DNA from: an uncultured Paracoccaceae bacterium
Lineage (GTDB): Bacteria; Pseudomonadota; Alphaproteobacteria; Rhodobacterales; Rhodobacteraceae
Length of the DNA stretch: 64,000 bases
Assembly: GCA_947502145.1 (NCBI GenBank)
Contig: CANMYO010000001.1
Coordinates: forward strand, 806,001 to 870,000
Direction of reading: 5' to 3'
Every line of letters begins with the position of its first letter. Positions within the stretch are counted from its first letter, which is position 1. Below, piece by piece: positions 1 to 64,000 of the stretch. The notes under the pieces were generated by a model. The model had not been told where the DNA came from, ran no database searches, and was given only the letters and a program-made list of their open reading frames with translations. The position numbers were made by a program, and so were the translations under genes.

Positions 1-1
1 G

Positions 2-739
2 CGGTGTCCTTTCTGTTGGTCAGGCGATCTCGAATGGGCGCCAGTTTCCGGAAAAGGCCGCCTTAAGTCCTATAGTCAGGTCTGGAAACCCGGAAACAAG
101 TCCTGGATTCCGGCCACGCCGTACATAGTGGGATTGGTCGAACTGGACGAAGGGCCGAAGATGCTGACCACGGTTCTCTGCGCCGACCTTCCGGAGGTTG
201 GCGACCGGCTCACTTTTGTACCCTTTAACATCGGAGGCCGCGTGCTTCCCTGTTTTCATGCATTCACAGAAGAGGAGGCCCAGGCGATGGGAGCAATGGA
301 AAAGGACGGGTGGCAAGGAGTCATCAACGGCAAACCGAAAATCGGCGACACTGTGGAACGGGTTCGGACCACCAAACTGGAAGATATCCATGCGTTCACC
401 GAAATGACCGGCGATCGTAACCCGGTCCACTATGACGAGGAGCTGGCCAAAAAGACACCGTTTGGCAAACTGATCGTTCAGGGCGGCGTCACGACAGGCA
501 TGCTCAATGCCTGTGTTGCCGAAGATTTGCCGGGCCCCGGTACGGTCTTCCTGAATACCAACCTGAACTTTCTGAAAGCGGTCGGTGTCGGCGAAAAGAT
601 TACAGCGCGGGTAGAAGTCGAAACCGTGCGCGACGACAAACCGATTTGCGGGCTCAAAGTGCTGATTTCTGACAGCCAGGGCGATGCTTGCGTTGAAGGC
701 GAAGCAACGACTTACACGATGGCGCTGAAGGGACTTTAA
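2..739 (+). CDS. Zinc-ribbon/OB-fold (DUF35) and MaoC hydratase fusion protein, 5' partial
   Basis: The frame is open to the left edge of the window, so the ATG at 128 is not the true start and the gene begins outside. The first visible codons read RCPFC, the second half of a DUF35-type zinc ribbon. An OB-fold stretch (K-S-Y-S-Q-V, then a VGLVELDEG strand) follows. From about visible residue 110 the protein is a MaoC-type hot-dog domain with the hydratase-2 signature TGDRNPVH (Asp, Asn-Pro, His). MaoC domains hydrate enoyl-CoA, and DUF35 proteins often act as acyl-CoA-binding partners of thiolases. It is followed after 6 bp by the aldolase gene, so it is probably co-transcribed. The substrate is unknown. 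Confidence 0.82.
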   Translation, partial: RCPFCWSGDLEWAPVSGKGRLKSYSQVWKPGNKSWIPATPYIVGLVELDEGPKMLTTVLCADLPEVGDRLTFVPFNIGGRVLPCFHAFTEEEAQAMGAMEKDGWQGVINGKPKIGDTVERVRTTKLEDIHAFTEMTGDRNPVHYDEELAKKTPFGKLIVQGGVTTGMLNACVAEDLPGPGTVFLNTNLNFLKAVGVGEKITARVEVETVRDDKPICGLKVLISDSQGDACVEGEATTYTMALKGL

Positions 740-745
740 GGGGGC

Positions 746-1411
746 ATGGCGAGAATGAAGAAAGCTGAACTGGCAAAGCGGCAGGCGTTGATTTCTCACT
801 GCCTCGAACTGAACGAGTCTGGTCTGAACCGCGGCACGTCCGGCAATATTTCAATACGTCACGATGATGGCTTCCTGATTTCGCCCACGTCCACGTCCTA
901 TCGTTCGCTGACGCCCGAAATGGTCAGTTTTGTTCATTTGGATGGAACATGGACCGGCCCGATTGAACCGTCATCCGAGTGGCGGTTTCACCGAGACATC
1001 TATCGCGCTAAATGCGAAACAAATGCGATTGTTCATGCGCATCCGGATTTTTGCACGATTCTGGCGATCCACGGCAAAGAAATCCCCGCTATTCACTACA
1101 TGATCGCGATCTTTGGTGGCCCCGCGATCCGCGTTGCACCCTATGCAATCTTCGGAAGCCAGGCTCTTTCGGATCATGTCGTGGCCGCACTCAGGGACCG
1201 TCAGGGATGTTTGCTGGATCACCACGGCGCCATCGCGATTGGCACGACCATTGAGCAGGCGTTTTGGCGCGCAGAGGAGTTGGAAACGCTGGCGCGGCAG
1301 TATCACGGGGCGCTGCTCTTGGGTGATCCGCCGCTTCTGAGCGATCGGCAAGTCCAGGAGGTTATCGACAAAATGTCCGGGTACGGACTGAGCAGAAAGG
1401 AAGAATTGTGA
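746..1411 (+). CDS. Class II aldolase/adducin family protein
   Basis: The 221-residue protein matches the class II aldolase fold used by fuculose-phosphate aldolase, ribulose-phosphate epimerase and 3-oxo-tetronate-4-phosphate decarboxylase. It shows the early NRGTSGNISIR motif (residues about 27-37) and the metal-binding HAHP. A further His pair (LDHHG) near residue 156 probably completes the zinc site. These enzymes cleave or decarboxylate phosphorylated keto-sugars. A sugar-kinase gene overlaps its 3' end by 4 bp, so kinase and aldolase probably act in sequence on a small sugar or sugar acid. Which member of the superfamily it is cannot be told from sequence alone. Confidence 0.85.
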   Translation: MARMKKAELAKRQALISHCLELNESGLNRGTSGNISIRHDDGFLISPTSTSYRSLTPEMVSFVHLDGTWTGPIEPSSEWRFHRDIYRAKCETNAIVHAHPDFCTILAIHGKEIPAIHYMIAIFGGPAIRVAPYAIFGSQALSDHVVAALRDRQGCLLDHHGAIAIGTTIEQAFWRAEELETLARQYHGALLLGDPPLLSDRQVQEVIDKMSGYGLSRKEEL

Positions 1412-2349
1412 GCCGGTTTGACCTCTGCGCCGTCGGGTTCACGGTGCTCGATACCCTGTGCACCCCTGCCGACGAAATGCCGCCCAATGGTGGCGCAACA
1501 TTCGTCGACCAGATGACAATGACGGTTGCGGGCACCGCCGGATCAACCGCATATGTCTGCGCAATGCTGGGAATGCAGGTCCGGTTAGCGACCGAGCTTG
1601 GCGCTGATCCAATGGGCGATTGGCTGGTCAACGCACTGGGCGACGCTGATGTCGACACGTCTTTGATTACTCGGAACAAAGAGGTGCAGACACCGATGTC
1701 AATGCTCCCTATCGGCCAAGATGGTGCCAGGCGGGCGTTTTTCACTCCTGGAACGGCCAGCACCTTCACGATGAGTGACGACGCGATCGAGCGCGCCACG
1801 GATGCCCGTTTCGTTCACCTTGGCGGCATCGGGCTGCTCACGTCGTTCGACGGCGAGCGCTCGGAAGCGCTTCTCCGGCGTGCCAAGGAAAAAGGCAGGA
1901 CCACAACTCTCGACCTGATCCTTGCGGACGAGCGTGCATTCGACAAGGTCAAGCCTCTGCTGCCTTTCGTCGACTATTTCATCCCCTCCATCGACGAGGC
2001 CACTGCCATGGTAGGGCCGGGCACAAACGCCAATATTGCCAGGCGCCTCAAGCAGTTCGGAGCGCGAAATGTCCTGGTCACACTGGAATCCGAGGGGGTT
2101 TGGATCGATCCGGAAAACGGCGAGGCCTTTCAGTGCCCAGCCACGGAAATTACGGCGGTCGACACAACTGGTTGCGGCGACAGCTTTTCCGCGGGAATAA
2201 TCGTCGGCTTGTCCCGCGGCTGGACCCTTGCAGACTCCGCCGAATTTGCAAATGCGGTAGCAGCAGAGGTCGCCCAGGGCCTCGGCAGCCAGGGAAGGTT
2301 GGGATCTGGGGGAATTTCGAGGGTTGATGGCAAATTTCCGCGAACTTAA
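1408..2349 (+). CDS. PfkB-family carbohydrate kinase
   Basis: The 313-residue protein starts with GTG inside the stop region of the aldolase (4-bp overlap), which suggests translational coupling. It has the ribokinase/PfkB architecture: an N-terminal substrate half with GGAT and GTAGS motifs, and the C-terminal signature DTTGCGDSFSAG (near residue 250) holding the catalytic Asp and the anion hole. Family members phosphorylate sugars, nucleosides or sugar acids with ATP in the cytoplasm. Together with the upstream aldolase it suggests a short catabolic module. The substrate is not determined. Confidence 0.87.
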   Translation: MSRFDLCAVGFTVLDTLCTPADEMPPNGGATFVDQMTMTVAGTAGSTAYVCAMLGMQVRLATELGADPMGDWLVNALGDADVDTSLITRNKEVQTPMSMLPIGQDGARRAFFTPGTASTFTMSDDAIERATDARFVHLGGIGLLTSFDGERSEALLRRAKEKGRTTTLDLILADERAFDKVKPLLPFVDYFIPSIDEATAMVGPGTNANIARRLKQFGARNVLVTLESEGVWIDPENGEAFQCPATEITAVDTTGCGDSFSAGIIVGLSRGWTLADSAEFANAVAAEVAQGLGSQGRLGSGGISRVDGKFPRT

Positions 2350-2911
2350 CCAGAATGTCCTGAATGCCGGAGCCGTTCGGCACCCTCACAGGCATTCCGG
2401 TTGTTAGTAGTCAATTCGAGTTGAACGGATTGCTTGGTCCCTTCCGGATCACCGTCGCATTTTCAAAAGTGCTTGTGTCATGAACCAAAGTGATGAATTG
2501 AAAAAGTTATTCGGCCGCCGCTTGTTCGCAGTTGATCTGTGCGCATCTAATCGAACCTAGCGGGCAACACGCCAACCAAAGGAATGCTCAAATTGAGGTA
2601 GTCGCTGCAATTTTTTAGGTGGCGGCTGTGCGTAGTTTATCTGGCGTTCCCCTCAACAGCGAAAGTCCTGTGTGGATGGCTCTTGCATAGCAAGACATAT
2701 TTGATCCGATTTGTGATTTTGTCAGAAGTATTCATGTGTCCGGCCTGTTTGCGCGGTTTTGACCGCTGACCCTGATGGGTTCCGCAAACCAAGTCCCTTA
2801 AAGCTTTGCGGGCAATTGCGCCCGGGACTTTCGACGGGTTGTCTTGGTTTTGGCGGCAGACTTATGCACCATCATCTCGCAGGTCTTGCTAACTCGTTGT
2901 TCCTTTTCTCC
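2350..2911. other. Gene-free interval upstream of a transposase relic
   Basis: No convincing gene was seen in these 560 bases. Base composition is AT-richer than the flanks from about 2400 to 2720. The 2759-3082 plus-strand frame is antisense to the decayed transposase end and is not credible. The outer end of the IS110-type element probably lies in 2720-2910, but I could not define it. Confidence 0.5.
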
Positions 2912-3930
2912 TCAAGCGGTGTGCGGGCTGTAAGATTCGTTGCGAGTCAGAACGGCCCAGACGATCCGTGCGGTTTTGTTGGCCATGGCGACGGTGGCGA
3001 CGCGGGCTGGTTTGCGTTCCAACAGCGACGTGAGCCACTTGCTCGCGCGTTCTGGGTGCGATCGTGTTTGTCAGACAAGTGATGTCATGCCAACGACCAA
3101 AAGCGATCGTAAGTACTGATCACCCATCTTCGTTATCCGTCCCAGTTTCTCTTTCCCTCCGCTGGATTTGTTTGAGGGCGTTAGACCTAACCATGCTGCG
3201 AACGCGCGCCCATTTTCAAACTGGTGCCCGTCACCAAGGCTGGCGATGATTGCAGAGGCGGTCAAAGCACCAACGCCTGGGATGGTACACAACAACCGCA
3301 CCCGTGCGTCTTCCTTGGCGACCTGTTTCAAACGGTTCTCGTACCAGCGAATATGTGCATGCAGTGCCATAAGCTGTTCGCACATATTGTGGATTACCTC
3401 GTTCGCGATACCCGGCAAATCCAAGACCTCGCCTGCCAAAATTCTCTCAGCAAAGTCGATGATGCGAGCGAGGCCTCCGGCCACAAAGACACCAAACTCA
3501 GCAACCATGCCGCGCACCCCATTGATGAGCTGCGTTCTTTGGCGAACCAGCAAATCCCGCGCACGATGAAGCGATAACAAGGATTGTTAGTCTACGGTCT
3601 TTTTCGTGACAAAACGCATCGTTGGGCGCGTGACCGCCTCGCATATCGCTTCGGCGTCAATGGCATCGGATGTACCGCGTTTGACATAAGGCTTCACATA
3701 CATCGGTGAGACAAGCCGGACATCGTGACCGAGCTCAGCCAGCGCTCGTCCCCGATGATGTGCGCTGCGGCAGGCCTCCATACCAATCAGGCAGGGCTCA
3801 AGTTTAGAGAAAAAGACAACAACTGCGCCCGTCTCAAAGGCCGATTGAAAGCGACCTCGTCGTCCTGAGTAATCCCGTGAACTTGAAAAACGTTCTTGGC
3901 CAGATCGAGGCCGATTGTGGTAAATTGCAT
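2912..3930 (-). pseudogene. Decayed IS110-family transposase
   Basis: Reading from the ATG at 3930, the protein opens with the IS110 DEDD-domain pattern FTTIGLDLAKNVFQVHG. It continues through YVKPYVKRG.SDAIDAEAI (RuvC-like DEDD part) to the C-terminal transposase-20 domain with CTIPGVGALTASAI and AAWLGLTP. Three lesions break it: a single-base frameshift near 3805, a TAA stop at 3587-3589 and a TGA stop at 3071-3073. The original end is TGA at 2912-2914. The rest is still easily readable, so decay is fairly recent. The element cannot be autonomous. IS110 elements carry no conventional terminal repeats and none was seen. Confidence 0.88.
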
Positions 3931-4207
3931 TGGGTGGCTCCTCCTAAAAGCAGAAATGGACATCTGCAGTATGGCGCATTGCGACGCCGGTTGGAGCAGA
4001 AGCCGTCCAACCCATCAGGTCTGACGCGCCGCGCCGCAGCATGACAGCGGGTGCAGGAACGGCCGGTTTGGGCCGTCTGCGGGTGGCAGGCTTACGTGGG
4101 GCAGGGGAATGCCGCGATTGCTCCAATGGCGGCATCGAGCCCGAAGTGACACATTCTGCAGAACTGATGAATGGCGGCTCTTGGAAATCTTGCCGTTTCT
4201 ACAAAAT

Positions 4208-4963
4208 TCAGTGTTCGAGCATCGCCCAGAGCCGACGTTTGATCTGAATGAACTCATCTGTCAGGCGCATTTCATCCGTCCGGGGGCGCGGCAAGGTCAC
4301 CTCTTCGATATGGTGAACTCGACCGGGACGCGCGGACATAACAATTATCTTGTCGGACAAATAGATCGCCTCTTCCAGATCATGGGTCACAAAAATAACC
4401 GTCTTTTTCGACTGCCGCCATGCCTCCAACAGATCCGATTGCATGCGTTCCTTGGTCTGGGCGTCCAGCGCACCAAAGGGTTCATCCATCAGCAACACAT
4501 CAGGGTCATTGGCATAAACCCGGCCAATATCTACCCGCTTGCGCATACCTCCAGACAGTTCGCGCGGCCAGCGGTCCTCAAATCCTTTGAGGCCCACCAT
4601 CTCGGTCCATTTGGCCTCCACTTCGCGCTGTTCAGTCACACTCGCCCCGCGCAGGCGGGGACCGTATGAGATATTCTTGGCAACCGTCATCCAGGGAAAG
4701 ACCGCATCCTGTTGGAACACCATTCCCCGGCGGCGATCAGTGCCTTTGATCAACTCACCATCCAGTGTCATCTGCCCATCTGACGGATCAAATAGCCCTG
4801 CCATCATCTTGAGCAACGTGGATTTTCCGCACCCCGATGTGCCAACGATGGAGGTGAAGCTGCCGTCCTCAAACTTAAGGTCAATGTTCTCAAGAACGGT
4901 CAGTGCCTCAAGGCCACCTTTTCCAAAGGTATGGGTCAGTTTATCAACAACAATCTCAGACAT
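4208..4963 (-). CDS. ABC transporter ATP-binding protein (SsuB/TauB type)
   Basis: The 251-residue ATPase has Walker A (GTSGCGKST, residues 41-49), the Q-loop (VFQQDAVFPW), the signature LSGGMRKR, Walker B (VLLMDEPFGALD) and the switch His (VTHD). It belongs to the sulfonate/nitrate/taurine class that energises NMT1-like importers. It is the last gene of a minus-strand operon (binding protein, permease, ATPase), and its ATG overlaps the permease stop. The adjacent divergent sulfatase suggests that the importer carries the sulfatase substrate. That substrate assignment is inference. Confidence 0.9.
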   Translation of the reverse strand: MSEIVVDKLTHTFGKGGLEALTVLENIDLKFEDGSFTSIVGTSGCGKSTLLKMMAGLFDPSDGQMTLDGELIKGTDRRRGMVFQQDAVFPWMTVAKNISYGPRLRGASVTEQREVEAKWTEMVGLKGFEDRWPRELSGGMRKRVDIGRVYANDPDVLLMDEPFGALDAQTKERMQSDLLEAWRQSKKTVIFVTHDLEEAIYLSDKIIVMSARPGRVHHIEEVTLPRPRTDEMRLTDEFIQIKRRLWAMLEH

Positions 4964-5739
4964 TATTCACGCGTCTCCGACCAGATCATCAGGCGTTTTT
5001 GAATAGAGCGAAAGGTGCGATCCATAATGAACGCACAAGCACCGATGATCACAATGATCATCATGACCTGATCGGTCAGGAAATACCTTCGCCCCTCTTG
5101 CAGCATGTAGCCAAGCCCGCTTGGTGCTGCGATAAGTTCAGCGGCGACTAGTGTCGTCCACGCAGCAGCAAGAGCGATGCGGTAACCGGTGATTATAAAA
5201 GGTGTCGCTGCCGGCACTGCGACGGTTCGGAACACCTGGAAACGGCTGGCCCCCATGGTAGACGCAGCATCGACATAAACCTGCGGCACGTTCTTCATGC
5301 CGGCGATCACGTTGACCACACAGACCATGAAACAGGCGATTGAGATCAGCAAGACACGGCTGAATTCTTCAATACCAAACCAGATGATGATGATCGGGAT
5401 ATAGGCAAGCGGCGGTATCGGACGGATCGCTTCGATGATCGGGTCAACTAGGTATTCAATCGTCTTGTACCATCCGACCAGACAACCGATGATCACGGCA
5501 AGTGTCGTGCCAATAAAGAAACCAAGGAAAATCCGGTACAGGCTCGCCCAAAGCGCATCGAGCAAAGTGCCTGCTGCGAGGTTGGTAAAGAACGATGCGA
5601 CAATATCGGGAATGGGAGGCAAGAGCGCGGGATTGTTGTCAGGGCGACTGGTGATGATTGTATAGATCAAAAGCACCAAACCAATGGACAAGGCACCCAG
5701 CACAAAGCGCCCTGACAAGATTTTTTTCAGTCCATCCAT
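4963..5739 (-). CDS. ABC transporter permease (SsuC/TauC type)
   Basis: The 258-residue inner-membrane protein has about six hydrophobic segments and the BPD-type permease EAA loop, visible around VDAASTMGASRFQVFRTV (about residues 155-172). It matches permeases of the sulfonate/nitrate/taurine family in length and motif position. It lies 3 bp after the binding-protein gene and shares one base with the ATPase start, so the three are one transcript. Two copies would form the pore in the inner membrane. Nothing in the protein tells the substrate. Confidence 0.9.
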   Translation of the reverse strand: MDGLKKILSGRFVLGALSIGLVLLIYTIITSRPDNNPALLPPIPDIVASFFTNLAAGTLLDALWASLYRIFLGFFIGTTLAVIIGCLVGWYKTIEYLVDPIIEAIRPIPPLAYIPIIIIWFGIEEFSRVLLISIACFMVCVVNVIAGMKNVPQVYVDAASTMGASRFQVFRTVAVPAATPFIITGYRIALAAAWTTLVAAELIAAPSGLGYMLQEGRRYFLTDQVMMIIVIIGACAFIMDRTFRSIQKRLMIWSETRE

Positions 5740-5742
5740 CGT

Positions 5743-6777
5743 CTAGATTTGCTTGATGATCTGATCAGACACAAGTGCATCCAGATCCGGCATGCCGCCA
5801 ATACGCTCGTTTTCGACAAGGAACTCGGACTGAACGGCCAGCGCCTTGGTCAGAATGCCCTTGGCGTAAACGTCCTTGATCTCAGCCTTATCGAAATAGA
5901 AATAGCCGTTCAGCAGCGGCTCGACATCTGCGGCCGTTACGCCCGCGCGCCCCATACCGGTCTGCCACTCAATCATCCGCTCAACGGTTCCGGCGTTATC
6001 CTCGCGCAGCATTTTCACCGCCTGATCGTGGAAGGCGCGGACAACCTCAACATAGGCGTCTTCTTTGGCGTCCATGTTCTGCTGCGTGGTCATGAAGACG
6101 TCCATGATCGACGGACGCGCCTCAAGCGGCATTTGCGAGCCTTCGACCAACAAGGAGGCATCAGGTAGCGCATCATAGATCAGCTTACGCGATGTCGCCA
6201 ATGGCACGGTCGCATCAACAGCGCCCGCGATAAAGGCAGACTGGCCGTCGATGGGCTCCATGTTGACGCGGGTCAGCGGCATGTCTTCCAAACCTTCGTT
6301 AGCCAAAGCCACGCCAAGGAAGAAGTCAAAGTTGGACCCGGAGGTCACAGCGATTTTCTTGCCCTCAAGGTCAGCAAGCGAACTCATGCCGGGTTGGCCG
6401 ACAATCTGGAAAAGGCCTGACGCATCCCCACAGATGGAGATTTCGCGGAAATCTGCTACCTTACGGAACATCGCGGCCAGCGGCGGCACGGAACCAACTG
6501 TGATCGTATCTACTGAGCCGCCGACCATGGCTTCGATGGCTGGCGGGCCGGATGGGAAGACAGAGAATTCCATGTCAACGCCGGGGGCAAACCCCTGATC
6601 CTGGATCAGCCAGTACAGGCCAAACGAATAGGCGGGAATGATCCCGACCTTCAGCGTTTCACTTGCCGCATGGGCTTTTCCGACAAAAAATGTAGGCGTT
6701 GCAAGTGCCGCGCCCGCGGCGACACCGCCCTTCAGAACCGTCCGGCGATTCAGATAACTTGTCTTTGAATTTGGCAT
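5743..6777 (-). CDS. ABC transporter substrate-binding protein with Tat signal (NMT1/SsuA-like)
   Basis: The best start is the ATG at 6777, which has GGGAGG seven bases upstream. The frame is open to 6870, but the in-frame ATG at 6783 sits too close to that ribosome site. The signal peptide contains a twin-arginine motif (NRRTVLKG, Arg 11-12), a hydrophobic stretch and an AHA cleavage site near residue 37, so the protein is exported folded to the periplasm. The mature part follows the periplasmic-binding type II pattern of taurine, sulfonate and thiamine-precursor carriers (LKVGIIPAYSFG, then DLEGKKIAVTSGS). It is the first gene of the importer operon and divergent from the sulfatase. The ligand is probably a small organosulfur compound, by context only. 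Confidence 0.86.
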   Translation of the reverse strand: MPNSKTSYLNRRTVLKGGVAAGAALATPTFFVGKAHAASETLKVGIIPAYSFGLYWLIQDQGFAPGVDMEFSVFPSGPPAIEAMVGGSVDTITVGSVPPLAAMFRKVADFREISICGDASGLFQIVGQPGMSSLADLEGKKIAVTSGSNFDFFLGVALANEGLEDMPLTRVNMEPIDGQSAFIAGAVDATVPLATSRKLIYDALPDASLLVEGSQMPLEARPSIMDVFMTTQQNMDAKEDAYVEVVRAFHDQAVKMLREDNAGTVERMIEWQTGMGRAGVTAADVEPLLNGYFYFDKAEIKDVYAKGILTKALAVQSEFLVENERIGGMPDLDALVSDQIIKQI

Positions 6778-6863
6778 TGCCATTCCTCCCGGTTTATTCT
6801 CACCCCTGGTTTCGGAATGCGCGTACCGAAGCCGTGGCCGTAGATACTCAATTGTCATAATTT

Positions 6864-6877
6864 TTGACACTTGTCAA
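6864..6877. promoter_or_regulatory. Palindromic operator candidate between importer and sulfatase
   Basis: TTGACACTTGTCAA is a perfect 6-bp inverted repeat around CT, about 86 bp upstream of the importer start and 52 bp upstream of the sulfatase start. Just left of it lies GTCATAATTT (6854-6863). A similar GTCATAAATT and a TTGAC/GTCAA element occur in the other divergent promoter of the locus (16014-16054). It may be a SorC-family operator or may carry a -35 box. This is inferred from position and symmetry. Confidence 0.45.
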
Positions 6878-6929
6878 CTCAGAGACCTCAAGCTAAAATA
6901 TCGGAAAGCCAGAATTGACGGAGTTTGGC

Positions 6930-8450
6930 ATGAATATCGTTCTGGTCCTTGTGGACAGCCTGACAAGGGATTGCCTGCGCGCCTACAACCCCGACAGCCC
7001 CTGCGCGACCCCCAACATTGATCGCCTTGCTGCAAAGTCGCACGTGTTCGACAACCACTTTGTGGGCAGCCTTCCCTGCATGCCTGCCCGGCGAGAGCTG
7101 ATCGCAGGCCGCAAGGAATTCATGTGGCGCCCATGGGGATCGCTGGAAGTGTTTGACCCGCGCTTGCCTGCCGAGGTCAAAAGGGGCGGCTATCACACCC
7201 ACATCGTGACCGACCACTACCATTACTGGGAAGAAGAGGCGAACGGTTACATCCAGAGCTACGACACCACCGAAATGATCCGCGGCTACGAAGTGGATCA
7301 TTGGAAGGCGCAGGATCCGAACGAAGAGAAGCCCGCATGGGTCAAGAAGGTTGAGGAATTCCGCGCCCCCGAACATATCGGACAATACTATGCCAACGTG
7401 AAGGACTTTGAGGGAGAGGAAGACTACTTCTCCGCCAAGACCTTTGGCGGGGCCTGCGACTGGCTAGACAGAAATGCCAATAAAGGCAGTTTCTTCCTGC
7501 ACGTTGAGACATTCGATGTTCATGAACCATTCGAAATCCCCGAACCCTATGAAAGCATGTATGCCGAAGGGGCCAGCAAGAATGAATTCAACATCTGGCC
7601 ACCCTATCAGGTCTACGATGATCTGAATGCCTTCATGGAGCAGACATCCCCCGAAGAGCTGGCGTTCCTCAAGTCACAGTTCATGGGCAAGGTCACGATG
7701 ATGGACAAGTGGCTTGGTACACTGCTGGACAAGCTGGAAGCGATGGACCTTTGGGATGACACCATGGTGATCCTGACCACGGATCACGGCCACGACATGG
7801 GCGAGCGGCGGGCCTTTGGCAAACAGCACCCGCATTTCGACAGCCACGCGAATATCCCGCTGATGGTCTGGCATCCGGCAAACCCCGGTAACGGCAAACG
7901 CGTCTCCGGGCTGACCCAGACCGTCGACCTTTTCGCCACGATCATTGATGCAGCCGGGGTGGAGGTCACATCCGCGAACCGTCACAGCCGGTCGCTATTG
8001 CCGATGATCACCCAAGACGCCCCCTCGACGCGCGACGCGATCCTCTATGGTACCTTCGGTCAGGGCGTCTGCGCCACTGACGGAACGTGGACGATCCTGA
8101 AATCCCCAGAGCCGGACAGGCCGCTCTTTCTCTATTCCACGGCAATTTTCCGCCCTCTTATTGTTGACAACCCCGTGGATGGCAGGCTGGCGAAACCGCC
8201 AAACAAGCCCGTCGATCAAGGGTATTTCGACCCAAGTGTCGACCTGCCCATGTGGAAAATCCCGATCAAGGTTGACCCACGCACGGGCGAGAACTTTCTC
8301 TTCAACCGCGTCAAAGATCCGGGGCAAGCGGATAATCTTTGGAACAAGGACAGTGCCCAACAGGAAAGAATGCTCAAACTGGTGCGTGATTTGATGGACG
8401 AAGAAGGCTTCCCACCAGAACAGCTCGAACGCCTCGGGCTTGTCGCTTGA
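6930..8450 (+). CDS. Cytoplasmic Cys-type sulfatase
   Basis: The ATG at 6930 is chosen because GGAG lies 6 bases upstream. A TTG at 6915 in the same frame has no better site. The 506-residue protein is an alkaline-phosphatase-superfamily sulfatase. The core motif LPCMPARRE gives C-x-P-x-R with Cys50 to be converted to formylglycine and Arg54. The metal-binding TTDHGHD lies near residue 285. There is no signal peptide, so hydrolysis should take place inside the cell after uptake. The maturase gene lies convergently about 100 bp downstream and the importer is divergent. It hydrolyses a sulfate ester to alcohol and sulfate. Phosphonate monoester hydrolases share this fold and the same CxPxR, so that activity is an alternative. 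Confidence 0.88.
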   Translation: MNIVLVLVDSLTRDCLRAYNPDSPCATPNIDRLAAKSHVFDNHFVGSLPCMPARRELIAGRKEFMWRPWGSLEVFDPRLPAEVKRGGYHTHIVTDHYHYWEEEANGYIQSYDTTEMIRGYEVDHWKAQDPNEEKPAWVKKVEEFRAPEHIGQYYANVKDFEGEEDYFSAKTFGGACDWLDRNANKGSFFLHVETFDVHEPFEIPEPYESMYAEGASKNEFNIWPPYQVYDDLNAFMEQTSPEELAFLKSQFMGKVTMMDKWLGTLLDKLEAMDLWDDTMVILTTDHGHDMGERRAFGKQHPHFDSHANIPLMVWHPANPGNGKRVSGLTQTVDLFATIIDAAGVEVTSANRHSRSLLPMITQDAPSTRDAILYGTFGQGVCATDGTWTILKSPEPDRPLFLYSTAIFRPLIVDNPVDGRLAKPPNKPVDQGYFDPSVDLPMWKIPIKVDPRTGENFLFNRVKDPGQADNLWNKDSAQQERMLKLVRDLMDEEGFPPEQLERLGLVA

Positions 8451-8553
8451 TCCGGGGCGCTTCTGTCACCAGCCCCAAATTACTGTTTGATGCAAGGTAA
8501 GTGACGGATGACGCCATAGGGCCAAGCCGCCGATGCATTGACCCGTTCGCCGC

Positions 8554-9489
8554 CTACCCGTCCCATACCACACGAAACCCTGTATGCGTCGTCGTGCTGT
8601 CAGGCGAATTTCCCGTCCGCGCCGCAATTCGGTAGCGCCAGCAATAGCTGGCATGGCATAGAAACGACCCGCCCTTCGCCAGCTTGTACCCTTTCATCGC
8701 CGCCTGACGCTGTCGCGCGGACTTCTTCTGCGATCTGATCTTGAATGGTTCGGACGTCCACTCCCAGACGTTCCCCACCATATTGAAAAGGCCGTAGCCA
8801 TTTGGTTCGAACGACCGCGCCGGTGCTGTAGTCTCATACCCGTCAAGATTGCCGTTCTTGTGCGGAAATCGGCCCTGCCAGATGTTGCAGGGAAAAAACT
8901 GACGGTCATCGGGATCCCTGCCCCCCCAAGGATAGCGCACATCCCCAAGACCACCCCGGGCGGCGTGCTCCCACTCAATCTCCGTCGGCAGCCTGCCCCC
9001 GGCCCAGCTCGCATAGGCGCGAGCATCGTTCCAGGACACCTGTACAACGGGATGATCGGCGCGCCAGGCAAATGCCTGTGTCCCGGGACCATTCACGTCG
9101 CACCAGTTTGCACCCTCAACCCTCCGCCACCATTCAACGTCGGACACCCCTTCGGTTGGCCCGACGCTGTCCGACACCTGCGACCAGAAAACAAAGGACC
9201 AGCCAAACAACTCCGCCTCGGTGATATGGCCCGTCTGCGCAACAAATGCGGCAAACTGGGCGTTTGTGACCGCAGTTTGCCCGATGCGAAACGGCTTGAC
9301 CTTTTTGCGGCGCATCGGTCCCTCGGCATCCGCCGCGATCAACGGCGTATCTGTCCCGATCAGCGCCACACCACTCGGAATGGCAACTGTCGGGAAATCC
9401 GCCGCTTTCAAATGTGGCGCGTAATCGAACCGGATCGCGGCACCCCTCTTGCGCCCTGACGCAGGGCCGCAGCATGCAGCGTCAGTCAT
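8554..9489 (-). CDS. Formylglycine-generating enzyme (sulfatase maturase)
   Basis: The likely start is ATG 9489, eight bases inside the end of the regulator gene. The longer frame to 9585 runs through the regulator and is unlikely. The 311-residue protein is an FGE-sulfatase domain with the diagnostic copper-binding pair FLCHASYC (Cys278 and Cys283), followed by RYRIAAR and the C-terminal TGFR. FGE oxidises the Cys of CxPxR to formylglycine using O2. Having both active cysteines separates it from look-alike proteins such as EgtB or serine/threonine-kinase-linked domains. It is the last gene of a six-gene operon and faces the sulfatase, its evident client. Confidence 0.93.
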   Translation of the reverse strand: MTDAACCGPASGRKRGAAIRFDYAPHLKAADFPTVAIPSGVALIGTDTPLIAADAEGPMRRKKVKPFRIGQTAVTNAQFAAFVAQTGHITEAELFGWSFVFWSQVSDSVGPTEGVSDVEWWRRVEGANWCDVNGPGTQAFAWRADHPVVQVSWNDARAYASWAGGRLPTEIEWEHAARGGLGDVRYPWGGRDPDDRQFFPCNIWQGRFPHKNGNLDGYETTAPARSFEPNGYGLFNMVGNVWEWTSEPFKIRSQKKSARQRQAAMKGYKLAKGGSFLCHASYCWRYRIAARTGNSPDSTTTHTGFRVVWDG

Positions 9490-10462
9490 CCAGCAACGCG
9501 GCCGCAAGCGCCGTGTCGACACAAAGGTGAGAAACAAGCCCGCCTCGGATGGCGGCCAGCGCCGCGTCCCTTCGATCTTTGCCACAGACGATCAAAAGAC
9601 GTTTCTTGGCCGACCTCAGGTCGCTTAGCTCTGCGGCGATGACGCGCGCGCGGGGCGGTAGGTCAATCTCAACCCCTTCCTTATCCACATAGCGGCAGCA
9701 GACGATCCCGACGGCGCCCGCTTTGGTCGCCGCCTTCAATTCTGCAACGGACGCCATGCCGGCAGCCACCAGATGCGTATCCGTCTTAACGTTCCCGATG
9801 GAGTACACAATCAGGTCCAGTGCTGAGAGCCGGTCCAGCTGGCTTTTGATGGTGGGTTCCGCGCGTAGCCGGGCTGCAAGCTCAGCATTCGAAATCAAGC
9901 CCGGCGCGTGGAGCGTGAAAGACCGCGCACCCAGTTTGCTGGCGATCTGGATCGTGCAATTCTCAGAGGCAGGCACCCGATCGGAGATCATGGAACCAAT
10001 CAGCTGACAAACCTCTACGTTCGCCACATGGTTCATAGGCAACGCATCCGCCACGGCCATGATGGTTTCACCCCAGGCCACGCCAACGCTGTCACCGGGA
10101 CTGGTGACATCTAGCAGGGCCGTTGATGCGACACGCGCCAGTTGCAGCAAGGTATCATCACGAGACAATGCTTCGCCCGCCTCGGCATGCGCTATATAGA
10201 CATCATCCAGCCTGTACTTTTCACGTAGATCTCGGGCAAGTCTCGAGCCCGCAAGGTGACGCCCTTCAACCCTGATATCAACGATGCCCACATCGCGGCT
10301 TTCGCGCAGCATGTTCACGATGGTGGCCCGACTGACCTTCATGCGTTTGGCAATCTCGCCCTGTGTCAGTCCTTCGCCGTAGTACAACAGCGCCACGTTT
10401 GAAAGGAGTGCTTCCTTGTCCCCGCCCGATCGGTGCGTATGTGTGGTCTTATCCATCGTCAT
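9482..10462 (-). CDS. SorC/DeoR-type sugar-responsive transcriptional regulator
   Basis: The ATG at 10462 overlaps the aldolase stop in an ATGA arrangement, so I prefer it to the longer frame at 10519. The 326-residue protein has an N-terminal helix-turn-helix (GLTQGEIAKRMKVSRATI, about residues 32-49). A long SorC-type sugar-phosphate-binding domain follows, with GDSVGVAWGET and a C-terminal CVDTALAAAL. SorC regulators respond to phosphorylated sugars, here probably a product of the FGGY kinase. It is embedded in the operon it is likely to control. The palindromes at 6864 and 16042 are candidate operators. Confidence 0.88.
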   Translation of the reverse strand: MTMDKTTHTHRSGGDKEALLSNVALLYYGEGLTQGEIAKRMKVSRATIVNMLRESRDVGIVDIRVEGRHLAGSRLARDLREKYRLDDVYIAHAEAGEALSRDDTLLQLARVASTALLDVTSPGDSVGVAWGETIMAVADALPMNHVANVEVCQLIGSMISDRVPASENCTIQIASKLGARSFTLHAPGLISNAELAARLRAEPTIKSQLDRLSALDLIVYSIGNVKTDTHLVAAGMASVAELKAATKAGAVGIVCCRYVDKEGVEIDLPPRARVIAAELSDLRSAKKRLLIVCGKDRRDAALAAIRGGLVSHLCVDTALAAALLDD

Positions 10463-11127
10463 GAATTTACGTTCTTTTTCCCCGACTGACCATAGTTCTG
10501 ACGGAACCAGGCATAACACCGGTCGATTTCTTCCTGCGGTAGCTCCTCCACCGGACCATGCAGCATGGCCAGATGCGTCGTCATAGCCGCCTCTTCCAGA
10601 TACATGGCAATCGAAGTCGCCTCGGTCGCTGATTTGCCCATGGTAAAAACCCCATGCGCCTTGACCAAAACGGCCATTCCGCCCTCAGCCGCATCAATGA
10701 TCGCCTGACCTGTATCAACCTCGCCGGGGGTGGCATAGCGCGAACAGGGTACGTCGCGCCCAAGGATATGCGTGATCGGCGTCAACACGGCAGGGATGCG
10801 CGCGCCCCGAGCGGCAAAGCTGGACGCATAGGGCGAGTGCGTATGACACATGCCATTCACGTCTTCCCGATGGCGGTAGACATAAAGATGAACACCCGTA
10901 TCAACTGACGGCTTCATCTTGCCCTCGATCACATTGCCATCAATATCCACGACAACCATGGTGTCAGGCGTGAGTTTGGAAAACTTCACACCCGAGGGCT
11001 TGATTACGATCAACCCGGTTTCAGGGTCACGCCCCGAAACATTGCCACCCGACCCGACAACCAGCCCATTTTTGGGCAATTCATGGTTCTGCTCGCAGAC
11101 TTCTTCTTTCAAGGCTTCAAGCATCAC
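10459..11127 (-). CDS. Class II aldolase (fuculose/apulose-phosphate aldolase-like)
   Basis: The 222-residue class II aldolase has GSGGNVSGRD at the substrate phosphate site, a catalytic acidic/metal block TDT-G-V-H-L-Y and the Zn ligands HTHSPYASS (near residues 95-103). KAHGVFTMG follows near residue 152. It starts within the ADH stop (4-bp overlap) and runs into the regulator start by another 4 bp. It would cleave a ketose phosphate made by the neighbouring kinase, usually to DHAP plus an aldehyde. It is distinct from the class II aldolase at 746, so the window carries two separate aldolase-kinase pairs. The exact substrate is unknown. Confidence 0.86.
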   Translation of the reverse strand: MMLEALKEEVCEQNHELPKNGLVVGSGGNVSGRDPETGLIVIKPSGVKFSKLTPDTMVVVDIDGNVIEGKMKPSVDTGVHLYVYRHREDVNGMCHTHSPYASSFAARGARIPAVLTPITHILGRDVPCSRYATPGEVDTGQAIIDAAEGGMAVLVKAHGVFTMGKSATEATSIAMYLEEAAMTTHLAMLHGPVEELPQEEIDRCYAWFRQNYGQSGKKNVNS

Positions 11128-12185
11128 GCGACTTTCTTGAGTTCAGCGGGCACGCCGTGCGGGTAGATCACAATCTTCAGCGATTTCTCGGCCTCGACCA
11201 GCATCCGAAACGCCTCCGCAGACTCCGAGATATCAAACCGATGCGAGATCGCGGCATCTGCCCTGATCCGCCCTGCCTCAAGTAGTCGAATATAGCTGTA
11301 GGTGTCCGTGTGATCCGACGAATACCGAGAGGTCACGGTGATCTGGTCAAAATAGGCCGCGTTGCCGTCCCGCACCCAATCCGTGTCGGGCGGCAATGGC
11401 GCGCCCAAATGCAGGCATCCGCCAACCTCAACCAATGCCAGCGCCTGTTCCCATGCAGACGGAAACGGTGCGATGACGATCACAGTATCCGCCAGCCGTC
11501 CGTTATTCAGTGCGCGCATCGCGGTAACAGCATCCTCAGACTTTGGATTGATTGTGTGACTCGCGCCAAATTCGAGTGCCTTGGCCAGGCGCCAGTCCGA
11601 AAAGTCCAAGGCTACAACCTTGCCCGCCCCAAACAGCGGGGCAAGATGTACAAACCCTTGCCCCATAAATCCCGCCCCCACGACGGCAACGGTATCGCCA
11701 GGCTGAATATGGCACGTTTTGAGACCCGATAGCACACAAGACCAGGGTTCAATCGTAATCGCCGCTTCGGTTGAGATGCTGTCCGGCAACCTATGCGCGT
11801 CCATCGCGAGGTGCTGTGCCGTCACGCGATAGTATTCACAGACCCCACCAGGGTCGAGCTTCATGGATTTGTAAAACGGATCACGCGTGAAGTGTCCCCG
11901 TAGCGACAGATGAGAATTAACGCGGCCCACGTGATGGTTGACGAACATCCTGTCGCCAACCGCAAAATCCGTCACACCCGCGCCAACGCCGACCACTTCG
12001 CCAATTGGTTCATGACCCAGCACCTTTGGCTCAGACTTGTACCATGCCATCGTCTCACCGCCGCACAGACCGCACGCCAGTGTCTTGAGAAGCACCTCAC
12101 CCGACCCGATTGCAGGCACAGGACGCTCTTCGATTCGGATATCGTCGATGGCGTGTTGCACTGCAGCTTGCATGGTCTGTGTCAT
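11124..12185 (-). CDS. Zinc-containing medium-chain alcohol dehydrogenase
   Basis: The 353-residue MDR protein has the N-terminal GroES-like domain with the catalytic-zinc region CGLCGGET and GHEPIGEVVGVG. The Rossmann nucleotide site reads VAVVGAGFMGQGFV (about residues 165-178). The usual four-cysteine structural-zinc loop is absent, with a His-rich stretch (NHHVGRVNSHLSLRGHF) in the region where it would lie. Such enzymes oxidise polyols or secondary alcohols with NAD(P). In this operon it would turn the desulfated alcohol or polyol into the keto-sugar used by the kinase. Both ends overlap neighbours by 4 bp. Confidence 0.87.
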   Translation of the reverse strand: MTQTMQAAVQHAIDDIRIEERPVPAIGSGEVLLKTLACGLCGGETMAWYKSEPKVLGHEPIGEVVGVGAGVTDFAVGDRMFVNHHVGRVNSHLSLRGHFTRDPFYKSMKLDPGGVCEYYRVTAQHLAMDAHRLPDSISTEAAITIEPWSCVLSGLKTCHIQPGDTVAVVGAGFMGQGFVHLAPLFGAGKVVALDFSDWRLAKALEFGASHTINPKSEDAVTAMRALNNGRLADTVIVIAPFPSAWEQALALVEVGGCLHLGAPLPPDTDWVRDGNAAYFDQITVTSRYSSDHTDTYSYIRLLEAGRIRADAAISHRFDISESAEAFRMLVEAEKSLKIVIYPHGVPAELKKVA

Positions 12186-13696
12186 AGTGTGTCCTTACGC
12201 ATGTTTGAAAGCTCTGCCTGCAACGCCCTGTGATGGCGTGAAATGGCAGCGTATCGGGCGAAAACGCCCTCGTATTCCTTGGTCCTGTCTGGATAATAGG
12301 TCTTCAGCGCCTCATCACGCTGGCCCGCCAGCACAACGGCATCGCCAAGACCCGCCGCAGAAGCACCAAGCGCCGCTGCGCCCCAAAGTCCGTGATCAGA
12401 GGCTGTACTGACCTGCACGGGCTGGCCCATAACATCCGCGATGATCTGGCACCAAACTGGATTCTTGGCACCACCACCCGTCAGTCGGACCGGCGCTGTG
12501 GGCAAGCCACCTTCTTCTTCAAGGCAATGGCGCAAGCTGAGTGCGGTACCCTCAAGCACCGCACGGCCCATTTCGCCGGTCGTTGTCGTTGCCGACAACC
12601 CGTGGAACGCACCCCGAATATCGGGGGCAACAAAGGGCGCACGTTCACCGTTGAGATAGGGCAGAAATGTCACGCCGTTCGACCCTACCGGTACATCTGA
12701 CACCAGCTCATTCAGCCGTGCAGCAACCACACCAGCCGAGGTGCCACCAAGGCTCTTGGGATGCAAGGCTGCGAACCAGTCAAACGCGGCGGCCCCCGTG
12801 GTGGGCGCCAAAACCCGGATCGTAACATCCGACGTCGGATGCAGCACGCTGGCACCAACCGGCGTGTCTGAAGGTGCCACATGATCTGTCAGGATGTTAA
12901 CAACGGCAGTTGTGCCCATGATCATCATGGTTTGACCGGGTTGATCCATGCCCATCCCGACTATCATCGCGGAAAGGTCCAGCGTTCCCACCGAAACGGG
13001 CAGCCCTTCGGGCAATCCCGTAGCCTCTGCCGCTTGCGCCGTCACGCCGCCAAGAACGCTGTCAGCGCGGCGCGGAGCAATCAGTCTTGCCGCAATGTCC
13101 TGACATCCAAGATCCGCAATCTGAGCGTCTGAATACGCACGCGTTTCGAAATCCAGAAAGGGGATGGACGCGTCCGAGAAATCCGTTGCCAACTGCCCGG
13201 TCAGGCAAAGTCCGACCCAGTCAGCACAAGTTAATACATGCGCAGCTTGGCCGGCCCGATCATAAGCCGCCGACCGCAACCAGCGCCATAACATGCCCGA
13301 TGTGCCAGTCCAAAGTGAAGTATGGCATCCCCGGCCAATGCTGGCCGTTGCGCCAGTTTCGATCAATCCGGCCAAGTCATCAGCGGTGCGTGTATCATTC
13401 CACAAAATAGCGGGTCCCGTCGGCGTGCCCTCTTTGGAAACACACCAGATGCCATCGCCCTGTGCCGCCACGCCAAGGGCCTCAAAGCTGCGCCCGTCAC
13501 ATTGCACCGTCAGGTCGTGTAGCACGCCGCATACAGTGTCCCAGACATTGGCCATGTCCTGTTCTCTTCTGCCGTCCGCAGATTGCTGCACAGCGCTGGG
13601 TGCTTCGGCCATGGCGATCTGTTCGCCTTCTTTTGTGTAAGCTGCCGCCTTGACTGCCGTCGTCCCCACGTCAAGTCCCAACCAGAGCTTTGTCAT
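12182..13696 (-). CDS. FGGY-family carbohydrate kinase
   Basis: The 504-residue protein opens with the FGGY phosphate-1 motif GLDVGTTAVKAA and carries the C-terminal adenosine/FGGY signature TGGGAKNPVWCQIIAD (near residue 405). Its length fits xylulokinase and relatives. FGGY kinases phosphorylate ketoses such as xylulose, ribulose, erythrulose or apulose, or polyols. It overlaps the molybdoenzyme stop and the ADH start by 4 bp each. With the downstream aldolase and the divergent transketolase pair it points to a pentulose- or tetrulose-type intermediate. The sugar itself cannot be read from the sequence. Confidence 0.89.
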   Translation of the reverse strand: MTKLWLGLDVGTTAVKAAAYTKEGEQIAMAEAPSAVQQSADGRREQDMANVWDTVCGVLHDLTVQCDGRSFEALGVAAQGDGIWCVSKEGTPTGPAILWNDTRTADDLAGLIETGATASIGRGCHTSLWTGTSGMLWRWLRSAAYDRAGQAAHVLTCADWVGLCLTGQLATDFSDASIPFLDFETRAYSDAQIADLGCQDIAARLIAPRRADSVLGGVTAQAAEATGLPEGLPVSVGTLDLSAMIVGMGMDQPGQTMMIMGTTAVVNILTDHVAPSDTPVGASVLHPTSDVTIRVLAPTTGAAAFDWFAALHPKSLGGTSAGVVAARLNELVSDVPVGSNGVTFLPYLNGERAPFVAPDIRGAFHGLSATTTTGEMGRAVLEGTALSLRHCLEEEGGLPTAPVRLTGGGAKNPVWCQIIADVMGQPVQVSTASDHGLWGAAALGASAAGLGDAVVLAGQRDEALKTYYPDRTKEYEGVFARYAAISRHHRALQAELSNMRKDTL

Positions 13697-15987
13697 GTCC
13701 GTATTCCCGCCTGATCGTCCGCCCCTGATGCGATCACCGGCGGCCTGTCAATGCTCAATTTAGGCACCGGATCCACCCATTGCTCAACGCGAACCAGCGC
13801 GGTGTGCGCCATGTTCCCTTGGCTCAGGTCCGAACACCCGCGATCAATCGTCAAAACGTTCGGATTGCCATGCACTTCAAGCATCTCGCCCCCAACCATC
13901 TGAGGATCAAACCAGGCGCCCGTGGCAAGCGAAATGCAGTCCTCACGCAAGAGTGGGTCAAAGCGCAGGCCGGCAAGGCAGGCCCCCCGCGCATTCCAAA
14001 TCCGGACAAGCGTTCCTTCTTCCAATCCACGGGCCGCCGCCGCTTGGGGATGCAGATATGCAGGTTCACGCCCCTCGATCTTGTCCGCAAGCGCCTCTGA
14101 TCCCCTGTCATTCTGGCTGTGCAGCCTTGTATCCGGCTGTCCGGATATCAAATGCAATTCATCGGGCTCTGCCGATATCAAAGACTCCGATGATGGCAGC
14201 CACGTTGGATGCCCAGGGCAGCCTCGCAAACCCCAGCTTGCAATGGCATTGTCGTGCAAGGTGATCTTGCCCGTTTCTGTCGCCAATGGTGCTGCCTGCG
14301 GATCAGCAACAAACCGTTCAAACGCAACGCGGATCTCGTCGGCCTCTGGCACATCAAATCGCCCGGCCTCTTTGAAGTCAGCAAAACCAGGCAACGCAAA
14401 CCCGGCCTCTTGCGCGGCTCGCTCCGCCTGTTGCCAAAGAAATGCCAGCCAATCGTCAGCGCTACGCCCCCCGGTAAATCCTTCCTCGATCCCCAATTCG
14501 GCAGAAACGCCCCGGAAGATATCAAAATCATCCCGCGCCTCACCAACAGGATCAAACAAAGGCGACATATAAAACAATGATGGGTCCCGCCGGTTCATCA
14601 TAAGATCCGCCCGCTCTAGCGGCGTGGTCGCGGGCAGCACGATATCTCCTCGCCGGGCGGTCGCGGTCCAGCTGTGATCCTGAACGATGACGGTTTCCGG
14701 CCGCCGCCACGCGCCATTCAGACGGTTGAGGTCTTGATGGTGATGAAAGGGATTGCCGCCGCACCAATACACCAGACGGATAGCGGGATAGCGGCGTTGT
14801 TCACCGTCATAATGGTAGCTCTCACCGGGCTTCATCAACATATCCGCAATCCGCGCCACCGGAATATAATCCGACACCTTGTTCAACCCCTGCGGCAAAG
14901 ATGGCCAGCTGATCAGCCGGGACGCGCCCCCCACATGGGTGATCGACCCATAGCCAAAGGAATAACCGCACCCTGGCTTGCCAATCTGTCCGATCACACA
15001 TGCCAGCCCAAGGGCCGCCCAAATGGTCTGCTCCCCGTGCTCGGCCCTCTGCATGCCCCAATTCAACGCGATCATGCTTTTCTTGCAGACCAGCTTTTGC
15101 GCAATGGTCTTGAGGTCGCCCGCGCTCACATCGCTGTGCGGCGCTGCCCACGCAACCGATTTGGGCACACCGTCGGTCTCACCCAACACATAGGCACGCC
15201 ACTCTGCCCAGCCGCTGGTGCATTTTGACAAAAACGCCTCATCCGCATGCCCCGTAACAAGAATTTCGTGCGTCAGCGCCAACAGCATCGCAGTATCCGT
15301 GCCAGGACGGATCGATACCCATTCCGCGCCGGGCAGGTCCGTTCCTCGCGGGGAGACATTTACAATCTCCCCGTCGCGCTCGCGAAGCCGTGCCAAAGCC
15401 TGCCCGATATCATGGCGCGTCACACCAGCCGACGAAATCTGTGCCGTCCGTTCGCTGATCCCACCAAAGGCAAGCAGGTAGTCACAGTGCTCTGCAACGG
15501 ATTGCAGGCTTGTCATTTCATCCTGAAACGCCCGATTACTCAGACCGATGACACGGGGGAACAACACTTCTGCCGCCGCATGGGAATAGGTGTTCCGGGA
15601 CGACACATAGCCCCCAGCCAAATTCAGAAACCGGCGCAGCTGGCTTTGCGCATGATGGAACCGCCCCGCGCTTGCCCATCCGTAAGATCCGCCAAAAATC
15701 GCGCTGTTTCCGTGCGCGTCGCGCACGCGTCTGATTTCCGCCGCAACCAAAGCATTCGCCCTGTCCCAACTCAGTTCAACGAAGCTGTCGTCATGACGGC
15801 TGGCCCCCTTGTCGCCGTTCAGCCAACCGCGCCGCGCCGCAGGCTTTAGGATGCGGCTCCACCGGTCTTGCGCCGCCGACACCCAACCGCGCCCGATGCG
15901 CGATGGCCGCGGGTCATCCTCGACAGGTGCGATCCCGCCAGCGCCATCCAGTTGATAAGTCCCCCAATGGGAGGATGTAAATTTCAT
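13693..15987 (-). CDS. BisC/TorZ-type molybdopterin oxidoreductase (S- or N-oxide reductase family)
   Basis: The start at 15987 has AGGA eight bases upstream. The longer frame to 16011 has a poorly placed site. The 764-residue enzyme is a DMSO-reductase-family type III Mo-bisMGD protein. It lacks an N-terminal 4Fe-4S cysteine motif and has GGSYGWASAGRFHHAQ near residue 100, where the Ser after GWA is the expected molybdenum ligand. SWTATARRGDIVLPATTPLER is the usual cofactor-binding segment near residue 440-460. No Tat signal is present, so it should be cytoplasmic like BisC, unlike TorA or DorA. BisC relatives reduce biotin or methionine sulfoxide, TMAO or DMSO. It is the first gene of the six-gene operon. 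Its role beside sugar enzymes is unexplained. Confidence 0.88.
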   Translation of the reverse strand: MKFTSSHWGTYQLDGAGGIAPVEDDPRPSRIGRGWVSAAQDRWSRILKPAARRGWLNGDKGASRHDDSFVELSWDRANALVAAEIRRVRDAHGNSAIFGGSYGWASAGRFHHAQSQLRRFLNLAGGYVSSRNTYSHAAAEVLFPRVIGLSNRAFQDEMTSLQSVAEHCDYLLAFGGISERTAQISSAGVTRHDIGQALARLRERDGEIVNVSPRGTDLPGAEWVSIRPGTDTAMLLALTHEILVTGHADEAFLSKCTSGWAEWRAYVLGETDGVPKSVAWAAPHSDVSAGDLKTIAQKLVCKKSMIALNWGMQRAEHGEQTIWAALGLACVIGQIGKPGCGYSFGYGSITHVGGASRLISWPSLPQGLNKVSDYIPVARIADMLMKPGESYHYDGEQRRYPAIRLVYWCGGNPFHHHQDLNRLNGAWRRPETVIVQDHSWTATARRGDIVLPATTPLERADLMMNRRDPSLFYMSPLFDPVGEARDDFDIFRGVSAELGIEEGFTGGRSADDWLAFLWQQAERAAQEAGFALPGFADFKEAGRFDVPEADEIRVAFERFVADPQAAPLATETGKITLHDNAIASWGLRGCPGHPTWLPSSESLISAEPDELHLISGQPDTRLHSQNDRGSEALADKIEGREPAYLHPQAAAARGLEEGTLVRIWNARGACLAGLRFDPLLREDCISLATGAWFDPQMVGGEMLEVHGNPNVLTIDRGCSDLSQGNMAHTALVRVEQWVDPVPKLSIDRPPVIASGADDQAGIRT

Positions 15988-16013
15988 CTTCGGGTTCCTG
16001 AGGTCTCGCATCC

Positions 16014-16054
16014 TTGACTTTTACATATGATCCAATTTATGACTTTTGTAAAGT
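16014..16054. promoter_or_regulatory. Divergent promoter/operator candidate
   Basis: This AT-rich stretch between the molybdoenzyme operon and the transketolase genes holds TTGACTTTTA at 16014, CATATG at 16024-16029 and the inverted repeat ACTTT-TGT-AAAGT at 16042-16054. On the minus strand it contains GTCATAAATT, close to GTCATAATTT beside the 6864 palindrome. The recurrence in both divergent promoters of the locus supports a common regulator, probably the SorC-type protein. No experiment backs this. Confidence 0.45.
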
Positions 16055-16069
16055 ATGAGAGAGGCCGCC

Positions 16070-16993
16070 ATGCGGAATGAAAAGACCACCGAAGACGTCG
16101 CCCTCGGCATTCGTCGCAGAGTATTTGAGCATTCAATCCGAAACAATGGCGGGTATCTGAGCCAGGCCTGCTCCTCAGCCGAGCAGCTCGCGTGGCTCTA
16201 TAACGAAGAGCTCAATCTGGGCGATCCAACCTTGCCGATGATCCCCAAGCCCTTTGAAGGAGTGCCGTCGCCAGACAACCCCGATTACCACACCGGAGCC
16301 GGCTACAACGGCCCCGCCGCACCCGAATTCGACCGCCTGTTCATCGCGCCCGCGCATTATGCACTGGTCGCCTATGCTACCCTTATCGAAGTGGGGCGCA
16401 TGGCACCCGAAGGGTTGGAGATGTTCAACAAAGACGGATCATCGGTTGAGATGATCGGCGCCGAACACAGCCCCGGCATGGAAGTCCATAACGGCACTTT
16501 GGGGATTGGCCTGTCGACCGCGGCAGGACTGGCATGGGGCCGCAGACGCCGCGGTGAACCGGGACGCACCTGGGTCTTCATGTCCGACGGCGAAGTGCAG
16601 GAAGGCCAGACATGGGAAGCCGTACAGGCCTGCGCCCACCACGGGGTCGAAGTCAAAGCGATTATGGACGTCAACGACCAGCAATGTGATGGCGCGATGT
16701 CATCCGTGATGGAAGTTGGCGACATCAAAACCAAATTCGAAAACTTCGGCGCGACCTGCATCGAAATCGACGGTCATGACCTGTCCGCGATGCGCGATGC
16801 TGCAGTTGAGAACCATGCCGACAAACCCTTGATCATCCTGTCCCGCACCAGCCCGTTCCACACAATGCCAATTCTTGAGGAACGCTTCCCCCGCCTGCAC
16901 TACGTCCGCTTCAAATCCGAGGACGAACGTGCCCGGTTCAACGTGTCGATTGCCAAAGATCTTGGCGTCGACCCTGTCGATTACGTCCACTGA
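16070..16993 (+). CDS. Transketolase, N-terminal (TPP-binding) subunit
   Basis: The ATG at 16070 is preferred because GAGAGG lies six bases upstream. An in-frame ATG exists at 16055. The 307-residue protein carries the thiamine-diphosphate/Mg motif, here SDGEVQEGQTWEA (usually GDG), ending in the metal ligands of DVNDQQCDG. GAEHSPGMEVHNGTLG supplies the pyrophosphate-side His. It ends where full-length transketolases continue into the pyrimidine domain, which is encoded by the next gene 11 bp on. Such split transketolases occur in apulose-phosphate and sulfo-sugar pathways as well as in housekeeping roles. The position opposite the sulfatase operon suggests a dedicated function. Confidence 0.89.
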   Translation: MRNEKTTEDVALGIRRRVFEHSIRNNGGYLSQACSSAEQLAWLYNEELNLGDPTLPMIPKPFEGVPSPDNPDYHTGAGYNGPAAPEFDRLFIAPAHYALVAYATLIEVGRMAPEGLEMFNKDGSSVEMIGAEHSPGMEVHNGTLGIGLSTAAGLAWGRRRRGEPGRTWVFMSDGEVQEGQTWEAVQACAHHGVEVKAIMDVNDQQCDGAMSSVMEVGDIKTKFENFGATCIEIDGHDLSAMRDAAVENHADKPLIILSRTSPFHTMPILEERFPRLHYVRFKSEDERARFNVSIAKDLGVDPVDYVH

Positions 16994-17004
16994 AAGGCCT
17001 CAAC

Positions 17005-18009
17005 ATGGTAGAAATGGTAAACCGCCCCTACGCATCGGCCTTCGAAAAGTTCGCGGCAGGCAACCCTGACATCCTCTGCATGTCTGCAGACCTGACATCG
17101 TCCTGCGAAATCGATGGGTTTCGTGACCGGCACCCGGATCAATTCCTGTCGTTGGGCATGGCCGAGCAGAATATGATGAGCTTTGCCGGCGGCTTGGGCC
17201 TTGCAGGCTTTCGGCCCTTCATTCACACATTCGGCGTTTTTATGTACCGCCGCCCCTATGACCAGTTGATGGCCTCGGTCGCCTATCCGCGACGCAAGGT
17301 TCGCCTGATGGGTTTTCTTCCAGGCGTCACCACTCCAGGCGGAATGACCCACCAATCCATCGAGGATATCTCGGTGATGCGGTCCATTCCGAACATGACT
17401 ATTTTGGAAACTGGTGACGCCACAGAGGTAGAAAGCATCTGCGAGGCTGCAGACAGCATTGACGGCCCGGTTTGGTGCCGGGTCTTGCGTGGCACGGTGC
17501 CGCGTCTCTTCGACACGCCGATCAAGGTCGGTGAAATGCGCGAACTTTCGACCGGTGACGACATCCTCGTGGTGACGGCGGGCATTTGTACAGAAGAGGC
17601 GCTGCGCGCCCGCTCTGCCCTTGCCAAAGCAGGGCTCAGCATTCGCCATTTGCATCTGCACACCATCAAGCCTTTCGACCACAACGCGCTGCTTGATCAC
17701 ATAGGGTCCGTGAAATCCGGTGTGATCACGCTCGAAAACCACGTGACCGAGGGCGGGATCGGCAGTCTCGTCGCCGAGACGATGGCAGATGCCGGGGTCG
17801 GTAAACGTCTCATCCGACTAGGACTGAAAGATACCTATGCCCATGGCGGCTCACGCGGGTATCTGATGCGGTATTACGGTCTCGACGCTCTGGCACTTGT
17901 GCGCGGCATAGAAGACCTTGTCGGTGCGCAGTTTGGCATTTCAGAATCAGATCTGGATGCCGCACGCGTAGACGATATCCATTCGCTCGCGAAGGCGGAA
18001 GCGTTGTAG
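17005..18009 (+). CDS. Transketolase, C-terminal subunit
   Basis: The 334-residue protein starts with AAAGG seven bases upstream. It has the transketolase pyrimidine-binding domain with the catalytic Glu in LGMAEQNMMSFAGGL (about residues 52-66) and a C-terminal transketolase domain (ILVVTAGICTEEAL, then TLENHVTEGGIG). It pairs with the preceding gene to form one heteromeric enzyme that moves a two-carbon ketol unit between sugar phosphates. The ketose donor may be the kinase product of the divergent operon. No helper gene follows. The next DNA is insertion-sequence relic. Confidence 0.9.
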   Translation: MVEMVNRPYASAFEKFAAGNPDILCMSADLTSSCEIDGFRDRHPDQFLSLGMAEQNMMSFAGGLGLAGFRPFIHTFGVFMYRRPYDQLMASVAYPRRKVRLMGFLPGVTTPGGMTHQSIEDISVMRSIPNMTILETGDATEVESICEAADSIDGPVWCRVLRGTVPRLFDTPIKVGEMRELSTGDDILVVTAGICTEEALRARSALAKAGLSIRHLHLHTIKPFDHNALLDHIGSVKSGVITLENHVTEGGIGSLVAETMADAGVGKRLIRLGLKDTYAHGGSRGYLMRYYGLDALALVRGIEDLVGAQFGISESDLDAARVDDIHSLAKAEAL

Positions 18010-18359
18010 GTCCTTTTGTTGTCGGCCCCGGCGAATTTCATATTCGCGCTATTTGAAATTGAAGACACATCAAAGCGGCCCAGGCGATAGCAAATTGAAT
18101 GGCAGGTTTGTCCCGCGCCTCTCACACTGGCGCAGCCTGCGGTGAAGGCTCGGTCTTGGGCCATGCGAAGTCGGCGCCCCTGAACGACCTGTCTGGCGAC
18201 ATTCACTGGGACAAAGCGATGAACGTGCCGCGCCTGCGAACGAATGCTGCGCCAGCGAAGCTTCAGAAGTAAATGACCGGAAAGCCCAGATAATGGAGAA
18301 GAAGTCGATGTTTTGGCTGGTTTGAAGGCTGTTGCGATTTGGGGTGGCGCGCCCCTTCT
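18010..18359. other. Gene-free interval after transketolase genes
   Basis: No gene is supported here. An inverted repeat AATTTCA...TGAAATT at 18034-18060 directly follows the transketolase stop and could act in transcript ending, although it has no T-run. The remainder up to the transposase relic looks like decayed or element-end sequence. Confidence 0.45.
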
Positions 18360-19728
18360 TCATGTAGGGGCTGGCATGGGGATCCGTTTTGCGAGTTTCC
18401 TGAGGTTTTGTGCCGAGGTTGCTAACTGGAACTGTTCAAATGTGCCTTTAGGTCCTCGAAGTCGCATTATCGGCACGCCGATGTATCGCTTCAGGTGTGC
18501 AAACAGCATCTCAACTTTCCGTCTCTGAATGAACGAGGTCATCTAGGCATCTGTTTTGCGGATATCTCGGGCAATGTCCCGCGCTGCTTCATGGGCTGAT
18601 CGCATCACGCGTCGGCCAGGGTCCCCTGGGCAGTATTGTGGCTTGAGCGGGCAAGCATCGCAGTCGTGCTTCGATGCACGGTATCGGATGAACCCGTCGT
18701 TACCGCCATTGGGTCTTCGCGGTTCGGAGACGTTTCGGCGGTATGTTCGCAGTTCTTTGCTTCCTGGGCACGCGTAGCTATCGGTTGCAGGGTCGTAGAC
18801 AAAGTCTTCGCGTGAGAATGTGCCATCGGTTCGCTTCGGCCTGGCGCAGATCGGAATGTGCGGGGCGATGCCACGCTCTTCGACCAGCCACCCGAGCATC
18901 TCTGCCGATCCGTAGCCTGTGTTACCGACCAGCTTGTCTGGGGTTACGGCACAGCGGTCTGTGATCCGGTCGATCATGCGCCGGGCGGCAAAGGCCCCAG
19001 CGGTTCGGATCAGAACCGACGGTTCCGCGTCAACGATTACGGCAATGTCCAATTCCACCATATAGTTGGTGGAATAGGCGAAGAACGCAGCCCCAACATC
19101 GGCCCCTGTCCAGCGTGCCGCAGGGTCTACTGGCGAGATGTATGTAGGGATGATTTTAGTGGACTCGCCGCATGCGGCATCATCCAGCGTCTCGAGAAGT
19201 TCCCAACGACGCGGGTGGTCAGTTCTGGGGGCAGACCGTCCTTGCTTTCAATCCCGCGTGCCTGGTTCGCATTGGCGGCGATAAGGCTGGCATCGACGCC
19301 CACGCTCTCGCCCCCAACCAAGCCCTCATCAATGCAACACTTCAAAACAGTTTCGAAGAGATGTCGGAACAATCCGCTCCCGCGGAAGCGCCCGTGTCAG
19401 TTCTTCGAGAAGGTTGAGTGGTCTGGAACCGGATCAGGCAAATAAAGCCTGCAAAACCACCTGTAGACCAGATTGGCATGCACCTCCGCGCAGAGCCGTC
19501 GCTCGGATCGAATGCCTTGGCAGTAGCACAGCAAAGGCATCCGGATCATCAACTCAGGGTCAATCGAAGGACGACCATGCGAGCTATACGACGGTGCCAG
19601 AAGCAATCGGACCTCAAATAAATCGAGGAACCGATCAGTGCCGCGCAGAGGATGATCCCGGGCACAGATTTCTCGATTGAAAACTCGTAGAACAGCGCAC
19701 CCTGCGCCACCTGCATCGGTCCCATCAT
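18360..19728 (-). pseudogene. Decayed IS1182-like DDE transposase
   Basis: From the ATG at 19728 the frame reads MMGPMQVAQGALFYEFSIE. It continues in other frames through the N-terminal DUF772-type segment (GRPSIDPELMIRM, SERRLCAEV), the DDE core (VGVDASLIAANAN, then AVIVDAEPS and VGNTGYGSAEML) and a C-terminal YRRNVSEPRR...HDCDACPLKPQYCP zinc-like region. It ends with KVEMLFAHLKRYIGV. Several frameshifts lie between 19070 and 19700, and a TAG at about 18543 splits the C-terminus. The protein pieces stay colinear, so this is one inactivated copy. A second, shorter relative lies at 22617-22970 in the same orientation. Confidence 0.82.
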
Positions 19729-19917
19729 CGTCAAACCCTCCACTCTCAAATCGAGTGAATCAGGGCTGAAACGACCAATCAACGGACTTTCTCAACACTA
19801 TCTCCGCAGAGCAGTCGTTGGTATGCGCTGCAAAAAAATAACGGCTTCGAGCCCAATAATCACCGATGCTGCGCGGGGCAGGAAGGTCCGCTTATTGGTT
19901 CCACCTGTATGATTGCG

Positions 19918-21405
19918 TTACTCGCCGGAAGCTCTCTCGATCCCGGCAAGTGCGCGGCGGCGATTTGGCGAGATAGCCAGCGCTGAATCATAGGACGTGA
20001 CCGCGCGCTCGGGCTCTCCAATCAACATGAGTAGGTCACCGAGTTGCTCGCGCGCCGGAAGAACGTGGCTGGGCGTGACCGGGGCCTTGCCAACGGAATC
20101 CTCTGTATCGGCTGCGACCTCCATTGCGGCCCGCGCGGCATCTTGATTGCCTACTTCGAAGGCAATCCAAGCCTCCACCGCACCAATCTGCGCGTCGGCC
20201 AGCGTAACCCAGTACCCCATCCCGCGTTCCTCCATGGTAGCGCGCAACGCCGACAGGCGCGCCTGTGCCGTCGATGCATCACCGCCGCTCCGAGCTGCGC
20301 CAATCCCTTGCGCAAAGGCCACGATGGCCAGCGCATGCGGATATCTGCCCCAGTCTAGGCCCTCGTAGGGAATGTCCGGCAGGGCGGCGGCTGCCTCCCA
20401 GTCTTCTTGCTCCAGCGCGAGCCGCGCCGGTCCCGCAGCAACAGCGTAGGCGGTGCCGAACACCTCCTCCATGTCGGCGGCTCCGAGCAGCTCCGCTACG
20501 GTTTCAGCCGCTGCGTCGAATTGCCCAAGTTGGAGCTGTGCATATGTCAGATAGTCGAGCGCGTGTGGATAGTGGTTCGACACAGTCCCGTCGATCATCG
20601 GTTGCGCGAGCACCGCGTCAGCCGAGCGGCGGTTGAGATCAGCGGCCTCTTCCCAGCGACCGAGCCGTGTCATGATATGCGACGGCATGTGCAGCGCATG
20701 CGGGTTCTCGGGTGCGAGAGCGAGGTAGGCATTGACGAATGGCAGCGCAGCTTCCGCCAAGGGCGGTGAATCGTATGCGTGCATCAGGTAGTGCAGCGCG
20801 CCTGGATGCTCGGGCGCTTGCTCGTGCAGACGCTCCAACAGCGCACCCGCATCGCGCTGCACCTCCAGCCCTGCCGGGCCCCTTGGGGCGGTGGCGAGCA
20901 TCGCAAGCGCGGCAAGGGCCGCGGCGTCCGCGTCCTCTGTATGATCCGCATAAACCTGCCGCTGCGCGGCGGCCCACGCGGCGCGGCGGTCCGGATAGGT
21001 TTCGAGGCTTGCATCATAGAACTGCGCTGCTGCATCGAGATAGGCGCGCTCCCGGGCGTTGCCCGGAGCAAGCTCTTGCGCCCGTGCGATCGCCGTCATC
21101 CCGGCCTCGCGTTCCGCAGGTGACTGGATGCCCGGCCATAGCGGGTGAAAATTGCTCATCGCGATGCCCCATTGCGCCATGGCGCAGGCGGGGTCCGCTT
21201 CGGCGGCAGCCTCAAAGCGCTGCTCGGCCATGCGATACATCATGTGGTGCAAAAGTAGGGTGCCTTCGGTTACAGCGTCCTGAGCGGCTTGGCTGCAACT
21301 CACCGGAAAGTCGATCTGACCGAGACGCGATGTATCCGACTGCGCCGGAGTGCCGGAGATAATGAGACAAAAGGCAAGCGATCGGATCAATCTATGCTGT
21401 TTCAT
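19918..21405 (-). CDS. Secreted tetratricopeptide-repeat protein of unknown function
   Basis: The 495-residue protein begins with a Sec-type signal peptide (MKQHRLIRSLAFCLIISG, cleavage near residue 22-24). It consists of Ala-rich helical repeats of TPR type, for example FEAAAEADPACAMAQWGIAMSN near residue 65 and the C-terminal ERAVTSYDSALAISPN. Internal HYLMHAYD and HMPSHIMTRLGRW motifs recall a conserved TPR family found in many bacteria. It is probably periplasmic and acts as a protein-binding scaffold. It is divergent from a LysR-type regulator with a 94-bp gap, which suggests control by that protein. The pair is bracketed by two IS1182-like relics. Biochemical function is unknown. Confidence 0.78.
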   Translation of the reverse strand: MKQHRLIRSLAFCLIISGTPAQSDTSRLGQIDFPVSCSQAAQDAVTEGTLLLHHMMYRMAEQRFEAAAEADPACAMAQWGIAMSNFHPLWPGIQSPAEREAGMTAIARAQELAPGNARERAYLDAAAQFYDASLETYPDRRAAWAAAQRQVYADHTEDADAAALAALAMLATAPRGPAGLEVQRDAGALLERLHEQAPEHPGALHYLMHAYDSPPLAEAALPFVNAYLALAPENPHALHMPSHIMTRLGRWEEAADLNRRSADAVLAQPMIDGTVSNHYPHALDYLTYAQLQLGQFDAAAETVAELLGAADMEEVFGTAYAVAAGPARLALEQEDWEAAAALPDIPYEGLDWGRYPHALAIVAFAQGIGAARSGGDASTAQARLSALRATMEERGMGYWVTLADAQIGAVEAWIAFEVGNQDAARAAMEVAADTEDSVGKAPVTPSHVLPAREQLGDLLMLIGEPERAVTSYDSALAISPNRRRALAGIERASGE

Positions 21406-21499
21406 GATGCAACTCCTCTTTGGACACGTGGAGTCTAGAGAAAACTGCCGCAGGCATTTATGCTTATTTCGGGTAACTCAAATCAGGTAATGTGAAGAA

Positions 21500-22429
21500 T
21501 TGGATCAACTGGCGGCTATCCGTACCTTCGTTGCAATCGTTGATGGAGGATCGCAGACCGAGGCAGCGCGGCGCTTGGGGCGTTCTCAATCGGCTGTCGT
21601 CCGGAGCCTTGGGGAGCTGGAGAAATCACTCAACGTGCAGCTCATATCTCGGACCACCCGACAGTCCGCGCTCACACCGGAGGGAGAGCAGTATTACCAC
21701 GACTGCAAACGGATGCTGTCGGAACTCGATGCGGCGGAGGAAAGACTGCGGGATCGGCTTTCCCGTCCCGAAGGATGGATCAAGCTGACCGCTCCGGTGG
21801 AGTTTGGCAACCTCGTTTTGGCGCCAACGCTGTTGGCGCTTCAATCCGAATTCGACGGTCTGCATTTCAAGGTGGACCTGACCGATCAACCGCTCGATCT
21901 GGTGGCCGGGGGTTACGATGTTGCCGTTCGCATAGGTGACTTGGATGACAGCGGTATGATCGCGCGGAAGATCGGCAGCATGCCGGCCTTCATATGCGCT
22001 GCCCCTTCTCTAATCGAGCGGGTGGGAACGCCTCTCGATCCTCGAGAATTGACCAATCTTCCTTGTGTTGGCGTCGACATTGCGAAAAGGCGCTCTGGCC
22101 TGGCGTGGAAATTTGGTGAGCGCGATGCGTCGCCCTGTGTCGTCCACCCTGATCCCGTATTCGTATGCGACAGCGTGGCGATGGCGCGTACAGCCTGCCG
22201 GGCAGGTTTGGGTTTCGTACCCTTTTTCGGCTACCAAGTCGCAGCCGATCTGCGTGATGGCACGCTGGTGCGCGTGCTGGACAGCGGCAATCCCGAACGT
22301 CCGGTCCACCTGCTGTGGCCACCGCGCCGTCCGATGCCGCGATTGATGAGAACGGTCTTGCGGCGCATCGAAGCCGGGACACGGGCGGAGCTGAGCTGGA
22401 TGCGGAAGGTCTGGAGGAACGGCTCCTAA
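21500..22429 (+). CDS. LysR-family transcriptional regulator
   Basis: The 309-residue protein appears to use a TTG start at 21500 with GAAG just upstream. No ATG fits the helix-turn-helix. The N-terminal HTH reads FVAIVDGGSQTEAARRLGRSQSAVVRSLGELE (split here by function: turn at SQTEAARRLG, recognition helix SAVVRSLGEL). A LysR substrate-binding domain follows, with the strand pattern PVEFGNLVLAPTLL and YDVAVRIGDL. It resembles the GcvA/DsdC-like group with a short C-terminus. It is divergent from the TPR gene and likely to regulate it or itself. The inducer is unknown. Confidence 0.86.
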   Translation: MDQLAAIRTFVAIVDGGSQTEAARRLGRSQSAVVRSLGELEKSLNVQLISRTTRQSALTPEGEQYYHDCKRMLSELDAAEERLRDRLSRPEGWIKLTAPVEFGNLVLAPTLLALQSEFDGLHFKVDLTDQPLDLVAGGYDVAVRIGDLDDSGMIARKIGSMPAFICAAPSLIERVGTPLDPRELTNLPCVGVDIAKRRSGLAWKFGERDASPCVVHPDPVFVCDSVAMARTACRAGLGFVPFFGYQVAADLRDGTLVRVLDSGNPERPVHLLWPPRRPMPRLMRTVLRRIEAGTRAELSWMRKVWRNGS

Positions 22430-22616
22430 CCGGAGGATACTTGCACACGGGCTTAAGGAGCGTTGGCGATCAACGGCACGGAGTTGAACTATTTTGGCAA
22501 TGCCGCCATTCGCTCAGACGCAGCGAATGCTCGCTTCGTCCCGCGTCGTGTCAGTACGAGCGCTGCGCAGCGAACGGCGATGTTTCCCGAACCGGTCCTT
22601 CATGGCGTAGCGGTTC

Positions 22617-22970
22617 GCTCTCGCGGAAACATCCATGTCGGCTCTTTGACAAGGTTGAATGGTCTGGGATGCGGTCAGTCAGGTCGAGATGGCAAAACCA
22701 GCGGTATGCCGGGTTCAAATGCACTTCTTCGCAGAGTCGCCGTTCCGACCGGATACCGAAACAATAGCCGACCAGCAGCATCCGGATCAGCAGTTCGGGA
22801 TCGACAGACGGACGCCCTGTATGGCTGTAAAAACCGGCCAGATGAACGCGAATGCTGTTCAGATCTACAAACTGGTCAATCGACCGCAGCAGGTGATCTT
22901 GGGGGACATGATCTTCCAGTGAGAACTCTTAAAACAATGCCGCCTGCGCTTCCTGCTTTGGTCCCAACAT
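22617..22970 (-). pseudogene. Truncated IS1182-like transposase remnant
   Basis: Reading down from ATG 22970 gives MLGPKQEAQAALF, an in-frame TAA (22929-22931), then EFSLEDHVPQDHLLRSIDQF, GRPSVDPELLIRM and SERRLCEEVHLNPAYRWF. Homology stops near 22617 at RHGCFRES, where the full-length relative at 18360-19728 goes on. Only the N-terminal quarter is left. The two copies differ in sequence, so they are separate insertions of related elements rather than a recent duplication. Confidence 0.8.
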
Positions 22971-23284
22971 CACAAATACTCACGCTCAACACGGGAATTG
23001 AATCAGCAGCTCAGGCCTCAATCAAGCACGAGTTTCTCAACAAAGTACGCCCCAACCTGACATAGGCTGAACTTGGCACCCAGTGATGCGAAGCACCTGC
23101 AACCAGGATTGCTGTCGACGACCACCACCCTAACCAAGCATATCATCGGTATAGCGAGATGTTATGATAACAACCTGAATTTGCGGTGGCGATTTTCTGG
23201 GCTGGATAGGCATCAGCCTGATCTGTGCCATCTCAGATCATCCATTTGATGCCCCAGGCGAATGTCGCCCGGGGCAGGTTTGGG
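22971..23284. terminator. Intergenic region with hairpin after the PhoX gene
   Basis: A strong hairpin lies at 23250-23276: TGCCCCAGGCG pairs with CGCCCGGGGCA around AATGT, with one wobble pair. It sits 8 bp beyond the PhoX stop and would act on that minus-strand transcript, but it has no long T-run. The rest of the interval is element-end sequence with CTCAACA near 22980 and 23040. No gene was seen. Confidence 0.5.
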
Positions 23285-25210
23285 TCAGCCGAGCAAAGCG
23301 TTGTCAGCACGTTTTACAGTAACAATTGAAGACCGTGGGAGCGTTCCCTCGCCATCAGGGAATGGTGCTGATGGATGCTGAATACCGACGAACATCGTGC
23401 GGCGATCCGCAGACCATGTCAGGCCCGTTACTTCGGATCCGTTTGGCCCAGTCAAAAAACGGCGGATTTGGCCCGTTACCGGATCACCAGCCAACATCTG
23501 GTTATTCCCCATTCCGAGGAAGTCGCCTTCATTATCGTCGTCGCCGTCAGTCTGGATCCAGATCAGGCCGGTGCTGTCGATCTGCATTCCGTCGGGAGAG
23601 TTGAACATATTGCCTGCGTTGATGTTGGCCGTCCCAGCATATAGCCCGTCTGTGTAAACCTCTGGGTTGCCTGCCATTACATACAAATCCCAATCGAATG
23701 TTGATGCGGCATGGTCATCGTTGTGTGGCCGCCAGCGGACGATCTGACCATAGCGGTTCACTTCACGCGGGTTTGGTGCGTTTGGCACCATCGGCTCTCC
23801 CGCCGCGTTTGTTCGGATGTTTCCATCATCATCGAGGGCGCCACGGCGGGAGTTGTTTGTCAGGCAGCAATAGGCCTCAACCGCCGTCGGATTAACCGCA
23901 ATCCATTCCGGCCGGTCCATTGTGGTCGCGCTGACGGCCGTCCCAGCCATGCGGGTAAAGACCGCAATCTCGGCCTCGGTCATACCTGTGTCTTCCGGAG
24001 TTAAGGCCAACCACGTGCCGGTTCCGTCGTCGTTGAACTTTGCAACGAAGAGCTGTCCTTCGCTGAGCAGCGTCGAGGTGTCACCACCGGGAACGTAAAC
24101 GTCGCGGCTGACCCATTTGTACATATACTCGCCACGTTCATCATCGCCCATGTAGACCACAACCTGACCGTTTGGCGCGAGTGCATATGCTGCATTTTCA
24201 TGCTTGAACCGACCAAGAGCGGTGTGTTTGACCGGCGTCGCATCCGGGTTCCAGGGATCGACTTCAACGATATATCCGGCGCGATGCGGTTCATTTGGAT
24301 TCTTGGAAATGTCGAAACGAGCGTCGAATCCGTGATAGTTGTACCGACCTGGGTCGACTTTCGTCGACACACCGTAACGTTTGAAGCCGTCCGCATGAAC
24401 CTCGTCAAGTGACACTTCCTCCGTGGCCCCGAAGTAGCCATTGAAGTTCTCCTCGCAGGTCAAATAGGTACCCCACGGTGTCCGGCCCGAACCGCAGTTG
24501 TTGAATGTGCCTAGCGACTGCGTACCGGTTGGATCAGCAGCGGTTTTGAGAAGATCATGGCCCGCTGCAGGGCCATCGATGACCATCGGTGTGCGATGGT
24601 GAATGCGACGATTGTAAGGGCTGTCGACAACCACCTCCCATCCACTTTCGCTTTCGGCAACTTCCATCACGGTGACACCTTGGAAATTCTGCAGACGTTT
24701 GACGTCGTCGGCGGATGCAGGTTGACCTTCCTGCTCGGCTGGCAGGTTGATCTTCGCATTGACGTATTCCGAATTCACCACAAGCAGCTCGGTCCCGCGC
24801 TGGTGAAACAGCTCCATCCCATCCGTGTTTTCGCCGAATACGCGGTCGGAGCCTGCGGTTGGGATACCGGCAACAGGGTCAAACGCAGGTGCGTCGCTGA
24901 ATAGCGGATCACCCCAGCGGACCAGCACGTCCCAGTCATAGCCTGACGGCACATGGACCGTACCGTCTGTCTGTGGCGCGAGCTGATCAAATGCAAAGCG
25001 AGAGGCTTGTTGCGCGGCAGCAGAGGTTCCGTGCAACAAACCTGTTCCCATGACCGCAGCACCAGATCCAAAGGCAAGCGCACCGCCTAAAAAACCACGC
25101 CGCGTGACGGCCCGCTCAACCACACGGTCAAAGTCTTGCACATCCGCGCGGGGGAATTTCATCTCGTCTTCATCATCGAAAGACAGTTCATCGTAATTGA
25201 TTTGAGACAT
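23285..25210 (-). CDS. PhoX-family alkaline phosphatase (DUF839), Tat-exported
   Basis: The 641-residue protein has a long N-region with a twin-arginine motif TRRGFLGG (Arg 37-38) and an SAAAQQ cleavage area near residue 65, so it should reach the periplasm folded. The mature protein fits the DUF839/PhoX pattern: NNCGSGRTPWGTYLTCEENF, GRFKHENAAYALAP, YMGDDERGEYMYKWV and TGLIWIQTDGDDDNEG. These motifs include the Glu, Asp and Cys ligands of the Ca/Fe cluster. PhoX hydrolyses phosphomonoesters during phosphate limitation. A Pho-box-like site lies 83 bp upstream. Some DUF839 proteins lack phosphatase activity, so the substrate is not certain. Confidence 0.87.
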   Translation of the reverse strand: MSQINYDELSFDDEDEMKFPRADVQDFDRVVERAVTRRGFLGGALAFGSGAAVMGTGLLHGTSAAAQQASRFAFDQLAPQTDGTVHVPSGYDWDVLVRWGDPLFSDAPAFDPVAGIPTAGSDRVFGENTDGMELFHQRGTELLVVNSEYVNAKINLPAEQEGQPASADDVKRLQNFQGVTVMEVAESESGWEVVVDSPYNRRIHHRTPMVIDGPAAGHDLLKTAADPTGTQSLGTFNNCGSGRTPWGTYLTCEENFNGYFGATEEVSLDEVHADGFKRYGVSTKVDPGRYNYHGFDARFDISKNPNEPHRAGYIVEVDPWNPDATPVKHTALGRFKHENAAYALAPNGQVVVYMGDDERGEYMYKWVSRDVYVPGGDTSTLLSEGQLFVAKFNDDGTGTWLALTPEDTGMTEAEIAVFTRMAGTAVSATTMDRPEWIAVNPTAVEAYCCLTNNSRRGALDDDGNIRTNAAGEPMVPNAPNPREVNRYGQIVRWRPHNDDHAASTFDWDLYVMAGNPEVYTDGLYAGTANINAGNMFNSPDGMQIDSTGLIWIQTDGDDDNEGDFLGMGNNQMLAGDPVTGQIRRFLTGPNGSEVTGLTWSADRRTMFVGIQHPSAPFPDGEGTLPRSSIVTVKRADNALLG

Positions 25211-25644
25211 CTCATGCTCCTGCTGGAACCCGGAATTGGGCCTGACAGGGGCAGCGCATAAACGCGGCGGTTAAAGCTTTTACGAATGCTGAGCGTCAGT
25301 TTTGTAACAAGCTACTTTTTGGGGCTGTGTCCTTTTTTCCAGCCAATGACAGGACTTACGCTCATTTTTCAGTTTGCACGCACCCGCGATGCAAGCAAAA
25401 CTGTCATTCAGACCTGAGAAACCAGCGGCAGCAAAGTCCGCGACCCCGACCTCAATTTCTTGGTGGATTTCGCTTCTGCTGGGAACGTCCGTAAAGCGAG
25501 CTGCGACCGCAGCAACAATGCCTATGGTCGAGTGATCGCAATGGGCCGAATGCACGCCTTCGTCAGAACTTTTTTGCTGGCAGCGACCAGATGGTGGACA
25601 ATGAAAACGTCCGGAAATCTGAGATCTATTGACCGGCGCGGTCT
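25211..25644. other. Intergenic region upstream of the PhoX gene
   Basis: These 430 bases hold the probable PhoX promoter, including the Pho-box-like site at 25293-25310. The small frames at 25280-25555 (minus) and 25460-25684 (plus) have no start signals or recognisable motifs and are not called. Nothing else was seen. Confidence 0.5.
25293..25310 (-). promoter_or_regulatory. Pho box candidate for the PhoX gene
   Basis: On the minus strand the site reads TTGTTACAAAACTGACGC. Against the Pho-box consensus CTGTCATAAAACTGTCAC I count 13 of 18 matches, including both TG-T/A-C halves and the AAAA spacer. It lies 83 bp before the PhoX start, a usual place for a PhoB site. Phosphate control fits the gene's role. 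Confidence 0.5.
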
Positions 25645-26019
25645 CTATGCCCCTATCGGAAGGGCCACGAGCAACATGTCATAGCCTTTCCCGTCGACCT
25701 CGTTCATCTTGTGACCCCGCCCGTGAGTATCGTCGCATAGCACCATATCGCCGGCTACCATTATGTAGTCACTGCCATCGCTAACCTCGACCCGCAGACG
25801 ACCCGACAGCAAAACGGAGATCATTGGTTCCGGAACTGGGTGCCAGTCATCCACATAGCCAGAAGGCGTCCGTATGAGCCGCACTCCGGTGGAGGGCCAT
25901 GCTTTCGTGATCGTATAGCCCTCCGGCCCATCGCAATAGCGCGCGTCGGTCAGTGGCCATGAGGTCTTGCCAATGTGAGAGGTCCCGTCAGGGTCGGAGA
26001 AGAGGCGGGGAAATTGCAT
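25645..26019 (-). CDS. Cupin-fold protein of unknown function
   Basis: The 124-residue protein has a single predicted cupin barrel. The segment WHPVPEPMISVLLSGRLRVEVSDG (two strands around residues 58-81) and GDMVLCDDTHGRGHKM near residues 90-105 match the two cupin motifs, with His59, His99 and His103 as possible metal ligands. It stands alone, convergent with nothing obvious, between PhoX and a large regulator. Cupins of this size may be isomerases, dioxygenases or ligand sensors. The function cannot be assigned. Confidence 0.72.
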   Translation of the reverse strand: MQFPRLFSDPDGTSHIGKTSWPLTDARYCDGPEGYTITKAWPSTGVRLIRTPSGYVDDWHPVPEPMISVLLSGRLRVEVSDGSDYIMVAGDMVLCDDTHGRGHKMNEVDGKGYDMLLVALPIGA

Positions 26020-26312
26020 GCGGCCGGGTCCTTAGACGGTTGTGACTACGAGAGAACTGTAACATGGCTTTGGAGTTGGTGTGGAGCTTTGGCACGACCT
26101 TAATCAAGACGGTAGGTTGTGTGCTGGTCGACAAACCGCGCGTATGGCGAGCGACAATATCGCGAAATGGCTGTCCCGAAACCGTCTTTCACCGATCTGG
26201 CAGCAACTTTCACTTCGGGTTCACTTGGGACACCTGACGTTTTCGATTGGGCATTCCACCAGGTGCGCGGCGCTGACGGCTACACTGCGATCAATGCGGA
26301 CCCATAGCGCTC
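26020..26312. other. Gene-free interval
   Basis: No gene is supported in these 290 bases. Plus-strand frames starting at 26081 and 26119 have no ribosome site or known motif, and the first runs into the antisense of the large regulator. Confidence 0.45.
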
Positions 26313-28295
26313 CTACCGACTTACCCCAGCCCGAGCAATATTTCTTGCCAATCGCTCGCCAAACTCTGCGTCAGCGAAATGCACACCTGGCCAGCTCTCC
26401 AATGAGAAATCAGGTTGTACTTGACCGATTTCCGCCGCAATCGTCTTTGCCGCTTTTGTTGAACCAGTCTCGACCAGGGCAGCGATCAAATACAGTCGCG
26501 CAAAGGCAGAATCCGGGGAACGCGCGACCGCTTCCTTGAGGCGAGAAGTTGCACTATCGAGGTTGCCCATCATGAATTCGCATAAGCCGTCAACGGTCAG
26601 GTACCACATTGGCGGGATTGGGGTGGCGTCAATCGCGGTGTGAATGATCCGACTTGCCTCCTCAACCTGCCCGCAAATGACCAGCGCATAGGCACAGTTG
26701 GCGGCAATCTCCGGATTTCGTGGTGCCTGTGAAAGTGCTCGGCGTGAGGTCTCGATGCCGCGGGCAAATTCGCCCTGGAACGATTGGACCAAGCTGATGA
26801 CATTGAGCGCATGGGTGAACCCCGGCTCGATCTGAAGTGCCGTCTCCGCCGCATGCAATGCCCGATTAAGATACTCGCCTCGCGGGAACTCATTCCATCC
26901 CATCATGTACCCAGCGATATAGGCGTCGGCGAGTTCACCCCGAACCGCAGAACAGGACGGATCGATCTGAATTGCTTCCTCCAATAGCCGCCGCGCTTCT
27001 ATTGCGTTTTCCTCGACAAGCGAGTTGACCAGCACGTCGGCCTTCATCAGGCGCGTCCAGACCTCCACGTTTTCGGTGTACTTTCCCAGGACGCGGACTT
27101 TTTCGCCTTCGCTCAGCTTAATCCGCATCTCCACAACGATTTTGTGGGTGATGTCATCCTGCACGGCAAAGACATCACTAAGCTCCCGATCATAGTCCTC
27201 AGCCCAGTAAATGCGCCCCGTGTTAAGTTCCAACAGCCTCGCGCCAACACGCAGCCGGCTTCCGATTGCCCGGACAGTTCCCTGCAGCGCAAACACCTCT
27301 CCGACCCCGCCTGTGAGCGAAGAACCATCCAGAGGTTGCGGCGCAGGAACCGGCTCCATTTCTCTGGCAAAGACCTTCAAACCGGAAATCTGTGAAAGCG
27401 CCGCAGCTATGCTATCTGACAGAGCTTCGGCAAAATAGGCATCGTCGCTGCCTTGAGAAAGGTCCCGGAATGGGTGAACGTAGACTGCGGGAAAAGAGCG
27501 GGTGCCTTCGGATTTTCCGGTTTCCTGCAGCGGTGATTTCTTGGCCGCTTGCTTGAGCTGTGCTCTGGCGCCCGCGAAAACCGAACGCGTCGCTTCGTCG
27601 GGCCGAACGCCGAGTTCCGTGTTCAAAAGTTGCTCAAGCCTCCGATACTGTCGGATTGCCGCGTTGGACTGCCCGAGCCCGATCAAAGCGCGCATATGAC
27701 GTCGTTGTGCGTCCTCATTCAGCGGATTGAGTGCAACGAGTTGGGACAGCGCTGCCACTACCCTGTTGGTGTCGTTCGCTGTTGCCGCTCTTTCGGCCAA
27801 GTCCTCCAGCAATTCGCCGACGAGCGTCTGAACGCGTGACTGCTCGGTTGCGCGCCACGTGTCGAATTCGGCGGAAACGCCTCCTAAATCATCGAGAAAC
27901 ATCTCACCGCTAACGACCGGTATATTCTTTGCCAACTCTCCGTCTGCAATCGCTTCAACAAGGCGCTCGATATCGGTTTCGGCGGCGTCGGCATCGAAGT
28001 TGACTGTATCCCTGGTACCGGCGAGCAACTCGACATCCGGCAATTGTTTTCGGATCGAGCTTAGCGACTGCCGTAAGCTAGCGCGCCCGGCGCCCGCAGC
28101 CGCATCAGGCCAAATCATTTCCACCAGACGTTCGCGCGCGATTGGGCGACCGGGATGTGCAGCCAGAAAGGCCAGAACAGCACGATCTTTCTTACCGGAA
28201 ATCGGGCAATCTTTTCCGTCGGCACCGATCACGGAAAAAGCACCAATCAACCTGATGATTGGCATTTTCTGTGGCTTGTCCTGTCGATTTTGCAT
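26313..28295 (-). CDS. BTAD/SARP-type regulator with TolB-like and TPR domains
   Basis: The frame is open to 28412. I place the start at ATG 28295 or 28265, where the DNA-binding domain begins (MPIIRLIGAFSV). The first 100 residues form an OmpR/SARP-like winged helix (KDRAVLAFLAAHPGRPIARERLVEMIW). A BTAD helical domain follows (AALSQLVALNPLNEDAQRRHMRALIGLGQ, cited as its two halves LVALNPLNEDAQ and RRHMRALIGLGQ). Next is a FlgO/TolB-like region (VYVHPFRDLSQG, then ALQGTVRAIGSRLRVGARL), and last TPR repeats. Similar proteins occur in rhizobia and roseobacters and act as transcription activators or adenylate-cyclase-like sensors without a cyclase domain. The target is unknown. It may control the divergent small gene. 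Confidence 0.78.
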   Translation of the reverse strand: MQNRQDKPQKMPIIRLIGAFSVIGADGKDCPISGKKDRAVLAFLAAHPGRPIARERLVEMIWPDAAAGAGRASLRQSLSSIRKQLPDVELLAGTRDTVNFDADAAETDIERLVEAIADGELAKNIPVVSGEMFLDDLGGVSAEFDTWRATEQSRVQTLVGELLEDLAERAATANDTNRVVAALSQLVALNPLNEDAQRRHMRALIGLGQSNAAIRQYRRLEQLLNTELGVRPDEATRSVFAGARAQLKQAAKKSPLQETGKSEGTRSFPAVYVHPFRDLSQGSDDAYFAEALSDSIAAALSQISGLKVFAREMEPVPAPQPLDGSSLTGGVGEVFALQGTVRAIGSRLRVGARLLELNTGRIYWAEDYDRELSDVFAVQDDITHKIVVEMRIKLSEGEKVRVLGKYTENVEVWTRLMKADVLVNSLVEENAIEARRLLEEAIQIDPSCSAVRGELADAYIAGYMMGWNEFPRGEYLNRALHAAETALQIEPGFTHALNVISLVQSFQGEFARGIETSRRALSQAPRNPEIAANCAYALVICGQVEEASRIIHTAIDATPIPPMWYLTVDGLCEFMMGNLDSATSRLKEAVARSPDSAFARLYLIAALVETGSTKAAKTIAAEIGQVQPDFSLESWPGVHFADAEFGERLARNIARAGVSR

Positions 28296-28378
28296 TTCTT
28301 TGACGCTTTTGCCGCGCGGAAATTCACACCTATCAGCCAAGTCTAGGCCCAGTGGAACTGCAAATCGAGGAGAAACCA

Positions 28379-28789
28379 ATGAGCCTTTATGACGGACCCC
28401 GTGACGTATCAAAGCACATCGCCGAACTCGAAACCCGCTGGGGCGGACCCACCTATGGACATCTCAATGGTGGCCTACGCGGATGGCGGGCTGAGCGGCA
28501 TTTGGTCAAAGTCCGCGACCGCGAACAAAGCAGTCGCCGCCGGGCAGAGCCAGGTATGCTAGAAAAGCTCCTGACTAAGTCGCGCGCTTTGCTAGCGGCG
28601 TTCGGGAGGGTGCATCGTGATGAGACGATCAAAACCCATGACCTAACGATGTCCGCATCCGATTCACCTGAGACTTCTGATGCTTCCAGTTCGGATTGTG
28701 TTGGCTCAACGGGAACTTCGGATCACGTACGATTTCACTTTGCGCCGAAGCCAGTTACCGGCTTTCGCTCCTCTCGGGGCGCGAACTGA
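28379..28789 (+). CDS. Hypothetical protein, possibly a gene fragment
   Basis: The ATG at 28379 has a good GAGGAG site 7 bases upstream and encodes 136 residues. The first 60 residues look protein-like (LYDGPRDVSKHIAELETRWGG). The second half is Ser/Asp-rich and low in structure. I see no family match. The good start with a poor tail suggests a 5' gene fragment read on into unrelated sequence. It is divergent from the BTAD regulator with a gap of 83 bp or slightly more, depending on which regulator start is used. Confidence 0.4.
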   Translation: MSLYDGPRDVSKHIAELETRWGGPTYGHLNGGLRGWRAERHLVKVRDREQSSRRRAEPGMLEKLLTKSRALLAAFGRVHRDETIKTHDLTMSASDSPETSDASSSDCVGSTGTSDHVRFHFAPKPVTGFRSSRGAN

Positions 28790-28952
28790 AAAATGCTTTG
28801 ATTGCGAATGCCGGGCGACAGGCTGGCCCGCTCTTCGGCAGTTCGCCAAAGGTTAAACAAGAGGCCAGTGGACCCGATGACAGGCCACGCTTCTCTATGG
28901 ATGGAAGGACAGCGCTGCGGGAAATCCGGGTCAGTGTATCAGACACTCCTGG

Positions 28953-29750
28953 CTATTTGCTGCCTGGGGCTGCTGCTGATCCCGCGAGAATGCCGCCGTC
29001 TATGCTCAGTTCGGCGCCCGTCATGTAGACGACCTCGTCGGAGGCAAGCATCACTGCAAGCGCTGCAACCTCTCGCGCTTCGCCGAACCGCCGCATTGGC
29101 GTGTCCGCCACCATGGCAACCTCTCGGTCCGTGCGATCTGGACCATTACCGAGTATAGGCTCCCACATAGGAGTCATAATCGCAGCCGGGTGAATCGAGT
29201 TGCAGCGGATCGCCAACCCCTGACCTGCACAATAAAGTGCAACGGACTTCGTGTGATTGCGGATTGCGGCCTTTGATGCGGCATAAGCGGCTGCCATGGG
29301 AATTCCGACCAGTCCAGAGCGCGACGAGATGTTGATGATCGAGCCGGTACCGCTCGCGCGCATAGCGCGGATTGCGTAGCGGCAGCCAAGAAAGGTACCG
29401 TCGCTGTTGACAGCATGAACAGCGCGCCAGTTTTCGAGTGTCGCGTTTTCCGGGTCATGTACCGGAGGCGGGCCATCAAATGGCCCTTCAAAGCCAGTGA
29501 CACCGGCGTTGTTCACCAGCACGTCGAGGATAGGGATCGTCTGTGCGACAAACTCCCAATCGGCTTCGGATGCAACATCCAGCTTGTAAAACGTTGCACC
29601 GATCTCGCCAGCCAATGCCTTGCCGGTTTCTACGTTGATGTCAGTGAGGATTACTGTGGCACCTTCTTCGCAGAATGCTTTTGCGATGGCCGCCCCGATT
29701 CCCCGGGCGCCCCCAGTGATGAGGGCAGTCTTGTTTTTTAGTCTTGGCAT
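28953..29750 (-). CDS. Short-chain dehydrogenase/reductase
   Basis: ATG 29750 has GGAG five bases upstream and avoids the longer N-terminal frame. The 265-residue protein is a classical SDR: cofactor motif [12 protein letters not shown], Asp after the second strand (TDINVETG, favouring NAD), NNAGV, and the catalytic Ser with YAASK (YxxxK). The C-terminal segment ELSIDGG closes the fold. It resembles 3-oxoacyl-ACP-reductase-like and cyclohexanol or steroid dehydrogenase-like SDRs. It stands alone, so the substrate cannot be inferred. Confidence 0.88.
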
Positions 29751-29900
29751 CATAGCTCCAATACTTCGCATGAACCCCTTTGGCGACGATACCCGATAGA
29801 ATTCATTTCCAGGCAAAAATGGTCATAGAGACGCGGGGTGATGGGACCACCCCGCTTTCCTCGCCCCCGCTTGATTTATCCCTTCAGAAATCTCGCCACA

Positions 29901-30560
29901 TTAAAACCCACTGCCGGGCAGCTTCAGGAATTCGACTTCTTCCGCCGTGCTCTTGCGGCCCAGAATGGCATTCCGGTGGGGGAAGCGTCCAAATCGGTTC
30001 ACGATCTCGGCATGGCGATAGGCGAAATCAAGGGCCTGATCGAAGAAGGTGCTGTTCGGCAAGCCCGCGTCGCGAACGCGGTCCCGGAGCTTTTCGAATT
30101 GGCCTACGACAACGCGCTGCGCTTCGGCGTCTTCGGCATGCATGAACGGCACCATGGTGAACAGCTGCCGGAACAGATCGAGCTTGTCGAAAGCCGCCGT
30201 TCCATGGATCCACTGAGCGAGGTCGAGGGCCAGTGTATCACTTTCATACATGCGTGGCGTATCCCGGTACATGTTGCGGGGAAACTGATCAAGCACGATC
30301 AAGTTCGCCAATGCCTCCTCGACCGAACGCTCGCTGTCGTCAACCGACACCTGCGTCTGGCGCAGGCTTTCATAAAGCGGTTCAAACCTGCGTCTGATTT
30401 CAGCGTCGATCTCGGAGGACTTGCCGTACCAACGCTGCATCTGGACCGATTGCATGTCGAACGGCTGTTCGTGAGAGATCGTGCCAAACCAGTAGTCCAA
30501 CACCTCTGCCGACGAGGCCAGCGTCTTTTCCATCCTGGTCATAATCAACTCCTTATCCAC
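29901..30560 (-). CDS. DUF924 family protein
   Basis: The 219-residue protein matches DUF924. It has VLDYWFGT near the N-terminus, VDDSERSVEEALANLIVLDQFPRNMYRDTPRMY in the middle (key pieces LIVLDQFPRN and MYRDT), and HRNAILGRKSTAEEVEFLK at the end. The fold is TPR-like and all helical, and the function is not known. It overlaps the end of the DUF6428 gene by 8 bp and follows it on the same strand, so it may belong to the arsenic-type ArsR locus by position only. Confidence 0.85.
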   Translation of the reverse strand: MDKELIMTRMEKTLASSAEVLDYWFGTISHEQPFDMQSVQMQRWYGKSSEIDAEIRRRFEPLYESLRQTQVSVDDSERSVEEALANLIVLDQFPRNMYRDTPRMYESDTLALDLAQWIHGTAAFDKLDLFRQLFTMVPFMHAEDAEAQRVVVGQFEKLRDRVRDAGLPNSTFFDQALDFAYRHAEIVNRFGRFPHRNAILGRKSTAEEVEFLKLPGSGF

Positions 30561-31212
30561 AGCAGGGCTGGCTGGCCTTCATCGTCGTCGCAGCATCGTT
30601 GCATCCGCAGCCGGATTGGCCGTCCGCCTTTGCGTTGGCATCCTTGACGCAGCAGGCGTCAACACCTTCCGGGGCTGGACCACCGCAACACCCCTGCTCG
30701 GCTGATGTCACGGCGGCCTCGACAGGGTTTTCAGTGACGTCCGGTTCGGGCTGATCTTGTTGAGATGCGGGGCAGCACCCGTCCGCGACAACGCCGCCGA
30801 TCATTTTCAGCGCCGGCTTGCACAGGGCACGGACCGGGTCGAGGCGCACCTTCACGGCACCGTCAACGACTTCCGGACGCGCGGGTGCGAACACTTGCAT
30901 CCCCTTGTTGCCATGCGCAAATTCGACCTTCAGGGGATTGACGCCCAGCCCGTCTAATCGCTCGATGCTCTGCGTGGCGATCTGTCGAAACGTGTCTACC
31001 ACCATGTGGCTCTCTCCAGCACCGTCCAGCAGCTGCAGTGTCGTCTCTTTCCAGCTGTCGGTCCTTGCGCCGCAGTCGATGCTTTCGATGTGTGACAGCT
31101 TCAACTCGGTCACATGATAGCCACGCCCGATAGGCCCCTGTTCGGTTTCAAACACCAATGGCAGGTCGCCGGGAACGTCTCGGATTGCGGACTGTAGCTC
31201 TTGCAGATTCAT
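30553..31212 (-). CDS. DUF6428-like protein with cysteine-pair tail
   Basis: ATG 31212 has AAAGG seven bases upstream. Residues 1-130 look like the DUF6428 family, often found beside ArsR regulators in arsenic gene sets (GPIGRGYHVTELKLSHIESIDCG). The last 90 residues form a linker-rich extension with vicinal cysteines at 146-147, 175-176, 187-188 and 217-218 plus Cys202/204. That pattern suggests binding of a soft metal or arsenite. The gene is divergent from an ArsR gene whose own C-terminus carries CC pairs. I infer a metal(loid) response role. No transporter or reductase gene is present nearby. Confidence 0.75.
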   Translation of the reverse strand: MNLQELQSAIRDVPGDLPLVFETEQGPIGRGYHVTELKLSHIESIDCGARTDSWKETTLQLLDGAGESHMVVDTFRQIATQSIERLDGLGVNPLKVEFAHGNKGMQVFAPARPEVVDGAVKVRLDPVRALCKPALKMIGGVVADGCCPASQQDQPEPDVTENPVEAAVTSAEQGCCGGPAPEGVDACCVKDANAKADGQSGCGCNDAATTMKASQPCCG

Positions 31213-31288
31213 ATTGCAGCCTTTCATTTTAATGATTCTTGAAATATTACTAGTCGAAGCCATAAGTCATTTCAAGAGGATTTGAAAT

Positions 31289-31615
31289 ATGAACGAAACA
31301 GAAGCTTTGGTGGCCTTTGCCGCCTTGTCCAACGTGACGCGCCTGCGCATATTCAGGGACCTGGTCCGGGCCGGGCCAAACGGGCGGAACGCAGGTGACG
31401 TTGCGGCGGGCGTTGGGGCCAGCCCGTCGCGGGCATCTTTTCACCTTGCCGCTCTGACGAAGTCAAAACTGGTCAGTTCGTCCCAATCGGCGCGCGAAGT
31501 CATCTACCGGGCCGAGTTCGACAACATTGGCGCGTTTGTGCAGTATTTTCTCGAAGATTGCTGCGCCAATGACGCAGGGGTGCGCGCTTGCTGCGTCGGC
31601 GGGGGCAAATGCTGA
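31289..31615 (+). CDS. ArsR-family metal(loid)-responsive repressor
   Basis: The 108-residue winged-helix protein has the ArsR pattern ALVAFAALSNVTRLRIFRDLV, then a recognition helix SPSRASFHLAALTKSKLV and a wing SSSQSAREVIYRAEF. The usual ELCVCDL site in helix 3 is absent. Instead a C-terminal tail carries Cys91-92, Cys101-102 and Cys108, as in ArsR proteins that bind As(III) near the C-terminus. The 76-bp divergent gap to the DUF6428 gene probably holds the operator. TTTGAAATATG and GAAATATT repeats are seen there. Confidence 0.86.
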   Translation: MNETEALVAFAALSNVTRLRIFRDLVRAGPNGRNAGDVAAGVGASPSRASFHLAALTKSKLVSSSQSAREVIYRAEFDNIGAFVQYFLEDCCANDAGVRACCVGGGKC

Positions 31616-31901
31616 CAGCCCTATTATTTGGCGGCCCGGCCGCGCCTGGCCGCACCCAAAATCCTGCACCCCAGACCAGTGACCCGACCCTGAAAACGGA
31701 AAATCACTCTGGCCGCAAGAACCGGAGTTCCTGACTGGCCGCGCCTTGCCAGAATGCGGTGTGTGACGATGAACAAACCTCGGCAAGCGGGACAGGAAAG
31801 GCCTACACGGCGCCCTTGCACGCATGCCGCAGGTTTTGCGACCAGAATGGGTTCATCGCACGTCGAAACTGCGAGACTGCCCTTTGGCAGCGAAAGGAAA
31901 A
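31616..31901. other. Gene-free interval before the secreted-protein pair
   Basis: No gene was seen. The frame of the next gene stays open back to 31824, but the coded residues before 31902 lack a signal peptide and a ribosome site. The promoter of the pair should lie here. Confidence 0.45.
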
Positions 31902-33125
31902 ATGATGACGATGATGTCAAGTGCCAAGGCCATGTCCTTGGCAGGAGTTCTATGTGCCGCGACGTCGGTTTCAGCGGATGAGGAGATCGCAATGCGCTCG
32001 GCGGGTGCGTTGGCCTTCGGAGACGGCGATGTCCTGTTTGTCGGTGACAGCAAGGCCGGCATTGTGCACGCCTTCGACTTCGATGCGGAGGATTTTGACA
32101 ATCAGTCCGAGGTGTTCCTGGGCCGGATGGAAACCTCCGAAGGCTGGACACTCGTCGATCATGTAGACGCCGAGATTGCCGGGCTCCTGGGGGTTCACCC
32201 CTATGACGTCATGATCAATGACATGGCGGTGCATCCAGGCAGCCAACAGGTGTTTCTATCGGTCCATCGCGGCGTTGGTCCCGATGCCGAGCCGGTGATC
32301 GTCAAGGTCGATCAGGGTACCGTATCGCTGGTCGATCTGGCGGAGGCATCTTACAGCAAGACAACGGTTGGCGAATTGCCAGGGTCCGGTGGGCTGGAAT
32401 TCGGGCAGGATATGCGCGACCTCGCGATCACGGATATCGACTTCTACGAAGGCGAAATCTTTGTCGCGGGTGTCGGCACAGGAGACTTCGCGTCGAACCT
32501 GCGTCGGATTGCCTATCCGTTCACGGGTGAGGTCGCAACCTCTTCGATCGAGATTTGGCACGCGGTTCATGCGCAATTCGAAACCCGCGCACCGATCATC
32601 AGCCAGCAGATCCATGAGATCGACGGTGAGCCCACCCTGGTCGCGGTCTATGCCTGCACACCCCTTGTGCGTATTCCCCTGAGCGAGCTGCAGGACGGGG
32701 CGCATGTGCGCGGCGAGATGATCGGCGAATTGGGCTATGGCAGTACCCCAATTGACATGATCAGCTACAACGATCCGATGGATCAAAACGACTATATTCT
32801 GATCACCAGCACCAGCCGCTCGGCCAAGCGAGTTTCACTGACCGATATTGGCACCGTTGACGCGATGCCGACGGAGGCACCCAACAACTTTGGTCCTGCC
32901 GGTATCAACCAGTTCCCGATGCCAACCGAAGCCGAACACCTGGCGATGCTGAACCCGTATTGGTCCGTTGCGGTGCGCCGGAACGTGCAGGATCCGCGCA
33001 AGCTGGACCTGGTGTCGATCCCGGTTCCGTTCTTCCTCGATCGTGCGATCCACGTCGTCGAGATGAACTTCGAAGGCGCGGCGGATCCGTTTGGCTTCCG
33101 CAATCATGAGCGGCTGAAACGATGA
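31902..33125 (+). CDS. Exported protein of unknown function, probably beta-propeller
   Basis: ATG 31902 follows AAGGAAAA and starts a Sec signal peptide (MSSAKAMSLAGVLCAATSVSA, cleaved near residue 26). The frame also stays open upstream to 31824. The mature part shows repeated beta-rich units such as AGALAFGDGDVLFVGDSKAG and DIDFYEGEIFVAGVGTG, separated by about 60-100 residues. That suggests a propeller of NHL or quinoprotein-like type, without known catalytic motifs. It overlaps the next gene by 4 bp, so the two proteins are made together and may form one periplasmic complex. I do not recognise the family. Confidence 0.7.
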   Translation: MMTMMSSAKAMSLAGVLCAATSVSADEEIAMRSAGALAFGDGDVLFVGDSKAGIVHAFDFDAEDFDNQSEVFLGRMETSEGWTLVDHVDAEIAGLLGVHPYDVMINDMAVHPGSQQVFLSVHRGVGPDAEPVIVKVDQGTVSLVDLAEASYSKTTVGELPGSGGLEFGQDMRDLAITDIDFYEGEIFVAGVGTGDFASNLRRIAYPFTGEVATSSIEIWHAVHAQFETRAPIISQQIHEIDGEPTLVAVYACTPLVRIPLSELQDGAHVRGEMIGELGYGSTPIDMISYNDPMDQNDYILITSTSRSAKRVSLTDIGTVDAMPTEAPNNFGPAGINQFPMPTEAEHLAMLNPYWSVAVRRNVQDPRKLDLVSIPVPFFLDRAIHVVEMNFEGAADPFGFRNHERLKR

Positions 33126-34228
33126 AATCAGCTCTCTGGCCTGTCTTGGCTTTGGCATCGGCGCTTCTTGCGCCGGTGCATCCCGCATTTGCGCTTGACG
33201 GGGTTACTGTCCTGGCGCCCAAATCCCTGGACAAAGCACTGATTGTGCAGGCAAAGGCCGAGTTTCCATTGCCTGATGGCATCGCTGTCCGGGTGTTTCT
33301 CGAAGGCGTTGCAACCACGGTTCCGCTAGCGGGTGTTGCACAACGGCAAGGCGCACGCATCCTGTTCAAACCGCAGTTTCCATTTCGCGCGAACTCAATA
33401 TACCGTGTCGAGATCCACCCGGACTGTCCCACAGCGGACTGCGCGGAAGGGTGGCACCTTCAGGCACGATTCGCGATGGAAAGTCCAACAGCGCTGGCCG
33501 CGCCACGGGTGCTTGCGATCTACCCATCCGCAGGGGTCGTGCCGTCCAATGTGCTGCGCATCCATGTCGCGTTCTCTCAGCCCATGGCGCAAGGTGATGT
33601 CTATAGACATGTCTCGCTCCTCGACAATGCGGGGGTGCCGCTTCGAGATCCCTTCCTCAATCTCCGGCGCGGCCTTTGGAATGACACGCAAACCCGGCTG
33701 ACAATCCTGTTTGATCCCGGTCGGCTCAAGCGGGGTGTTGGTCCGAACCTGACGGTGGGATCGCCACTTGAACCCGGGCGCACCTATACGCTCAGGGTTG
33801 GCAAGGACATGCGTGCCGCCGATGGGACCACGTTGGGTGAGGATCACGAATTTGCTATTGAGGTGGGATCGCCAGTCTATGCGCAGGTGGACCTCGAAGA
33901 CTGGACCTTGGTGCCGCCAATCAACCGGACCGAACCACTTTTGGTAAGAACCGATGTGTTCCTTGATCAGGTGGGCGTTGAGCAGAATGTCCGGGTTCTG
34001 GATGCGGTCGGGAATGAGGTTGCTGGCCGGATCGAGACCGGCTTGGGCACCCCCGGCTGGCGCTTTGTACCAGATCGGGACTGGGCCGCTGGGTCATACC
34101 GGGTTGCGATCAAGGCAGATCTCGAAGACGTGTCGGGCAACTCGTTCCGAACACCTTTCGACGTTGCTGCGGATACGGTAGTCGCCGCGGTTCTGGATCA
34201 GGTTGTTCTGTCATTTGCTGTGCAATGA
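33122..34228 (+). CDS. Exported Ig-like-domain protein of unknown function
   Basis: The ATG lies within the previous stop (ATGA). The 368-residue protein has a signal peptide ending in HPAFA (residue about 24) and repeated SbsA-like Ig domains. One is PRVLAIYPSAGVVPSNVLRIHVAFSQPM near residues 128-155 (recognised by the VPSNVLRIHV and FSQPM pieces). The other lies near the end with RTDVFLDQVGV. A Cys pair (CPTADC, near residue 102) may form a disulfide. Proteins of this class bind partners at the cell surface or periplasm. It is co-expressed with the upstream propeller-like protein. Role unknown. Confidence 0.72.
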   Translation: MKSALWPVLALASALLAPVHPAFALDGVTVLAPKSLDKALIVQAKAEFPLPDGIAVRVFLEGVATTVPLAGVAQRQGARILFKPQFPFRANSIYRVEIHPDCPTADCAEGWHLQARFAMESPTALAAPRVLAIYPSAGVVPSNVLRIHVAFSQPMAQGDVYRHVSLLDNAGVPLRDPFLNLRRGLWNDTQTRLTILFDPGRLKRGVGPNLTVGSPLEPGRTYTLRVGKDMRAADGTTLGEDHEFAIEVGSPVYAQVDLEDWTLVPPINRTEPLLVRTDVFLDQVGVEQNVRVLDAVGNEVAGRIETGLGTPGWRFVPDRDWAAGSYRVAIKADLEDVSGNSFRTPFDVAADTVVAAVLDQVVLSFAVQ

Positions 34229-34281
34229 CCCCCGTCCTGACCGTTTCCAGAAATCCCCACCCGCCAATCACCTGAAAAATT

Positions 34282-34316
34282 CCACGAACGCTGGAACCAT
34301 GGCGTTCGTGGATCAT
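34282..34316 (-). terminator. Intrinsic terminator of the ada-region operon
   Basis: CCACGAACGC (34282-34291) pairs perfectly with GCGTTCGTGG (34302-34311) around a 10-base loop. On the minus strand the stem is followed by AATTTTT, so it ends the transcript of the 2OG oxygenase gene that stops at 34341. Confidence 0.75.
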
Positions 34317-34340
34317 TGCAAGTGAGGCCGGGCAGCGACC

Positions 34341-35033
34341 CTATTGGGCGTCGTGAAAGATGATCCCCAAAGTGTGCCGAGTCCCGCTTCTTATACGGCT
34401 GACACCATGGCGCATCTTCACGCGATAGTCGCGCTTGGTGCCGGTGACAGGGCGGTCACGCACGGCAAAGACAACCGCATCGCCCTGATCCAACGGCACA
34501 ACTTCCGCCCGGCTTTGCATCCGCGGCCGTTGCTCGGTCAGCACGAATTCGCCCCCGTCAAAATCTGCACCCGGTCGCGAAAGCAGCACCGCGACCTGAA
34601 GCGGGAAAAGCAGATCACCGTAGACATCCTGATGCAGGCAATTGAAGTCGCCTGCCCCGTATTGCAGCAGCAGTGGCGTCGGGCGCATTTGTCCGGCGGC
34701 ATGACATGATTTCAGGTAATCGGCGTGTTTCCCAGGGAACCGGGCGTCCAACCCCATCCGGGCGTTCCAATCGTTGGCAACCGGAACAAGCAATGGATAA
34801 AGCTGCGTGCGCAGGGTCTGAATCAGTGGCGGCAGCGGATAGGAGAAGTATTTATACTCCCCTTTTCCGAATCCGTGTCGGGCCATGTGGATATGACTGC
34901 GAAACGCCTCGTCCCCGGCATAAAGCGCCGCCAGGTCGTCACAGTCCTCCGGCGCGATCAGCCCCTTGAGTGTCGCACATCCGAAGCTGTTCAACTCCGC
35001 TGCCAGATTTGTGGTTGAAGACCGCAAGCTCAT
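34341..35033 (-). CDS. 2OG-Fe(II) oxygenase linked to ada
   Basis: The 230-residue protein has the double-stranded beta-helix oxygenase pattern: HQD (residues about 134-136, Fe ligands His and Asp), GGEFVLTEQRP, and a C-terminal block RHGVSRIRSGTRHTLGIIFHD with the distal His and an Arg for 2-oxoglutarate. It starts inside the ada stop (4-bp overlap) and is followed by a terminator. Genes of this family often sit directly after ada in Alphaproteobacteria, which suggests a role in alkylation damage or in repair-protein hydroxylation. It is distinct from the AlkB at 36138. The substrate is unknown. Confidence 0.83.
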   Translation of the reverse strand: MSLRSSTTNLAAELNSFGCATLKGLIAPEDCDDLAALYAGDEAFRSHIHMARHGFGKGEYKYFSYPLPPLIQTLRTQLYPLLVPVANDWNARMGLDARFPGKHADYLKSCHAAGQMRPTPLLLQYGAGDFNCLHQDVYGDLLFPLQVAVLLSRPGADFDGGEFVLTEQRPRMQSRAEVVPLDQGDAVVFAVRDRPVTGTKRDYRVKMRHGVSRIRSGTRHTLGIIFHDAQ

Positions 35034-36076
35034 GCCGTCGCCTCGCGTCGCAAAAGGTTACGTTTTCGCTCGACGCCCCAGCGATACCCGGACAGATCGC
35101 CATCCGAGCGCACCACCCGGTGACAGGGGACCGCCACGGCGATGTTGTTGGCGCCGCAGGCCTGCGCCACTGCGCGAAAGGACTTGGGCGCGTCAATCCG
35201 GTTGGCGATGTCCTGATAGCTGGCGGTGGTCCCGGCCGGGATGTCGCGCAGCGCCTCCCAGACCTTTTGCTGGAAAGCTGTGCCGCGGATGTCGAGCGGA
35301 AGATCGAAGCCGCGTGACGGGTTATCCACGAACTGGATGACGTGACCGATCACGTTCTGGTAATTGATGTCATCGCCAATCAGATCGGCATTTGGAAACC
35401 GGGACTGGAGGTCTTCCAAAACGGCCTCGGGCGTGTCGCCGAACAAAAGTGCACAAACCCCTTTTTCGGAACTGGCAACCAGCACAGATCCCAGCGAACA
35501 TTCCCCGATGGCAAACAGGATGCGGACATCCTTGCCGCCCTTGCGCAACTGGGTTGGCGTCATCCCCAGGGTCTGAACCGCACTTTCGTAGAACCGGCTG
35601 CTGGAGTTGTACCCGGCGTCATAAATCGCACTGGTGATCGAAACCCCGCTTTGTGCCACCTGCGCCCGGAATTTTTCGACCCGATGTGCCTTGGCGTAGG
35701 CCTTGGGGGTTACGCCAAGCGCGGCCTTGAACCTGCGTTGGAAATGGAAAGGGCTCACGCCAAACTGATCCGCGATCTCCGTCAGGCTTGGTTCTTCTTC
35801 AGCCTGCTCGATCAGGCGGCAGGCCTTGGCGATCATGTCGGCCCATTTTTCGCGGGCGTCTTCCCGATCCGGATTGCATCGCAGACAGGGGCGATAGCCG
35901 TGAAACTCAGCACAACGCGGTGTGTCATAGAACGCCACGTTCTTGCGCTTGGGGCGTCGCGACGGGCAATCGGGGCGGCAGTAGATACCAGTCGAGGTGA
36001 CGGCATAAAAGAACTGGGGGTCAGGATTGGGAACACGGTTCACGACGGCGTCCCACATGTGTTCGGTGTTTTGCAT
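35030..36076 (-). CDS. ada: Ada: methylphosphotriester/O6-alkylguanine methyltransferase and activator
   Basis: ATG 36076 has AGGA five bases upstream. The in-frame TTG at 36091 is less likely. The 348-residue protein has the full Ada order. The N-terminal zinc/methyl-acceptor domain shows Cys33, Cys37 and the RPCLRCNP pair. An AraC-type HTH follows (PSLTEIADQFGVSPFHFQRRFK, seen as LTEIADQFGV and FHFQRRF). The C-terminal O6-alkylguanine transferase domain has the active-site PCHRVV (Cys318). It repairs DNA alkyl groups by transfer to itself, and its N-terminal methylation turns it into an activator of repair genes. It lies between alkB and the 2OG oxygenase on the same strand. Confidence 0.95.
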   Translation of the reverse strand: MQNTEHMWDAVVNRVPNPDPQFFYAVTSTGIYCRPDCPSRRPKRKNVAFYDTPRCAEFHGYRPCLRCNPDREDAREKWADMIAKACRLIEQAEEEPSLTEIADQFGVSPFHFQRRFKAALGVTPKAYAKAHRVEKFRAQVAQSGVSITSAIYDAGYNSSSRFYESAVQTLGMTPTQLRKGGKDVRILFAIGECSLGSVLVASSEKGVCALLFGDTPEAVLEDLQSRFPNADLIGDDINYQNVIGHVIQFVDNPSRGFDLPLDIRGTAFQQKVWEALRDIPAGTTASYQDIANRIDAPKSFRAVAQACGANNIAVAVPCHRVVRSDGDLSGYRWGVERKRNLLRREATA

Positions 36077-36137
36077 GATGTCCTCGCTCAATACTTACGA
36101 AAGGCTGCGCCCATCCCGGACGCTGCGATTCCTGTGA

Positions 36138-36776
36138 TCATTGCGACCGGCGAAATGTCAGGTTCAGGCGCTGCGCGCCAAATTCGGGATGTATGCCCTT
36201 GCGAATGGTGCGCACCCCATGAAAGGCCAGTCTCGATGGCCCGCCCCACACCAGCACATCGCCGTGCCGCATCGGAACAGGTTGCACCGGATCGCTGCGT
36301 TTGAGCCCACCAAACTCAAATGTCGCAGGCAGGCCCAGCGACACCGAGACAATCGGTTGCGCAAAGTCGCTTTCATTCTTGTCCTGATGCAGAGACAGCC
36401 GGGTTCCCGGGACATAGAGATTGATCAGACATGCGTCTGGGGAAAAAAACGAGTACCCGGCCCGCGCAGCGGCATCCAGCGCCAGGGCCATGAATACGTC
36501 CGGCATGTTTGGCCAACGCCGCCCGGTCAGAGGGTCTCTATCCAGGTAAGCATATCCGCCGGGGCCGCTGACCCACCCGAAATTGCCGCAATTTGTCATT
36601 GCCACCGACATCTTGTGTCCTCCGGGCGTGATCATGTGCCGGGTCGGTGCCTGAATCAGGACATCGTCCAAGGCGGTTTTGACCTCAGCAAGATAGGGCT
36701 GGCCGAACGCGCGCAGCATCTTGGCCCCGTCCGGCAGCAGCCCGGTGTCGTCGGGTGGGAAAAGCTCTGTCTGCAT
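36138..36776 (-). CDS. alkB: AlkB: DNA alkylation-repair dioxygenase
   Basis: The 212-residue protein matches AlkB throughout. The nucleotide lid contains MSVAMTNCGNFGWVS, then LINLYVPGTRLSLHQDKNE with Fe ligands His130 and Asp132. The second His lies in RLAFHGVR, and the 2OG-binding end is RLNLTFR. The enzyme removes 1-methyladenine and 3-methylcytosine lesions by oxidative demethylation. It is transcribed first, with ada about 60 bp downstream, and is likely under Ada control. Confidence 0.95.
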   Translation of the reverse strand: MQTELFPPDDTGLLPDGAKMLRAFGQPYLAEVKTALDDVLIQAPTRHMITPGGHKMSVAMTNCGNFGWVSGPGGYAYLDRDPLTGRRWPNMPDVFMALALDAAARAGYSFFSPDACLINLYVPGTRLSLHQDKNESDFAQPIVSVSLGLPATFEFGGLKRSDPVQPVPMRHGDVLVWGGPSRLAFHGVRTIRKGIHPEFGAQRLNLTFRRSQ

Positions 36777-36857
36777 GTCACCTCTCCGTAGTCACTTATG
36801 CGACACATGGGATGAAACGGGCCGCAAAGCAGCCCGGTTCTTGCGCATTGCACCCGA

Positions 36858-37619
36858 TCAGACCTTGTTGATGGAGTTCCCGCCATCCACGATCATGGCG
36901 CTTCCGGTGACAAAGCTGGAACTGTCCGATGCAAGGAACAGCGCCGCCTTCGCGATCTCTTCCGGTTCGGCCATACGCTTGAGTGCATGCAGGGACTCCA
37001 AGAAGCCCTTCGTGCCTTCATTGGTGTCCCAGTCTCCCGCCATCGCCGTTTTTGTGCCACCCGGCAGCAAAGTGTTGGCTCGGATGCCATCGGCTCCATG
37101 TTCCGTTGCCAGAATCTGGGCAAGCCCGATCAGACCCGACTTACTGGCGGCGTAAGCACCCATTCCGGGGAAAGCCGCAGTGTGGCCCACAAAACTCGAA
37201 GTGAAGATGATCGACCCACCCCCGCTGCGCTTCATGACGGGGATCTGGTGCTTGGCGGCAAAGAAGGCGCTGGTGAGGTTGGTTTTGATAACCGCGTCCC
37301 AGTTTTCCGAACTCATGTCCGGCACCGGAACGGCATCACCCATCGCGCCGGCATTGTTCAATGCGGCGTCCAGGCCTCCGAATTCACCTTCGGCAAGATC
37401 GACAAGCGCCTTGACATAATCCTCGTCGCCAACATCACCGGACAGGGACACGGCTCGGCCGTTGCTTTGCGTGATCTGGCCAGCGATCGAATGAAGTTCA
37501 CCCTTGCGACGCGCGCCAAGAACCAGGTTTGCCCCTTCCTTTGCGAACAAAAGCGCAGCGGCAGCGCCGATGCCACTGCTTGCGCCAGCGATGATCACGG
37601 TTTTGTTTTTGAGTTGCAT
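36858..37619 (-). CDS. Short-chain dehydrogenase/reductase
   Basis: The 253-residue SDR has AGASSGIGAAAALLF for cofactor binding, GARRKGEL after strand 2 (Arg residues favour NADP), NNAGAM, SSFVGHTA with the catalytic Ser, YAASK, and the C-terminal SAMIVDGGNS. It belongs to the classical group and has no neighbour that hints at a substrate. It lies on the same strand as alkB but is separated from it by 81 bp with no overlap, so it could be read through into that operon. Confidence 0.87.
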   Translation of the reverse strand: MQLKNKTVIIAGASSGIGAAAALLFAKEGANLVLGARRKGELHSIAGQITQSNGRAVSLSGDVGDEDYVKALVDLAEGEFGGLDAALNNAGAMGDAVPVPDMSSENWDAVIKTNLTSAFFAAKHQIPVMKRSGGGSIIFTSSFVGHTAAFPGMGAYAASKSGLIGLAQILATEHGADGIRANTLLPGGTKTAMAGDWDTNEGTKGFLESLHALKRMAEPEEIAKAALFLASDSSSFVTGSAMIVDGGNSINKV

Positions 37620-37964
37620 CCTGTTTTACTCCTCAGTGATGTCTGAGGGCAAAAAGCCGTAACCACGCATGGCAAAACATCCGTTTCTTGTGGTCGAAGC
37701 AAAAAAACGAGAAAAGATTTGATCTGGGGGAGTGTACCGCGCTGCACAACAGCAGCAACTCAACCACCTTTCATTTGCCTCTTTTGGCGGCAGGTGTTTC
37801 TGACCAGAACGACCGCCAGACCCGTTACCGTGAGACAAACGGCCTTAATCAGACTCGCAAATTTCTGGACGCTCAGGAAGCTGCCTTCCGGCAGTTTTAT
37901 GGCAATGGCAGCGGTTCCCTTTTTTGGTGTGATAAACGGGGCAGCCACGAAAAGCTCATAATCT
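37620..37964. other. Gene-free interval
   Basis: No gene is supported. Three short overlapping frames (37688-38005, both strands) lack ribosome sites and recognised motifs. The composition is AT-richer than in the flanking genes. Confidence 0.45.
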
Positions 37965-38366
37965 TTAGCTCGTGAAGAACCCTTCATGTTGTTTGCCGGC
38001 ATCACCGATTTCGTCCCAATTCGCCTTTGAGCCTACGAATAAGTGATGTTTGACTTCCAAACCGTCAATTGCATCAGAAAGTATCCCGGCTGGAACGAAC
38101 ATGTGTTCATTGTCGTTCTTGCCAGGAAGTGCTGATCCGCAGATAGAGCAAAAATTAGATTCCCAGTCTGCGTCGGTCTTCTTCCAAACCTGCACCTTTT
38201 CAACGCCCTTCAGCCAGCGGAAATCTTTGTTTTTGAGAATAACAACAGGAAATCCGGCGCCGCCCGAAAACCTTCGGCATATGCTGCAATGACAGACATA
38301 GATTTCCATAGGTGGCGTTTTGATTTCGAATTCAACCGAACCACAGTTGCAATTGCAAATCCACAT
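37965..38366 (-). CDS. GFA-family protein (glutathione-dependent formaldehyde-activating type)
   Basis: ATG 38366 has GGAAG eight bases upstream. The longer frame to 38426 is not needed. The 133-residue protein has the zinc-binding pattern of the GFA/CENP-V fold: CNCNCGSVEFEI near residues 4-15, CHCSICRRFSGG near residue 25, and a later FCSICGSALP. These cysteines bind two zinc ions. The family is named after an enzyme that forms S-hydroxymethylglutathione, but most members have unknown roles. Confidence 0.85.
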   Translation of the reverse strand: MWICNCNCGSVEFEIKTPPMEIYVCHCSICRRFSGGAGFPVVILKNKDFRWLKGVEKVQVWKKTDADWESNFCSICGSALPGKNDNEHMFVPAGILSDAIDGLEVKHHLFVGSKANWDEIGDAGKQHEGFFTS

Positions 38367-39124
38367 TTTCTTACTTCCAGTTGTTAAACTTCGCCAAAAT
38401 CTAAGTTTCACATATCGCTGAGACAAGACAGCAGCCCGTGACCTGATGCGATGGGCTCCAAAACCCGGTACAGAGCCGATCTTGATCGGGGGCTCTATAT
38501 GCTGCAGTGCGGCCCGTCATAGGAGGCACTCGCTGCAGGGTACGGCAAAGGGCAAAGCCGCTTCACTGTCCGCGGGGCGAAGCGGCTTTATGCAGTCGCG
38601 GCTATTGCCGACGCAGCATTCGTTCGCACGCGCAGCTCCGTCACTTTTGCAGTGCGGCAGCGTCGCCAAAGCGGTCATTCAAAGGTGCAAAATTTGCCTA
38701 GACCCAGATCGCCCCTTCGCGGCAAGTCGTTCCAACCAACCAGACGCGGGCAAAGCGGACTTTCCCTTTATCAACCCGAATGTCCGCATTCACGGTTTCC
38801 AGTAACCTCGGTTGCACAAGTCGTGTTCGGCAAATGAGCCGAGGTCCCACCGAGCCGCGCGGATCCATAAGACAGCCTTAGGTCTCACATGACGAAAATG
38901 TTGCATTCCGGGCCCCATCGAAAAAGATTCAGGAGAGCGGTCATTTGCTGCAAGGGCACCGACAAACCATTCGGAAGGGAAATGCCGCCTTACCTGCCGG
39001 CAATTCCTTTGGAAGGAAGCAAATCGTGTCGGGGCTAGCCCACCGAACAGGTCTCAGAATTCGGTCTCAAGCAACAGACTTTAGTCTATGGCGTTGCGTG
39101 CCCAAACTGGGTCATACCGATCTG
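38367..39124. other. Long interval without a supported gene
   Basis: The 38446-38837 plus-strand frames overlap each other in different phases and lack start signals. They look like random openings in GC-rich DNA. The kinase frame is open from 38945, but the part before 39125 does not look like a transmembrane N-terminus. The stretch may include the kinase promoter and decayed sequence. A hairpin CCGCTTC...GAAGCGG is present near 38568-38591. Confidence 0.45.
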
Positions 39125-40516
39125 ATGAGGAAGGTTCTGCAGCAAATCATTAGCTTAATGCGATCCTTGTCGGTCCAGTTTCTCTTGGCCGGAGGGCTCG
39201 TCATGACCGGTGCTGCCTACCTTATGGGCAGTTTGGTGTCTGAGCGTATTGAAGAGGGCGTGGTCCAGAACACCGGCATTTCGGCGGCACTCTATATCGA
39301 GGGACTGCTGCCACGGGACGTTTTTTCGAGCTTGGACCAAAGTCAGATTACCGATGAAACGCGCGCAGCTTTGCAAAAGGTCTTTCGCGAGGGGAACGTG
39401 AGTGAGCGTATCGCGACCTACAATGTATGGGGGCGTAATGGGCTTGTCATCGACTCGCATCGTCCTGAACTGGTTGGACGTACGTTTGAAGTATCTGATG
39501 ATCTGCAAAGTGCGTGGAATGGCAATGTCGCCTCCAGCTTTGAAAAGCTGGAGGTTCATACCGATCAGACAAACATCTTGCTGGGCGTTCCGCTGCTTGA
39601 GGTTTATGTGCCAGTGCGCGACACGCAAACTGGTCAGGTGATTGTTGTCGTGGAATTCTATCAACACGCAGCAACGCTTGAGGCTGAATTGCTTCAAGCG
39701 CGCGGTGACACCTGGAAACTTGTCTTTCAGATATTCTTTTGCAGCGGGTTGCTTTTGTTTTCTGTGGTGCTTGCTGGAGATCGCTTGATAAGTCGCCAAA
39801 GGGTCATGTTGGAAAACCAGTTGAACGAGAGCAGGCAATTGTCCCGGCGTGTTTCAGAATTGCGCACCGATGTATTGGAAGCCGCACAAAGATCAACCGC
39901 CCAATCAGAACGCATCATGCAACGGATTGGCCAGGATCTGCATGATGGCGTCGCACAACACCTGTCTTTGGCAAGCCTCCGTCTGGAGGGGGCTGGTCTT
40001 GCTGCATCACAGGACGCCGAAACCGTCACAAATGCCTTGGGCAACGCGATGACCGAACTGCGCGCGATTTCGCGAGGACTTGCCCTGCCCGATCTTGAGC
40101 GTCTGGGCCTGGTGGAATGCGCAAGTCAGGCGGTGGACGACCACAACAAGAATTTTTCGGCATCTGTCACCATGACGACCGACGTTACCTCGAAGCAATT
40201 TGTGCCATTGGCAACAAACATCGGCATCTATCGCTTCATTCAAGAAGCGTTATCGAATGTGCAGCGCCATGCAGATGCAAAAGATTGCGAGGTCGCCATT
40301 CGTTTGGCCGGAGACTCAATCGTCGTGACGGTCAGTGACAATGGAAAGGGTTTTGACCCTGACAAGCAAATTGGGGTTCGCGAGGATGGTGGCCAGGGTA
40401 TTCCCGGACTGATGGATCGGGCTGCCACACTGGATGGAAGAGTTACTGTCGTCTCAAACCCAGGCGACGGGACAAAAATTCAACTGATCTTGCCGATGGT
40501 GGAGGCTGCGCAATGA
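39125..40516 (+). CDS. NarL-type sensor histidine kinase
   Basis: The start is uncertain: ATG 39125 or 39158 precedes the first membrane segment (SVQFLLAGGLVMTGAAYLMG, counted as one helix). A roughly 170-residue periplasmic loop follows, then a second helix (LVFQIFFCSGLLLFSVVLAG). The cytoplasmic part has the HisKA_3 motif GQDLHDGVAQHLS with the phospho-acceptor His and the HATPase block ALSNVQRHA, DNGKGFD and GQGIPGLMDRA. Two-helix kinases of this kind sense external ligands. It overlaps the response-regulator gene by 4 bp and the two form one system. The signal is unknown. Confidence 0.88.
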   Translation: MRKVLQQIISLMRSLSVQFLLAGGLVMTGAAYLMGSLVSERIEEGVVQNTGISAALYIEGLLPRDVFSSLDQSQITDETRAALQKVFREGNVSERIATYNVWGRNGLVIDSHRPELVGRTFEVSDDLQSAWNGNVASSFEKLEVHTDQTNILLGVPLLEVYVPVRDTQTGQVIVVVEFYQHAATLEAELLQARGDTWKLVFQIFFCSGLLLFSVVLAGDRLISRQRVMLENQLNESRQLSRRVSELRTDVLEAAQRSTAQSERIMQRIGQDLHDGVAQHLSLASLRLEGAGLAASQDAETVTNALGNAMTELRAISRGLALPDLERLGLVECASQAVDDHNKNFSASVTMTTDVTSKQFVPLATNIGIYRFIQEALSNVQRHADAKDCEVAIRLAGDSIVVTVSDNGKGFDPDKQIGVREDGGQGIPGLMDRAATLDGRVTVVSNPGDGTKIQLILPMVEAAQ

Positions 40517-41157
40517 CATACCGTATTCTGGTCGCGGACGATCACCCGATTTATCGCGACGGGGTGGTCCGGAGTTTGGAAGAAACAGGAGATTTTCAGG
40601 TGGTTGCCGTCGCCTCATCGGCTGATGAGGCTGTGCAACTTGCTGCTCAGGAAACGCCAGATATCGCGTTGTTGGACTTGTCGATGCCTGGCGGCGGATT
40701 GACAGCCGTAAAACGGATTGCAGCGACGGGTACGGCCAAATATGTCGCGATGCTCACAGTATCGGAAGAGGATGAAAACGTCGCTGAAGCGCTGCGGCTA
40801 GGGGCCAGTTCGTACATCCTCAAGGGCGTTTCCGCCGGTGAGCTTCGCAGAATACTGAAAGGTGTGGCCAAAGGTGAAGGCCATGTGTCACCGATGTTGG
40901 CCAGCAAAGTACTAACTTTCATGTCGCAACCCCGGCAAGAAGACCCAAAGTCACCCCTGGCAAGTTTGACCAAGCGCGAGGAAGACATCCTGCGTCTTGT
41001 CGCCAAAGGCAAGAGCAACAAAGAAGTCGCCGATGAGCTTTCCCTGCAAGAGAAGACGATTAAGCACTACATGACTGAGATCATGGGGAAATTGCACGCA
41101 CGCAATCGCGTCGAGGCTGCTTTGATAGCCCACGACGCATGGAAGGACACGAACTAG
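40513..41157 (+). CDS. NarL/FixJ-type response regulator
   Basis: The 214-residue protein has a receiver domain with the acidic pair ADDHP (residues 8-9), the phospho-acceptor Asp in LLDLSMPGGG near residue 56, and Lys in YILKGVS. The C-terminal LuxR helix-turn-helix reads LTKREEDILRLVAKG and NKEVADELSLQEKTIKHYM. It starts in the kinase stop (ATGA), so the pair is co-translated. It ends with a 4-bp convergent overlap with the TIGR02466 gene. Targets are unknown. Confidence 0.92.
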   Translation: MTYRILVADDHPIYRDGVVRSLEETGDFQVVAVASSADEAVQLAAQETPDIALLDLSMPGGGLTAVKRIAATGTAKYVAMLTVSEEDENVAEALRLGASSYILKGVSAGELRRILKGVAKGEGHVSPMLASKVLTFMSQPRQEDPKSPLASLTKREEDILRLVAKGKSNKEVADELSLQEKTIKHYMTEIMGKLHARNRVEAALIAHDAWKDTN

Positions 41158-41777
41158 CGCGCCTTTCGAAACGTGGCATTAAACGCGATGGTCACGCGCT
41201 CGTCCTTGGTTTCGTTTGGATAGACCCAATGCACCAAATAGGACGGGAACAGGATGATTTCGCCTGGTTCAGGCCGGATCGACTTTTTCGCTTGGAACGC
41301 CGGCGCTTCAAGAATGCGCCAATTCGGGAGGTCAGTGCGCGGGTTCAGGAATTCGATTTTGCCTGATGACCCCTCTTCAACGTCTGGCTGGGAAACGTAG
41401 TACACGCCAGACCAGTGCGCACCGGGATGCGTGTGCGGGGCATTGAACCCGCCGGGTGGATTGGCGTTCATCCAGCCAAACAGCTTTAGCTTAAGCGCCC
41501 CCAAATCAAGCCTAGGACTGACTTTCCTTGTCACCTCTTCGACGGCGGTTTCTGCGTGGCGGCGCAGATCGCCGAAACACGGCGCGTCCTCATCAAAGAT
41601 ATTTCCAGAGGAATGCCAGCCACCGTAGTTGGACTTGAGCGCGCCTTCGTTTTCCGCGCGCATCCGCTTGCCTTCGGTCAATAACGCGGCGTTGAAGACA
41701 GCTGGATCAGGCAGTTTGAACCTGAATAGCGGCGTCGAAAAGAGTTTCTCAAATTTGGTTTGAACAATCTCTACCAC
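41154..41777 (-). CDS. TIGR02466-type putative 2OG-Fe(II) oxygenase
   Basis: The 207-residue protein matches the TIGR02466 family, common in marine bacteria and phages. FNAPHTHPGAHWSGVYYVS carries the Fe-binding His and conserved Trp, GEIILFPSYLVHWVYPN has the second His, and RVTIAFNATFR the 2OG-binding Arg. It lacks the classic HxD. Instead HTHPGA is the recurrent family motif. The substrate is unknown. It shares 4 bp with the convergent response regulator. Confidence 0.83.
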   Translation of the reverse strand: MVEIVQTKFEKLFSTPLFRFKLPDPAVFNAALLTEGKRMRAENEGALKSNYGGWHSSGNIFDEDAPCFGDLRRHAETAVEEVTRKVSPRLDLGALKLKLFGWMNANPPGGFNAPHTHPGAHWSGVYYVSQPDVEEGSSGKIEFLNPRTDLPNWRILEAPAFQAKKSIRPEPGEIILFPSYLVHWVYPNETKDERVTIAFNATFRKAR

Positions 41778-41869
41778 GATATTTGCCTCGTAATAATCAG
41801 CAATTTGGCACCTGACGCAGCGCCCCGGGTGCCAAATACATTACCATTGATCAAGCGACAGGTTGATCA

Positions 41870-42412
41870 TTAGTCGTCATCTTCATCGTCATCTTCATCA
41901 TCATCCTCGTCGTCATCTTCATCATCATCCTCATCATCCTCGTCGTCATCTTCATCATCATCCTCATCATCCTCGTCGTCATCTAAATCATCGTCTTCAT
42001 CATCGTCTTTCTCGTCTCCGCCGCGACCACGACCACGTCCACGTCCATCTTCATCGTCTTCGTCGCTGCTGGCGTTACGACCGCCGCGCCGATCATCGTC
42101 GCTTTCGTCACTTTCGTCACTGCTAGCGCTTCCGCCATTGCGCCCGTCATCATCGCTCTCATCGCTCTCATCGCTTTCATCGCTACTTGAAATGCGAAGT
42201 TCGCCAATGCTGACCCGACCATCGCGGTTCCGGTCGTTTTCCCGAAGAAACGCATTGGCCCCACCGGTCCCAAAAGCCGAAACCAGTTCGTTGCTGGAAA
42301 GTGACCCGTCCCCGTTTGAGTCAACAGAGCTGAAGTTGCGGGTTTGTGCGGCAAGAGGTGCCGCCGCCAACGCGCACAACGAGGTTGTGAGTAGCAGATG
42401 CGATATTTTCAT
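41870..42412 (-). CDS. Exported EF-hand protein with Asp/Glu-rich repeat tail
   Basis: The 180-residue protein has a signal peptide (MKISHLLLTTSLCALAAAP, cleaved near residue 22). Two EF-hand loops follow: DSNGDGSLSSNE (residues 31-42) and DRNRDGRVSIGE (60-71). From residue 75 to the end the protein is Ser/Asp/Glu-rich, ending in about 45 residues made almost only of EDD and DDE units, interrupted by a GRGRGRG patch. It is likely a secreted Ca-binding, highly acidic protein. The DNA behind the tail is a perfect 33-bp tandem repeat. It stands alone, with no partner operon visible. Confidence 0.8.
   Translation of the reverse strand: MKISHLLLTTSLCALAAAPLAAQTRNFSSVDSNGDGSLSSNELVSAFGTGGANAFLRENDRNRDGRVSIGELRISSSDESDESDESDDDGRNGGSASSDESDESDDDRRGGRNASSDEDDEDGRGRGRGRGGDEKDDDEDDDLDDDEDDEDDDEDDDEDDEDDDEDDDEDDDEDDDEDDD
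41908..41973 (+). repeat. Tandem 33-bp repeat in the acidic tail
   Basis: Two exact 33-bp copies abut, 41908-41940 and 41941-41973, and a third partial copy continues to about 41983. They lie within a longer CAT/CTT/CGT triplet run from 41877 to 42010. The unit is 11 codons long, so copy changes keep frame and only lengthen or shorten the acidic tail. Confidence 0.9.
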
Positions 42413-42575
42413 GTCGTTCTCCTGTAAGTCAGCGCCGCATCAGGTTGTTTTGGCGGCATTTCAATTTCATCGAACGTGCGAAGGGCCGTTCACTAAGCTC
42501 AGAACTAGCGGATTGTCTGTGGGGCCACATCGGACGATGGTCGGGCAGAATGGATGTCGTGCGTATCAACAAGAC

Positions 42576-42806
42576 CTAAGTGCGGCATTCGGGGTGCTCG
42601 ATCATATCGCCAGGATCGTCACAGCCCGAACCGCCGGGAATCCGCAGCTTGTCACGGCCGTTGCCCGAAGGGTCGATCACGACCTGAGGGGTTGGCCCCC
42701 ATACCGTCGCATGTGATTGCGCCGCATTGTGGACCGGGACACAAGCGGCCACGTGTAAGGGGGCCAAAAGCAGGGTGATTTTCAAAAATCGGTTATGATT
42801 TTTCAC
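42576..42806 (-). CDS. Small exported lipoprotein
   Basis: The gene begins with GTG at 42806, five bases after AAGGAGAC, a strong site that the longer ATG frame from 42836 does not use. The 76-residue product has a lipoprotein signal (KNHNRFLKITLLLAPL, then lipobox VAAC near residue 20-23). A short mature part ends in CDDPGDMIEHPECRT with two cysteines. It should be anchored in a membrane. Function unknown. Confidence 0.62.
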   Translation of the reverse strand: MKNHNRFLKITLLLAPLHVAACVPVHNAAQSHATVWGPTPQVVIDPSGNGRDKLRIPGGSGCDDPGDMIEHPECRT

Positions 42807-42837
42807 GTGATGTCTCCTTTGCGGGTCGGGGAACACC

Positions 42838-42985
42838 TTATTGCGTAGTCAGAAAGCCCGATGGTGTCTGGCGCAGGTCGGTTCCGGGAAAGTCGATTGA
42901 GCGGTAGACCCCATTGGTGACGTAAACGACGTTCAGCGCCGGGCCGCGATTACGCTGGCGCACAAGCACGAAACTCTGGGTCCGT
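42838..42985 (-). pseudogene. C-terminal fragment of an unidentified gene
   Basis: A minus-strand frame of about 50 codons, ending in TAA at 42838, reads smoothly (FVLVRQRNRGPALNVVYVTNG, then GTDLRQTPSGFLTTQ). It has no start and merges upstream with integrase-like sequence. The lipoprotein gene follows about 30 bp after its stop. I read this as the tail of a gene cut by an insertion at about 42985. The family is not known to me. Confidence 0.45.
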
Positions 42986-42989
42986 GGCG

Positions 42990-43380
42990 ACTGTCATCCG
43001 TTACCCAATCGCGGACAAGCCGTCCATACTGGCGGGTTGAGATGTGTTGGCGGTCATGGAACCGGCTCGGGAACATAAATCGGCAGGCAAACATCTCGGG
43101 CGATTTGACCCACGCCAGGACGGTATCGCGTAAGTTTCGGTCGACTCAAACTGCACCGGTCGCTTGGCCTCGCTCTGGACAACCGAAACGCGTTCTCGCA
43201 CGCGATCACCTTTAACCAGGTCAGACACAGCCAATCTGACAACATCACAGCCGCGAAACTTGCTGCCGATGGCGACGTTGAGCAAAGCCAGATCACGTAG
43301 ATACCCCGCCCGTTCAAGCCTTGCCCGGATATCCCGGACCTGTTTTGGGAGCAAAGGCCGTTTTGCTGAGACTGCAAACT
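42990..43380 (-). pseudogene. Integrase (tyrosine recombinase) fragment
   Basis: Starting near 43380 the frame reads SAKRPLLPKQVRDIRARLE, YLRDLALLNVAIGSKFRGCDVV and RERVSVVQSEAKRPVQFE. After a single-base frameshift near 43130 it continues as LRDTVLAWVKSPEMF, FMFPSRFHDRQHIST and QYGRLVRDWV in a second phase. This is the front part of a phage-type integrase with the catalytic Arg region (RG-CD). It lacks the catalytic His-Arg-Tyr end. It is an inactive relic, and the fused end meets the unidentified C-terminal fragment at about 42985. Confidence 0.72.
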
Positions 43381-43395
43381 TGGCTAAGGTCTGGT

Positions 43396-43788
43396 ATGAA
43401 AAATTCAGAGCCACCTTCTTTGCACATTCTGCGGACCGCTGCGGTTCTTCAGGTAAATAGCAGATCAGTGAGATCAATGAGGGATTTTTTTGTTGATCGA
43501 CTGGGTTTCAAGATTGGTACCGAAATAGGGGCTGGTCCGAGTTTCGTGACGCTGGATAGAGACGGCCAAACCATAATGCTTGAGTGCAAATGGCACTTTG
43601 GATTTCGTAAAGCGGGATGGGCCGTCTACTTTTGGGTCAAAGACATTGATGCCCTACTCGCCGAATTCGAGACTAAGGGCACAAAGCTCAAAGGCCAAAT
43701 CACCAATAAACCTTATGGATGTCGAGAGATCGTGGCTATTGCCCCCGACGGTCGTGAAATTGTGTTCGGGGAAATGTCTAGAAAATAG
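43396..43788 (+). CDS. Glyoxalase/VOC-fold protein
   Basis: ATG 43396 lies 7 bases after AAGG. The earlier frame to 43321 is antisense to the integrase fragment. The 130-residue protein has the vicinal-oxygen-chelate pattern of strand-helix modules: SMRDFFVDRLGFKIGTEIG in the first half, WAVYFWVKDIDALLAEFETKG in the second, and a C-terminal DGREIVFGE with the conserved Glu. It resembles bleomycin-resistance/glyoxalase-like proteins. It is probably cargo of the relic island. Substrate unknown. Confidence 0.82.
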   Translation: MKNSEPPSLHILRTAAVLQVNSRSVRSMRDFFVDRLGFKIGTEIGAGPSFVTLDRDGQTIMLECKWHFGFRKAGWAVYFWVKDIDALLAEFETKGTKLKGQITNKPYGCREIVAIAPDGREIVFGEMSRK

Positions 43789-44042
43789 GGGGATGTCGGC
43801 GCTGCGCGGATGTCAGCTCTGTCTGCGACTTGATCATTGTCGCCAGGATTTTCGCCGCGCGATGAATGAATGGCTGGTTTCTTCGTCGCCCTGCAGCGGC
43901 ATGGTCCGAGCTGCCGCAGCGATTTTCGTGCTGCGGGCTCACAGCGGACATCTGAGGCGGCGCAGCATTGCCCCTGCCCCGACTCGAACGGATCTCGTGG
44001 ACGGCCCATTCCTGCCGTTGACTGCTGTCGAAAACAAGTCAG

Positions 44043-44512
44043 TTGCAGGATGGCCTGACCTGGGACGTGATCGACCAGGACACCACAGTTCTCAGCAAGG
44101 TCATTAGTAAGACCGCAAAAAGCATCCCTGAACCATATCACATGGACCTGCGCCTAGTGCCGGAAATACAGGCGCGTTTTTGTCTGCTGCGTAACGGCGG
44201 CGGTGCCGGCCCTGTCATAATCAACAGCGATGGCCTGCCATATACCACATCAGGTTGGGCGCAGGCCTTTCGGCGGGTCAAGAAGCGTTGGCAAAGCGTC
44301 ATAAGGATAGCCCAGAACTCGCCGCAGCCATTTTGGAAGCCACAAGCATGGACCTCAGATCGGGCGGTGTGACCGAGGCAAAGAACCTCACCGTTGATCC
44401 ATTCACACTGCGGGACGCAGCTCAGCACAAGAGCGTTCAAACGACAAACAACTATGTGCGTGATCGTTCGAGCGGGGCCAACAAGGTGGTCAAGATGAGG
44501 CAGAAAGGATGA
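44043..44512 (+). pseudogene. C-terminal integrase relic adjoining tRNA-Lys
   Basis: Two overlapping frames carry recombinase-like pieces. The first is GLTWDVIDQDTTVLSKVISKT and DGLPYTTSGWAQAFRRVKKR. After a frame change near 44290 comes TLRDAAQHKSVQTTNNYVRDRS, where the HKSVQTTNNYV block matches the usual H-x-S-x-x-T-x-x-Y end of tyrosine recombinases with the catalytic Tyr. The order points toward the 3' end of the tRNA-Lys 136 bp on, the classic place of an integrase beside its attachment site. The gene is broken and inactive. Confidence 0.65.
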
Positions 44513-44647
44513 ACGTTATGGAACAAGATGACCGTGCGATGCACCAAAGTCGCTCAATGGGGGCTCAGATGAGAACAAAGCGTTCCCCAACATTTTCCCC
44601 ACATCTTCCCCAAACAAAGGTGGATATCAAGAGAACCCTTGAAAAAT

Positions 44648-44723
44648 TGGTGAGCCGTGCAGGGTTCGAACCTGCGACCTACTGATTAAAAGTCAGTTGC
44701 TCTACCAACTGAGCTAACGGCCC
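44648..44723 (-). tRNA. tRNA-Lys (anticodon TTT)
   Basis: The 76-base minus-strand sequence folds as a complete tRNA. The acceptor arm GGGCCGT pairs with ACGGCTC (one wobble). The D-arm has AGCTCAGTTGGTAGAGC, the anticodon arm CTGACTTTTAATCAG has anticodon TTT, and the T-arm is CAGGTTCGAACCTG. CCA is encoded at 44648-44650. Its 3' end faces an integrase relic, which suggests it once served as an attachment site. Confidence 0.96.
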
Positions 44724-44819
44724 ACTAGGGCGGGTTACTAGAAACACCGACCCGCGCGGTCAACCCCCAAAAGACCGAGGTGCTGGATAAGTCGTGGGGC
44801 TTGGCCTATATCGCGGATC

Positions 44820-45647
44820 ATGACTGCGAGTGATCACATAAAAATACCCTTCATGAAGATGCATGGGCTGGGAAACGACTTTGTCGTTGTCGATTCGCGT
44901 GCGGGTGGACCGCAGATTGATGCGTCGCTTGCGATTGCGATTGCCGATCGGCATCGCGGCGTTGGCTTTGATCAGCTTGCAGTGATCACTGATGGGGCGG
45001 ATTTGCGCCTCACTTTCTATAACAGTGACGGATCGGTATCGGCGGCCTGTGGCAATGCCACGCGCTGCATCGCGCGCCACGAAATGGAGCGTACCGGCAA
45101 GACCGATCTGACAATCCTCACTGACCGGGGCACCCTGCAGGCGCGTGATGCCGGCGACAGGCTGACATCTGTCAACATGGGTCATCCGCATTTGGACTGG
45201 CAAGACATTCCCCTGCGCGAGGCGGTGGACACCCTGTCGCTGCCGATTGATGGCAACCCGGTGGCAACCGGCATGGGCAATCCCCATTGTACTTTCTTCG
45301 TCGACGATGCGGATTCAGTCGACCTTTCGCAGCGCGGCGCGGCGGTCGAACACCACCCGCTATTCCCGCAGCGCACAAATGTGCAATTTGCTACCGTTGT
45401 TGGGCCAGATCACCTGCGCATGCGGGTCTGGGAGCGCGGCGTTGGAATCACGCTGGCCTCTGGCTCATCTTCTTGCGCAACCGCTGTGGCGGCGGTACGG
45501 CGTGGCTTGACTGGGCGGGCCGTGCGGATTGATCTAGATGGCGGGACACTTTTGTTGGATTGGCGGGACGATGGCGTCTGGATGACGGGGCCAACGGCTC
45601 ATGTCTTTGACGGTGTCTGGTTCGGTGGCGGTGGCACAAATGGATAA
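44820..45647 (+). CDS. dapF: Diaminopimelate epimerase
   Basis: The 275-residue protein matches DapF throughout: [13 protein letters not shown] at the start, [16 protein letters not shown] with catalytic Cys77, [11 protein letters not shown], and [19 protein letters not shown] near the end. DapF interconverts LL- and meso-diaminopimelate for lysine and peptidoglycan. The second catalytic Cys of the E. coli enzyme (in ACGSGACA) is replaced here by Ser214 in ASGSSSCA. I believe related Rhodobacteraceae share this, but could not check. Its stop overlaps the mtaB start by 8 bp, so the two are co-transcribed. Confidence 0.92.
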
Positions 45648-46887
45648 GAAAGCCCCGGTCTTTTCCAATCATGGGTGCCGCTTGAACGCCTATGAAACCG
45701 AAGCGATGAAAGAATTGGCGAATGCAGCGGGGATCGGTGACGCCGTTATTGTGAACACTTGTGCCGTCACCGCTGAGGCTGTGCGCAAGGCGCGCAAGGA
45801 TATTCGGAAACTGCGCCGCGAAAATCCAAATGCGCGGGTCATCGTGACCGGATGCGCGGCCCAGACAGAACCAGCGACCTTCAGCGCAATGCCTGAGGTC
45901 GACGTGGTGCTGGGCAACACCGAAAAGATGAAACCAGCGACATGGTCCGGTTTGATCGGCGACACGGAACCGGTGCAGGTGGATGACATCATGTCCGTGA
46001 CCGAAACGGCCGGACATTTGATTGACGGATTCGGCACCCGGAGCCGGGCCTACGTGCAAGTCCAGAACGGGTGTGATCATCGCTGCACTTTTTGCATTAT
46101 CCCCTACGGCCGTGGCAATTCCCGTTCAGTCCCCGCCGGGGTTGTCGTCGAGCAAATCAAACGGCTGGTGGATCGTGGCTACCAAGAGGTGGTGCTGACT
46201 GGGGTGGACCTGACATCCTGGGGGGCCGACCTGCCAGGGCTGCCAAAACTGGGTGATCTGGTCATGCGCATTCTCAGGCTGGTGCCTGATCTGCCAAGAT
46301 TGCGGATCTCATCCATTGATAGCATCGAGGTTGACGAAAACCTGATGCAGGCGATCGCAACCGAACCCCGATTGATGCCGCATCTGCACCTCAGCCTGCA
46401 GCACGGCGATACGCTTATCCTCAAGCGGATGAAACGGCGCCACACGCGCGACGATGCGATCCGCTTTGCCGAAGCAGCTCGCAAACTGCGCCCAGAAATG
46501 ACATTTGGGGCAGATATCATTGCCGGCTTTCCGACCGAAACCGATGCACATTTTGCGAATTCGCTCAAACTTGTGCAGGACTGCCAACTGACCTGGCTGC
46601 ATGTGTTCCCCTACTCTCCGCGCAAGGGCACGCCAGCAGCGCGGATGCCAGCGGTCGATGGCGCCACAATCAAGCGCCGTGCTGCCGCGCTGCGGGCCGC
46701 GGGCGACGTTGCGGTCAGCCAGCATCTGCAGGCGCAGGTTGGTCAACGCCATGCCGTTCTGATGGAAAACCCGCGCATGGGCCGCACACCGCAATTTGCC
46801 GAGGTGCATTTCGCTGATGAACAACCGGAAAGCCGGATTGTCATGGCCAGGATTGACGGCTGCACCGACACGCATCTGACGGCGTAA
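45640..46887 (+). CDS. mtaB: tRNA (t6A37) methylthiotransferase MtaB
   Basis: ATG 45640 overlaps the end of dapF by 8 bp. The frame from 45601 runs inside dapF and is not needed. The 415-residue radical-SAM protein has the N-terminal UPF0004 cluster cysteines (Cys13, Cys41, Cys72) and the SAM cluster CDHRCTFC (Cys145, 149, 152). It ends without a clear TRAM domain beyond the short tail, as in MtaB. It adds a methylthio group to t6A at position 37 of tRNAs. The related MiaB or RimO would be longer or have different middle motifs. Confidence 0.9.
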
Positions 46888-46891
46888 TGTT

Positions 46892-47518
46892 ATGACAGAG
46901 AAACCGATCCTGTGGTCCTTCCGCCGCTGTCCCTATGCAATCCGTGCCCGCCTCGCGATTCAAAGCGCCGGGATCGCGGTTGATCTGCGCGAGATTCTTT
47001 TGCGTGACAAGCCAGACGCCTTTCTTGCCGCTTCTCCATCCGCCACCGTCCCCTGTCTCCAGGCGGACACTACGCTGGATGAAAGTCGCGACATCATGCT
47101 GTGGGCGCTGCATCACAGCGACCCATCTGATTGGCTTGCAGGGCATGACGCATCATTGATGGATGCCTGTGATGGGCCCTTCAAGCAGGCGTTAGATCAC
47201 ACAAAATACCATGTCCGCTTTCCTGCGCTGTCGCGACAGGCGGAACGCGCCAAAGCGGCGGCGTTTTTGCAGGACCTCGACCATCGGCTTATCGGTCAGC
47301 GTTACCTGACCGGCGATCAGATGCGCATTACCGATGCAGCGATCCTGCCCTTCGTGCGGCAATTCGCCAATATCGACCGTGCATGGTTTGACGCACAGAG
47401 CTGGCCGCATCTAATCAGGTGGCTGGATCACTTCACCGCCAGCGCGGAGTTTGCCAATGTCATGATGAAGTACCCGGTCTGGCAACCGGGCCAGCCGGCG
47501 GTGCGGTTTCCGGCGTAA
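46892..47518 (+). CDS. Glutathione S-transferase-like protein
   Basis: The 208-residue protein begins with a thioredoxin-fold domain carrying RRCPYAIRARLAI (Cys-Pro-Tyr, a Cys-type GST or glutaredoxin 2-like motif at residues 13-15), then SATVPCL with the cis-Pro and DESRDIM for glutathione binding. The C-terminal half is all-helical GST-C type with ITDAAILPFVRQF. It follows mtaB by 4 bp. Cys-type GSTs reduce mixed disulfides or quinone adducts. The real substrate is not known. Confidence 0.85.
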   Translation: MTEKPILWSFRRCPYAIRARLAIQSAGIAVDLREILLRDKPDAFLAASPSATVPCLQADTTLDESRDIMLWALHHSDPSDWLAGHDASLMDACDGPFKQALDHTKYHVRFPALSRQAERAKAAAFLQDLDHRLIGQRYLTGDQMRITDAAILPFVRQFANIDRAWFDAQSWPHLIRWLDHFTASAEFANVMMKYPVWQPGQPAVRFPA

Positions 47519-47630
47519 TGCTGCGGGACGGCGGGCGGGGCGCCTTGCCCCGCAGGGGCAATAGCGGCGTTCGACGGCCTTGCATCCAAAGGCGAACTGA
47601 CGTCCAGTTACAAAAACACAGGAGGGAACA

Positions 47631-48239
47631 ATGAAACTGCTGATCTCTGCGGCCTCGCCTTTCGCGCGCAAATGCCGGGTTCTGCTCCGCGAGGCTGATC
47701 TTATGGACGCGGTGCGCGAGGTCGACATCGCTACTTCCCCGCTTAGCTCTGCGCCAGAGGCTCTTGCCGCCAATCCAACCGGCAAAATCCCGGCCTTGAT
47801 CCGCAGCGATGGTCCCGCCCTTTATGACAGCCGCGTGATAACCCGGTTTCTCAATGATCATGCTGGCGCAAATCTTTATCCGGCCGCCCGCCTGTGGGAG
47901 CTTCTGACGCTTGAGGCCACCGCCGATGCGATCATGGAGGCCGCACTGCTGATCACCTACGAATCGCGCTTCCGTCCTGCGGCGCAACAATCCGCTGACT
48001 GGACAGAGGCGCAATGGGGCAAGGCCGAACGCGCCATATCCGCCATCAACGAACGCTGGATGAGTCACCTCTCCGGCCCATTGGATATGTCACAGATTGC
48101 CGTGTCCTGCGCGCTGTCCTATGTCGATTTGCGCCACGACGCGCGGGGCTGGCGCCGGGAGAACGCAGACCTGTCCGATTGGCACACTGCCTTTCTTACC
48201 CGCCCCGCCATGCAGGAAACGGCCCCTCCTACGGCGTGA
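47631..48239 (+). CDS. Glutathione S-transferase-like protein
   Basis: The 202-residue protein follows GGAGGGAACA and has the N-terminal GST thioredoxin fold with SPFARKCRVLL (Ser-type active residue near position 9), NPTGKIPALI with cis-Pro, and DSRVITRFL. The helical C-terminal domain has no special motif. A 112-bp gap separates it from the upstream GST gene. That gap contains the GC hairpin GCGGGGC-GCCTT-GCCCCGC. Its specificity is unknown. Confidence 0.85.
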   Translation: MKLLISAASPFARKCRVLLREADLMDAVREVDIATSPLSSAPEALAANPTGKIPALIRSDGPALYDSRVITRFLNDHAGANLYPAARLWELLTLEATADAIMEAALLITYESRFRPAAQQSADWTEAQWGKAERAISAINERWMSHLSGPLDMSQIAVSCALSYVDLRHDARGWRRENADLSDWHTAFLTRPAMQETAPPTA

Positions 48240-48304
48240 CATTTGCCAAATGGCGACCATGCCACGGCCCTATTTCTGACAAGCGTCCGGTGCAGACACA
48301 GGTC

Positions 48305-48925
48305 ATGTTGCACCAAACCAATCGCACGCTGCGGCTGATCGCGCTGACCATCGGCCGCATGCCCCCTCTGCCCCCGATCCTGCTCTTGCCGGGGATCGTT
48401 ACGCTGGCATTCTGGATCAGTCTGACGCTGCAAACCGGGGTGATCTCGCAATCCAACGCGGTGATGGCCTTTTGCGCTGGCTTTGCGACACAGACCATCG
48501 TCCGTTTCTACCGCAGCAACCGGTTCGGGCTGGGCTGGGGTCCAACCTTTGCGCTGCTGGCAGTCATAGCGGCTCCCTTGGTGGCACTCACGGTGCTGGA
48601 CAACATGCTGTGGTGCCAGCGATGGATCACGGCGACATTGCTCCTGAACGCTGCGATCTTCCTGCCTGACCTTTGGGCATCGGATCAAAGGATCGGACAA
48701 AAGCGCTGGCAACATCATGCCTATGACGGGATGCGCCGGACGCTCTCGGGCGGATTGCTTTTGCTGATCATCAGCATTGCAACACTCAACGAAGCCGCGA
48801 TTCAGGCCATTTCCAACTCAGAATGGTTGGTCCTCTGGGCCATATTCCCGGCGTTATTCCATTATGCCTGGCTGCTCATTCTTGATGTGATCCTGCTGTC
48901 GCGCAAAGCCAGTCCGCATATCTAG
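48305..48925 (+). CDS. Membrane protein of unknown function
   Basis: The ATG at 48305 gives 206 residues. The frame open from 48014 runs inside the GST gene and is not used. There are five or six hydrophobic segments, for example PILLLPGIVTLAFWISLTL, TFALLAVIAAPLVALTVLDN and LVLWAIFPALFHYAWLLILDV. No catalytic motif is seen. It is an integral inner-membrane protein with no recognisable family, ending 1 bp before the convergent outer-membrane protein gene. Confidence 0.6.
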   Translation: MLHQTNRTLRLIALTIGRMPPLPPILLLPGIVTLAFWISLTLQTGVISQSNAVMAFCAGFATQTIVRFYRSNRFGLGWGPTFALLAVIAAPLVALTVLDNMLWCQRWITATLLLNAAIFLPDLWASDQRIGQKRWQHHAYDGMRRTLSGGLLLLIISIATLNEAAIQAISNSEWLVLWAIFPALFHYAWLLILDVILLSRKASPHI

Positions 48926-48926
48926 A

Positions 48927-49571
48927 TCAGAACGAAAAGCTGACGCCGACATTCACCGCATTGGTAATGACGTCCGTGCGCAACGTGCCCCCACCCTCAA
49001 GGTCCGCCTCGTTCTGGGAATAAGTGCCCTTGTATTCGCCAAATACGGACCAATCTTCGCTGATCGGATAGCTTGCCCCAGCGATCCATGTCGCGGCCGG
49101 ACCGGTGACCTGATAGCCAAAAGTCTCTGTCGTGCCGTTGGACACTTCGACATGGGGGATCGCAAGGCCAAGTCCGCCACCCACATAGGGGGTCACGGCC
49201 CCCAAAGCACCGGGCCAGCGTCGATAGGCATTCACAGTCAAGGTGTTCAGCCCATCCGTGAACTCAAGCGTTTCAAATGGCGTGCCATCCAGTTCGCTGT
49301 CTTGCGGGTAAATCTTGTTATGGGCAAAATCGACACCGTATCCAAAGGTCTGCGACTGCCAGATCGTCGCGCGCAGGCCATAATATATGGGGCTGTCAAA
49401 TGACCGCCCTTCCCAGCCGATGAATGTCCGCGCCGGGTAGGCAGAATCGCCGGAAATGAAGACATCCGAATGCGGCGCATTCTGCGCACCACCATAAAAG
49501 CTAAGCTCGACCTCTGCGACAGCGGACGCCGCCATGAAGATTATTGCCAAAGATGTCAGTTGCAAACGCAT
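48927..49571 (-). CDS. Outer-membrane beta-barrel protein
   Basis: ATG 49571 starts a signal peptide (RLQLTSLAIIFMAASAVA, cleaved near residue 20). The mature 195 residues alternate polar and aromatic positions in short strands: ELSFYGGAQNAPHSDV, YYGLRATIWQSQTFGYGVDF, TPYVGGGLGLAIPHVEV, and a C-terminal AVNVGVSFSF ending in Phe, the usual outer-membrane insertion mark. It resembles OmpA/Opa-type eight-stranded barrels with a lipid or adhesion role. The exact function is unknown. Confidence 0.8.
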   Translation of the reverse strand: MRLQLTSLAIIFMAASAVAEVELSFYGGAQNAPHSDVFISGDSAYPARTFIGWEGRSFDSPIYYGLRATIWQSQTFGYGVDFAHNKIYPQDSELDGTPFETLEFTDGLNTLTVNAYRRWPGALGAVTPYVGGGLGLAIPHVEVSNGTTETFGYQVTGPAATWIAGASYPISEDWSVFGEYKGTYSQNEADLEGGGTLRTDVITNAVNVGVSFSF

Positions 49572-49962
49572 GAATGTGGTCCAGATCGTAAGATTAAGCC
49601 CATACCTAAAGGCCACACTACACTGTCACAAGTCTTTCTGAATCAATCGTTAATCAAGATTGTGACACTTGTCAGCAACGCATTTTGCGGATGGCCGCAT
49701 ATCAGCAGCTTTCGGCACGCGGGATTCGTGCAGCGGGATTCAGTTGATGGCGTTGCGACGATATTTGTCGCTTTGGCGTATTCGAAGCGGTTTGGCATGA
49801 AAAACAGCGCCAATTGCGCCTCACTGATACCCTCTGCGCGGGATTGTCCGCTGGACGGGCGGCGGGAACAGGGCTAAACACCGTCCAAATTGTCGGCGGG
49901 TCCCTGCCGCCACATTTGTTGTTATGGCCCCCTGCGGGGCGAAATAATCGGAGATGCATCTC
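49572..49962. other. Promoter region upstream of petABC
   Basis: No gene was seen in these 390 bases. The frames at 49470-49959 are short and unsupported. The region should contain the petABC promoter and probably that of the divergent barrel gene. TTGTGACACTTGTCA at 49660-49674 contains TGACA..TGTCA symmetry. I could not assign a binding protein. Confidence 0.45.
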
Positions 49963-50520
49963 GTGTCACAAGCAGACGAACACCAGGGCACACGCCGCGA
50001 CTTTTTGTACTACGCCACCGCAGGCGCTGGTGCAGTTGTCACCGGCGCTGCTGTCTGGCCGCTGGTCAATCAGATGAACCCCTCGGCTGACGTTCAGGCC
50101 CTCGCCTCGATCCGTGTCGATATCAGCACCATTGATCCTGGCACCCAGATCACCGTGCTTTGGCAGGGTAAGCCGGTCTTTATCCGGTCCCGCACCGAGA
50201 AAGAGATCGAAGAGGCACGCGCCGTCGACCTTGCTGATCTGCCCGACCCCGAAGCCAATAACAACAACATCGGCGAGGCTGATGCGTCTGACGAAAACCG
50301 CGCATTGTCCGAAGACGGTGTCTGGCTGGTTCAGATGGGTGTCTGCACCCACCTTGGCTGTGTGCCGCTGGGTGAGCAGGGCGATTTCCACGGTTGGTTC
50401 TGCCCCTGCCACGGCTCGCATTACGATACCTCCGGTCGTATCCGCAAAGGTCCCGCACCGCGGAACCTGCCTGTGCCTGTTGCGTCGTTCGTCGACGAAA
50501 CAACGATTCAACTCGGTTAA
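49963..50520 (+). CDS. petA: Ubiquinol-cytochrome c reductase iron-sulfur (Rieske) subunit
   Basis: I choose the GTG at 49963 because CGGAG lies eight bases upstream and the encoded MSQADEH matches Rhodobacter Rieske starts. The ATG at 49954 lies too close to that site. The 185-residue protein has a Tat-like uncleaved anchor ([17 protein letters not shown]), the hinge after [14 protein letters not shown], and the cluster ligands CTHLGC (128-133) and CPCH (147-150). It carries electrons from ubiquinol to cytochrome c1 in the bc1 complex. It is the first gene of petABC. Confidence 0.95.
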
Positions 50521-50532
50521 GGAGAGAGAACC

Positions 50533-51873
50533 ATGGCTGGTATCCCCCACGACCATTACGAACCAAAGACCGGCGGCGAAAAGTGGCTGCACTCACGGCT
50601 TCCCGTGGTTGGCCTGCTTTACGACACCCTGATGATCCCCACCCCCAAGAACCTGAACTGGATGTGGATCTGGGGCATTGTTCTGACCTTTACGCTGGTG
50701 TTGCAAATCGTCACGGGCGTTGTGCTGGTGATGCACTACACCCCGCATGTTGATCTGGCCTTTACATCGGTCGAACACATCATGCGCGACGTGAATGGCG
50801 GTCACATGATCCGCTATTTCCACATGAATGGCGCTTCGCTGTTCTTTGTTGCGGTATATCTTCACATGTTCCGCGGCCTTTATTACGGGTCCTACAAGGC
50901 CCCGCGTGAGGTGACATGGATCATCGGCATGCTGATCTACCTGCTGATGATGGCAACCGGTTTCCTGGGCTACGTTCTGCCCTGGGGTCAGATGTCCTTC
51001 CACGGCACGGCCGTTATCACCGGCCTGTTTGGCGCGATCCCCTTCATCGGTGACAGCATCCAGACATGGCTGTTGGGCGCCGGGGCCGTTGGCCAGCCAG
51101 CGCTGAACCGCTTCTTCTCATTGCATTATCTGCTGCCATTTGTGATTGCTGGCCTTGTGGCACTGCACATCTGGGCCTTCCACTCGACCGGGAACAACAA
51201 CCCGACAGGTGTCGAAGTTCGCCGCACCTCCAAGGAAGAAGCCGAAAAAGACACCCTGCCGTTCTGGCCCTACTTCGTGATCAAGGATCTTTTTGCGCTG
51301 GCAGTGATCCTTGTCGTATTCATGGCCATTGTCGGGTTCATGCCGAACTATCTGGGACACCCGGACAACTATATTCCGGCGAACCCGCTGGCGACGCCAA
51401 CGCATATCGTGCCGGAATGGTATTTCCTGCCGTTCTACGCGATCCTGCGGGCCTTTACGGCTGACGTCTGGGCCGTGCAGCTGGTCAACTTCATCAGCTT
51501 TGGCATCATTGACGCCAAGTTCTTCGGCGTGCTGGCAATGTTCGGTGCGATTGCAGTGATGGCTTTGGCCCCTTGGCTGGATACGTCCAGCGTCCGCTCT
51601 GGCCGCTACCGCCCGATGTTCAAATGGTGGTTTGCCCTGCTCTGCGTGGATTTTGTCGTACTGATGTGGTGCGGTGCCCGCCCGGCAGAATTCCCCTATG
51701 ACTGGATTTCGCTGATTGGTGCGACCTATTGGTTTGCTTACTTCCTGATCATCCTGCCGCTGCTTGGCGTGATCGAGAAGCCGCACACACCACCTGCGAC
51801 AATCGAAGACGACTTCAATGCGCACTACGCGCCGAAAGCTGACGGCAAGTCCGCAGCGACACCGGCCGAGTGA
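50533..51873 (+). CDS. petB: Cytochrome b of the bc1 complex
   Basis: The 446-residue integral membrane protein begins after GGAGAGAGAACC. It shows the eight-helix cytochrome b pattern: [25 protein letters not shown] and [20 protein letters not shown] supply the four heme-binding histidines, [13 protein letters not shown] the Qo-site loop, and [10 protein letters not shown] the conserved PEWY. It oxidises ubiquinol and passes protons across the membrane. It lies between petA (12-bp gap) and petC (10-bp gap). Confidence 0.97.
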
Positions 51874-51883
51874 GAAAGGACCG

Positions 51884-52756
51884 ATGACAATGATCCGTAA
51901 CCTCACCCTGTCCGCGGCGACTGCACTGGCCCTTGTGGCCGGTCCGGTCGCGGCCGAGTCAGAAGCGCATGTCGAAGACTTCGACTTTTCCTTCGAGGGC
52001 CCATTCGGCAGCTATGACCAGAACCAGTTGCAGCGTGGCTTGAAGATCTACACCGAGATCTGCGCCGCCTGTCACGGCCTTGAGCTGGTCGCCTTCCGTA
52101 ACCTGTCTGACGAAGGCGGCCCCGGCCTGCCCGACGATCAGATGCGCGCCTATGCCGAATTCTACGAAGTCTTCGACCAGTCGCTGTTTGATGGCGAAGG
52201 CGATTTCCGCCCCGCTACACCAGCGGATAAATTCCCCGCCGGTCTGGACAGCACGATCCCGGACCTGTCGCTTATGGCCAAGGCGCGTGCTGGCTTTCAC
52301 GGCCCGTATGGGACCGGCCTGAACCAGCTGTTCAAAGGCATGGGCGGCGCGGAATACATCGCTTCGCTCATGGTTGGCTACGTGGATGAGCCTGAATGTG
52401 CGCTGGAAATGGACCCGCCCATGGATGGCTATTACAACACCGCCTTTGCGGCCGGTGGCTATCCTGAGACCTGCCTTGACGATCACGGCCACCACACCGT
52501 GCCCGGAAGCTGGATCTCCATGCCGCCGCCACTGTGGGGTGAAGACGTCGAGTTTGACGATGGACACTCCAACGATCTGCACCACGAATCGGAAGATATC
52601 GCCGCATTCCTGATGTGGACAGCCGAACCAAAGCTGGTTGCGCGCAAGCAGGCTGGTCTGACCGGTGTGATCTTCCTGAGTGTTCTGTCAGTTCTGCTGT
52701 ATCTGACCAACAAGAAGATCTGGGCGCCGCACAAGAACAAGCGCAAGGACAGCTAA
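51884..52756 (+). CDS. petC: Cytochrome c1 of the bc1 complex
   Basis: ATG 51884 follows GAAAGGACC. The frame open from 51818 runs in petB. The 290-residue protein has a signal peptide (cleavage near residue 24), the heme site CAACH (60-64), a distal methionine region in WISMPPPLWG, and a C-terminal anchor helix GVIFLSVLSVLLYLTN. It accepts electrons from the Rieske protein and passes them to soluble cytochrome c. A terminator follows the gene. Confidence 0.96.
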   Translation: MTMIRNLTLSAATALALVAGPVAAESEAHVEDFDFSFEGPFGSYDQNQLQRGLKIYTEICAACHGLELVAFRNLSDEGGPGLPDDQMRAYAEFYEVFDQSLFDGEGDFRPATPADKFPAGLDSTIPDLSLMAKARAGFHGPYGTGLNQLFKGMGGAEYIASLMVGYVDEPECALEMDPPMDGYYNTAFAAGGYPETCLDDHGHHTVPGSWISMPPPLWGEDVEFDDGHSNDLHHESEDIAAFLMWTAEPKLVARKQAGLTGVIFLSVLSVLLYLTNKKIWAPHKNKRKDS

Positions 52757-52783
52757 GTCCGACGCGCCAAACGCACAATCAAC

Positions 52784-52813
52784 AAAGGCCCGCCAGAATT
52801 GGCGGGCCTTTTG
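52784..52813 (+). terminator. Rho-independent terminator of petABC
   Basis: AAAGGCCCGCC (52784-52794) and GGCGGGCCTTT (52801-52811) form an 11-bp perfect stem around AGAATT, followed by TT. The stem directly follows petC and precedes the convergent thiQ end. It may act on both strands. Confidence 0.88.
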
Positions 52814-52844
52814 CGTTGGGTTGGTCCGCGACTGTGACCAGGGA

Positions 52845-53531
52845 TCAGCCCAGGTAGTCACGCAATGCGGCGGGTGGATCGGCAAACAGCTCAGCCGTGC
52901 GGGCGGCGGCATGGGCGATCCCCTCAGCGACCAGAACAACGTGATCGGCCACCCGCTGCGCATCAGCTGGGTCATGTGTGACCATGATCACGGTCTTGCC
53001 TGCGCTGGCAAGTTTTGCCTGCACAAGCGACAACATCTCTGACTTCAGGGCCGGACCAAGGGCGGCAAAGGGTTCATCAAGCAGCACAACAGGGCGATCA
53101 GCCAACATCACGCGGGCCAAGGCGGCCCGGCTTTGCTGGCCACCGGACAGGGCCCCCGGTTTGCGATGCCCCAGCCCGCCCAATCCGACATCGGCAAGGG
53201 CGGCGCTGACGGCCAGTTTCTGTTGCGCCGTCAGTCGCAGTTCCGGGCGCAGCCCAAGTCCAACATTCTGATCAATCGTCAGGTGCGGGAACAGGTTGTT
53301 ATCCTGAAACAACATACTGATTGGGCGATTGCCGGGGTCGCCGGGCAACGGTGCGCCCTGCCATGTGACCCGCCCGGCCCGAGGCTGCAAAAATCCTGCG
53401 ATGGCAGACAATAGGGTTGATTTGCCACTGCCCGATGGACCGATTACCGCTGTGATCCCGTGGGGGATGGTCATATCTGCTGACAGGGTGAAATCGCCCA
53501 GAACAAGGTGCACACCATCAAGCGTCAACAT
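52845..53531 (-). CDS. thiQ: Thiamine ABC transporter ATP-binding protein
   Basis: ATG 53531 overlaps the thiP end and starts MLTLDGVHLVLG, the usual ThiQ start. The longer frame to 53615 lies inside thiP. The 228-residue ATPase has Walker A GPSGSGKST, signature LSGGQQSRAALAR, Walker B VVLLDEPFAALG, and the switch His VTHD. It powers uptake of thiamine or TPP. It is the last gene of thiBPQ, which is preceded by a TPP riboswitch. Confidence 0.92.
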   Translation of the reverse strand: MLTLDGVHLVLGDFTLSADMTIPHGITAVIGPSGSGKSTLLSAIAGFLQPRAGRVTWQGAPLPGDPGNRPISMLFQDNNLFPHLTIDQNVGLGLRPELRLTAQQKLAVSAALADVGLGGLGHRKPGALSGGQQSRAALARVMLADRPVVLLDEPFAALGPALKSEMLSLVQAKLASAGKTVIMVTHDPADAQRVADHVVLVAEGIAHAAARTAELFADPPAALRDYLG

Positions 53532-55047
53532 CGGCGCGCCCTCCACGATCACAAATCCAGAACAGCGCAAAAGACAAAACAACCAACAGCAGCCCCGCTC
53601 CGGCGGCAGCGTCAATCCGATAGGCTCCGATCAGCTGATACATGGCAAGTGGCAGCGTGGCCTGTTCCGCATTGGCAAATAGCGTGATGACCCCAAGATC
53701 CCCCATTGACAGCGCAGCGGCAAGCCCGGCGGCAAAGCCAAGTGGACGCCGCAGGCGCGGCAACACCAGCAGTCGCAGCCGGGCCCATCCTCGCAGGCCG
53801 ACACTGGTTGCCAGATGGCCAAAACTGGCCTGCACCTCCGCAACGGCAGGCGCAATGACCCGCACGGCAAAAGGCAGGGCCATGGTGGCGTTGACCAGAA
53901 CCGTGACCAACAAAGCGACGCTGCGCGGTGATACGAATGGCCAGATCATCAGGAAAAGCCCGGTGCCAACAACAAGACCCGAGGCCGCCAATGGCAGTAC
54001 CGCAATGATTGAAACAGCGAACCCGCCGCGCAACGCGAGGGTCAGCGCCAGAAGAATACAAAGCGTGGCTGAAGCGATGGCCACGAGGATCGACCGCAAC
54101 GCCGCCGACCAGATCGAAGCCGGCATCTCTGACAGGCCGGGCACTCCGCGTAGCAGCACCATCACAAGGGGAATCGCAAGGAACATGACTGCTACCAGCA
54201 GCGCCAGCGTGTCGACCCAAACCGGTCCGCTGTCCCAGCGCTGTACGACACGGTCCAGCCCTGCACCCAGCCCGTCTGCCGGGGTCACGCCCCATGCGAG
54301 TGTCGCGGCAATGGCACAAAGACCAAACTGGATACAAGCCAGCAACGCGGCCCGACCAAGGTCAAATTCAAACTGAATGGCCTGATAGATGGCCAGCTCG
54401 ACGGTGGTGGCACGCGGCCCCCCGCCCAATGTCAGGGCCACCGCAAAACTGGTCAGGCAAATCAGAAAGATCACCAGCGCCGCACCGGGTATCACACGCC
54501 GTAGCATGGGCCACTCCAGCAACCAGAACACCGACCCGTTCAGGGTCGCAGCAAGGCGAAAACGCTCTGCCGGGATGGCCAGCCAGCCTTGCAGAATGAA
54601 TCGCGTCGCAAGCGGCAGATTAAAGAACACATGGGCCAGCACCACACCCTGAAACCCGTAAATCGAGAGGCCAGGCAATCCAATCGCATCAAGTAGGCCA
54701 TTGAGCAGACCACGCCGTCCAAAGACCGCCAGCAATCCCAGGATCGCCACGATCACTGGCAGGATGAAAGGCGCACCCAGCATCGTGATCAGGGCCTTGC
54801 GACCGCGAAAACGACGCCGGGCCAGCGCGCGGGCCACTGGCACGGCAAGTACGACACTGACCACAGCAGATACGATAGCCTGCGTTACCGAAAACCGAAC
54901 CGCGGCCCAGTCGGCGGCACCTAATCCGTGGCCCAACTCTGCCCGCCAGGCAACGGTAACAAGGGTCCCAAGGGTCAACCCCAGCACCAGTGTCACCGCC
55001 AGCCAGATGGGCAGTTTCCGGATCACTGCGACAGGGCCGCTCGCCAT
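53518..55047 (-). CDS. thiP: Thiamine ABC transporter permease
   Basis: The 509-residue protein has about twelve membrane helices in two halves, each with an EAA-like loop. The first is AIPAERFRLAATLNGSVFWLLEWPML (near residue 175), the second FGHLATSVGLRGWARLRLLVLP near residue 415. This double-length permease is typical of ThiP. It overlaps thiB by 25 bp and thiQ by 14 bp, so the three are tightly coupled. Confidence 0.91.
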   Translation of the reverse strand: MASGPVAVIRKLPIWLAVTLVLGLTLGTLVTVAWRAELGHGLGAADWAAVRFSVTQAIVSAVVSVVLAVPVARALARRRFRGRKALITMLGAPFILPVIVAILGLLAVFGRRGLLNGLLDAIGLPGLSIYGFQGVVLAHVFFNLPLATRFILQGWLAIPAERFRLAATLNGSVFWLLEWPMLRRVIPGAALVIFLICLTSFAVALTLGGGPRATTVELAIYQAIQFEFDLGRAALLACIQFGLCAIAATLAWGVTPADGLGAGLDRVVQRWDSGPVWVDTLALLVAVMFLAIPLVMVLLRGVPGLSEMPASIWSAALRSILVAIASATLCILLALTLALRGGFAVSIIAVLPLAASGLVVGTGLFLMIWPFVSPRSVALLVTVLVNATMALPFAVRVIAPAVAEVQASFGHLATSVGLRGWARLRLLVLPRLRRPLGFAAGLAAALSMGDLGVITLFANAEQATLPLAMYQLIGAYRIDAAAGAGLLLVVLSFALFWICDRGGRADVDA

Positions 55048-56003
55048 TCGTCAAGTGCGGCATCACGTGTATCTGCCGCCTCTTGCGCAGAAAACAGCAG
55101 CGCTTTGTCGGGCGAAACCAGCGTATCAAAACCAGCAGGCAGACCCTCCGCAGGCAGCGCTGCCGGATACATCCAGTTTGTTGTCGGGATCACCGATTGG
55201 AATGCATCAGAGACCATGAACGCAAGGAATTGGTCAGCAAGCGCCGGTTGATCGGTGCCAGCCACTTTGCCCGCGACCTCTACCTGCATGTAGTGACCTT
55301 CTTTGAAGGCCCAGGCAGTTTTTGACGCGTCTTCCTCAGCGATCAGGTGATAGGCGGGCGACGTCGTGTAGGACAACACGCCATCCACTTCGCCGTCGAT
55401 GAACAGGCCATAGGCCTCCGACCAGCCGGGTGTCACAGTCACGATATTGTCGGCCAGCGCTTCCCAGATTGCCGGGGCCTCATCACCATAGGCCGCCTTG
55501 ACCCACATCAGCAGGCCCAGACCCGGTGTCGATGACCGCGGATCCTGGATAGCGATGGTCAGGTCGCTGTCCGCCAGCGCCTTGAAATCTGTGGGCGCAT
55601 CTGCCCCGTCATTGCCGACAAAGGCAAAATAGCCCCAGTCGAACGGCAGGAATTCACTGTCGTCCCAAGTCACCGGCAGATCCAGCGCAGCGTCAATGCC
55701 ATGAGGCGCAAAAAGCCCGGTTTCGCGGGCCGCGGCGGTCAGGTTGGTATCAAGCCCCAGCACGATGTCCGCATCGGTGCCAGCGCCCTCCAACTGCAGA
55801 CGCGCCAGCAGCGCGGCGCCATCACCCGCACCGTCAAACACAAGATCACAGTCGCAGACCGCCTCAAAGGCGGCCTCGATCGCGGGGCCGGGGCCCCATT
55901 CAGACGTAAAGCTGTCATAGGTAAGCACGTTCAGCGTTGGCGTCTCGGCCCATGCGCCTGTGGCACATAGGGCAGCCGCGCAAATGGAAAGGGTGGTCTT
56001 CAT
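55023..56003 (-). CDS. thiB: Thiamine-binding periplasmic protein
   Basis: ATG 56003 begins the signal peptide KTTLSICAAALCATGAWA (cleaved near residue 19). The frame open to 56117 would run through the riboswitch and is not the protein. The 326-residue protein follows the ThiB pattern: LNVLTYDSFTSEWGPG, then DIVLGLDTNLT, and TPGWSEAYGLFIDGEVD with the ligand-contacting Trp and Tyr. It binds thiamine, TMP or TPP in the periplasm for ThiPQ. Confidence 0.93.
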   Translation of the reverse strand: MKTTLSICAAALCATGAWAETPTLNVLTYDSFTSEWGPGPAIEAAFEAVCDCDLVFDGAGDGAALLARLQLEGAGTDADIVLGLDTNLTAAARETGLFAPHGIDAALDLPVTWDDSEFLPFDWGYFAFVGNDGADAPTDFKALADSDLTIAIQDPRSSTPGLGLLMWVKAAYGDEAPAIWEALADNIVTVTPGWSEAYGLFIDGEVDGVLSYTTSPAYHLIAEEDASKTAWAFKEGHYMQVEVAGKVAGTDQPALADQFLAFMVSDAFQSVIPTTNWMYPAALPAEGLPAGFDTLVSPDKALLFSAQEAADTRDAALDEWRAALSQ

Positions 56004-56049
56004 GTTGTCCTCCAAGAGCGACGGGCGGATATGGGGGACAGCGTGATTG

Positions 56050-56140
56050 CCGGACCTTCCCTCCGCCGGTCTTAACCGGTTCAGGTTCAACGGGTCAGCT
56101 TGCGCAATCTCAGCCATATTGGCCCCCCGAGGTAGCGCGG
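56050..56140 (-). ncRNA. TPP riboswitch (THI element) upstream of thiBPQ
   Basis: On the minus strand the DNA reads CTCGGGGGGCC, then GGCTGAGATT (56108-56117), ACCCGTTGAACCTGAACCGG and TTAAGACCGGCGGAGGGAA (56056-56074). These are the conserved blocks CUGAGA and ACCCUUNNAACCUGA...GGUUAA of the thiamine-pyrophosphate aptamer. It ends about 50 bases before thiB and should shut the operon down when TPP is high. Confidence 0.93.
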
Positions 56141-56184
56141 AAACTAGGAGGATCGATCACAAAGGGCAAGGGGAATGCGCGGTA

Positions 56185-56760
56185 CTAGGGACCGCCGGGC
56201 TTGACCTTCATATAGGCGGCGGTTTTCGGAAGGTATTTCCAAAGCCCAAACTTGCTGACGTCGGGCATGAAGCCATAGGCCTCGGTTTCGAACTGGTCTG
56301 CGATATCCTCTTCGGCCCGGGTGTTATTGGCAAAGGACACGTTTGCGCGGGCCTGCTCGCTGGTCAAAAGCCGGAAGAAATGCACCATTTCGTGCAGCAA
56401 CGTCGCCTCAAGCAGCAACAGCAGGTCGGTCTCAAGATATGTCGGCGCGTGATAGACGTTGCGGCCATTGCGCTGCGGAAGATTTGCATGACCCAGCGCC
56501 GATTCCATCTCGGACACAAACGTCTTGTCCAACTCAATATGGGTCGCACCCGGCGGTGTGTAACCATAGCGCCCCGGCATATTCACGAACCGGATCTCGG
56601 GTCCGACATGCCCCCTGAGGTAGGTGCGGGCATCATCGCCCAGATTGCTGTGCTTCTGAAACGCGGCATAGACCTTCGGTTTATGCTTGACGATCAACGG
56701 CAGCCGCTCCTCAACATAATACTTCAACCATTTGGCGCGACGGGATCGTGTGTAAGGCAT
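56185..56760 (-). CDS. Putative HExxH zinc metallopeptidase-like protein
   Basis: ATG 56760 has GGAGG seven bases upstream. The frame to 56895 is not needed. The 191-residue protein is basic at the N-terminus (YTRSRRAKWLKYYVEERL) and carries LLHEMVHFFRLL near residues 123-134. This H-E-x-x-H motif is the zinc site of many peptidases, and a Glu-rich segment (RAEEDIADQFETEAYGF) about 20 residues on may give the third ligand. There is no signal peptide. The family is not known to me. It may be a peptidase, an effector or an inactive fold. Confidence 0.72.
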   Translation of the reverse strand: MPYTRSRRAKWLKYYVEERLPLIVKHKPKVYAAFQKHSNLGDDARTYLRGHVGPEIRFVNMPGRYGYTPPGATHIELDKTFVSEMESALGHANLPQRNGRNVYHAPTYLETDLLLLLEATLLHEMVHFFRLLTSEQARANVSFANNTRAEEDIADQFETEAYGFMPDVSKFGLWKYLPKTAAYMKVKPGGP

Positions 56761-56848
56761 TGCGGGACCTCCTTGGCCATCTTTGCGGTTGGCAGATGTT
56801 AACACGGCACTTGGCCATACCGTCGACGTCGCACCATTTGCGGCAGGT

Positions 56849-57994
56849 TCAGCCCAGCAGCTCCCGCGCGATCTGCTCAAAGATTGCGGCGCCAACCGGG
56901 ATCAGATCATCTGGGAAGTCGTAGTCGGGATTGTGTAGCGCCGGTACGTCCTCGCCTGCGCCAAGGCACAGCATCGCGGCCTTTGCGCCCCAGCCAAATA
57001 CCCCAAAATCCTCCGAGGCGCGCATCGGCACCCCCTCTGCGCGATGTTTGATGCCCAAGGTATCCAATGCCGCCGTTGCAACCGCAACCGCGCGCGCGTC
57101 ATTGATCGAGGCGGCAAAAACATCACAATCGGCAAAGCGGACCGTTAATCCACCACGCTTTGCCACATCCGTCGCCAGAGTTTTTGCTGTCGCAACCATA
57201 TCGGCTAATGGCGCGTCCTGCGCGGCGCGAAGCGTGACGTTGATCACTGCCGCGCCCGGCGCGATACCAAATGTTGCCTCGCCCATGTGCACATGCGTCA
57301 CCGTGGCAAGGCGGAAATCATCGTCCAGCGCGCCACCGGCTCCAAGGTCGCGCAGCGCCGGAATCAATTCTGCAACCGCCATATCCGGTGAAACCCCGGT
57401 AAGCGGGTCAGCAGCATGGGCAGTTCTGCCGGTCAACCTGATCTGCAATCCCTGACTTGCGCAATTGATCAGCCCCGCGCGTGTCGCAACATTACCAAAA
57501 GGCCGCCCCGGTTGGTTGTGAATGGCAAAGGCCCAATCCGGGGCAACCGCGGCAAAGGCCGGGTCTGCAACGACTGCGCGCGCGCCGCTCCCGTCCTCTT
57601 CTGCCGGTTGGAACATCAAGACGACGCGCCCCTCTTTGACAGGTCGACGCTGTAACAGACGGCCCAGCGCCAAAAGCATGACCATGTGACCGTCATGACC
57701 ACACAGATGCCCCTGTCCGGGCACCTCGGACGACCAGGGCGCACCTGACAACTCAGCGATAGGCAGCCCGTCAAGCTCCGCCCGAAACAGCACCGTTGGC
57801 CCCGTGACGCTACTGTCCATCACCGCGGCCACACCATGCCCGCCCAGACCTGTCAGCAATTTATCGGGCGACAACGCGGTCAATTCGCGGGCAATGCGTT
57901 TTGCGGTTTCACCCTCATGACCAGAGATGTCGGGTCTGCGGTGTAATGCGCGGCGCAACTGGGTCAGGGCCATCAGGTCAGAATTCGTCAGCAT
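56849..57994 (-). CDS. M20-family amidohydrolase/peptidase
   Basis: ATG 57994 gives 381 residues. The frame open to 58366 is antisense to aroC and is not used. The protein matches the M20D class (hippurate, indole-acetyl-amino acid, N-acyl-amino acid hydrolases): [15 protein letters not shown], the metal motif [24 protein letters not shown], a dimerisation domain with GRTAHAADP, and SEDFGVFG near the end. It removes acyl groups from amino acids or similar amides in the cytoplasm. It is divergent from aroC with a 102-bp gap. The substrate is unknown. Confidence 0.88.
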
Positions 57995-58096
57995 TGCGCT
58001 ACTCAATGCGCAACACCGGCGTCCGTCAAGGCGACCAAGGGCTTTCCCCTGCCCCCGCTTTGCAATATCGCACATAACGATAACCGGAGACCGCGC

Positions 58097-59191
58097 ATGT
58101 CGATCAATAGTTTTGGCCACCTCTTCCGATTCACCACATGGGGTGAAAGCCACGGCCCCGCGCTGGGTGCGACAATTGATGGGTGCCCGCCCGGCGTGGC
58201 GATCGATGCTGCCAATATTCAGCATTGGCTGGATAAGCGACGTCCCGGCCAGAACAAGAACACGACGCAGCGCAATGAACCCGATGCTGTCGAAATATTG
58301 TCTGGCGTCTTTGAAGGGCACAGTACAGGCACACCCATTCAACTGATGATCCGCAACACGGACCAACGTTCAAAAGATTACGGGGACATTGCCCAGACGT
58401 TCCGCCCCGGTCATGCGGACATTACCTACCACCAGAAATATGGGCTGCGCGATTACCGCGGCGGTGGCCGGTCTTCGGCCCGCGAAACCGCCGCCCGTGT
58501 CGCAGCAGGTGGTGTCGCCCGCGCAGCGATGCCCGAGGTGGAGGTCAAAGGCTACATGGTGCAGATGGGCGAGAAAAAGATCGACCGCAGCCGCTTTGAC
58601 TGGGACGTGATTGATCAGAACGATTTCTGGTGTCCCGACGCTTCTGCCGCTGCCGAGTGGGAAGATTACCTGCAATGGCTGCGCAAGGATGACCACAATT
58701 CTGTCGGCGCAATCGTCGAGGTTGTGGCGCGCAACGTGCCTGCCGGGATCGGCGCGCCGGTCTATGGCAAACTCGACACAGATCTGGCCGCCGCGATGAT
58801 GTCGATCAACGCCGTGAAGGGTGTCGAAATCGGGGAAGGCATGGCCGCTGCCGCGCTGACCGGGCGCGAAAACGCGGACGAGATATTTATGGGGAATGAT
58901 GGCCAACCGGTCTATTCCTCGAACTATGCTGGCGGCATTCTGGGCGGCATCAGCACTGGACAGGATGTCGTGGTCCGCTTTGCTGTCAAACCGACCTCTT
59001 CGATATTGTCGCCGCGCAAGTCAATCCGCATGGATGGCACCGCAACCGAGGTGGTTACCAAGGGCCGGCACGATCCATGCGTCGGCATCCGCGCCGTCCC
59101 CGTGGGCGAGGCGATGATGGCCTGTGTGATTCTGGATCATATCCTGCTTGATCGCGGACAAACCGGTGGCCTGCGCGGGCAAATTGGATGA
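58097..59191 (+). CDS. aroC: Chorismate synthase
   Basis: The 364-residue protein starts [22 protein letters not shown] and has all chorismate synthase signatures: GESHG near residue 17, [27 protein letters not shown] (split here by function: [11 protein letters not shown] and [14 protein letters not shown]), and [16 protein letters not shown] near the C-terminus. It makes chorismate from EPSP using reduced flavin. Its stop overlaps the start of the next gene (ATGA). Confidence 0.97.
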
Positions 59192-59832
59192 AGGCATTGC
59201 AAAGCGCCCTGCGCGCTCATGTGATGAAGCTTCCCGGCGATAGCGCCCATGACATCGGTCATTTTGATCGGGTTTGGCGGAATGCCCAGTCGATCGCCGC
59301 CAAGGAACCGCCTTGTGACATGGATGTTCTCTTGGCGACCAGCTACCTGCACGATCTTGTCAATCTCCCCAAGGACCATCCAGACCGCGCCCGCGCCTCT
59401 GCCCTGTCTGCCAATGCGGCAGAACCACTGTTGCGGGATCTGGGGTTTGATGATGACCAAATCAGGACCGCACACCACGCGATCACCGCGCATAGCTTTT
59501 CGGCGAAAATCACGCCCAGCTCCACCGAGGCGAAAATTCTGCAGGACGCGGACCGGATTGACGCGCTTGGCGCAATTGGGCTGGCACGCTGTTTTGCCGT
59601 CTCCGGCGCGCTGGACCGCCCCATTGTCCACAGCAGCGATCCGTTTGCGCAGCGTAGGCCGCTAGCGGATGACACTTATGCGGTTGATCACTTTGCGTCT
59701 AAACTGCTGCGGCTTCCCGACACGATGCAGACCCTTGGCGGGCGACAATTGGCCGCTGAACGGGCTGGTGTTCTGCGACGATTCCTGTCGGATCTGGCAA
59801 CAGAACTGGGGACAGATGCGCCAGCCTGGTAG
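59188..59832 (+). CDS. HD-domain phosphohydrolase
   Basis: The 214-residue protein shows HD-domain motifs: [13 protein letters not shown] with the first His (residue 21), [10 protein letters not shown] (the His-Asp, about 54-55), then [11 protein letters not shown], and [16 protein letters not shown] with the distal Asp. It is a metal-dependent phosphohydrolase of the YedJ-like type. Its ATG lies within the aroC stop, so the two are coupled. The substrate, probably a nucleotide, is not known. Confidence 0.87.
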
Positions 59833-59874
59833 GGCTGCGCAGGCTGCAGGCCAATCGCAACATAGCCGTGGCAA

Positions 59875-59904
59875 ATGCAAAAGGGCCGCCCAAAGGCGAC
59901 CCTT
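59875..59904 (-). terminator. Terminator of the HU gene
   Basis: AAGGGCCGCC (59881-59890) and GGCGACCCTT (59895-59904) form a 10-bp stem with one wobble pair around CAAA. On the minus strand the stem is followed by TTTT, 26 bp after the HU stop. Confidence 0.8.
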
Positions 59905-59930
59905 CCGAAACTCAATCGAACGGTTTGAAC

Positions 59931-60221
59931 TTAGTCGTTCACGCTGTCCTTGAGGGCCTTCGCAATGGTCATCTTGACCACTTTGTCGGCTTCTTTTGGC
60001 ATCTGCTCACCGGTGGCTGGGTTGCGCACCATGCGGGCCGGACGCTCGCGGCAATAAATCTTGCCAACGCCCGGCAGTGTGACTGCGCCGCCGCCGGATA
60101 CTTCACGGGTGATGATTCCGGTCACTGCCTCGAGAGCAGCGCCAGCTGCTTTCTTGTCAGAACCCAATTCTTCGGCCAATGCAGCAACCAGCTGCGCTTT
60201 TGTCATTGGTTTTGTCGCCAT
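59931..60221 (-). CDS. DNA-binding protein HU
   Basis: The 96-residue protein matches HU/IHF-like histone proteins: the start MTKAQLVAALAEELGSDKKAAGAALEAV (cited pieces KAQLVAALAEEL and KAAGAALEAV), GAVTLPGVGKIYCRERPARMVRNPATGEQM with the beta-arm tip RNPATGE, and a basic C-terminus. It compacts and bends DNA. A strong GGAG site lies before the ATG and a terminator follows the gene. Confidence 0.95.
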   Translation of the reverse strand: MATKPMTKAQLVAALAEELGSDKKAAGAALEAVTGIITREVSGGGAVTLPGVGKIYCRERPARMVRNPATGEQMPKEADKVVKMTIAKALKDSVND

Positions 60222-60363
60222 TTTCTGGTCTCCTTCAAATTGCCCGATCTATGGGGCCTCTGCCCGTAACGATAACGGAATATGGTGGCACACCACAATG
60301 TTTTGTGGTGGCTGGCAAGGGAAAATACCCCGAATATCGCCTATTTTCCCCCTTTTTTTGCTG

Positions 60364-61845
60364 TCAGAGGAATGCGGTTTCCTCAAATGACCGCAATTTC
60401 CGACTATGGATGCGTTCAAGCGGCATTTCACGCAGGTGTTCCATCGCGTTGATCCCGATCATCAAATGCGCTGCAACCTGTGTTTTGTAGAAATCCGACG
60501 CCATGCCTGGCAGTTTCAATTCGCCGTGCAACGGCTTGTCCGAGACACACAACAAGGTGCCGTAGGGCACCCGAAACCGGAACCCGTTGGCGGCAATGGT
60601 CGCACTCTCCATGTCCAGCGCGATTGCGCGGGATTGTGACAGGCGCTGCACCGGGCCGGAATGGTCGCGCAACTCCCAATTGCGGTTATCAATTGTCGCC
60701 ACGGTGCCCGTCCGCATGATGCGCTTCAGCTCAAACCCTTCCAGCTTGGTGACATCCGCCACCGCGCTTTCCAGCGCGATCTGGATTTCGGCCAATGGCG
60801 GAATCGGCACCCAAACCGGCAAGTCATCATCCAGCACATGATCTTCGCGCAGGTAGGCATGCGCCAGCACAAAATCACCCAACCGTTGCGAGTTCCGCAG
60901 CCCGGCACAATGCCCCACCATCAGCCAGGCGTGCGGGCGCAGCACCGCGATATGGTCTGTCGCGGTTTTGGCATTGGAGGGACCAACACCAATGTTAACC
61001 AGCGTGATGCCACTGCCGTCGGCACGTTTCAGATGATAGGTCGGCATCTGTGGCAGTTTGGGCGGCGTTGCGATTTCCGCTGCCGGGTCGGTGATTTCAA
61101 TATTGCCGGTGCTGACAAAAGAGGAATAGCCGCTGTCTGGATCGCCCAGCGCCTGACGGGCATAGGCCTCAAATTCTTCGACATAGAATTGGTAGTTGGT
61201 GAACAGCACATGGTTCTGAAAATGCTCTGCCGCGGTGGCGGTGTAGTGTTGCAATCGGGCCAGCGAATAGTCGACACGCTGTGCCGTGAACGGGGCCAGC
61301 GGCGCCGAGCCATCGGGATAGTGAAAACCATGCCCGTTGACGATGTTGTCGTGGGTTGTGGCAAGATCGGGCACGTCAAAGACATCGCGCAGGGAGAATT
61401 CCATTGCGCCGTCCTGCGGGATGGTCAGGTTGGGATCATTCGCTGCGGCAAAATGAACCGGCATCGGCGTCTCGGATGCGCTGATCACCACCGGCACGCC
61501 GTGGTTCTTCATCAGCAGGCTGATCTGCTGTTCCAGATAGCTGGCAAAAAGGTCAGGCCGCGTCACCGTTGTGGTGTAGACGCCGGGCTGTGCGACGTGT
61601 CCAAACGATAACCGACTGTCTGCCGTCGCATAGCTGGTCGTCGTCAGACGAATCTCGGGATAGAAAGCGCGGAACCGTGCCGTGGGGTTGCTGCTGGCCA
61701 GCACCTCTTGAAAATGCTGTGACAGGAACTTCACCGATGAATCGTAAATTTCGCACAGCCGCGCGACCGCCGCGCGGGCGTCATCAAAGCTTTCCGGGGC
61801 GGGCACATCGGGTGTCCGTAGGGTCAATGTCGGATCGACAGTCAT
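60364..61845 (-). CDS. amn: AMP nucleosidase
   Basis: The 493-residue protein fits AMP nucleosidase in length and motifs: the N-terminal AMP-binding Amn_N region (QHFQEVLASSNPTARFRAFYPEIRL, with FRAFYPEIR as the key piece), and a phosphorylase-like C-terminal domain with VNIGVGPSNAKTATDHIAVLRP and ALDMESATIAANGFRFRVPYGTLL near residue 410. It splits AMP into adenine and ribose-5-phosphate. Its ATG lies inside the ade stop, so the two enzymes are produced together. Confidence 0.94.
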   Translation of the reverse strand: MTVDPTLTLRTPDVPAPESFDDARAAVARLCEIYDSSVKFLSQHFQEVLASSNPTARFRAFYPEIRLTTTSYATADSRLSFGHVAQPGVYTTTVTRPDLFASYLEQQISLLMKNHGVPVVISASETPMPVHFAAANDPNLTIPQDGAMEFSLRDVFDVPDLATTHDNIVNGHGFHYPDGSAPLAPFTAQRVDYSLARLQHYTATAAEHFQNHVLFTNYQFYVEEFEAYARQALGDPDSGYSSFVSTGNIEITDPAAEIATPPKLPQMPTYHLKRADGSGITLVNIGVGPSNAKTATDHIAVLRPHAWLMVGHCAGLRNSQRLGDFVLAHAYLREDHVLDDDLPVWVPIPPLAEIQIALESAVADVTKLEGFELKRIMRTGTVATIDNRNWELRDHSGPVQRLSQSRAIALDMESATIAANGFRFRVPYGTLLCVSDKPLHGELKLPGMASDFYKTQVAAHLMIGINAMEHLREMPLERIHSRKLRSFEETAFL

Positions 61846-63641
61846 TCAGTATCCTTAAACAAAGGTGTCAGTTCAAAAGTTGTCACGTCCACCAGCCCCA
61901 GATCGCTGATCCTGAGTTCGGGGATCACCACAAGGGCCAGTAACGAATGTTGCATGTAGGCGTTGTTCAGGTCACAGCCGCAAGCGACCATTGCGGCGGT
62001 CATCTTGTCAGCCTTTGCGGCGACCTCGGCTGCCGGTTGGTCCGACATAAGCCCCGCAATTGGTAATTCAACCAGGGCCAGCTCTGCGCCATCTTTCCAG
62101 ATCGTCACCCCACCGCCGACCTCACCCAACCGGTTGGCGGCCTTTGCCATGCAATCCCGGTCCGTGCCGACCACAATCATGTGGTGGCTGTCATGTGCCA
62201 CTGTCGACGCCATCGCCATGGGTCCGTCATAGCCAAATCCGCTGACAAAGGCGTTAACCACGTCCCCAGTCGCGCGGTGGCGTTCCACCAATGCGATCTG
62301 GCAGACGCCGTTTTCGCCCTCAACAATCCCGTCAACGACCGGAAGATCGGCCTCAAGCGCCTTGGTCGGCGCCTGATTTTCCACCACGCCAATGACCCGG
62401 GCGGTGACACGATTGCGCCCTTCCGGCGCGGCAATCTCAAAATCACCCGACGCAAGGGCCTTGCCCAGATGCACCGTTTGCCGCGCTGAATCTGGCCAGG
62501 TGTAATGTGGGCAATCCACAGTGATCATTCCGTCCAGCGCCACCGTGCGACCCCGCGCAATGACCTGTTCAATCGGCAATTTGTGCAGGTCAGACGTCAG
62601 GATCATGTCGGCCCGCCGCCCCGGCGCAATACTGCCCAGTTCACGCTCCAACCCGAAATGGGTGGCAGTGTTAATCGTGGCCATCTGCAAGGCCACGACC
62701 GGATCGCAACCGCAGTCTATCGCATGGCGGACGACCCGGTTCATATGCCCTTCATTCACCAATGTGCCGGAATGGCAGTCATCGGTACAGAGGATGAAGT
62801 TGCGCGGATCAAGGTTCTTTTCCGTCACCGCGGTGATCTGGCTCTCCACATCATACCACGCCGACCCCAGTCGCATCATCGACCGCATGCCGTTGCGCAC
62901 CCGCGCGATGGCGTCGGCCTCTGCCGTACCTTCGTGATCGTCGGCAGCACCGCCGGCAACATAGGCGCTAAAGGCGTTGCCCTTGTCCGGGCTGGCATAA
63001 TGCCCGCCAACCGTCTTGCCTGCATTCATCGTTGCGGCCATTTCCGCCAGCATCTGGTGATCACCGTTGATTACCCCGGGGAAATTCATCATCTCGCCCA
63101 ATCCGATGATGCCGGGCCAGCCCATCGCCGCGGCCACATCATCAGCGGTAATCTCATAACCCGTCGTCTCAAGACCCGGCGCAGATGGGGCGCATGACGG
63201 CATTTGCGTGTAGATATTGACCGGCTGCATAAGCGCTTCGTCATGCATCATGCGCACACCGTCCAGACCCAGCACATTGGCAATCTCATGCGGGTCGGTG
63301 AACATCGTTGTCGTGCCGTGCGGGATGACCGCGGCAGCAAATTCTGCCGGGGTCAGCATGCCGCTTTCGATATGCATATGGCCGTCACACAGACCGGGGA
63401 TCAGATATCGCCCCCCGGCGTCGATCAGCTCTGTAGCTGGTCCGATGCAATGACCGGCATCAGGGCCGACATAGGCGAACCGCCCATCGGCAACTGCGAC
63501 GTCCCAGCCATCCAAGACCTCACGGCTTTGTACGTTGATCAATCTGGCCCCGCGCACAACCAGATCCGCGTGCGCGCGCCCCGCTGCCACCGCGACCAGT
63601 CGCGGCGCCACCTCTGCCCAGGATTTGATGTGATGTTCCAT
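61842..63641 (-). CDS. ade: Adenine deaminase
   Basis: The 599-residue protein is a metal-dependent amidohydrolase of the adenine deaminase (Ade) type: GLCDGHMHIESGML (metal His pair), GTTTMFTDPHEIANVLG, ILCTDDCHSGTLVNEGHMN with the catalytic Asp, and a C-terminal VACGCDLNNAYM. It turns adenine into hypoxanthine and ammonia. ATG 63641 is preferred, and a GTG at 63656 is also possible. It is upstream of amn with a 4-bp overlap, so AMP can be carried to hypoxanthine. Confidence 0.93.
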   Translation of the reverse strand: MEHHIKSWAEVAPRLVAVAAGRAHADLVVRGARLINVQSREVLDGWDVAVADGRFAYVGPDAGHCIGPATELIDAGGRYLIPGLCDGHMHIESGMLTPAEFAAAVIPHGTTTMFTDPHEIANVLGLDGVRMMHDEALMQPVNIYTQMPSCAPSAPGLETTGYEITADDVAAAMGWPGIIGLGEMMNFPGVINGDHQMLAEMAATMNAGKTVGGHYASPDKGNAFSAYVAGGAADDHEGTAEADAIARVRNGMRSMMRLGSAWYDVESQITAVTEKNLDPRNFILCTDDCHSGTLVNEGHMNRVVRHAIDCGCDPVVALQMATINTATHFGLERELGSIAPGRRADMILTSDLHKLPIEQVIARGRTVALDGMITVDCPHYTWPDSARQTVHLGKALASGDFEIAAPEGRNRVTARVIGVVENQAPTKALEADLPVVDGIVEGENGVCQIALVERHRATGDVVNAFVSGFGYDGPMAMASTVAHDSHHMIVVGTDRDCMAKAANRLGEVGGGVTIWKDGAELALVELPIAGLMSDQPAAEVAAKADKMTAAMVACGCDLNNAYMQHSLLALVVIPELRISDLGLVDVTTFELTPLFKDTE

Positions 63642-63683
63642 CCCCAAAATTGTCACCGATTTGCGGGACCTTCAAGGGGGGTG

Positions 63684-64000
63684 TCAGATCGTATGGATTT
63701 CCAGCGGTTTCTGATCCGGGTTCAGTTGCACAACCGACCAGTTTAACGCCGCGGCCACCGTAACCCACGCAAGGTAGGGCAAAAAGGCCAGCCCCGCCCA
63801 AAGATCAAGCTGGAAAGAGGTGACCGTGCATCCCAATACCGACAGCCATAGCCCGGCCATCGCAAACAGCGATCCCTTCCAATGCCGCAATCCGAAAAAG
63901 ACCGGTGTCCATAGCGTATTGAACGATATCTGCAGGGCCCAGAACGCCAGAGCATATTCCGCTCCGTCCAGCACCGCGACGCGCGCGCCTGCAAAAGACA
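63684..64000 (-). CDS. TspO/MBR-family membrane protein, partial
   Basis: The frame is open at the right edge, so the N-terminus lies outside the window. The visible part shows the TspO pattern with aromatic-rich helices: AFWALQISFNTLWTPVFFGL, then FLPYLAWVTVAAALNWSVVQLNP at the C-terminus. TspO proteins bind porphyrins or cholesterol-like ligands and regulate pigment or stress genes in Rhodobacter. It ends 27 bp before the ade gene region on the same strand. Confidence 0.88.
   Translation of the reverse strand, partial: SFAGARVAVLDGAEYALAFWALQISFNTLWTPVFFGLRHWKGSLFAMAGLWLSVLGCTVTSFQLDLWAGLAFLPYLAWVTVAAALNWSVVQLNPDQKPLEIHTI

Follow-up and report, generated by a model that had tools for sequence, protein, structure and literature searches.

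A gene cluster of an uncultured Paracoccaceae bacterium that may link import and desulfation of a sulfate ester to cleavage by a split transketolase

The window analyzed here, a 64,000-nucleotide stretch from an uncultured Paracoccaceae bacterium, holds between positions 4208 and 18009 a block of importer, sulfatase, regulator and sugar-enzyme genes (Table 1). All of the genes claimed for this block by the original prediction are present, as judged from open reading frame (ORF) coordinates and Pfam/NCBIfam matches. The ORF call of the formylglycine-generating enzyme (FGE) that reaches position 9585 is too long, the real start very likely being MTDAACCGP. Insertion sequence (IS) remnants lie on both sides of the block, and no sharp island was seen in the GC profile.

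Table 1. Features of the locus in window coordinates, with the profile matches or scores assigned to them
Feature	Position	Strand	Match or score
FucA-type class II aldolase, possible second outlet	746..1411	+	fucA model 209.8 bits (cut-off 400.25 not reached)
PfkB-family sugar kinase, possible second outlet	1408..2349	+	PF00294 147.8 bits
ABC importer ATPase	4208..4963	-	PF00005 110.8 bits
ABC importer permease, SsuC/TauC type	4963..5739	-	PF00528; TauC model 187.7 bits (cut-off 342 not reached)
Exported substrate-binding protein (SBP), NMT1/SsuA-TauA-like, Tat-type signal	5743..6870	-	PF09084 and PF10518 above cut-off
Operator-like site TTTGACACTTGTCAAC, SBP/sulfatase divergent promoter	6863..6878	.	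16.7 bits
Cytosolic formylglycine sulfatase	6930..8450	+	PF00884 121.1 bits
FGE	8554..9489	-	PF03781 243.4 bits
SorC-family transcriptional regulator	9482..10519	-	PF04198 174.5 bits
Class II aldolase/AraD-like 4-epimerase homolog	10459..11127	-	PF00596; PRK06557 251.4 bits (cut-off 251)
Zn-dependent alcohol dehydrogenase (ADH)	11124..12185	-	PF08240, PF00107
FGGY kinase, xylulokinase-like	12182..13696	-	XylB model 266 bits (cut-off 380 not reached)
BisC-type molybdopterin S/N-oxide reductase, accessory	13693..16011	-	TIGR00509 761 bits (cut-off 1017.55 not reached)
Operator-like site TATGACTTTTGTAAAG, BisC/transketolase divergent promoter	16038..16053	.	18.3 bits; in training set
Split transketolase, N-terminal (ThDP) half	16055..16993	+	PF00456 51.4 bits
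Split transketolase, pyrimidine-binding and C-terminal half	17005..18009	+	PF02779, PF02780

A locus scan of 586 relatives returned at least 79 loci. Sulfatase, SorC regulator, aldolase, ADH (76 to 88% identical among core loci), FGGY kinase, BisC and both transketolase halves are clustered in at least eight other loci, which fall into two gene orders, and this clustering is not due to chance. The window-type importer is present in only some of the eight other core loci, and FGE is absent nearby in two of them. Co-occurrence was computed over 295 genomes, one per genus, with identity thresholds of at least 55% for the FGGY kinase (8 genomes; 14 at E <= 1e-60, dropping G151 at 47%, G158 at 42%, G224 at 41%, G253 at 36%, and G279 and G239 at 35%), at least 73% for the C-terminal half of the transketolase (25 genomes; 61 at E <= 1e-40, the next below being G157 at 59% over a partial match, G014 at 53%, G109 at 50% and others at 42% or less), at least 85% for the CUT2 binding protein (9 genomes at E <= 1e-60, of which G051 at 42% and G150 at 41% were dropped) and at least 60% for the sulfatase (41 genomes at E <= 1e-20, the others at 48% or less); for the RuBisCO-like protein (RLP), all 19 genomes at E <= 1e-40 were retained (at least 51%). 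The kinase occurs in 4/5 genomes with the sulfatase versus 4/290 without it (Fisher test, p 1e-6), and the transketolase in 7/8 genomes with the kinase versus 18/287 without it (p 1e-7), in tests that assume independent genomes, which here come from different genera but between which gene transfer is likely.

The eight kinase-core genomes differ in what stands before the core: four have the sulfatase and five the CUT2 importer, with both in one genome and neither in none, so that the front ends are exchangeable. BisC (at least 54% identity) is found in six of the eight and absent in two. The original prediction was to fail if relatives kept the sulfatase and importer apart from the kinase and transketolase genes. 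Such separation does occur in some relatives, in that loci L056 to L061 carry the sulfatase without a kinase core beside it, and genome G295 holds the two groups on separate contigs, yet with a common operator. Among the 15 named loci listed with a sulfatase of at least 60% identity, six lie in genomes without a kinase core at the 55% threshold, and therefore the sulfatase is not bound to one outlet. In G257, sulfatase and FGE versus importer and core occupy opposite ends of one 44-kb contig; were this contig circular, the two halves would be adjacent, in the order of L051.

A palindromic operator, TTTTACAaaTGTAAAA, learned solely from transketolase/BisC promoters, connects the two parts of the block. 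It is also found upstream of the sulfatase in eight of the nine core stretches that include a separate sulfatase promoter, and at the importer promoter in all four core stretches where that promoter is separate, although these rows are not independent, the L050 and L055 promoters being near-identical to that of L034, and that of L062 to that of L052, both of which were used for training. Within the first 26 kb of the window, once the training promoter is set aside, no site outscores that at 6863, and the runner-up reaches 8.0 bits. With a cut-off of 11 bits, the core stretches (290,885 bases) yield 26 sites, against a Markov expectation of 0.41 per 20 kb. All but two of them fall in promoters of this system; the remaining two are at 48235 in the window and at 9942 in L033, a locus that has no operator site at its sulfatase and whose transketolase is truncated. 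In L054, operator sites were seen first without a core, and the core was then located on another contig of its genome with the same sites. The 12 other sulfatase stretches without a core (L054 excluded) contain 10 sites, seven of them in L057, where one lies about 120 bases upstream of the sulfatase. RLP-type loci also contain sites (20 in 300,000 bases, some within MtnK/importer intergenic regions), and related regulators may thus use the same motif. The presumable binder of the operator is the SorC regulator. Together, linkage in two orders, co-occurrence and the common operator bear out the view that the block is one system and not two neighbors. Given that every kinase-core genome has either the sulfatase or the CUT2 importer, and that the operator is common to both gene groups, the sulfatase, its FGE and the importer appear to form a front end that passes a sulfate ester to a core that other strains feed differently. 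Neither the operator-like sites at 6863 and 16038 nor the FucA aldolase/PfkB kinase pair had been part of the original prediction.

The transketolase ties the core to a second genomic context. At the chosen thresholds, the 25 genomes with the transketolase comprise 18 with RLP and 7 with the kinase core, with no overlap and no remainder. The RLP-type sets mostly carry MtnK/MtnA as well, their transketolases are the nearest relatives outside the system (up to 87% identity in the N-terminal and 91% in the C-terminal half), and kinase-type and RLP-type rows are intermixed in the transketolase tree. Because the transketolase accompanies either the core or RLP, with this interleaved phylogeny, it probably acts on one common substrate in both contexts. 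Two genomes depart from the pattern: G227 has the kinase core and RLP, but no transketolase ortholog was found in it, even beside RLP. In G158, RLP and transketolase occur together with an FGGY kinase that is only 42% identical, so that a strict division between the two routes may not hold. The genome studied here encodes a separate full-length transketolase elsewhere, and searches of it gave no match to the MtnA model and none to RLP at E 1e-40. It thereby differs from the MtnK/MtnA/RLP operons of the MTA-isoprenoid shunt type and from the DHAP shunt, in that entry would proceed through ADH and FGGY kinase after desulfation, although some RLP loci likewise hold a FucA-type aldolase and a CUT2 importer. 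A split transketolase next to RLP is not a defining feature of these published shunts, and the two papers on them do not contain the word transketolase (PMC10986504, PMC6302742).

The split transketolase could alternatively belong to an apulose-like route, in which oxidation of the desulfated product would give a branched ketose, the FGGY kinase would phosphorylate it and an AptAB-like enzyme would cleave it, a likeness drawn in the original prediction that we consider unlikely to hold. The E. coli SE15 genes ECSF_RS02670-02715, assigned to D-apiose/apulose catabolism (PMC13001218), resemble the present system in having a CUT2-type importer (here found in relatives), an FGGY kinase, a SorC-like regulator, two oxidoreductases and a split transketolase, but include no sulfatase, FGE, AraD-like enzyme or BisC. 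At the sequence level the likeness fails: the window proteins share 28% identity with AptA, 33% with AptB, 24% with AplK (over 439 residues) and 25% with the regulator, far below the values for the RLP-linked transketolases, and membership in the apulose pathway is rejected on the 24 to 33% identity of the enzymes. A further comparison, by description, is offered by the sulfo-TK pathway of sulfoquinovose (SqwGH), an organosulfur sugar pathway with a split transketolase, which acts on a C-S sulfonate in contrast to the sulfate ester proposed here.

The sulfatase has the features of class I enzymes: a C-x-P-x-R motif (CMPAR, with C50 and R54), the Asp and His residues for metal binding and catalysis and the second Lys (D9, D285-H286, H98, H198 and K298), and an FGE with a Cys pair, which lies within CHASYC and makes this protein the sole Cys-pair carrier of two PF03781 matches in the genome. 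D9, C50, H96, H98, H198, D285-H286 and K298 are invariant in 16 aligned sequences, window included. The class I Lys of the K-x-H pair, however, is absent, since all 16 sequences have H96 in its place; the more distant L083 has Gln. H96 aligns with Lys102 of choline sulfatase, which that enzyme requires according to PMC5870055. Choline sulfatase BetC is likewise an intracellular formylglycine sulfatase of a small alkyl sulfate, with the same metal and formylglycine residues by alignment; nevertheless, two aligned choline-sulfatase-like proteins share 20% identity with the window protein, and the genes downstream are here of sugar type. The replacement of the catalytic Lys by His, and the fact that the nearest solved sequences (4uph, 4upl, 2vqr, 2w8s) are those of the group of phosphonate monoester hydrolases and arylsulfatases, could mean that the enzyme cleaves a phosphonate monoester or phosphodiester, with the rest of the scheme unchanged. 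This seems quite improbable to us, given that a phosphonate-degradation enzyme is not the top match of any of the 12 proteins, and that the top NCBIfam model of the binding protein is SsuA (86.6 bits, cut-off of 163.5 not reached), although its best PDB relative is named nitrate transport protein, with SsuA next. The 50 fold matches listed for the predicted sulfatase structure are all sulfatases or phosphonate monoester hydrolases and include many sugar sulfatases, a further point against the phosphonate reading. With a mean pLDDT of 72.5, values below 50 in the catalytic loop 44-72 and fold-match rmsd of 6.4 to 12.2 among those 50, no substrate was inferred from the structure.

The sulfatase starts directly at the first catalytic strand, with no signal peptide, and together with the exported binding protein this backs the predicted order in which import would precede desulfation. 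An ortholog of the binding protein occurs in 3/295 genomes, all three with a sulfatase ortholog, and importer ATPase orthologs 80 to 86% identical lie near the sulfatase in L054, L056, L058, L059 and L061. That importer and sulfatase serve solely to scavenge sulfur from assorted esters, in the manner of the ats genes of Pseudomonas, and adjoin the kinase module by history, as the SsuA/TauA type of the importer, its occurrence with the sulfatase without the core in L056, L058, L059 and L061 and the IS remnants on both sides might suggest, is very unlikely, being disfavored by the promoter motif shared with carbon genes, the sugar-type SorC regulator, the co-occurrence and the fact that many named relatives are marine, in a sea where sulfate is plentiful.

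We therefore favor, with some confidence, one SorC-controlled regulon whose products would import a sulfated ketose precursor, strip it of sulfate in the cytosol, oxidize and phosphorylate it and cleave the result with the transketolase; we infer the substrate and each reaction. The periplasmic binding protein would capture a small organic sulfate ester, which the ABC transporter would carry into the cell, where the FGE-activated sulfatase would take off the sulfate and leave a free sugar alcohol or sugar. This product would be oxidized to a ketose by the ADH and phosphorylated by the xylulokinase-like FGGY kinase, while the AraD-like enzyme might adjust the configuration of the ketose or cleave it. 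In AraD L-ribulose-5-phosphate 4-epimerase, the relevant residues are Asp76 and Asp120; the window enzyme keeps Asp76 but has His in the aligned Asp120 column, for which reason the “4-epimerase” label may be wrong. Cleavage of the ketose phosphate by the split transketolase would then give a C2 unit along with a C3 phosphate. Since other genomes pair this transketolase with RLP, in most cases together with MtnK and MtnA, the core and RLP routes probably have in common a product that serves as its substrate, e.g., a 1-substituted (1-deoxy or 1-methylthio) xylulose 5-phosphate. BisC, where a strain has it, would act in reducing a thioether S-oxide. Relatives without the sulfatase have a CUT2 importer in its stead, presumably for the free sugar; the association of the kinase core with this ribose-type importer agrees with the sugar or polyol skeleton predicted originally. 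The substrate is best read as a pentitol or pentose that bears a sulfate and perhaps also a substituent at position 1.

It is tempting to speculate, though we hold this to be doubtful, that the ester is one of a thio-sugar alcohol with a methylthio or methylsulfinyl group, whose S-oxide would be reduced by BisC after desulfation; ADH, FGGY kinase and AraD-like enzyme would then yield 1-methylthio-xylulose 5-phosphate, to be cleaved by the transketolase in a reversal of the DXS reaction, with the sulfatase representing a clade whose sulfate site is His-x-His. Methylthio and sulfonium pentoses are natural analogues of such thio-sugars; a literature search for sulfonium-lyxose as the named substrate gave no support. 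If the thio-sugar reading is true, the cycling of sulfate esters and of methylated sulfur would be joined.

Within the open-access literature, to which the search was confined (mostly by title and abstract start), we recognized no paper describing this gene set. The favored regulon would be a catabolic route for a dissolved organic sulfate ester in bacteria that, to go by the relatives with names, are of Rhodobacterales type. Its desulfating front end would be exchanged for a sugar importer in relatives, and its dedicated split transketolase would be common to RLP operons. The FGGY core and the RLP/split transketolase sets, both unassigned, would gain one testable intermediate in common, and the ligands of two binding proteins, one kinase and one transketolase would reveal the substrate.

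Finally, the FucA-type aldolase and PfkB kinase (746-2349) are separated from the main block by an IS110 remnant; in L056 and L061, orthologs of both (61 to 63% and 56 to 63% identical, respectively) neighbor the sulfatase.

The original prediction had placed an importer, a sulfatase with its FGE, SorC, an FGGY kinase and a split transketolase in one catabolic block, and ORFs and Pfam/NCBIfam matches confirmed all of its genes at their positions. On the minus strand, BisC, the FGGY kinase, an alcohol dehydrogenase (ADH), an AraD-like class II aldolase, SorC and FGE form an operon in this order, with touching or overlapping ORFs. BisC and the split transketolase are oriented divergently, as are the genes for the binding protein and the sulfatase. 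A Tat-type signal is present on the binding protein, and the sulfatase starts at its own first catalytic strand, which suggests that import should come before desulfation. IS110 and IS1182 remains lie on either side of the block, which may therefore have been moved or trimmed.

Coordinates of further features in the window and elsewhere in the same genome
Feature	Location	Description
FucA-type aldolase and PfkB kinase	window 746-2349	orthologs of the L056/L061 genes, beyond the IS110 remnant
IS110 remnant	window 3071-3580	transposase model above cut-off, partial model coverage only
IS1182 fragment	window 18543-19061
Operator-like site	window 48235	13.6 bits, end of glutathione-S-transferase-like ORF
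Other sulfatase	L154 4559-6067
Other sulfatase	L153 4831-6336

At a threshold of ≥60% identity, sulfatase orthologs were found in 5/295 genomes of the family panel (one per genus), and a contig scan of relatives' genomes gave at least 15 loci (L048 to L062) among the 79 listed. Sulfatase, SorC, aldolase, ADH, FGGY, BisC, and both transketolase halves are co-located in at least eight loci among the matches listed (Mameliella L049, Silicimonas L050, Cognatishimia maritima L051, Paracoccus L052 and L062, Halovulum L053, Boseongicola L055, and genome G201). The predicted linkage of sulfatase, FGGY kinase, and split transketolase is thus kept in relatives; near the full set in L053 and L062, no FGE was seen. 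Two gene orders occur: the window type places the sulfatase at its FGE/SorC end, and the second type (L051 to L053 and L062) on the transketolase side. In those second-type stretches that cover the binding-protein gene (L051, L052, and L062), this gene is found at the SorC end. The 44,392-base contig G257:C15, which holds both L036 and L148, has FGE cut at its first base and the transketolase ending near its last; its order would match that of L051 if the contig were circular. No window-type importer was found within the examined stretches of L049, L050, L055, and G201, the last three of which carry a different, SsuBC-like importer (30 to 41% matches). Locus L033 (G109:C176) is a decaying copy, with a partial SorC, a shortened transketolase N half and no C half, unlike another contig of this genome (L166), where an intact transketolase accompanies a CUT2 (ribose-type) importer.

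The kinase core lies elsewhere in the genomes of L048 and L054. The best FGGY match is 46% in the L056 genome and 36% in the L058 genome, and at E 1e-60 there is none in the genomes of L057, L060, and L061 or in G014 (apparently that of L059). In L056 and L061, the partners of sulfatase and importer are instead a FucA-type aldolase and a PfkB kinase. Since orthologs of this pair also lie nearby in the window, the front end may supply two outlets, both carried by this genome. The FucA-type aldolase keeps the SSE and HYM motifs of dihydroxyacetone phosphate aldolases; the AraD-like enzyme aligns with Asp76 kept and His at the Asp120 position, Asp76 and Asp120 being functional residues of AraD.

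The kinase core (FGGY ortholog at ≥55%) is present in 8/295 genomes, four of which lack a sulfatase ortholog. A CUT2 importer adjoins SorC, aldolase, ADH, and FGGY in G207 and G250, and aldolase, ADH, and FGGY in G029, where the contig ends short of SorC; in G227, these three genes fill a 3.6-kb contig and the CUT2 importer is on a separate one. All eight core genomes have a sulfatase or CUT2 front end, and G109 has both. The CUT2 binding protein (≥85%) occurs in 7/295 genomes, namely five of the eight core genomes plus G151 and G224, whose FGGY kinases are more distant; the window binding protein has orthologs in 3/295, all with the sulfatase. A third downstream arrangement is seen at L202 and L151, where SorC, a PfkB kinase, and a distant FGGY kinase accompany the core-type CUT2 binding protein. 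Of the 29 genomes tried, 7 have a BisC ortholog (≥54%), six of them core genomes (of eight), and BisC is therefore accessory.

A matrix trained solely on the transketolase/BisC intergenic regions of seven loci yielded the palindrome tTTTACAaaTGTAAAa (18.7 bits). In 13 core stretches (290,885 bases), 26 sites score ≥11 bits, and 24 of these fall within promoters of this system. A site precedes the sulfatase in the window, L035, L036, L049, L050, L051, L053, and L055 (none of ≥11 bits in L033), and the importer in L051, L052, L062, and L148; in L052 and L062 no separate site precedes the sulfatase, which lies downstream of the transketolase and in the same orientation. Outside these stretches, the L048 sulfatase is preceded by sites of 23.6 and 13.1 bits, and in the same genome (L201) the importer, also siteless, is downstream of a transketolase of the same orientation, with sites of 16.6 and 25.2 bits ahead of this run. 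L054 has sites before both sulfatase and importer, yet no core within its 21 kb; a search made after these sites were seen found the core on a different contig of that genome (G295), where two sites score 25.4 and 22.0 bits. At CUT2-type loci, a site, in several cases a weak one (11 to 12 bits), lies between importer and kinase (L145, L146, L150, and L151), before the importer (L166 and L192), kinase (L149), or transketolase (L161 and L167); the same scan found none in L147, and the single L164 site lies within the transketolase start. We infer that SorC binds this operator. The site at window 48235 is probably a chance match.

Orthologs of the transketolase C half (≥73%) occur in 25/295 genomes. 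Seven are exactly kinase-core genomes; in the eighth, G227, a RuBisCO-like protein (RLP) is present and no transketolase ortholog was found. The other 18 hold an RLP ortholog, which adjoins the transketolase directly in 18/18 stretches examined, 15 of them with MtnK and MtnA. As exceptions, G002 has an MtnA-like protein only, and G158 and G216 (an 8-kb stretch) have neither. In L174, MtnK (474 bits, cut-off 275) and MtnA (430 bits, cut-off 279) accompany a CUT2 importer and a mutarotase. The G002 operon (L165, G002:C4), comprising a purine nucleoside phosphorylase, the MtnA-like protein, a BisC homolog, the split transketolase, and RLP, looks like one for the use of methylthioadenosine or its sulfoxide; its BisC homolog (46 to 47%) has one internal stop reported. 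L170 (G158:C104) is a hybrid: an FGGY kinase (42%) and the split transketolase point in opposite directions, and an RLP gene follows the transketolase. The closest solved relative of the RLP is 3qfw (191 bits), a protein from R. palustris that belongs to the R. rubrum type, whose product is 1-methylthio-xylulose 5-phosphate.

RLP-linked transketolases share 73 to 91% (C half) and 71 to 87% (N half) identity with the window enzyme, whereas AptAB of the E. coli apulose system shares only 28 to 33%. In a tree of 32 sequences plus AptAB, RLP-type and kinase-type rows are interleaved: L049 groups with L162 (support 95/91), L165 falls within the CUT2 rows (94/89). At least two changes of the RLP label are required by branches with good support. 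This passage between kinase and RLP contexts suggests that the transketolase has a single substrate in both. The genome also encodes a second, full-length transketolase (684-codon frame).

Based on family functions and the shared transketolase, a sulfate ester would be imported and then desulfated, and the product oxidized, phosphorylated, optionally epimerized, and finally cleaved by the transketolase. Passages of PMC10986504, PMC6302742, PMC4483651, PMC5870055, PMC13001218, PMC6079011, and PMC8102628 cover routes for 5-deoxyribose/MTR that use an aldolase or methylsulfurylase, as well as a transketolase with promiscuous action on 5-deoxyribose; this gene set was not found in these passages, nor did searches of open-access literature list a paper recognizable as describing it. 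We conclude that the pathway is real and conserved, draws on known enzyme families, is apparently co-regulated and, as far as the literature was searched, was previously undescribed.

The sulfatase is nearest by sequence to the phosphonate monoester hydrolase/arylsulfatase group (105 bits; choline sulfatase, 75), and its model matches sulfatase folds. In an alignment with choline-sulfatase-like proteins, its D9, C50, H98, H198, H286, and K298 coincide with D14, C54, H104, H201, H297, and K309, which PMC5870055 names for choline sulfatase. In contrast, H96 takes the place of choline sulfatase Lys102 in the alignment; it is invariant in 16/16 aligned sequences, and in L083, a more distant sequence, this position is Gln. 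The genome encodes three sulfatases, the other two with C-x-P-x-R or C-x-P-x-R-like motifs; one is choline-sulfatase-like and one is clustered with apparent ABC sugar permease and binding-protein genes. The window FGE has the functional cysteine pair CHxSYC, which the genome's other FGE-domain protein lacks; from these sequences, the window FGE probably serves all three sulfatases. Members of the TDHYHYW/PCMPARRE sulfatase family among the matches listed (L069 to L126) include Lokiarchaeota, Treponema, Halobacteria, Paenibacillus, and Clostridia, several with ABC transporter ATPase-like matches nearby.
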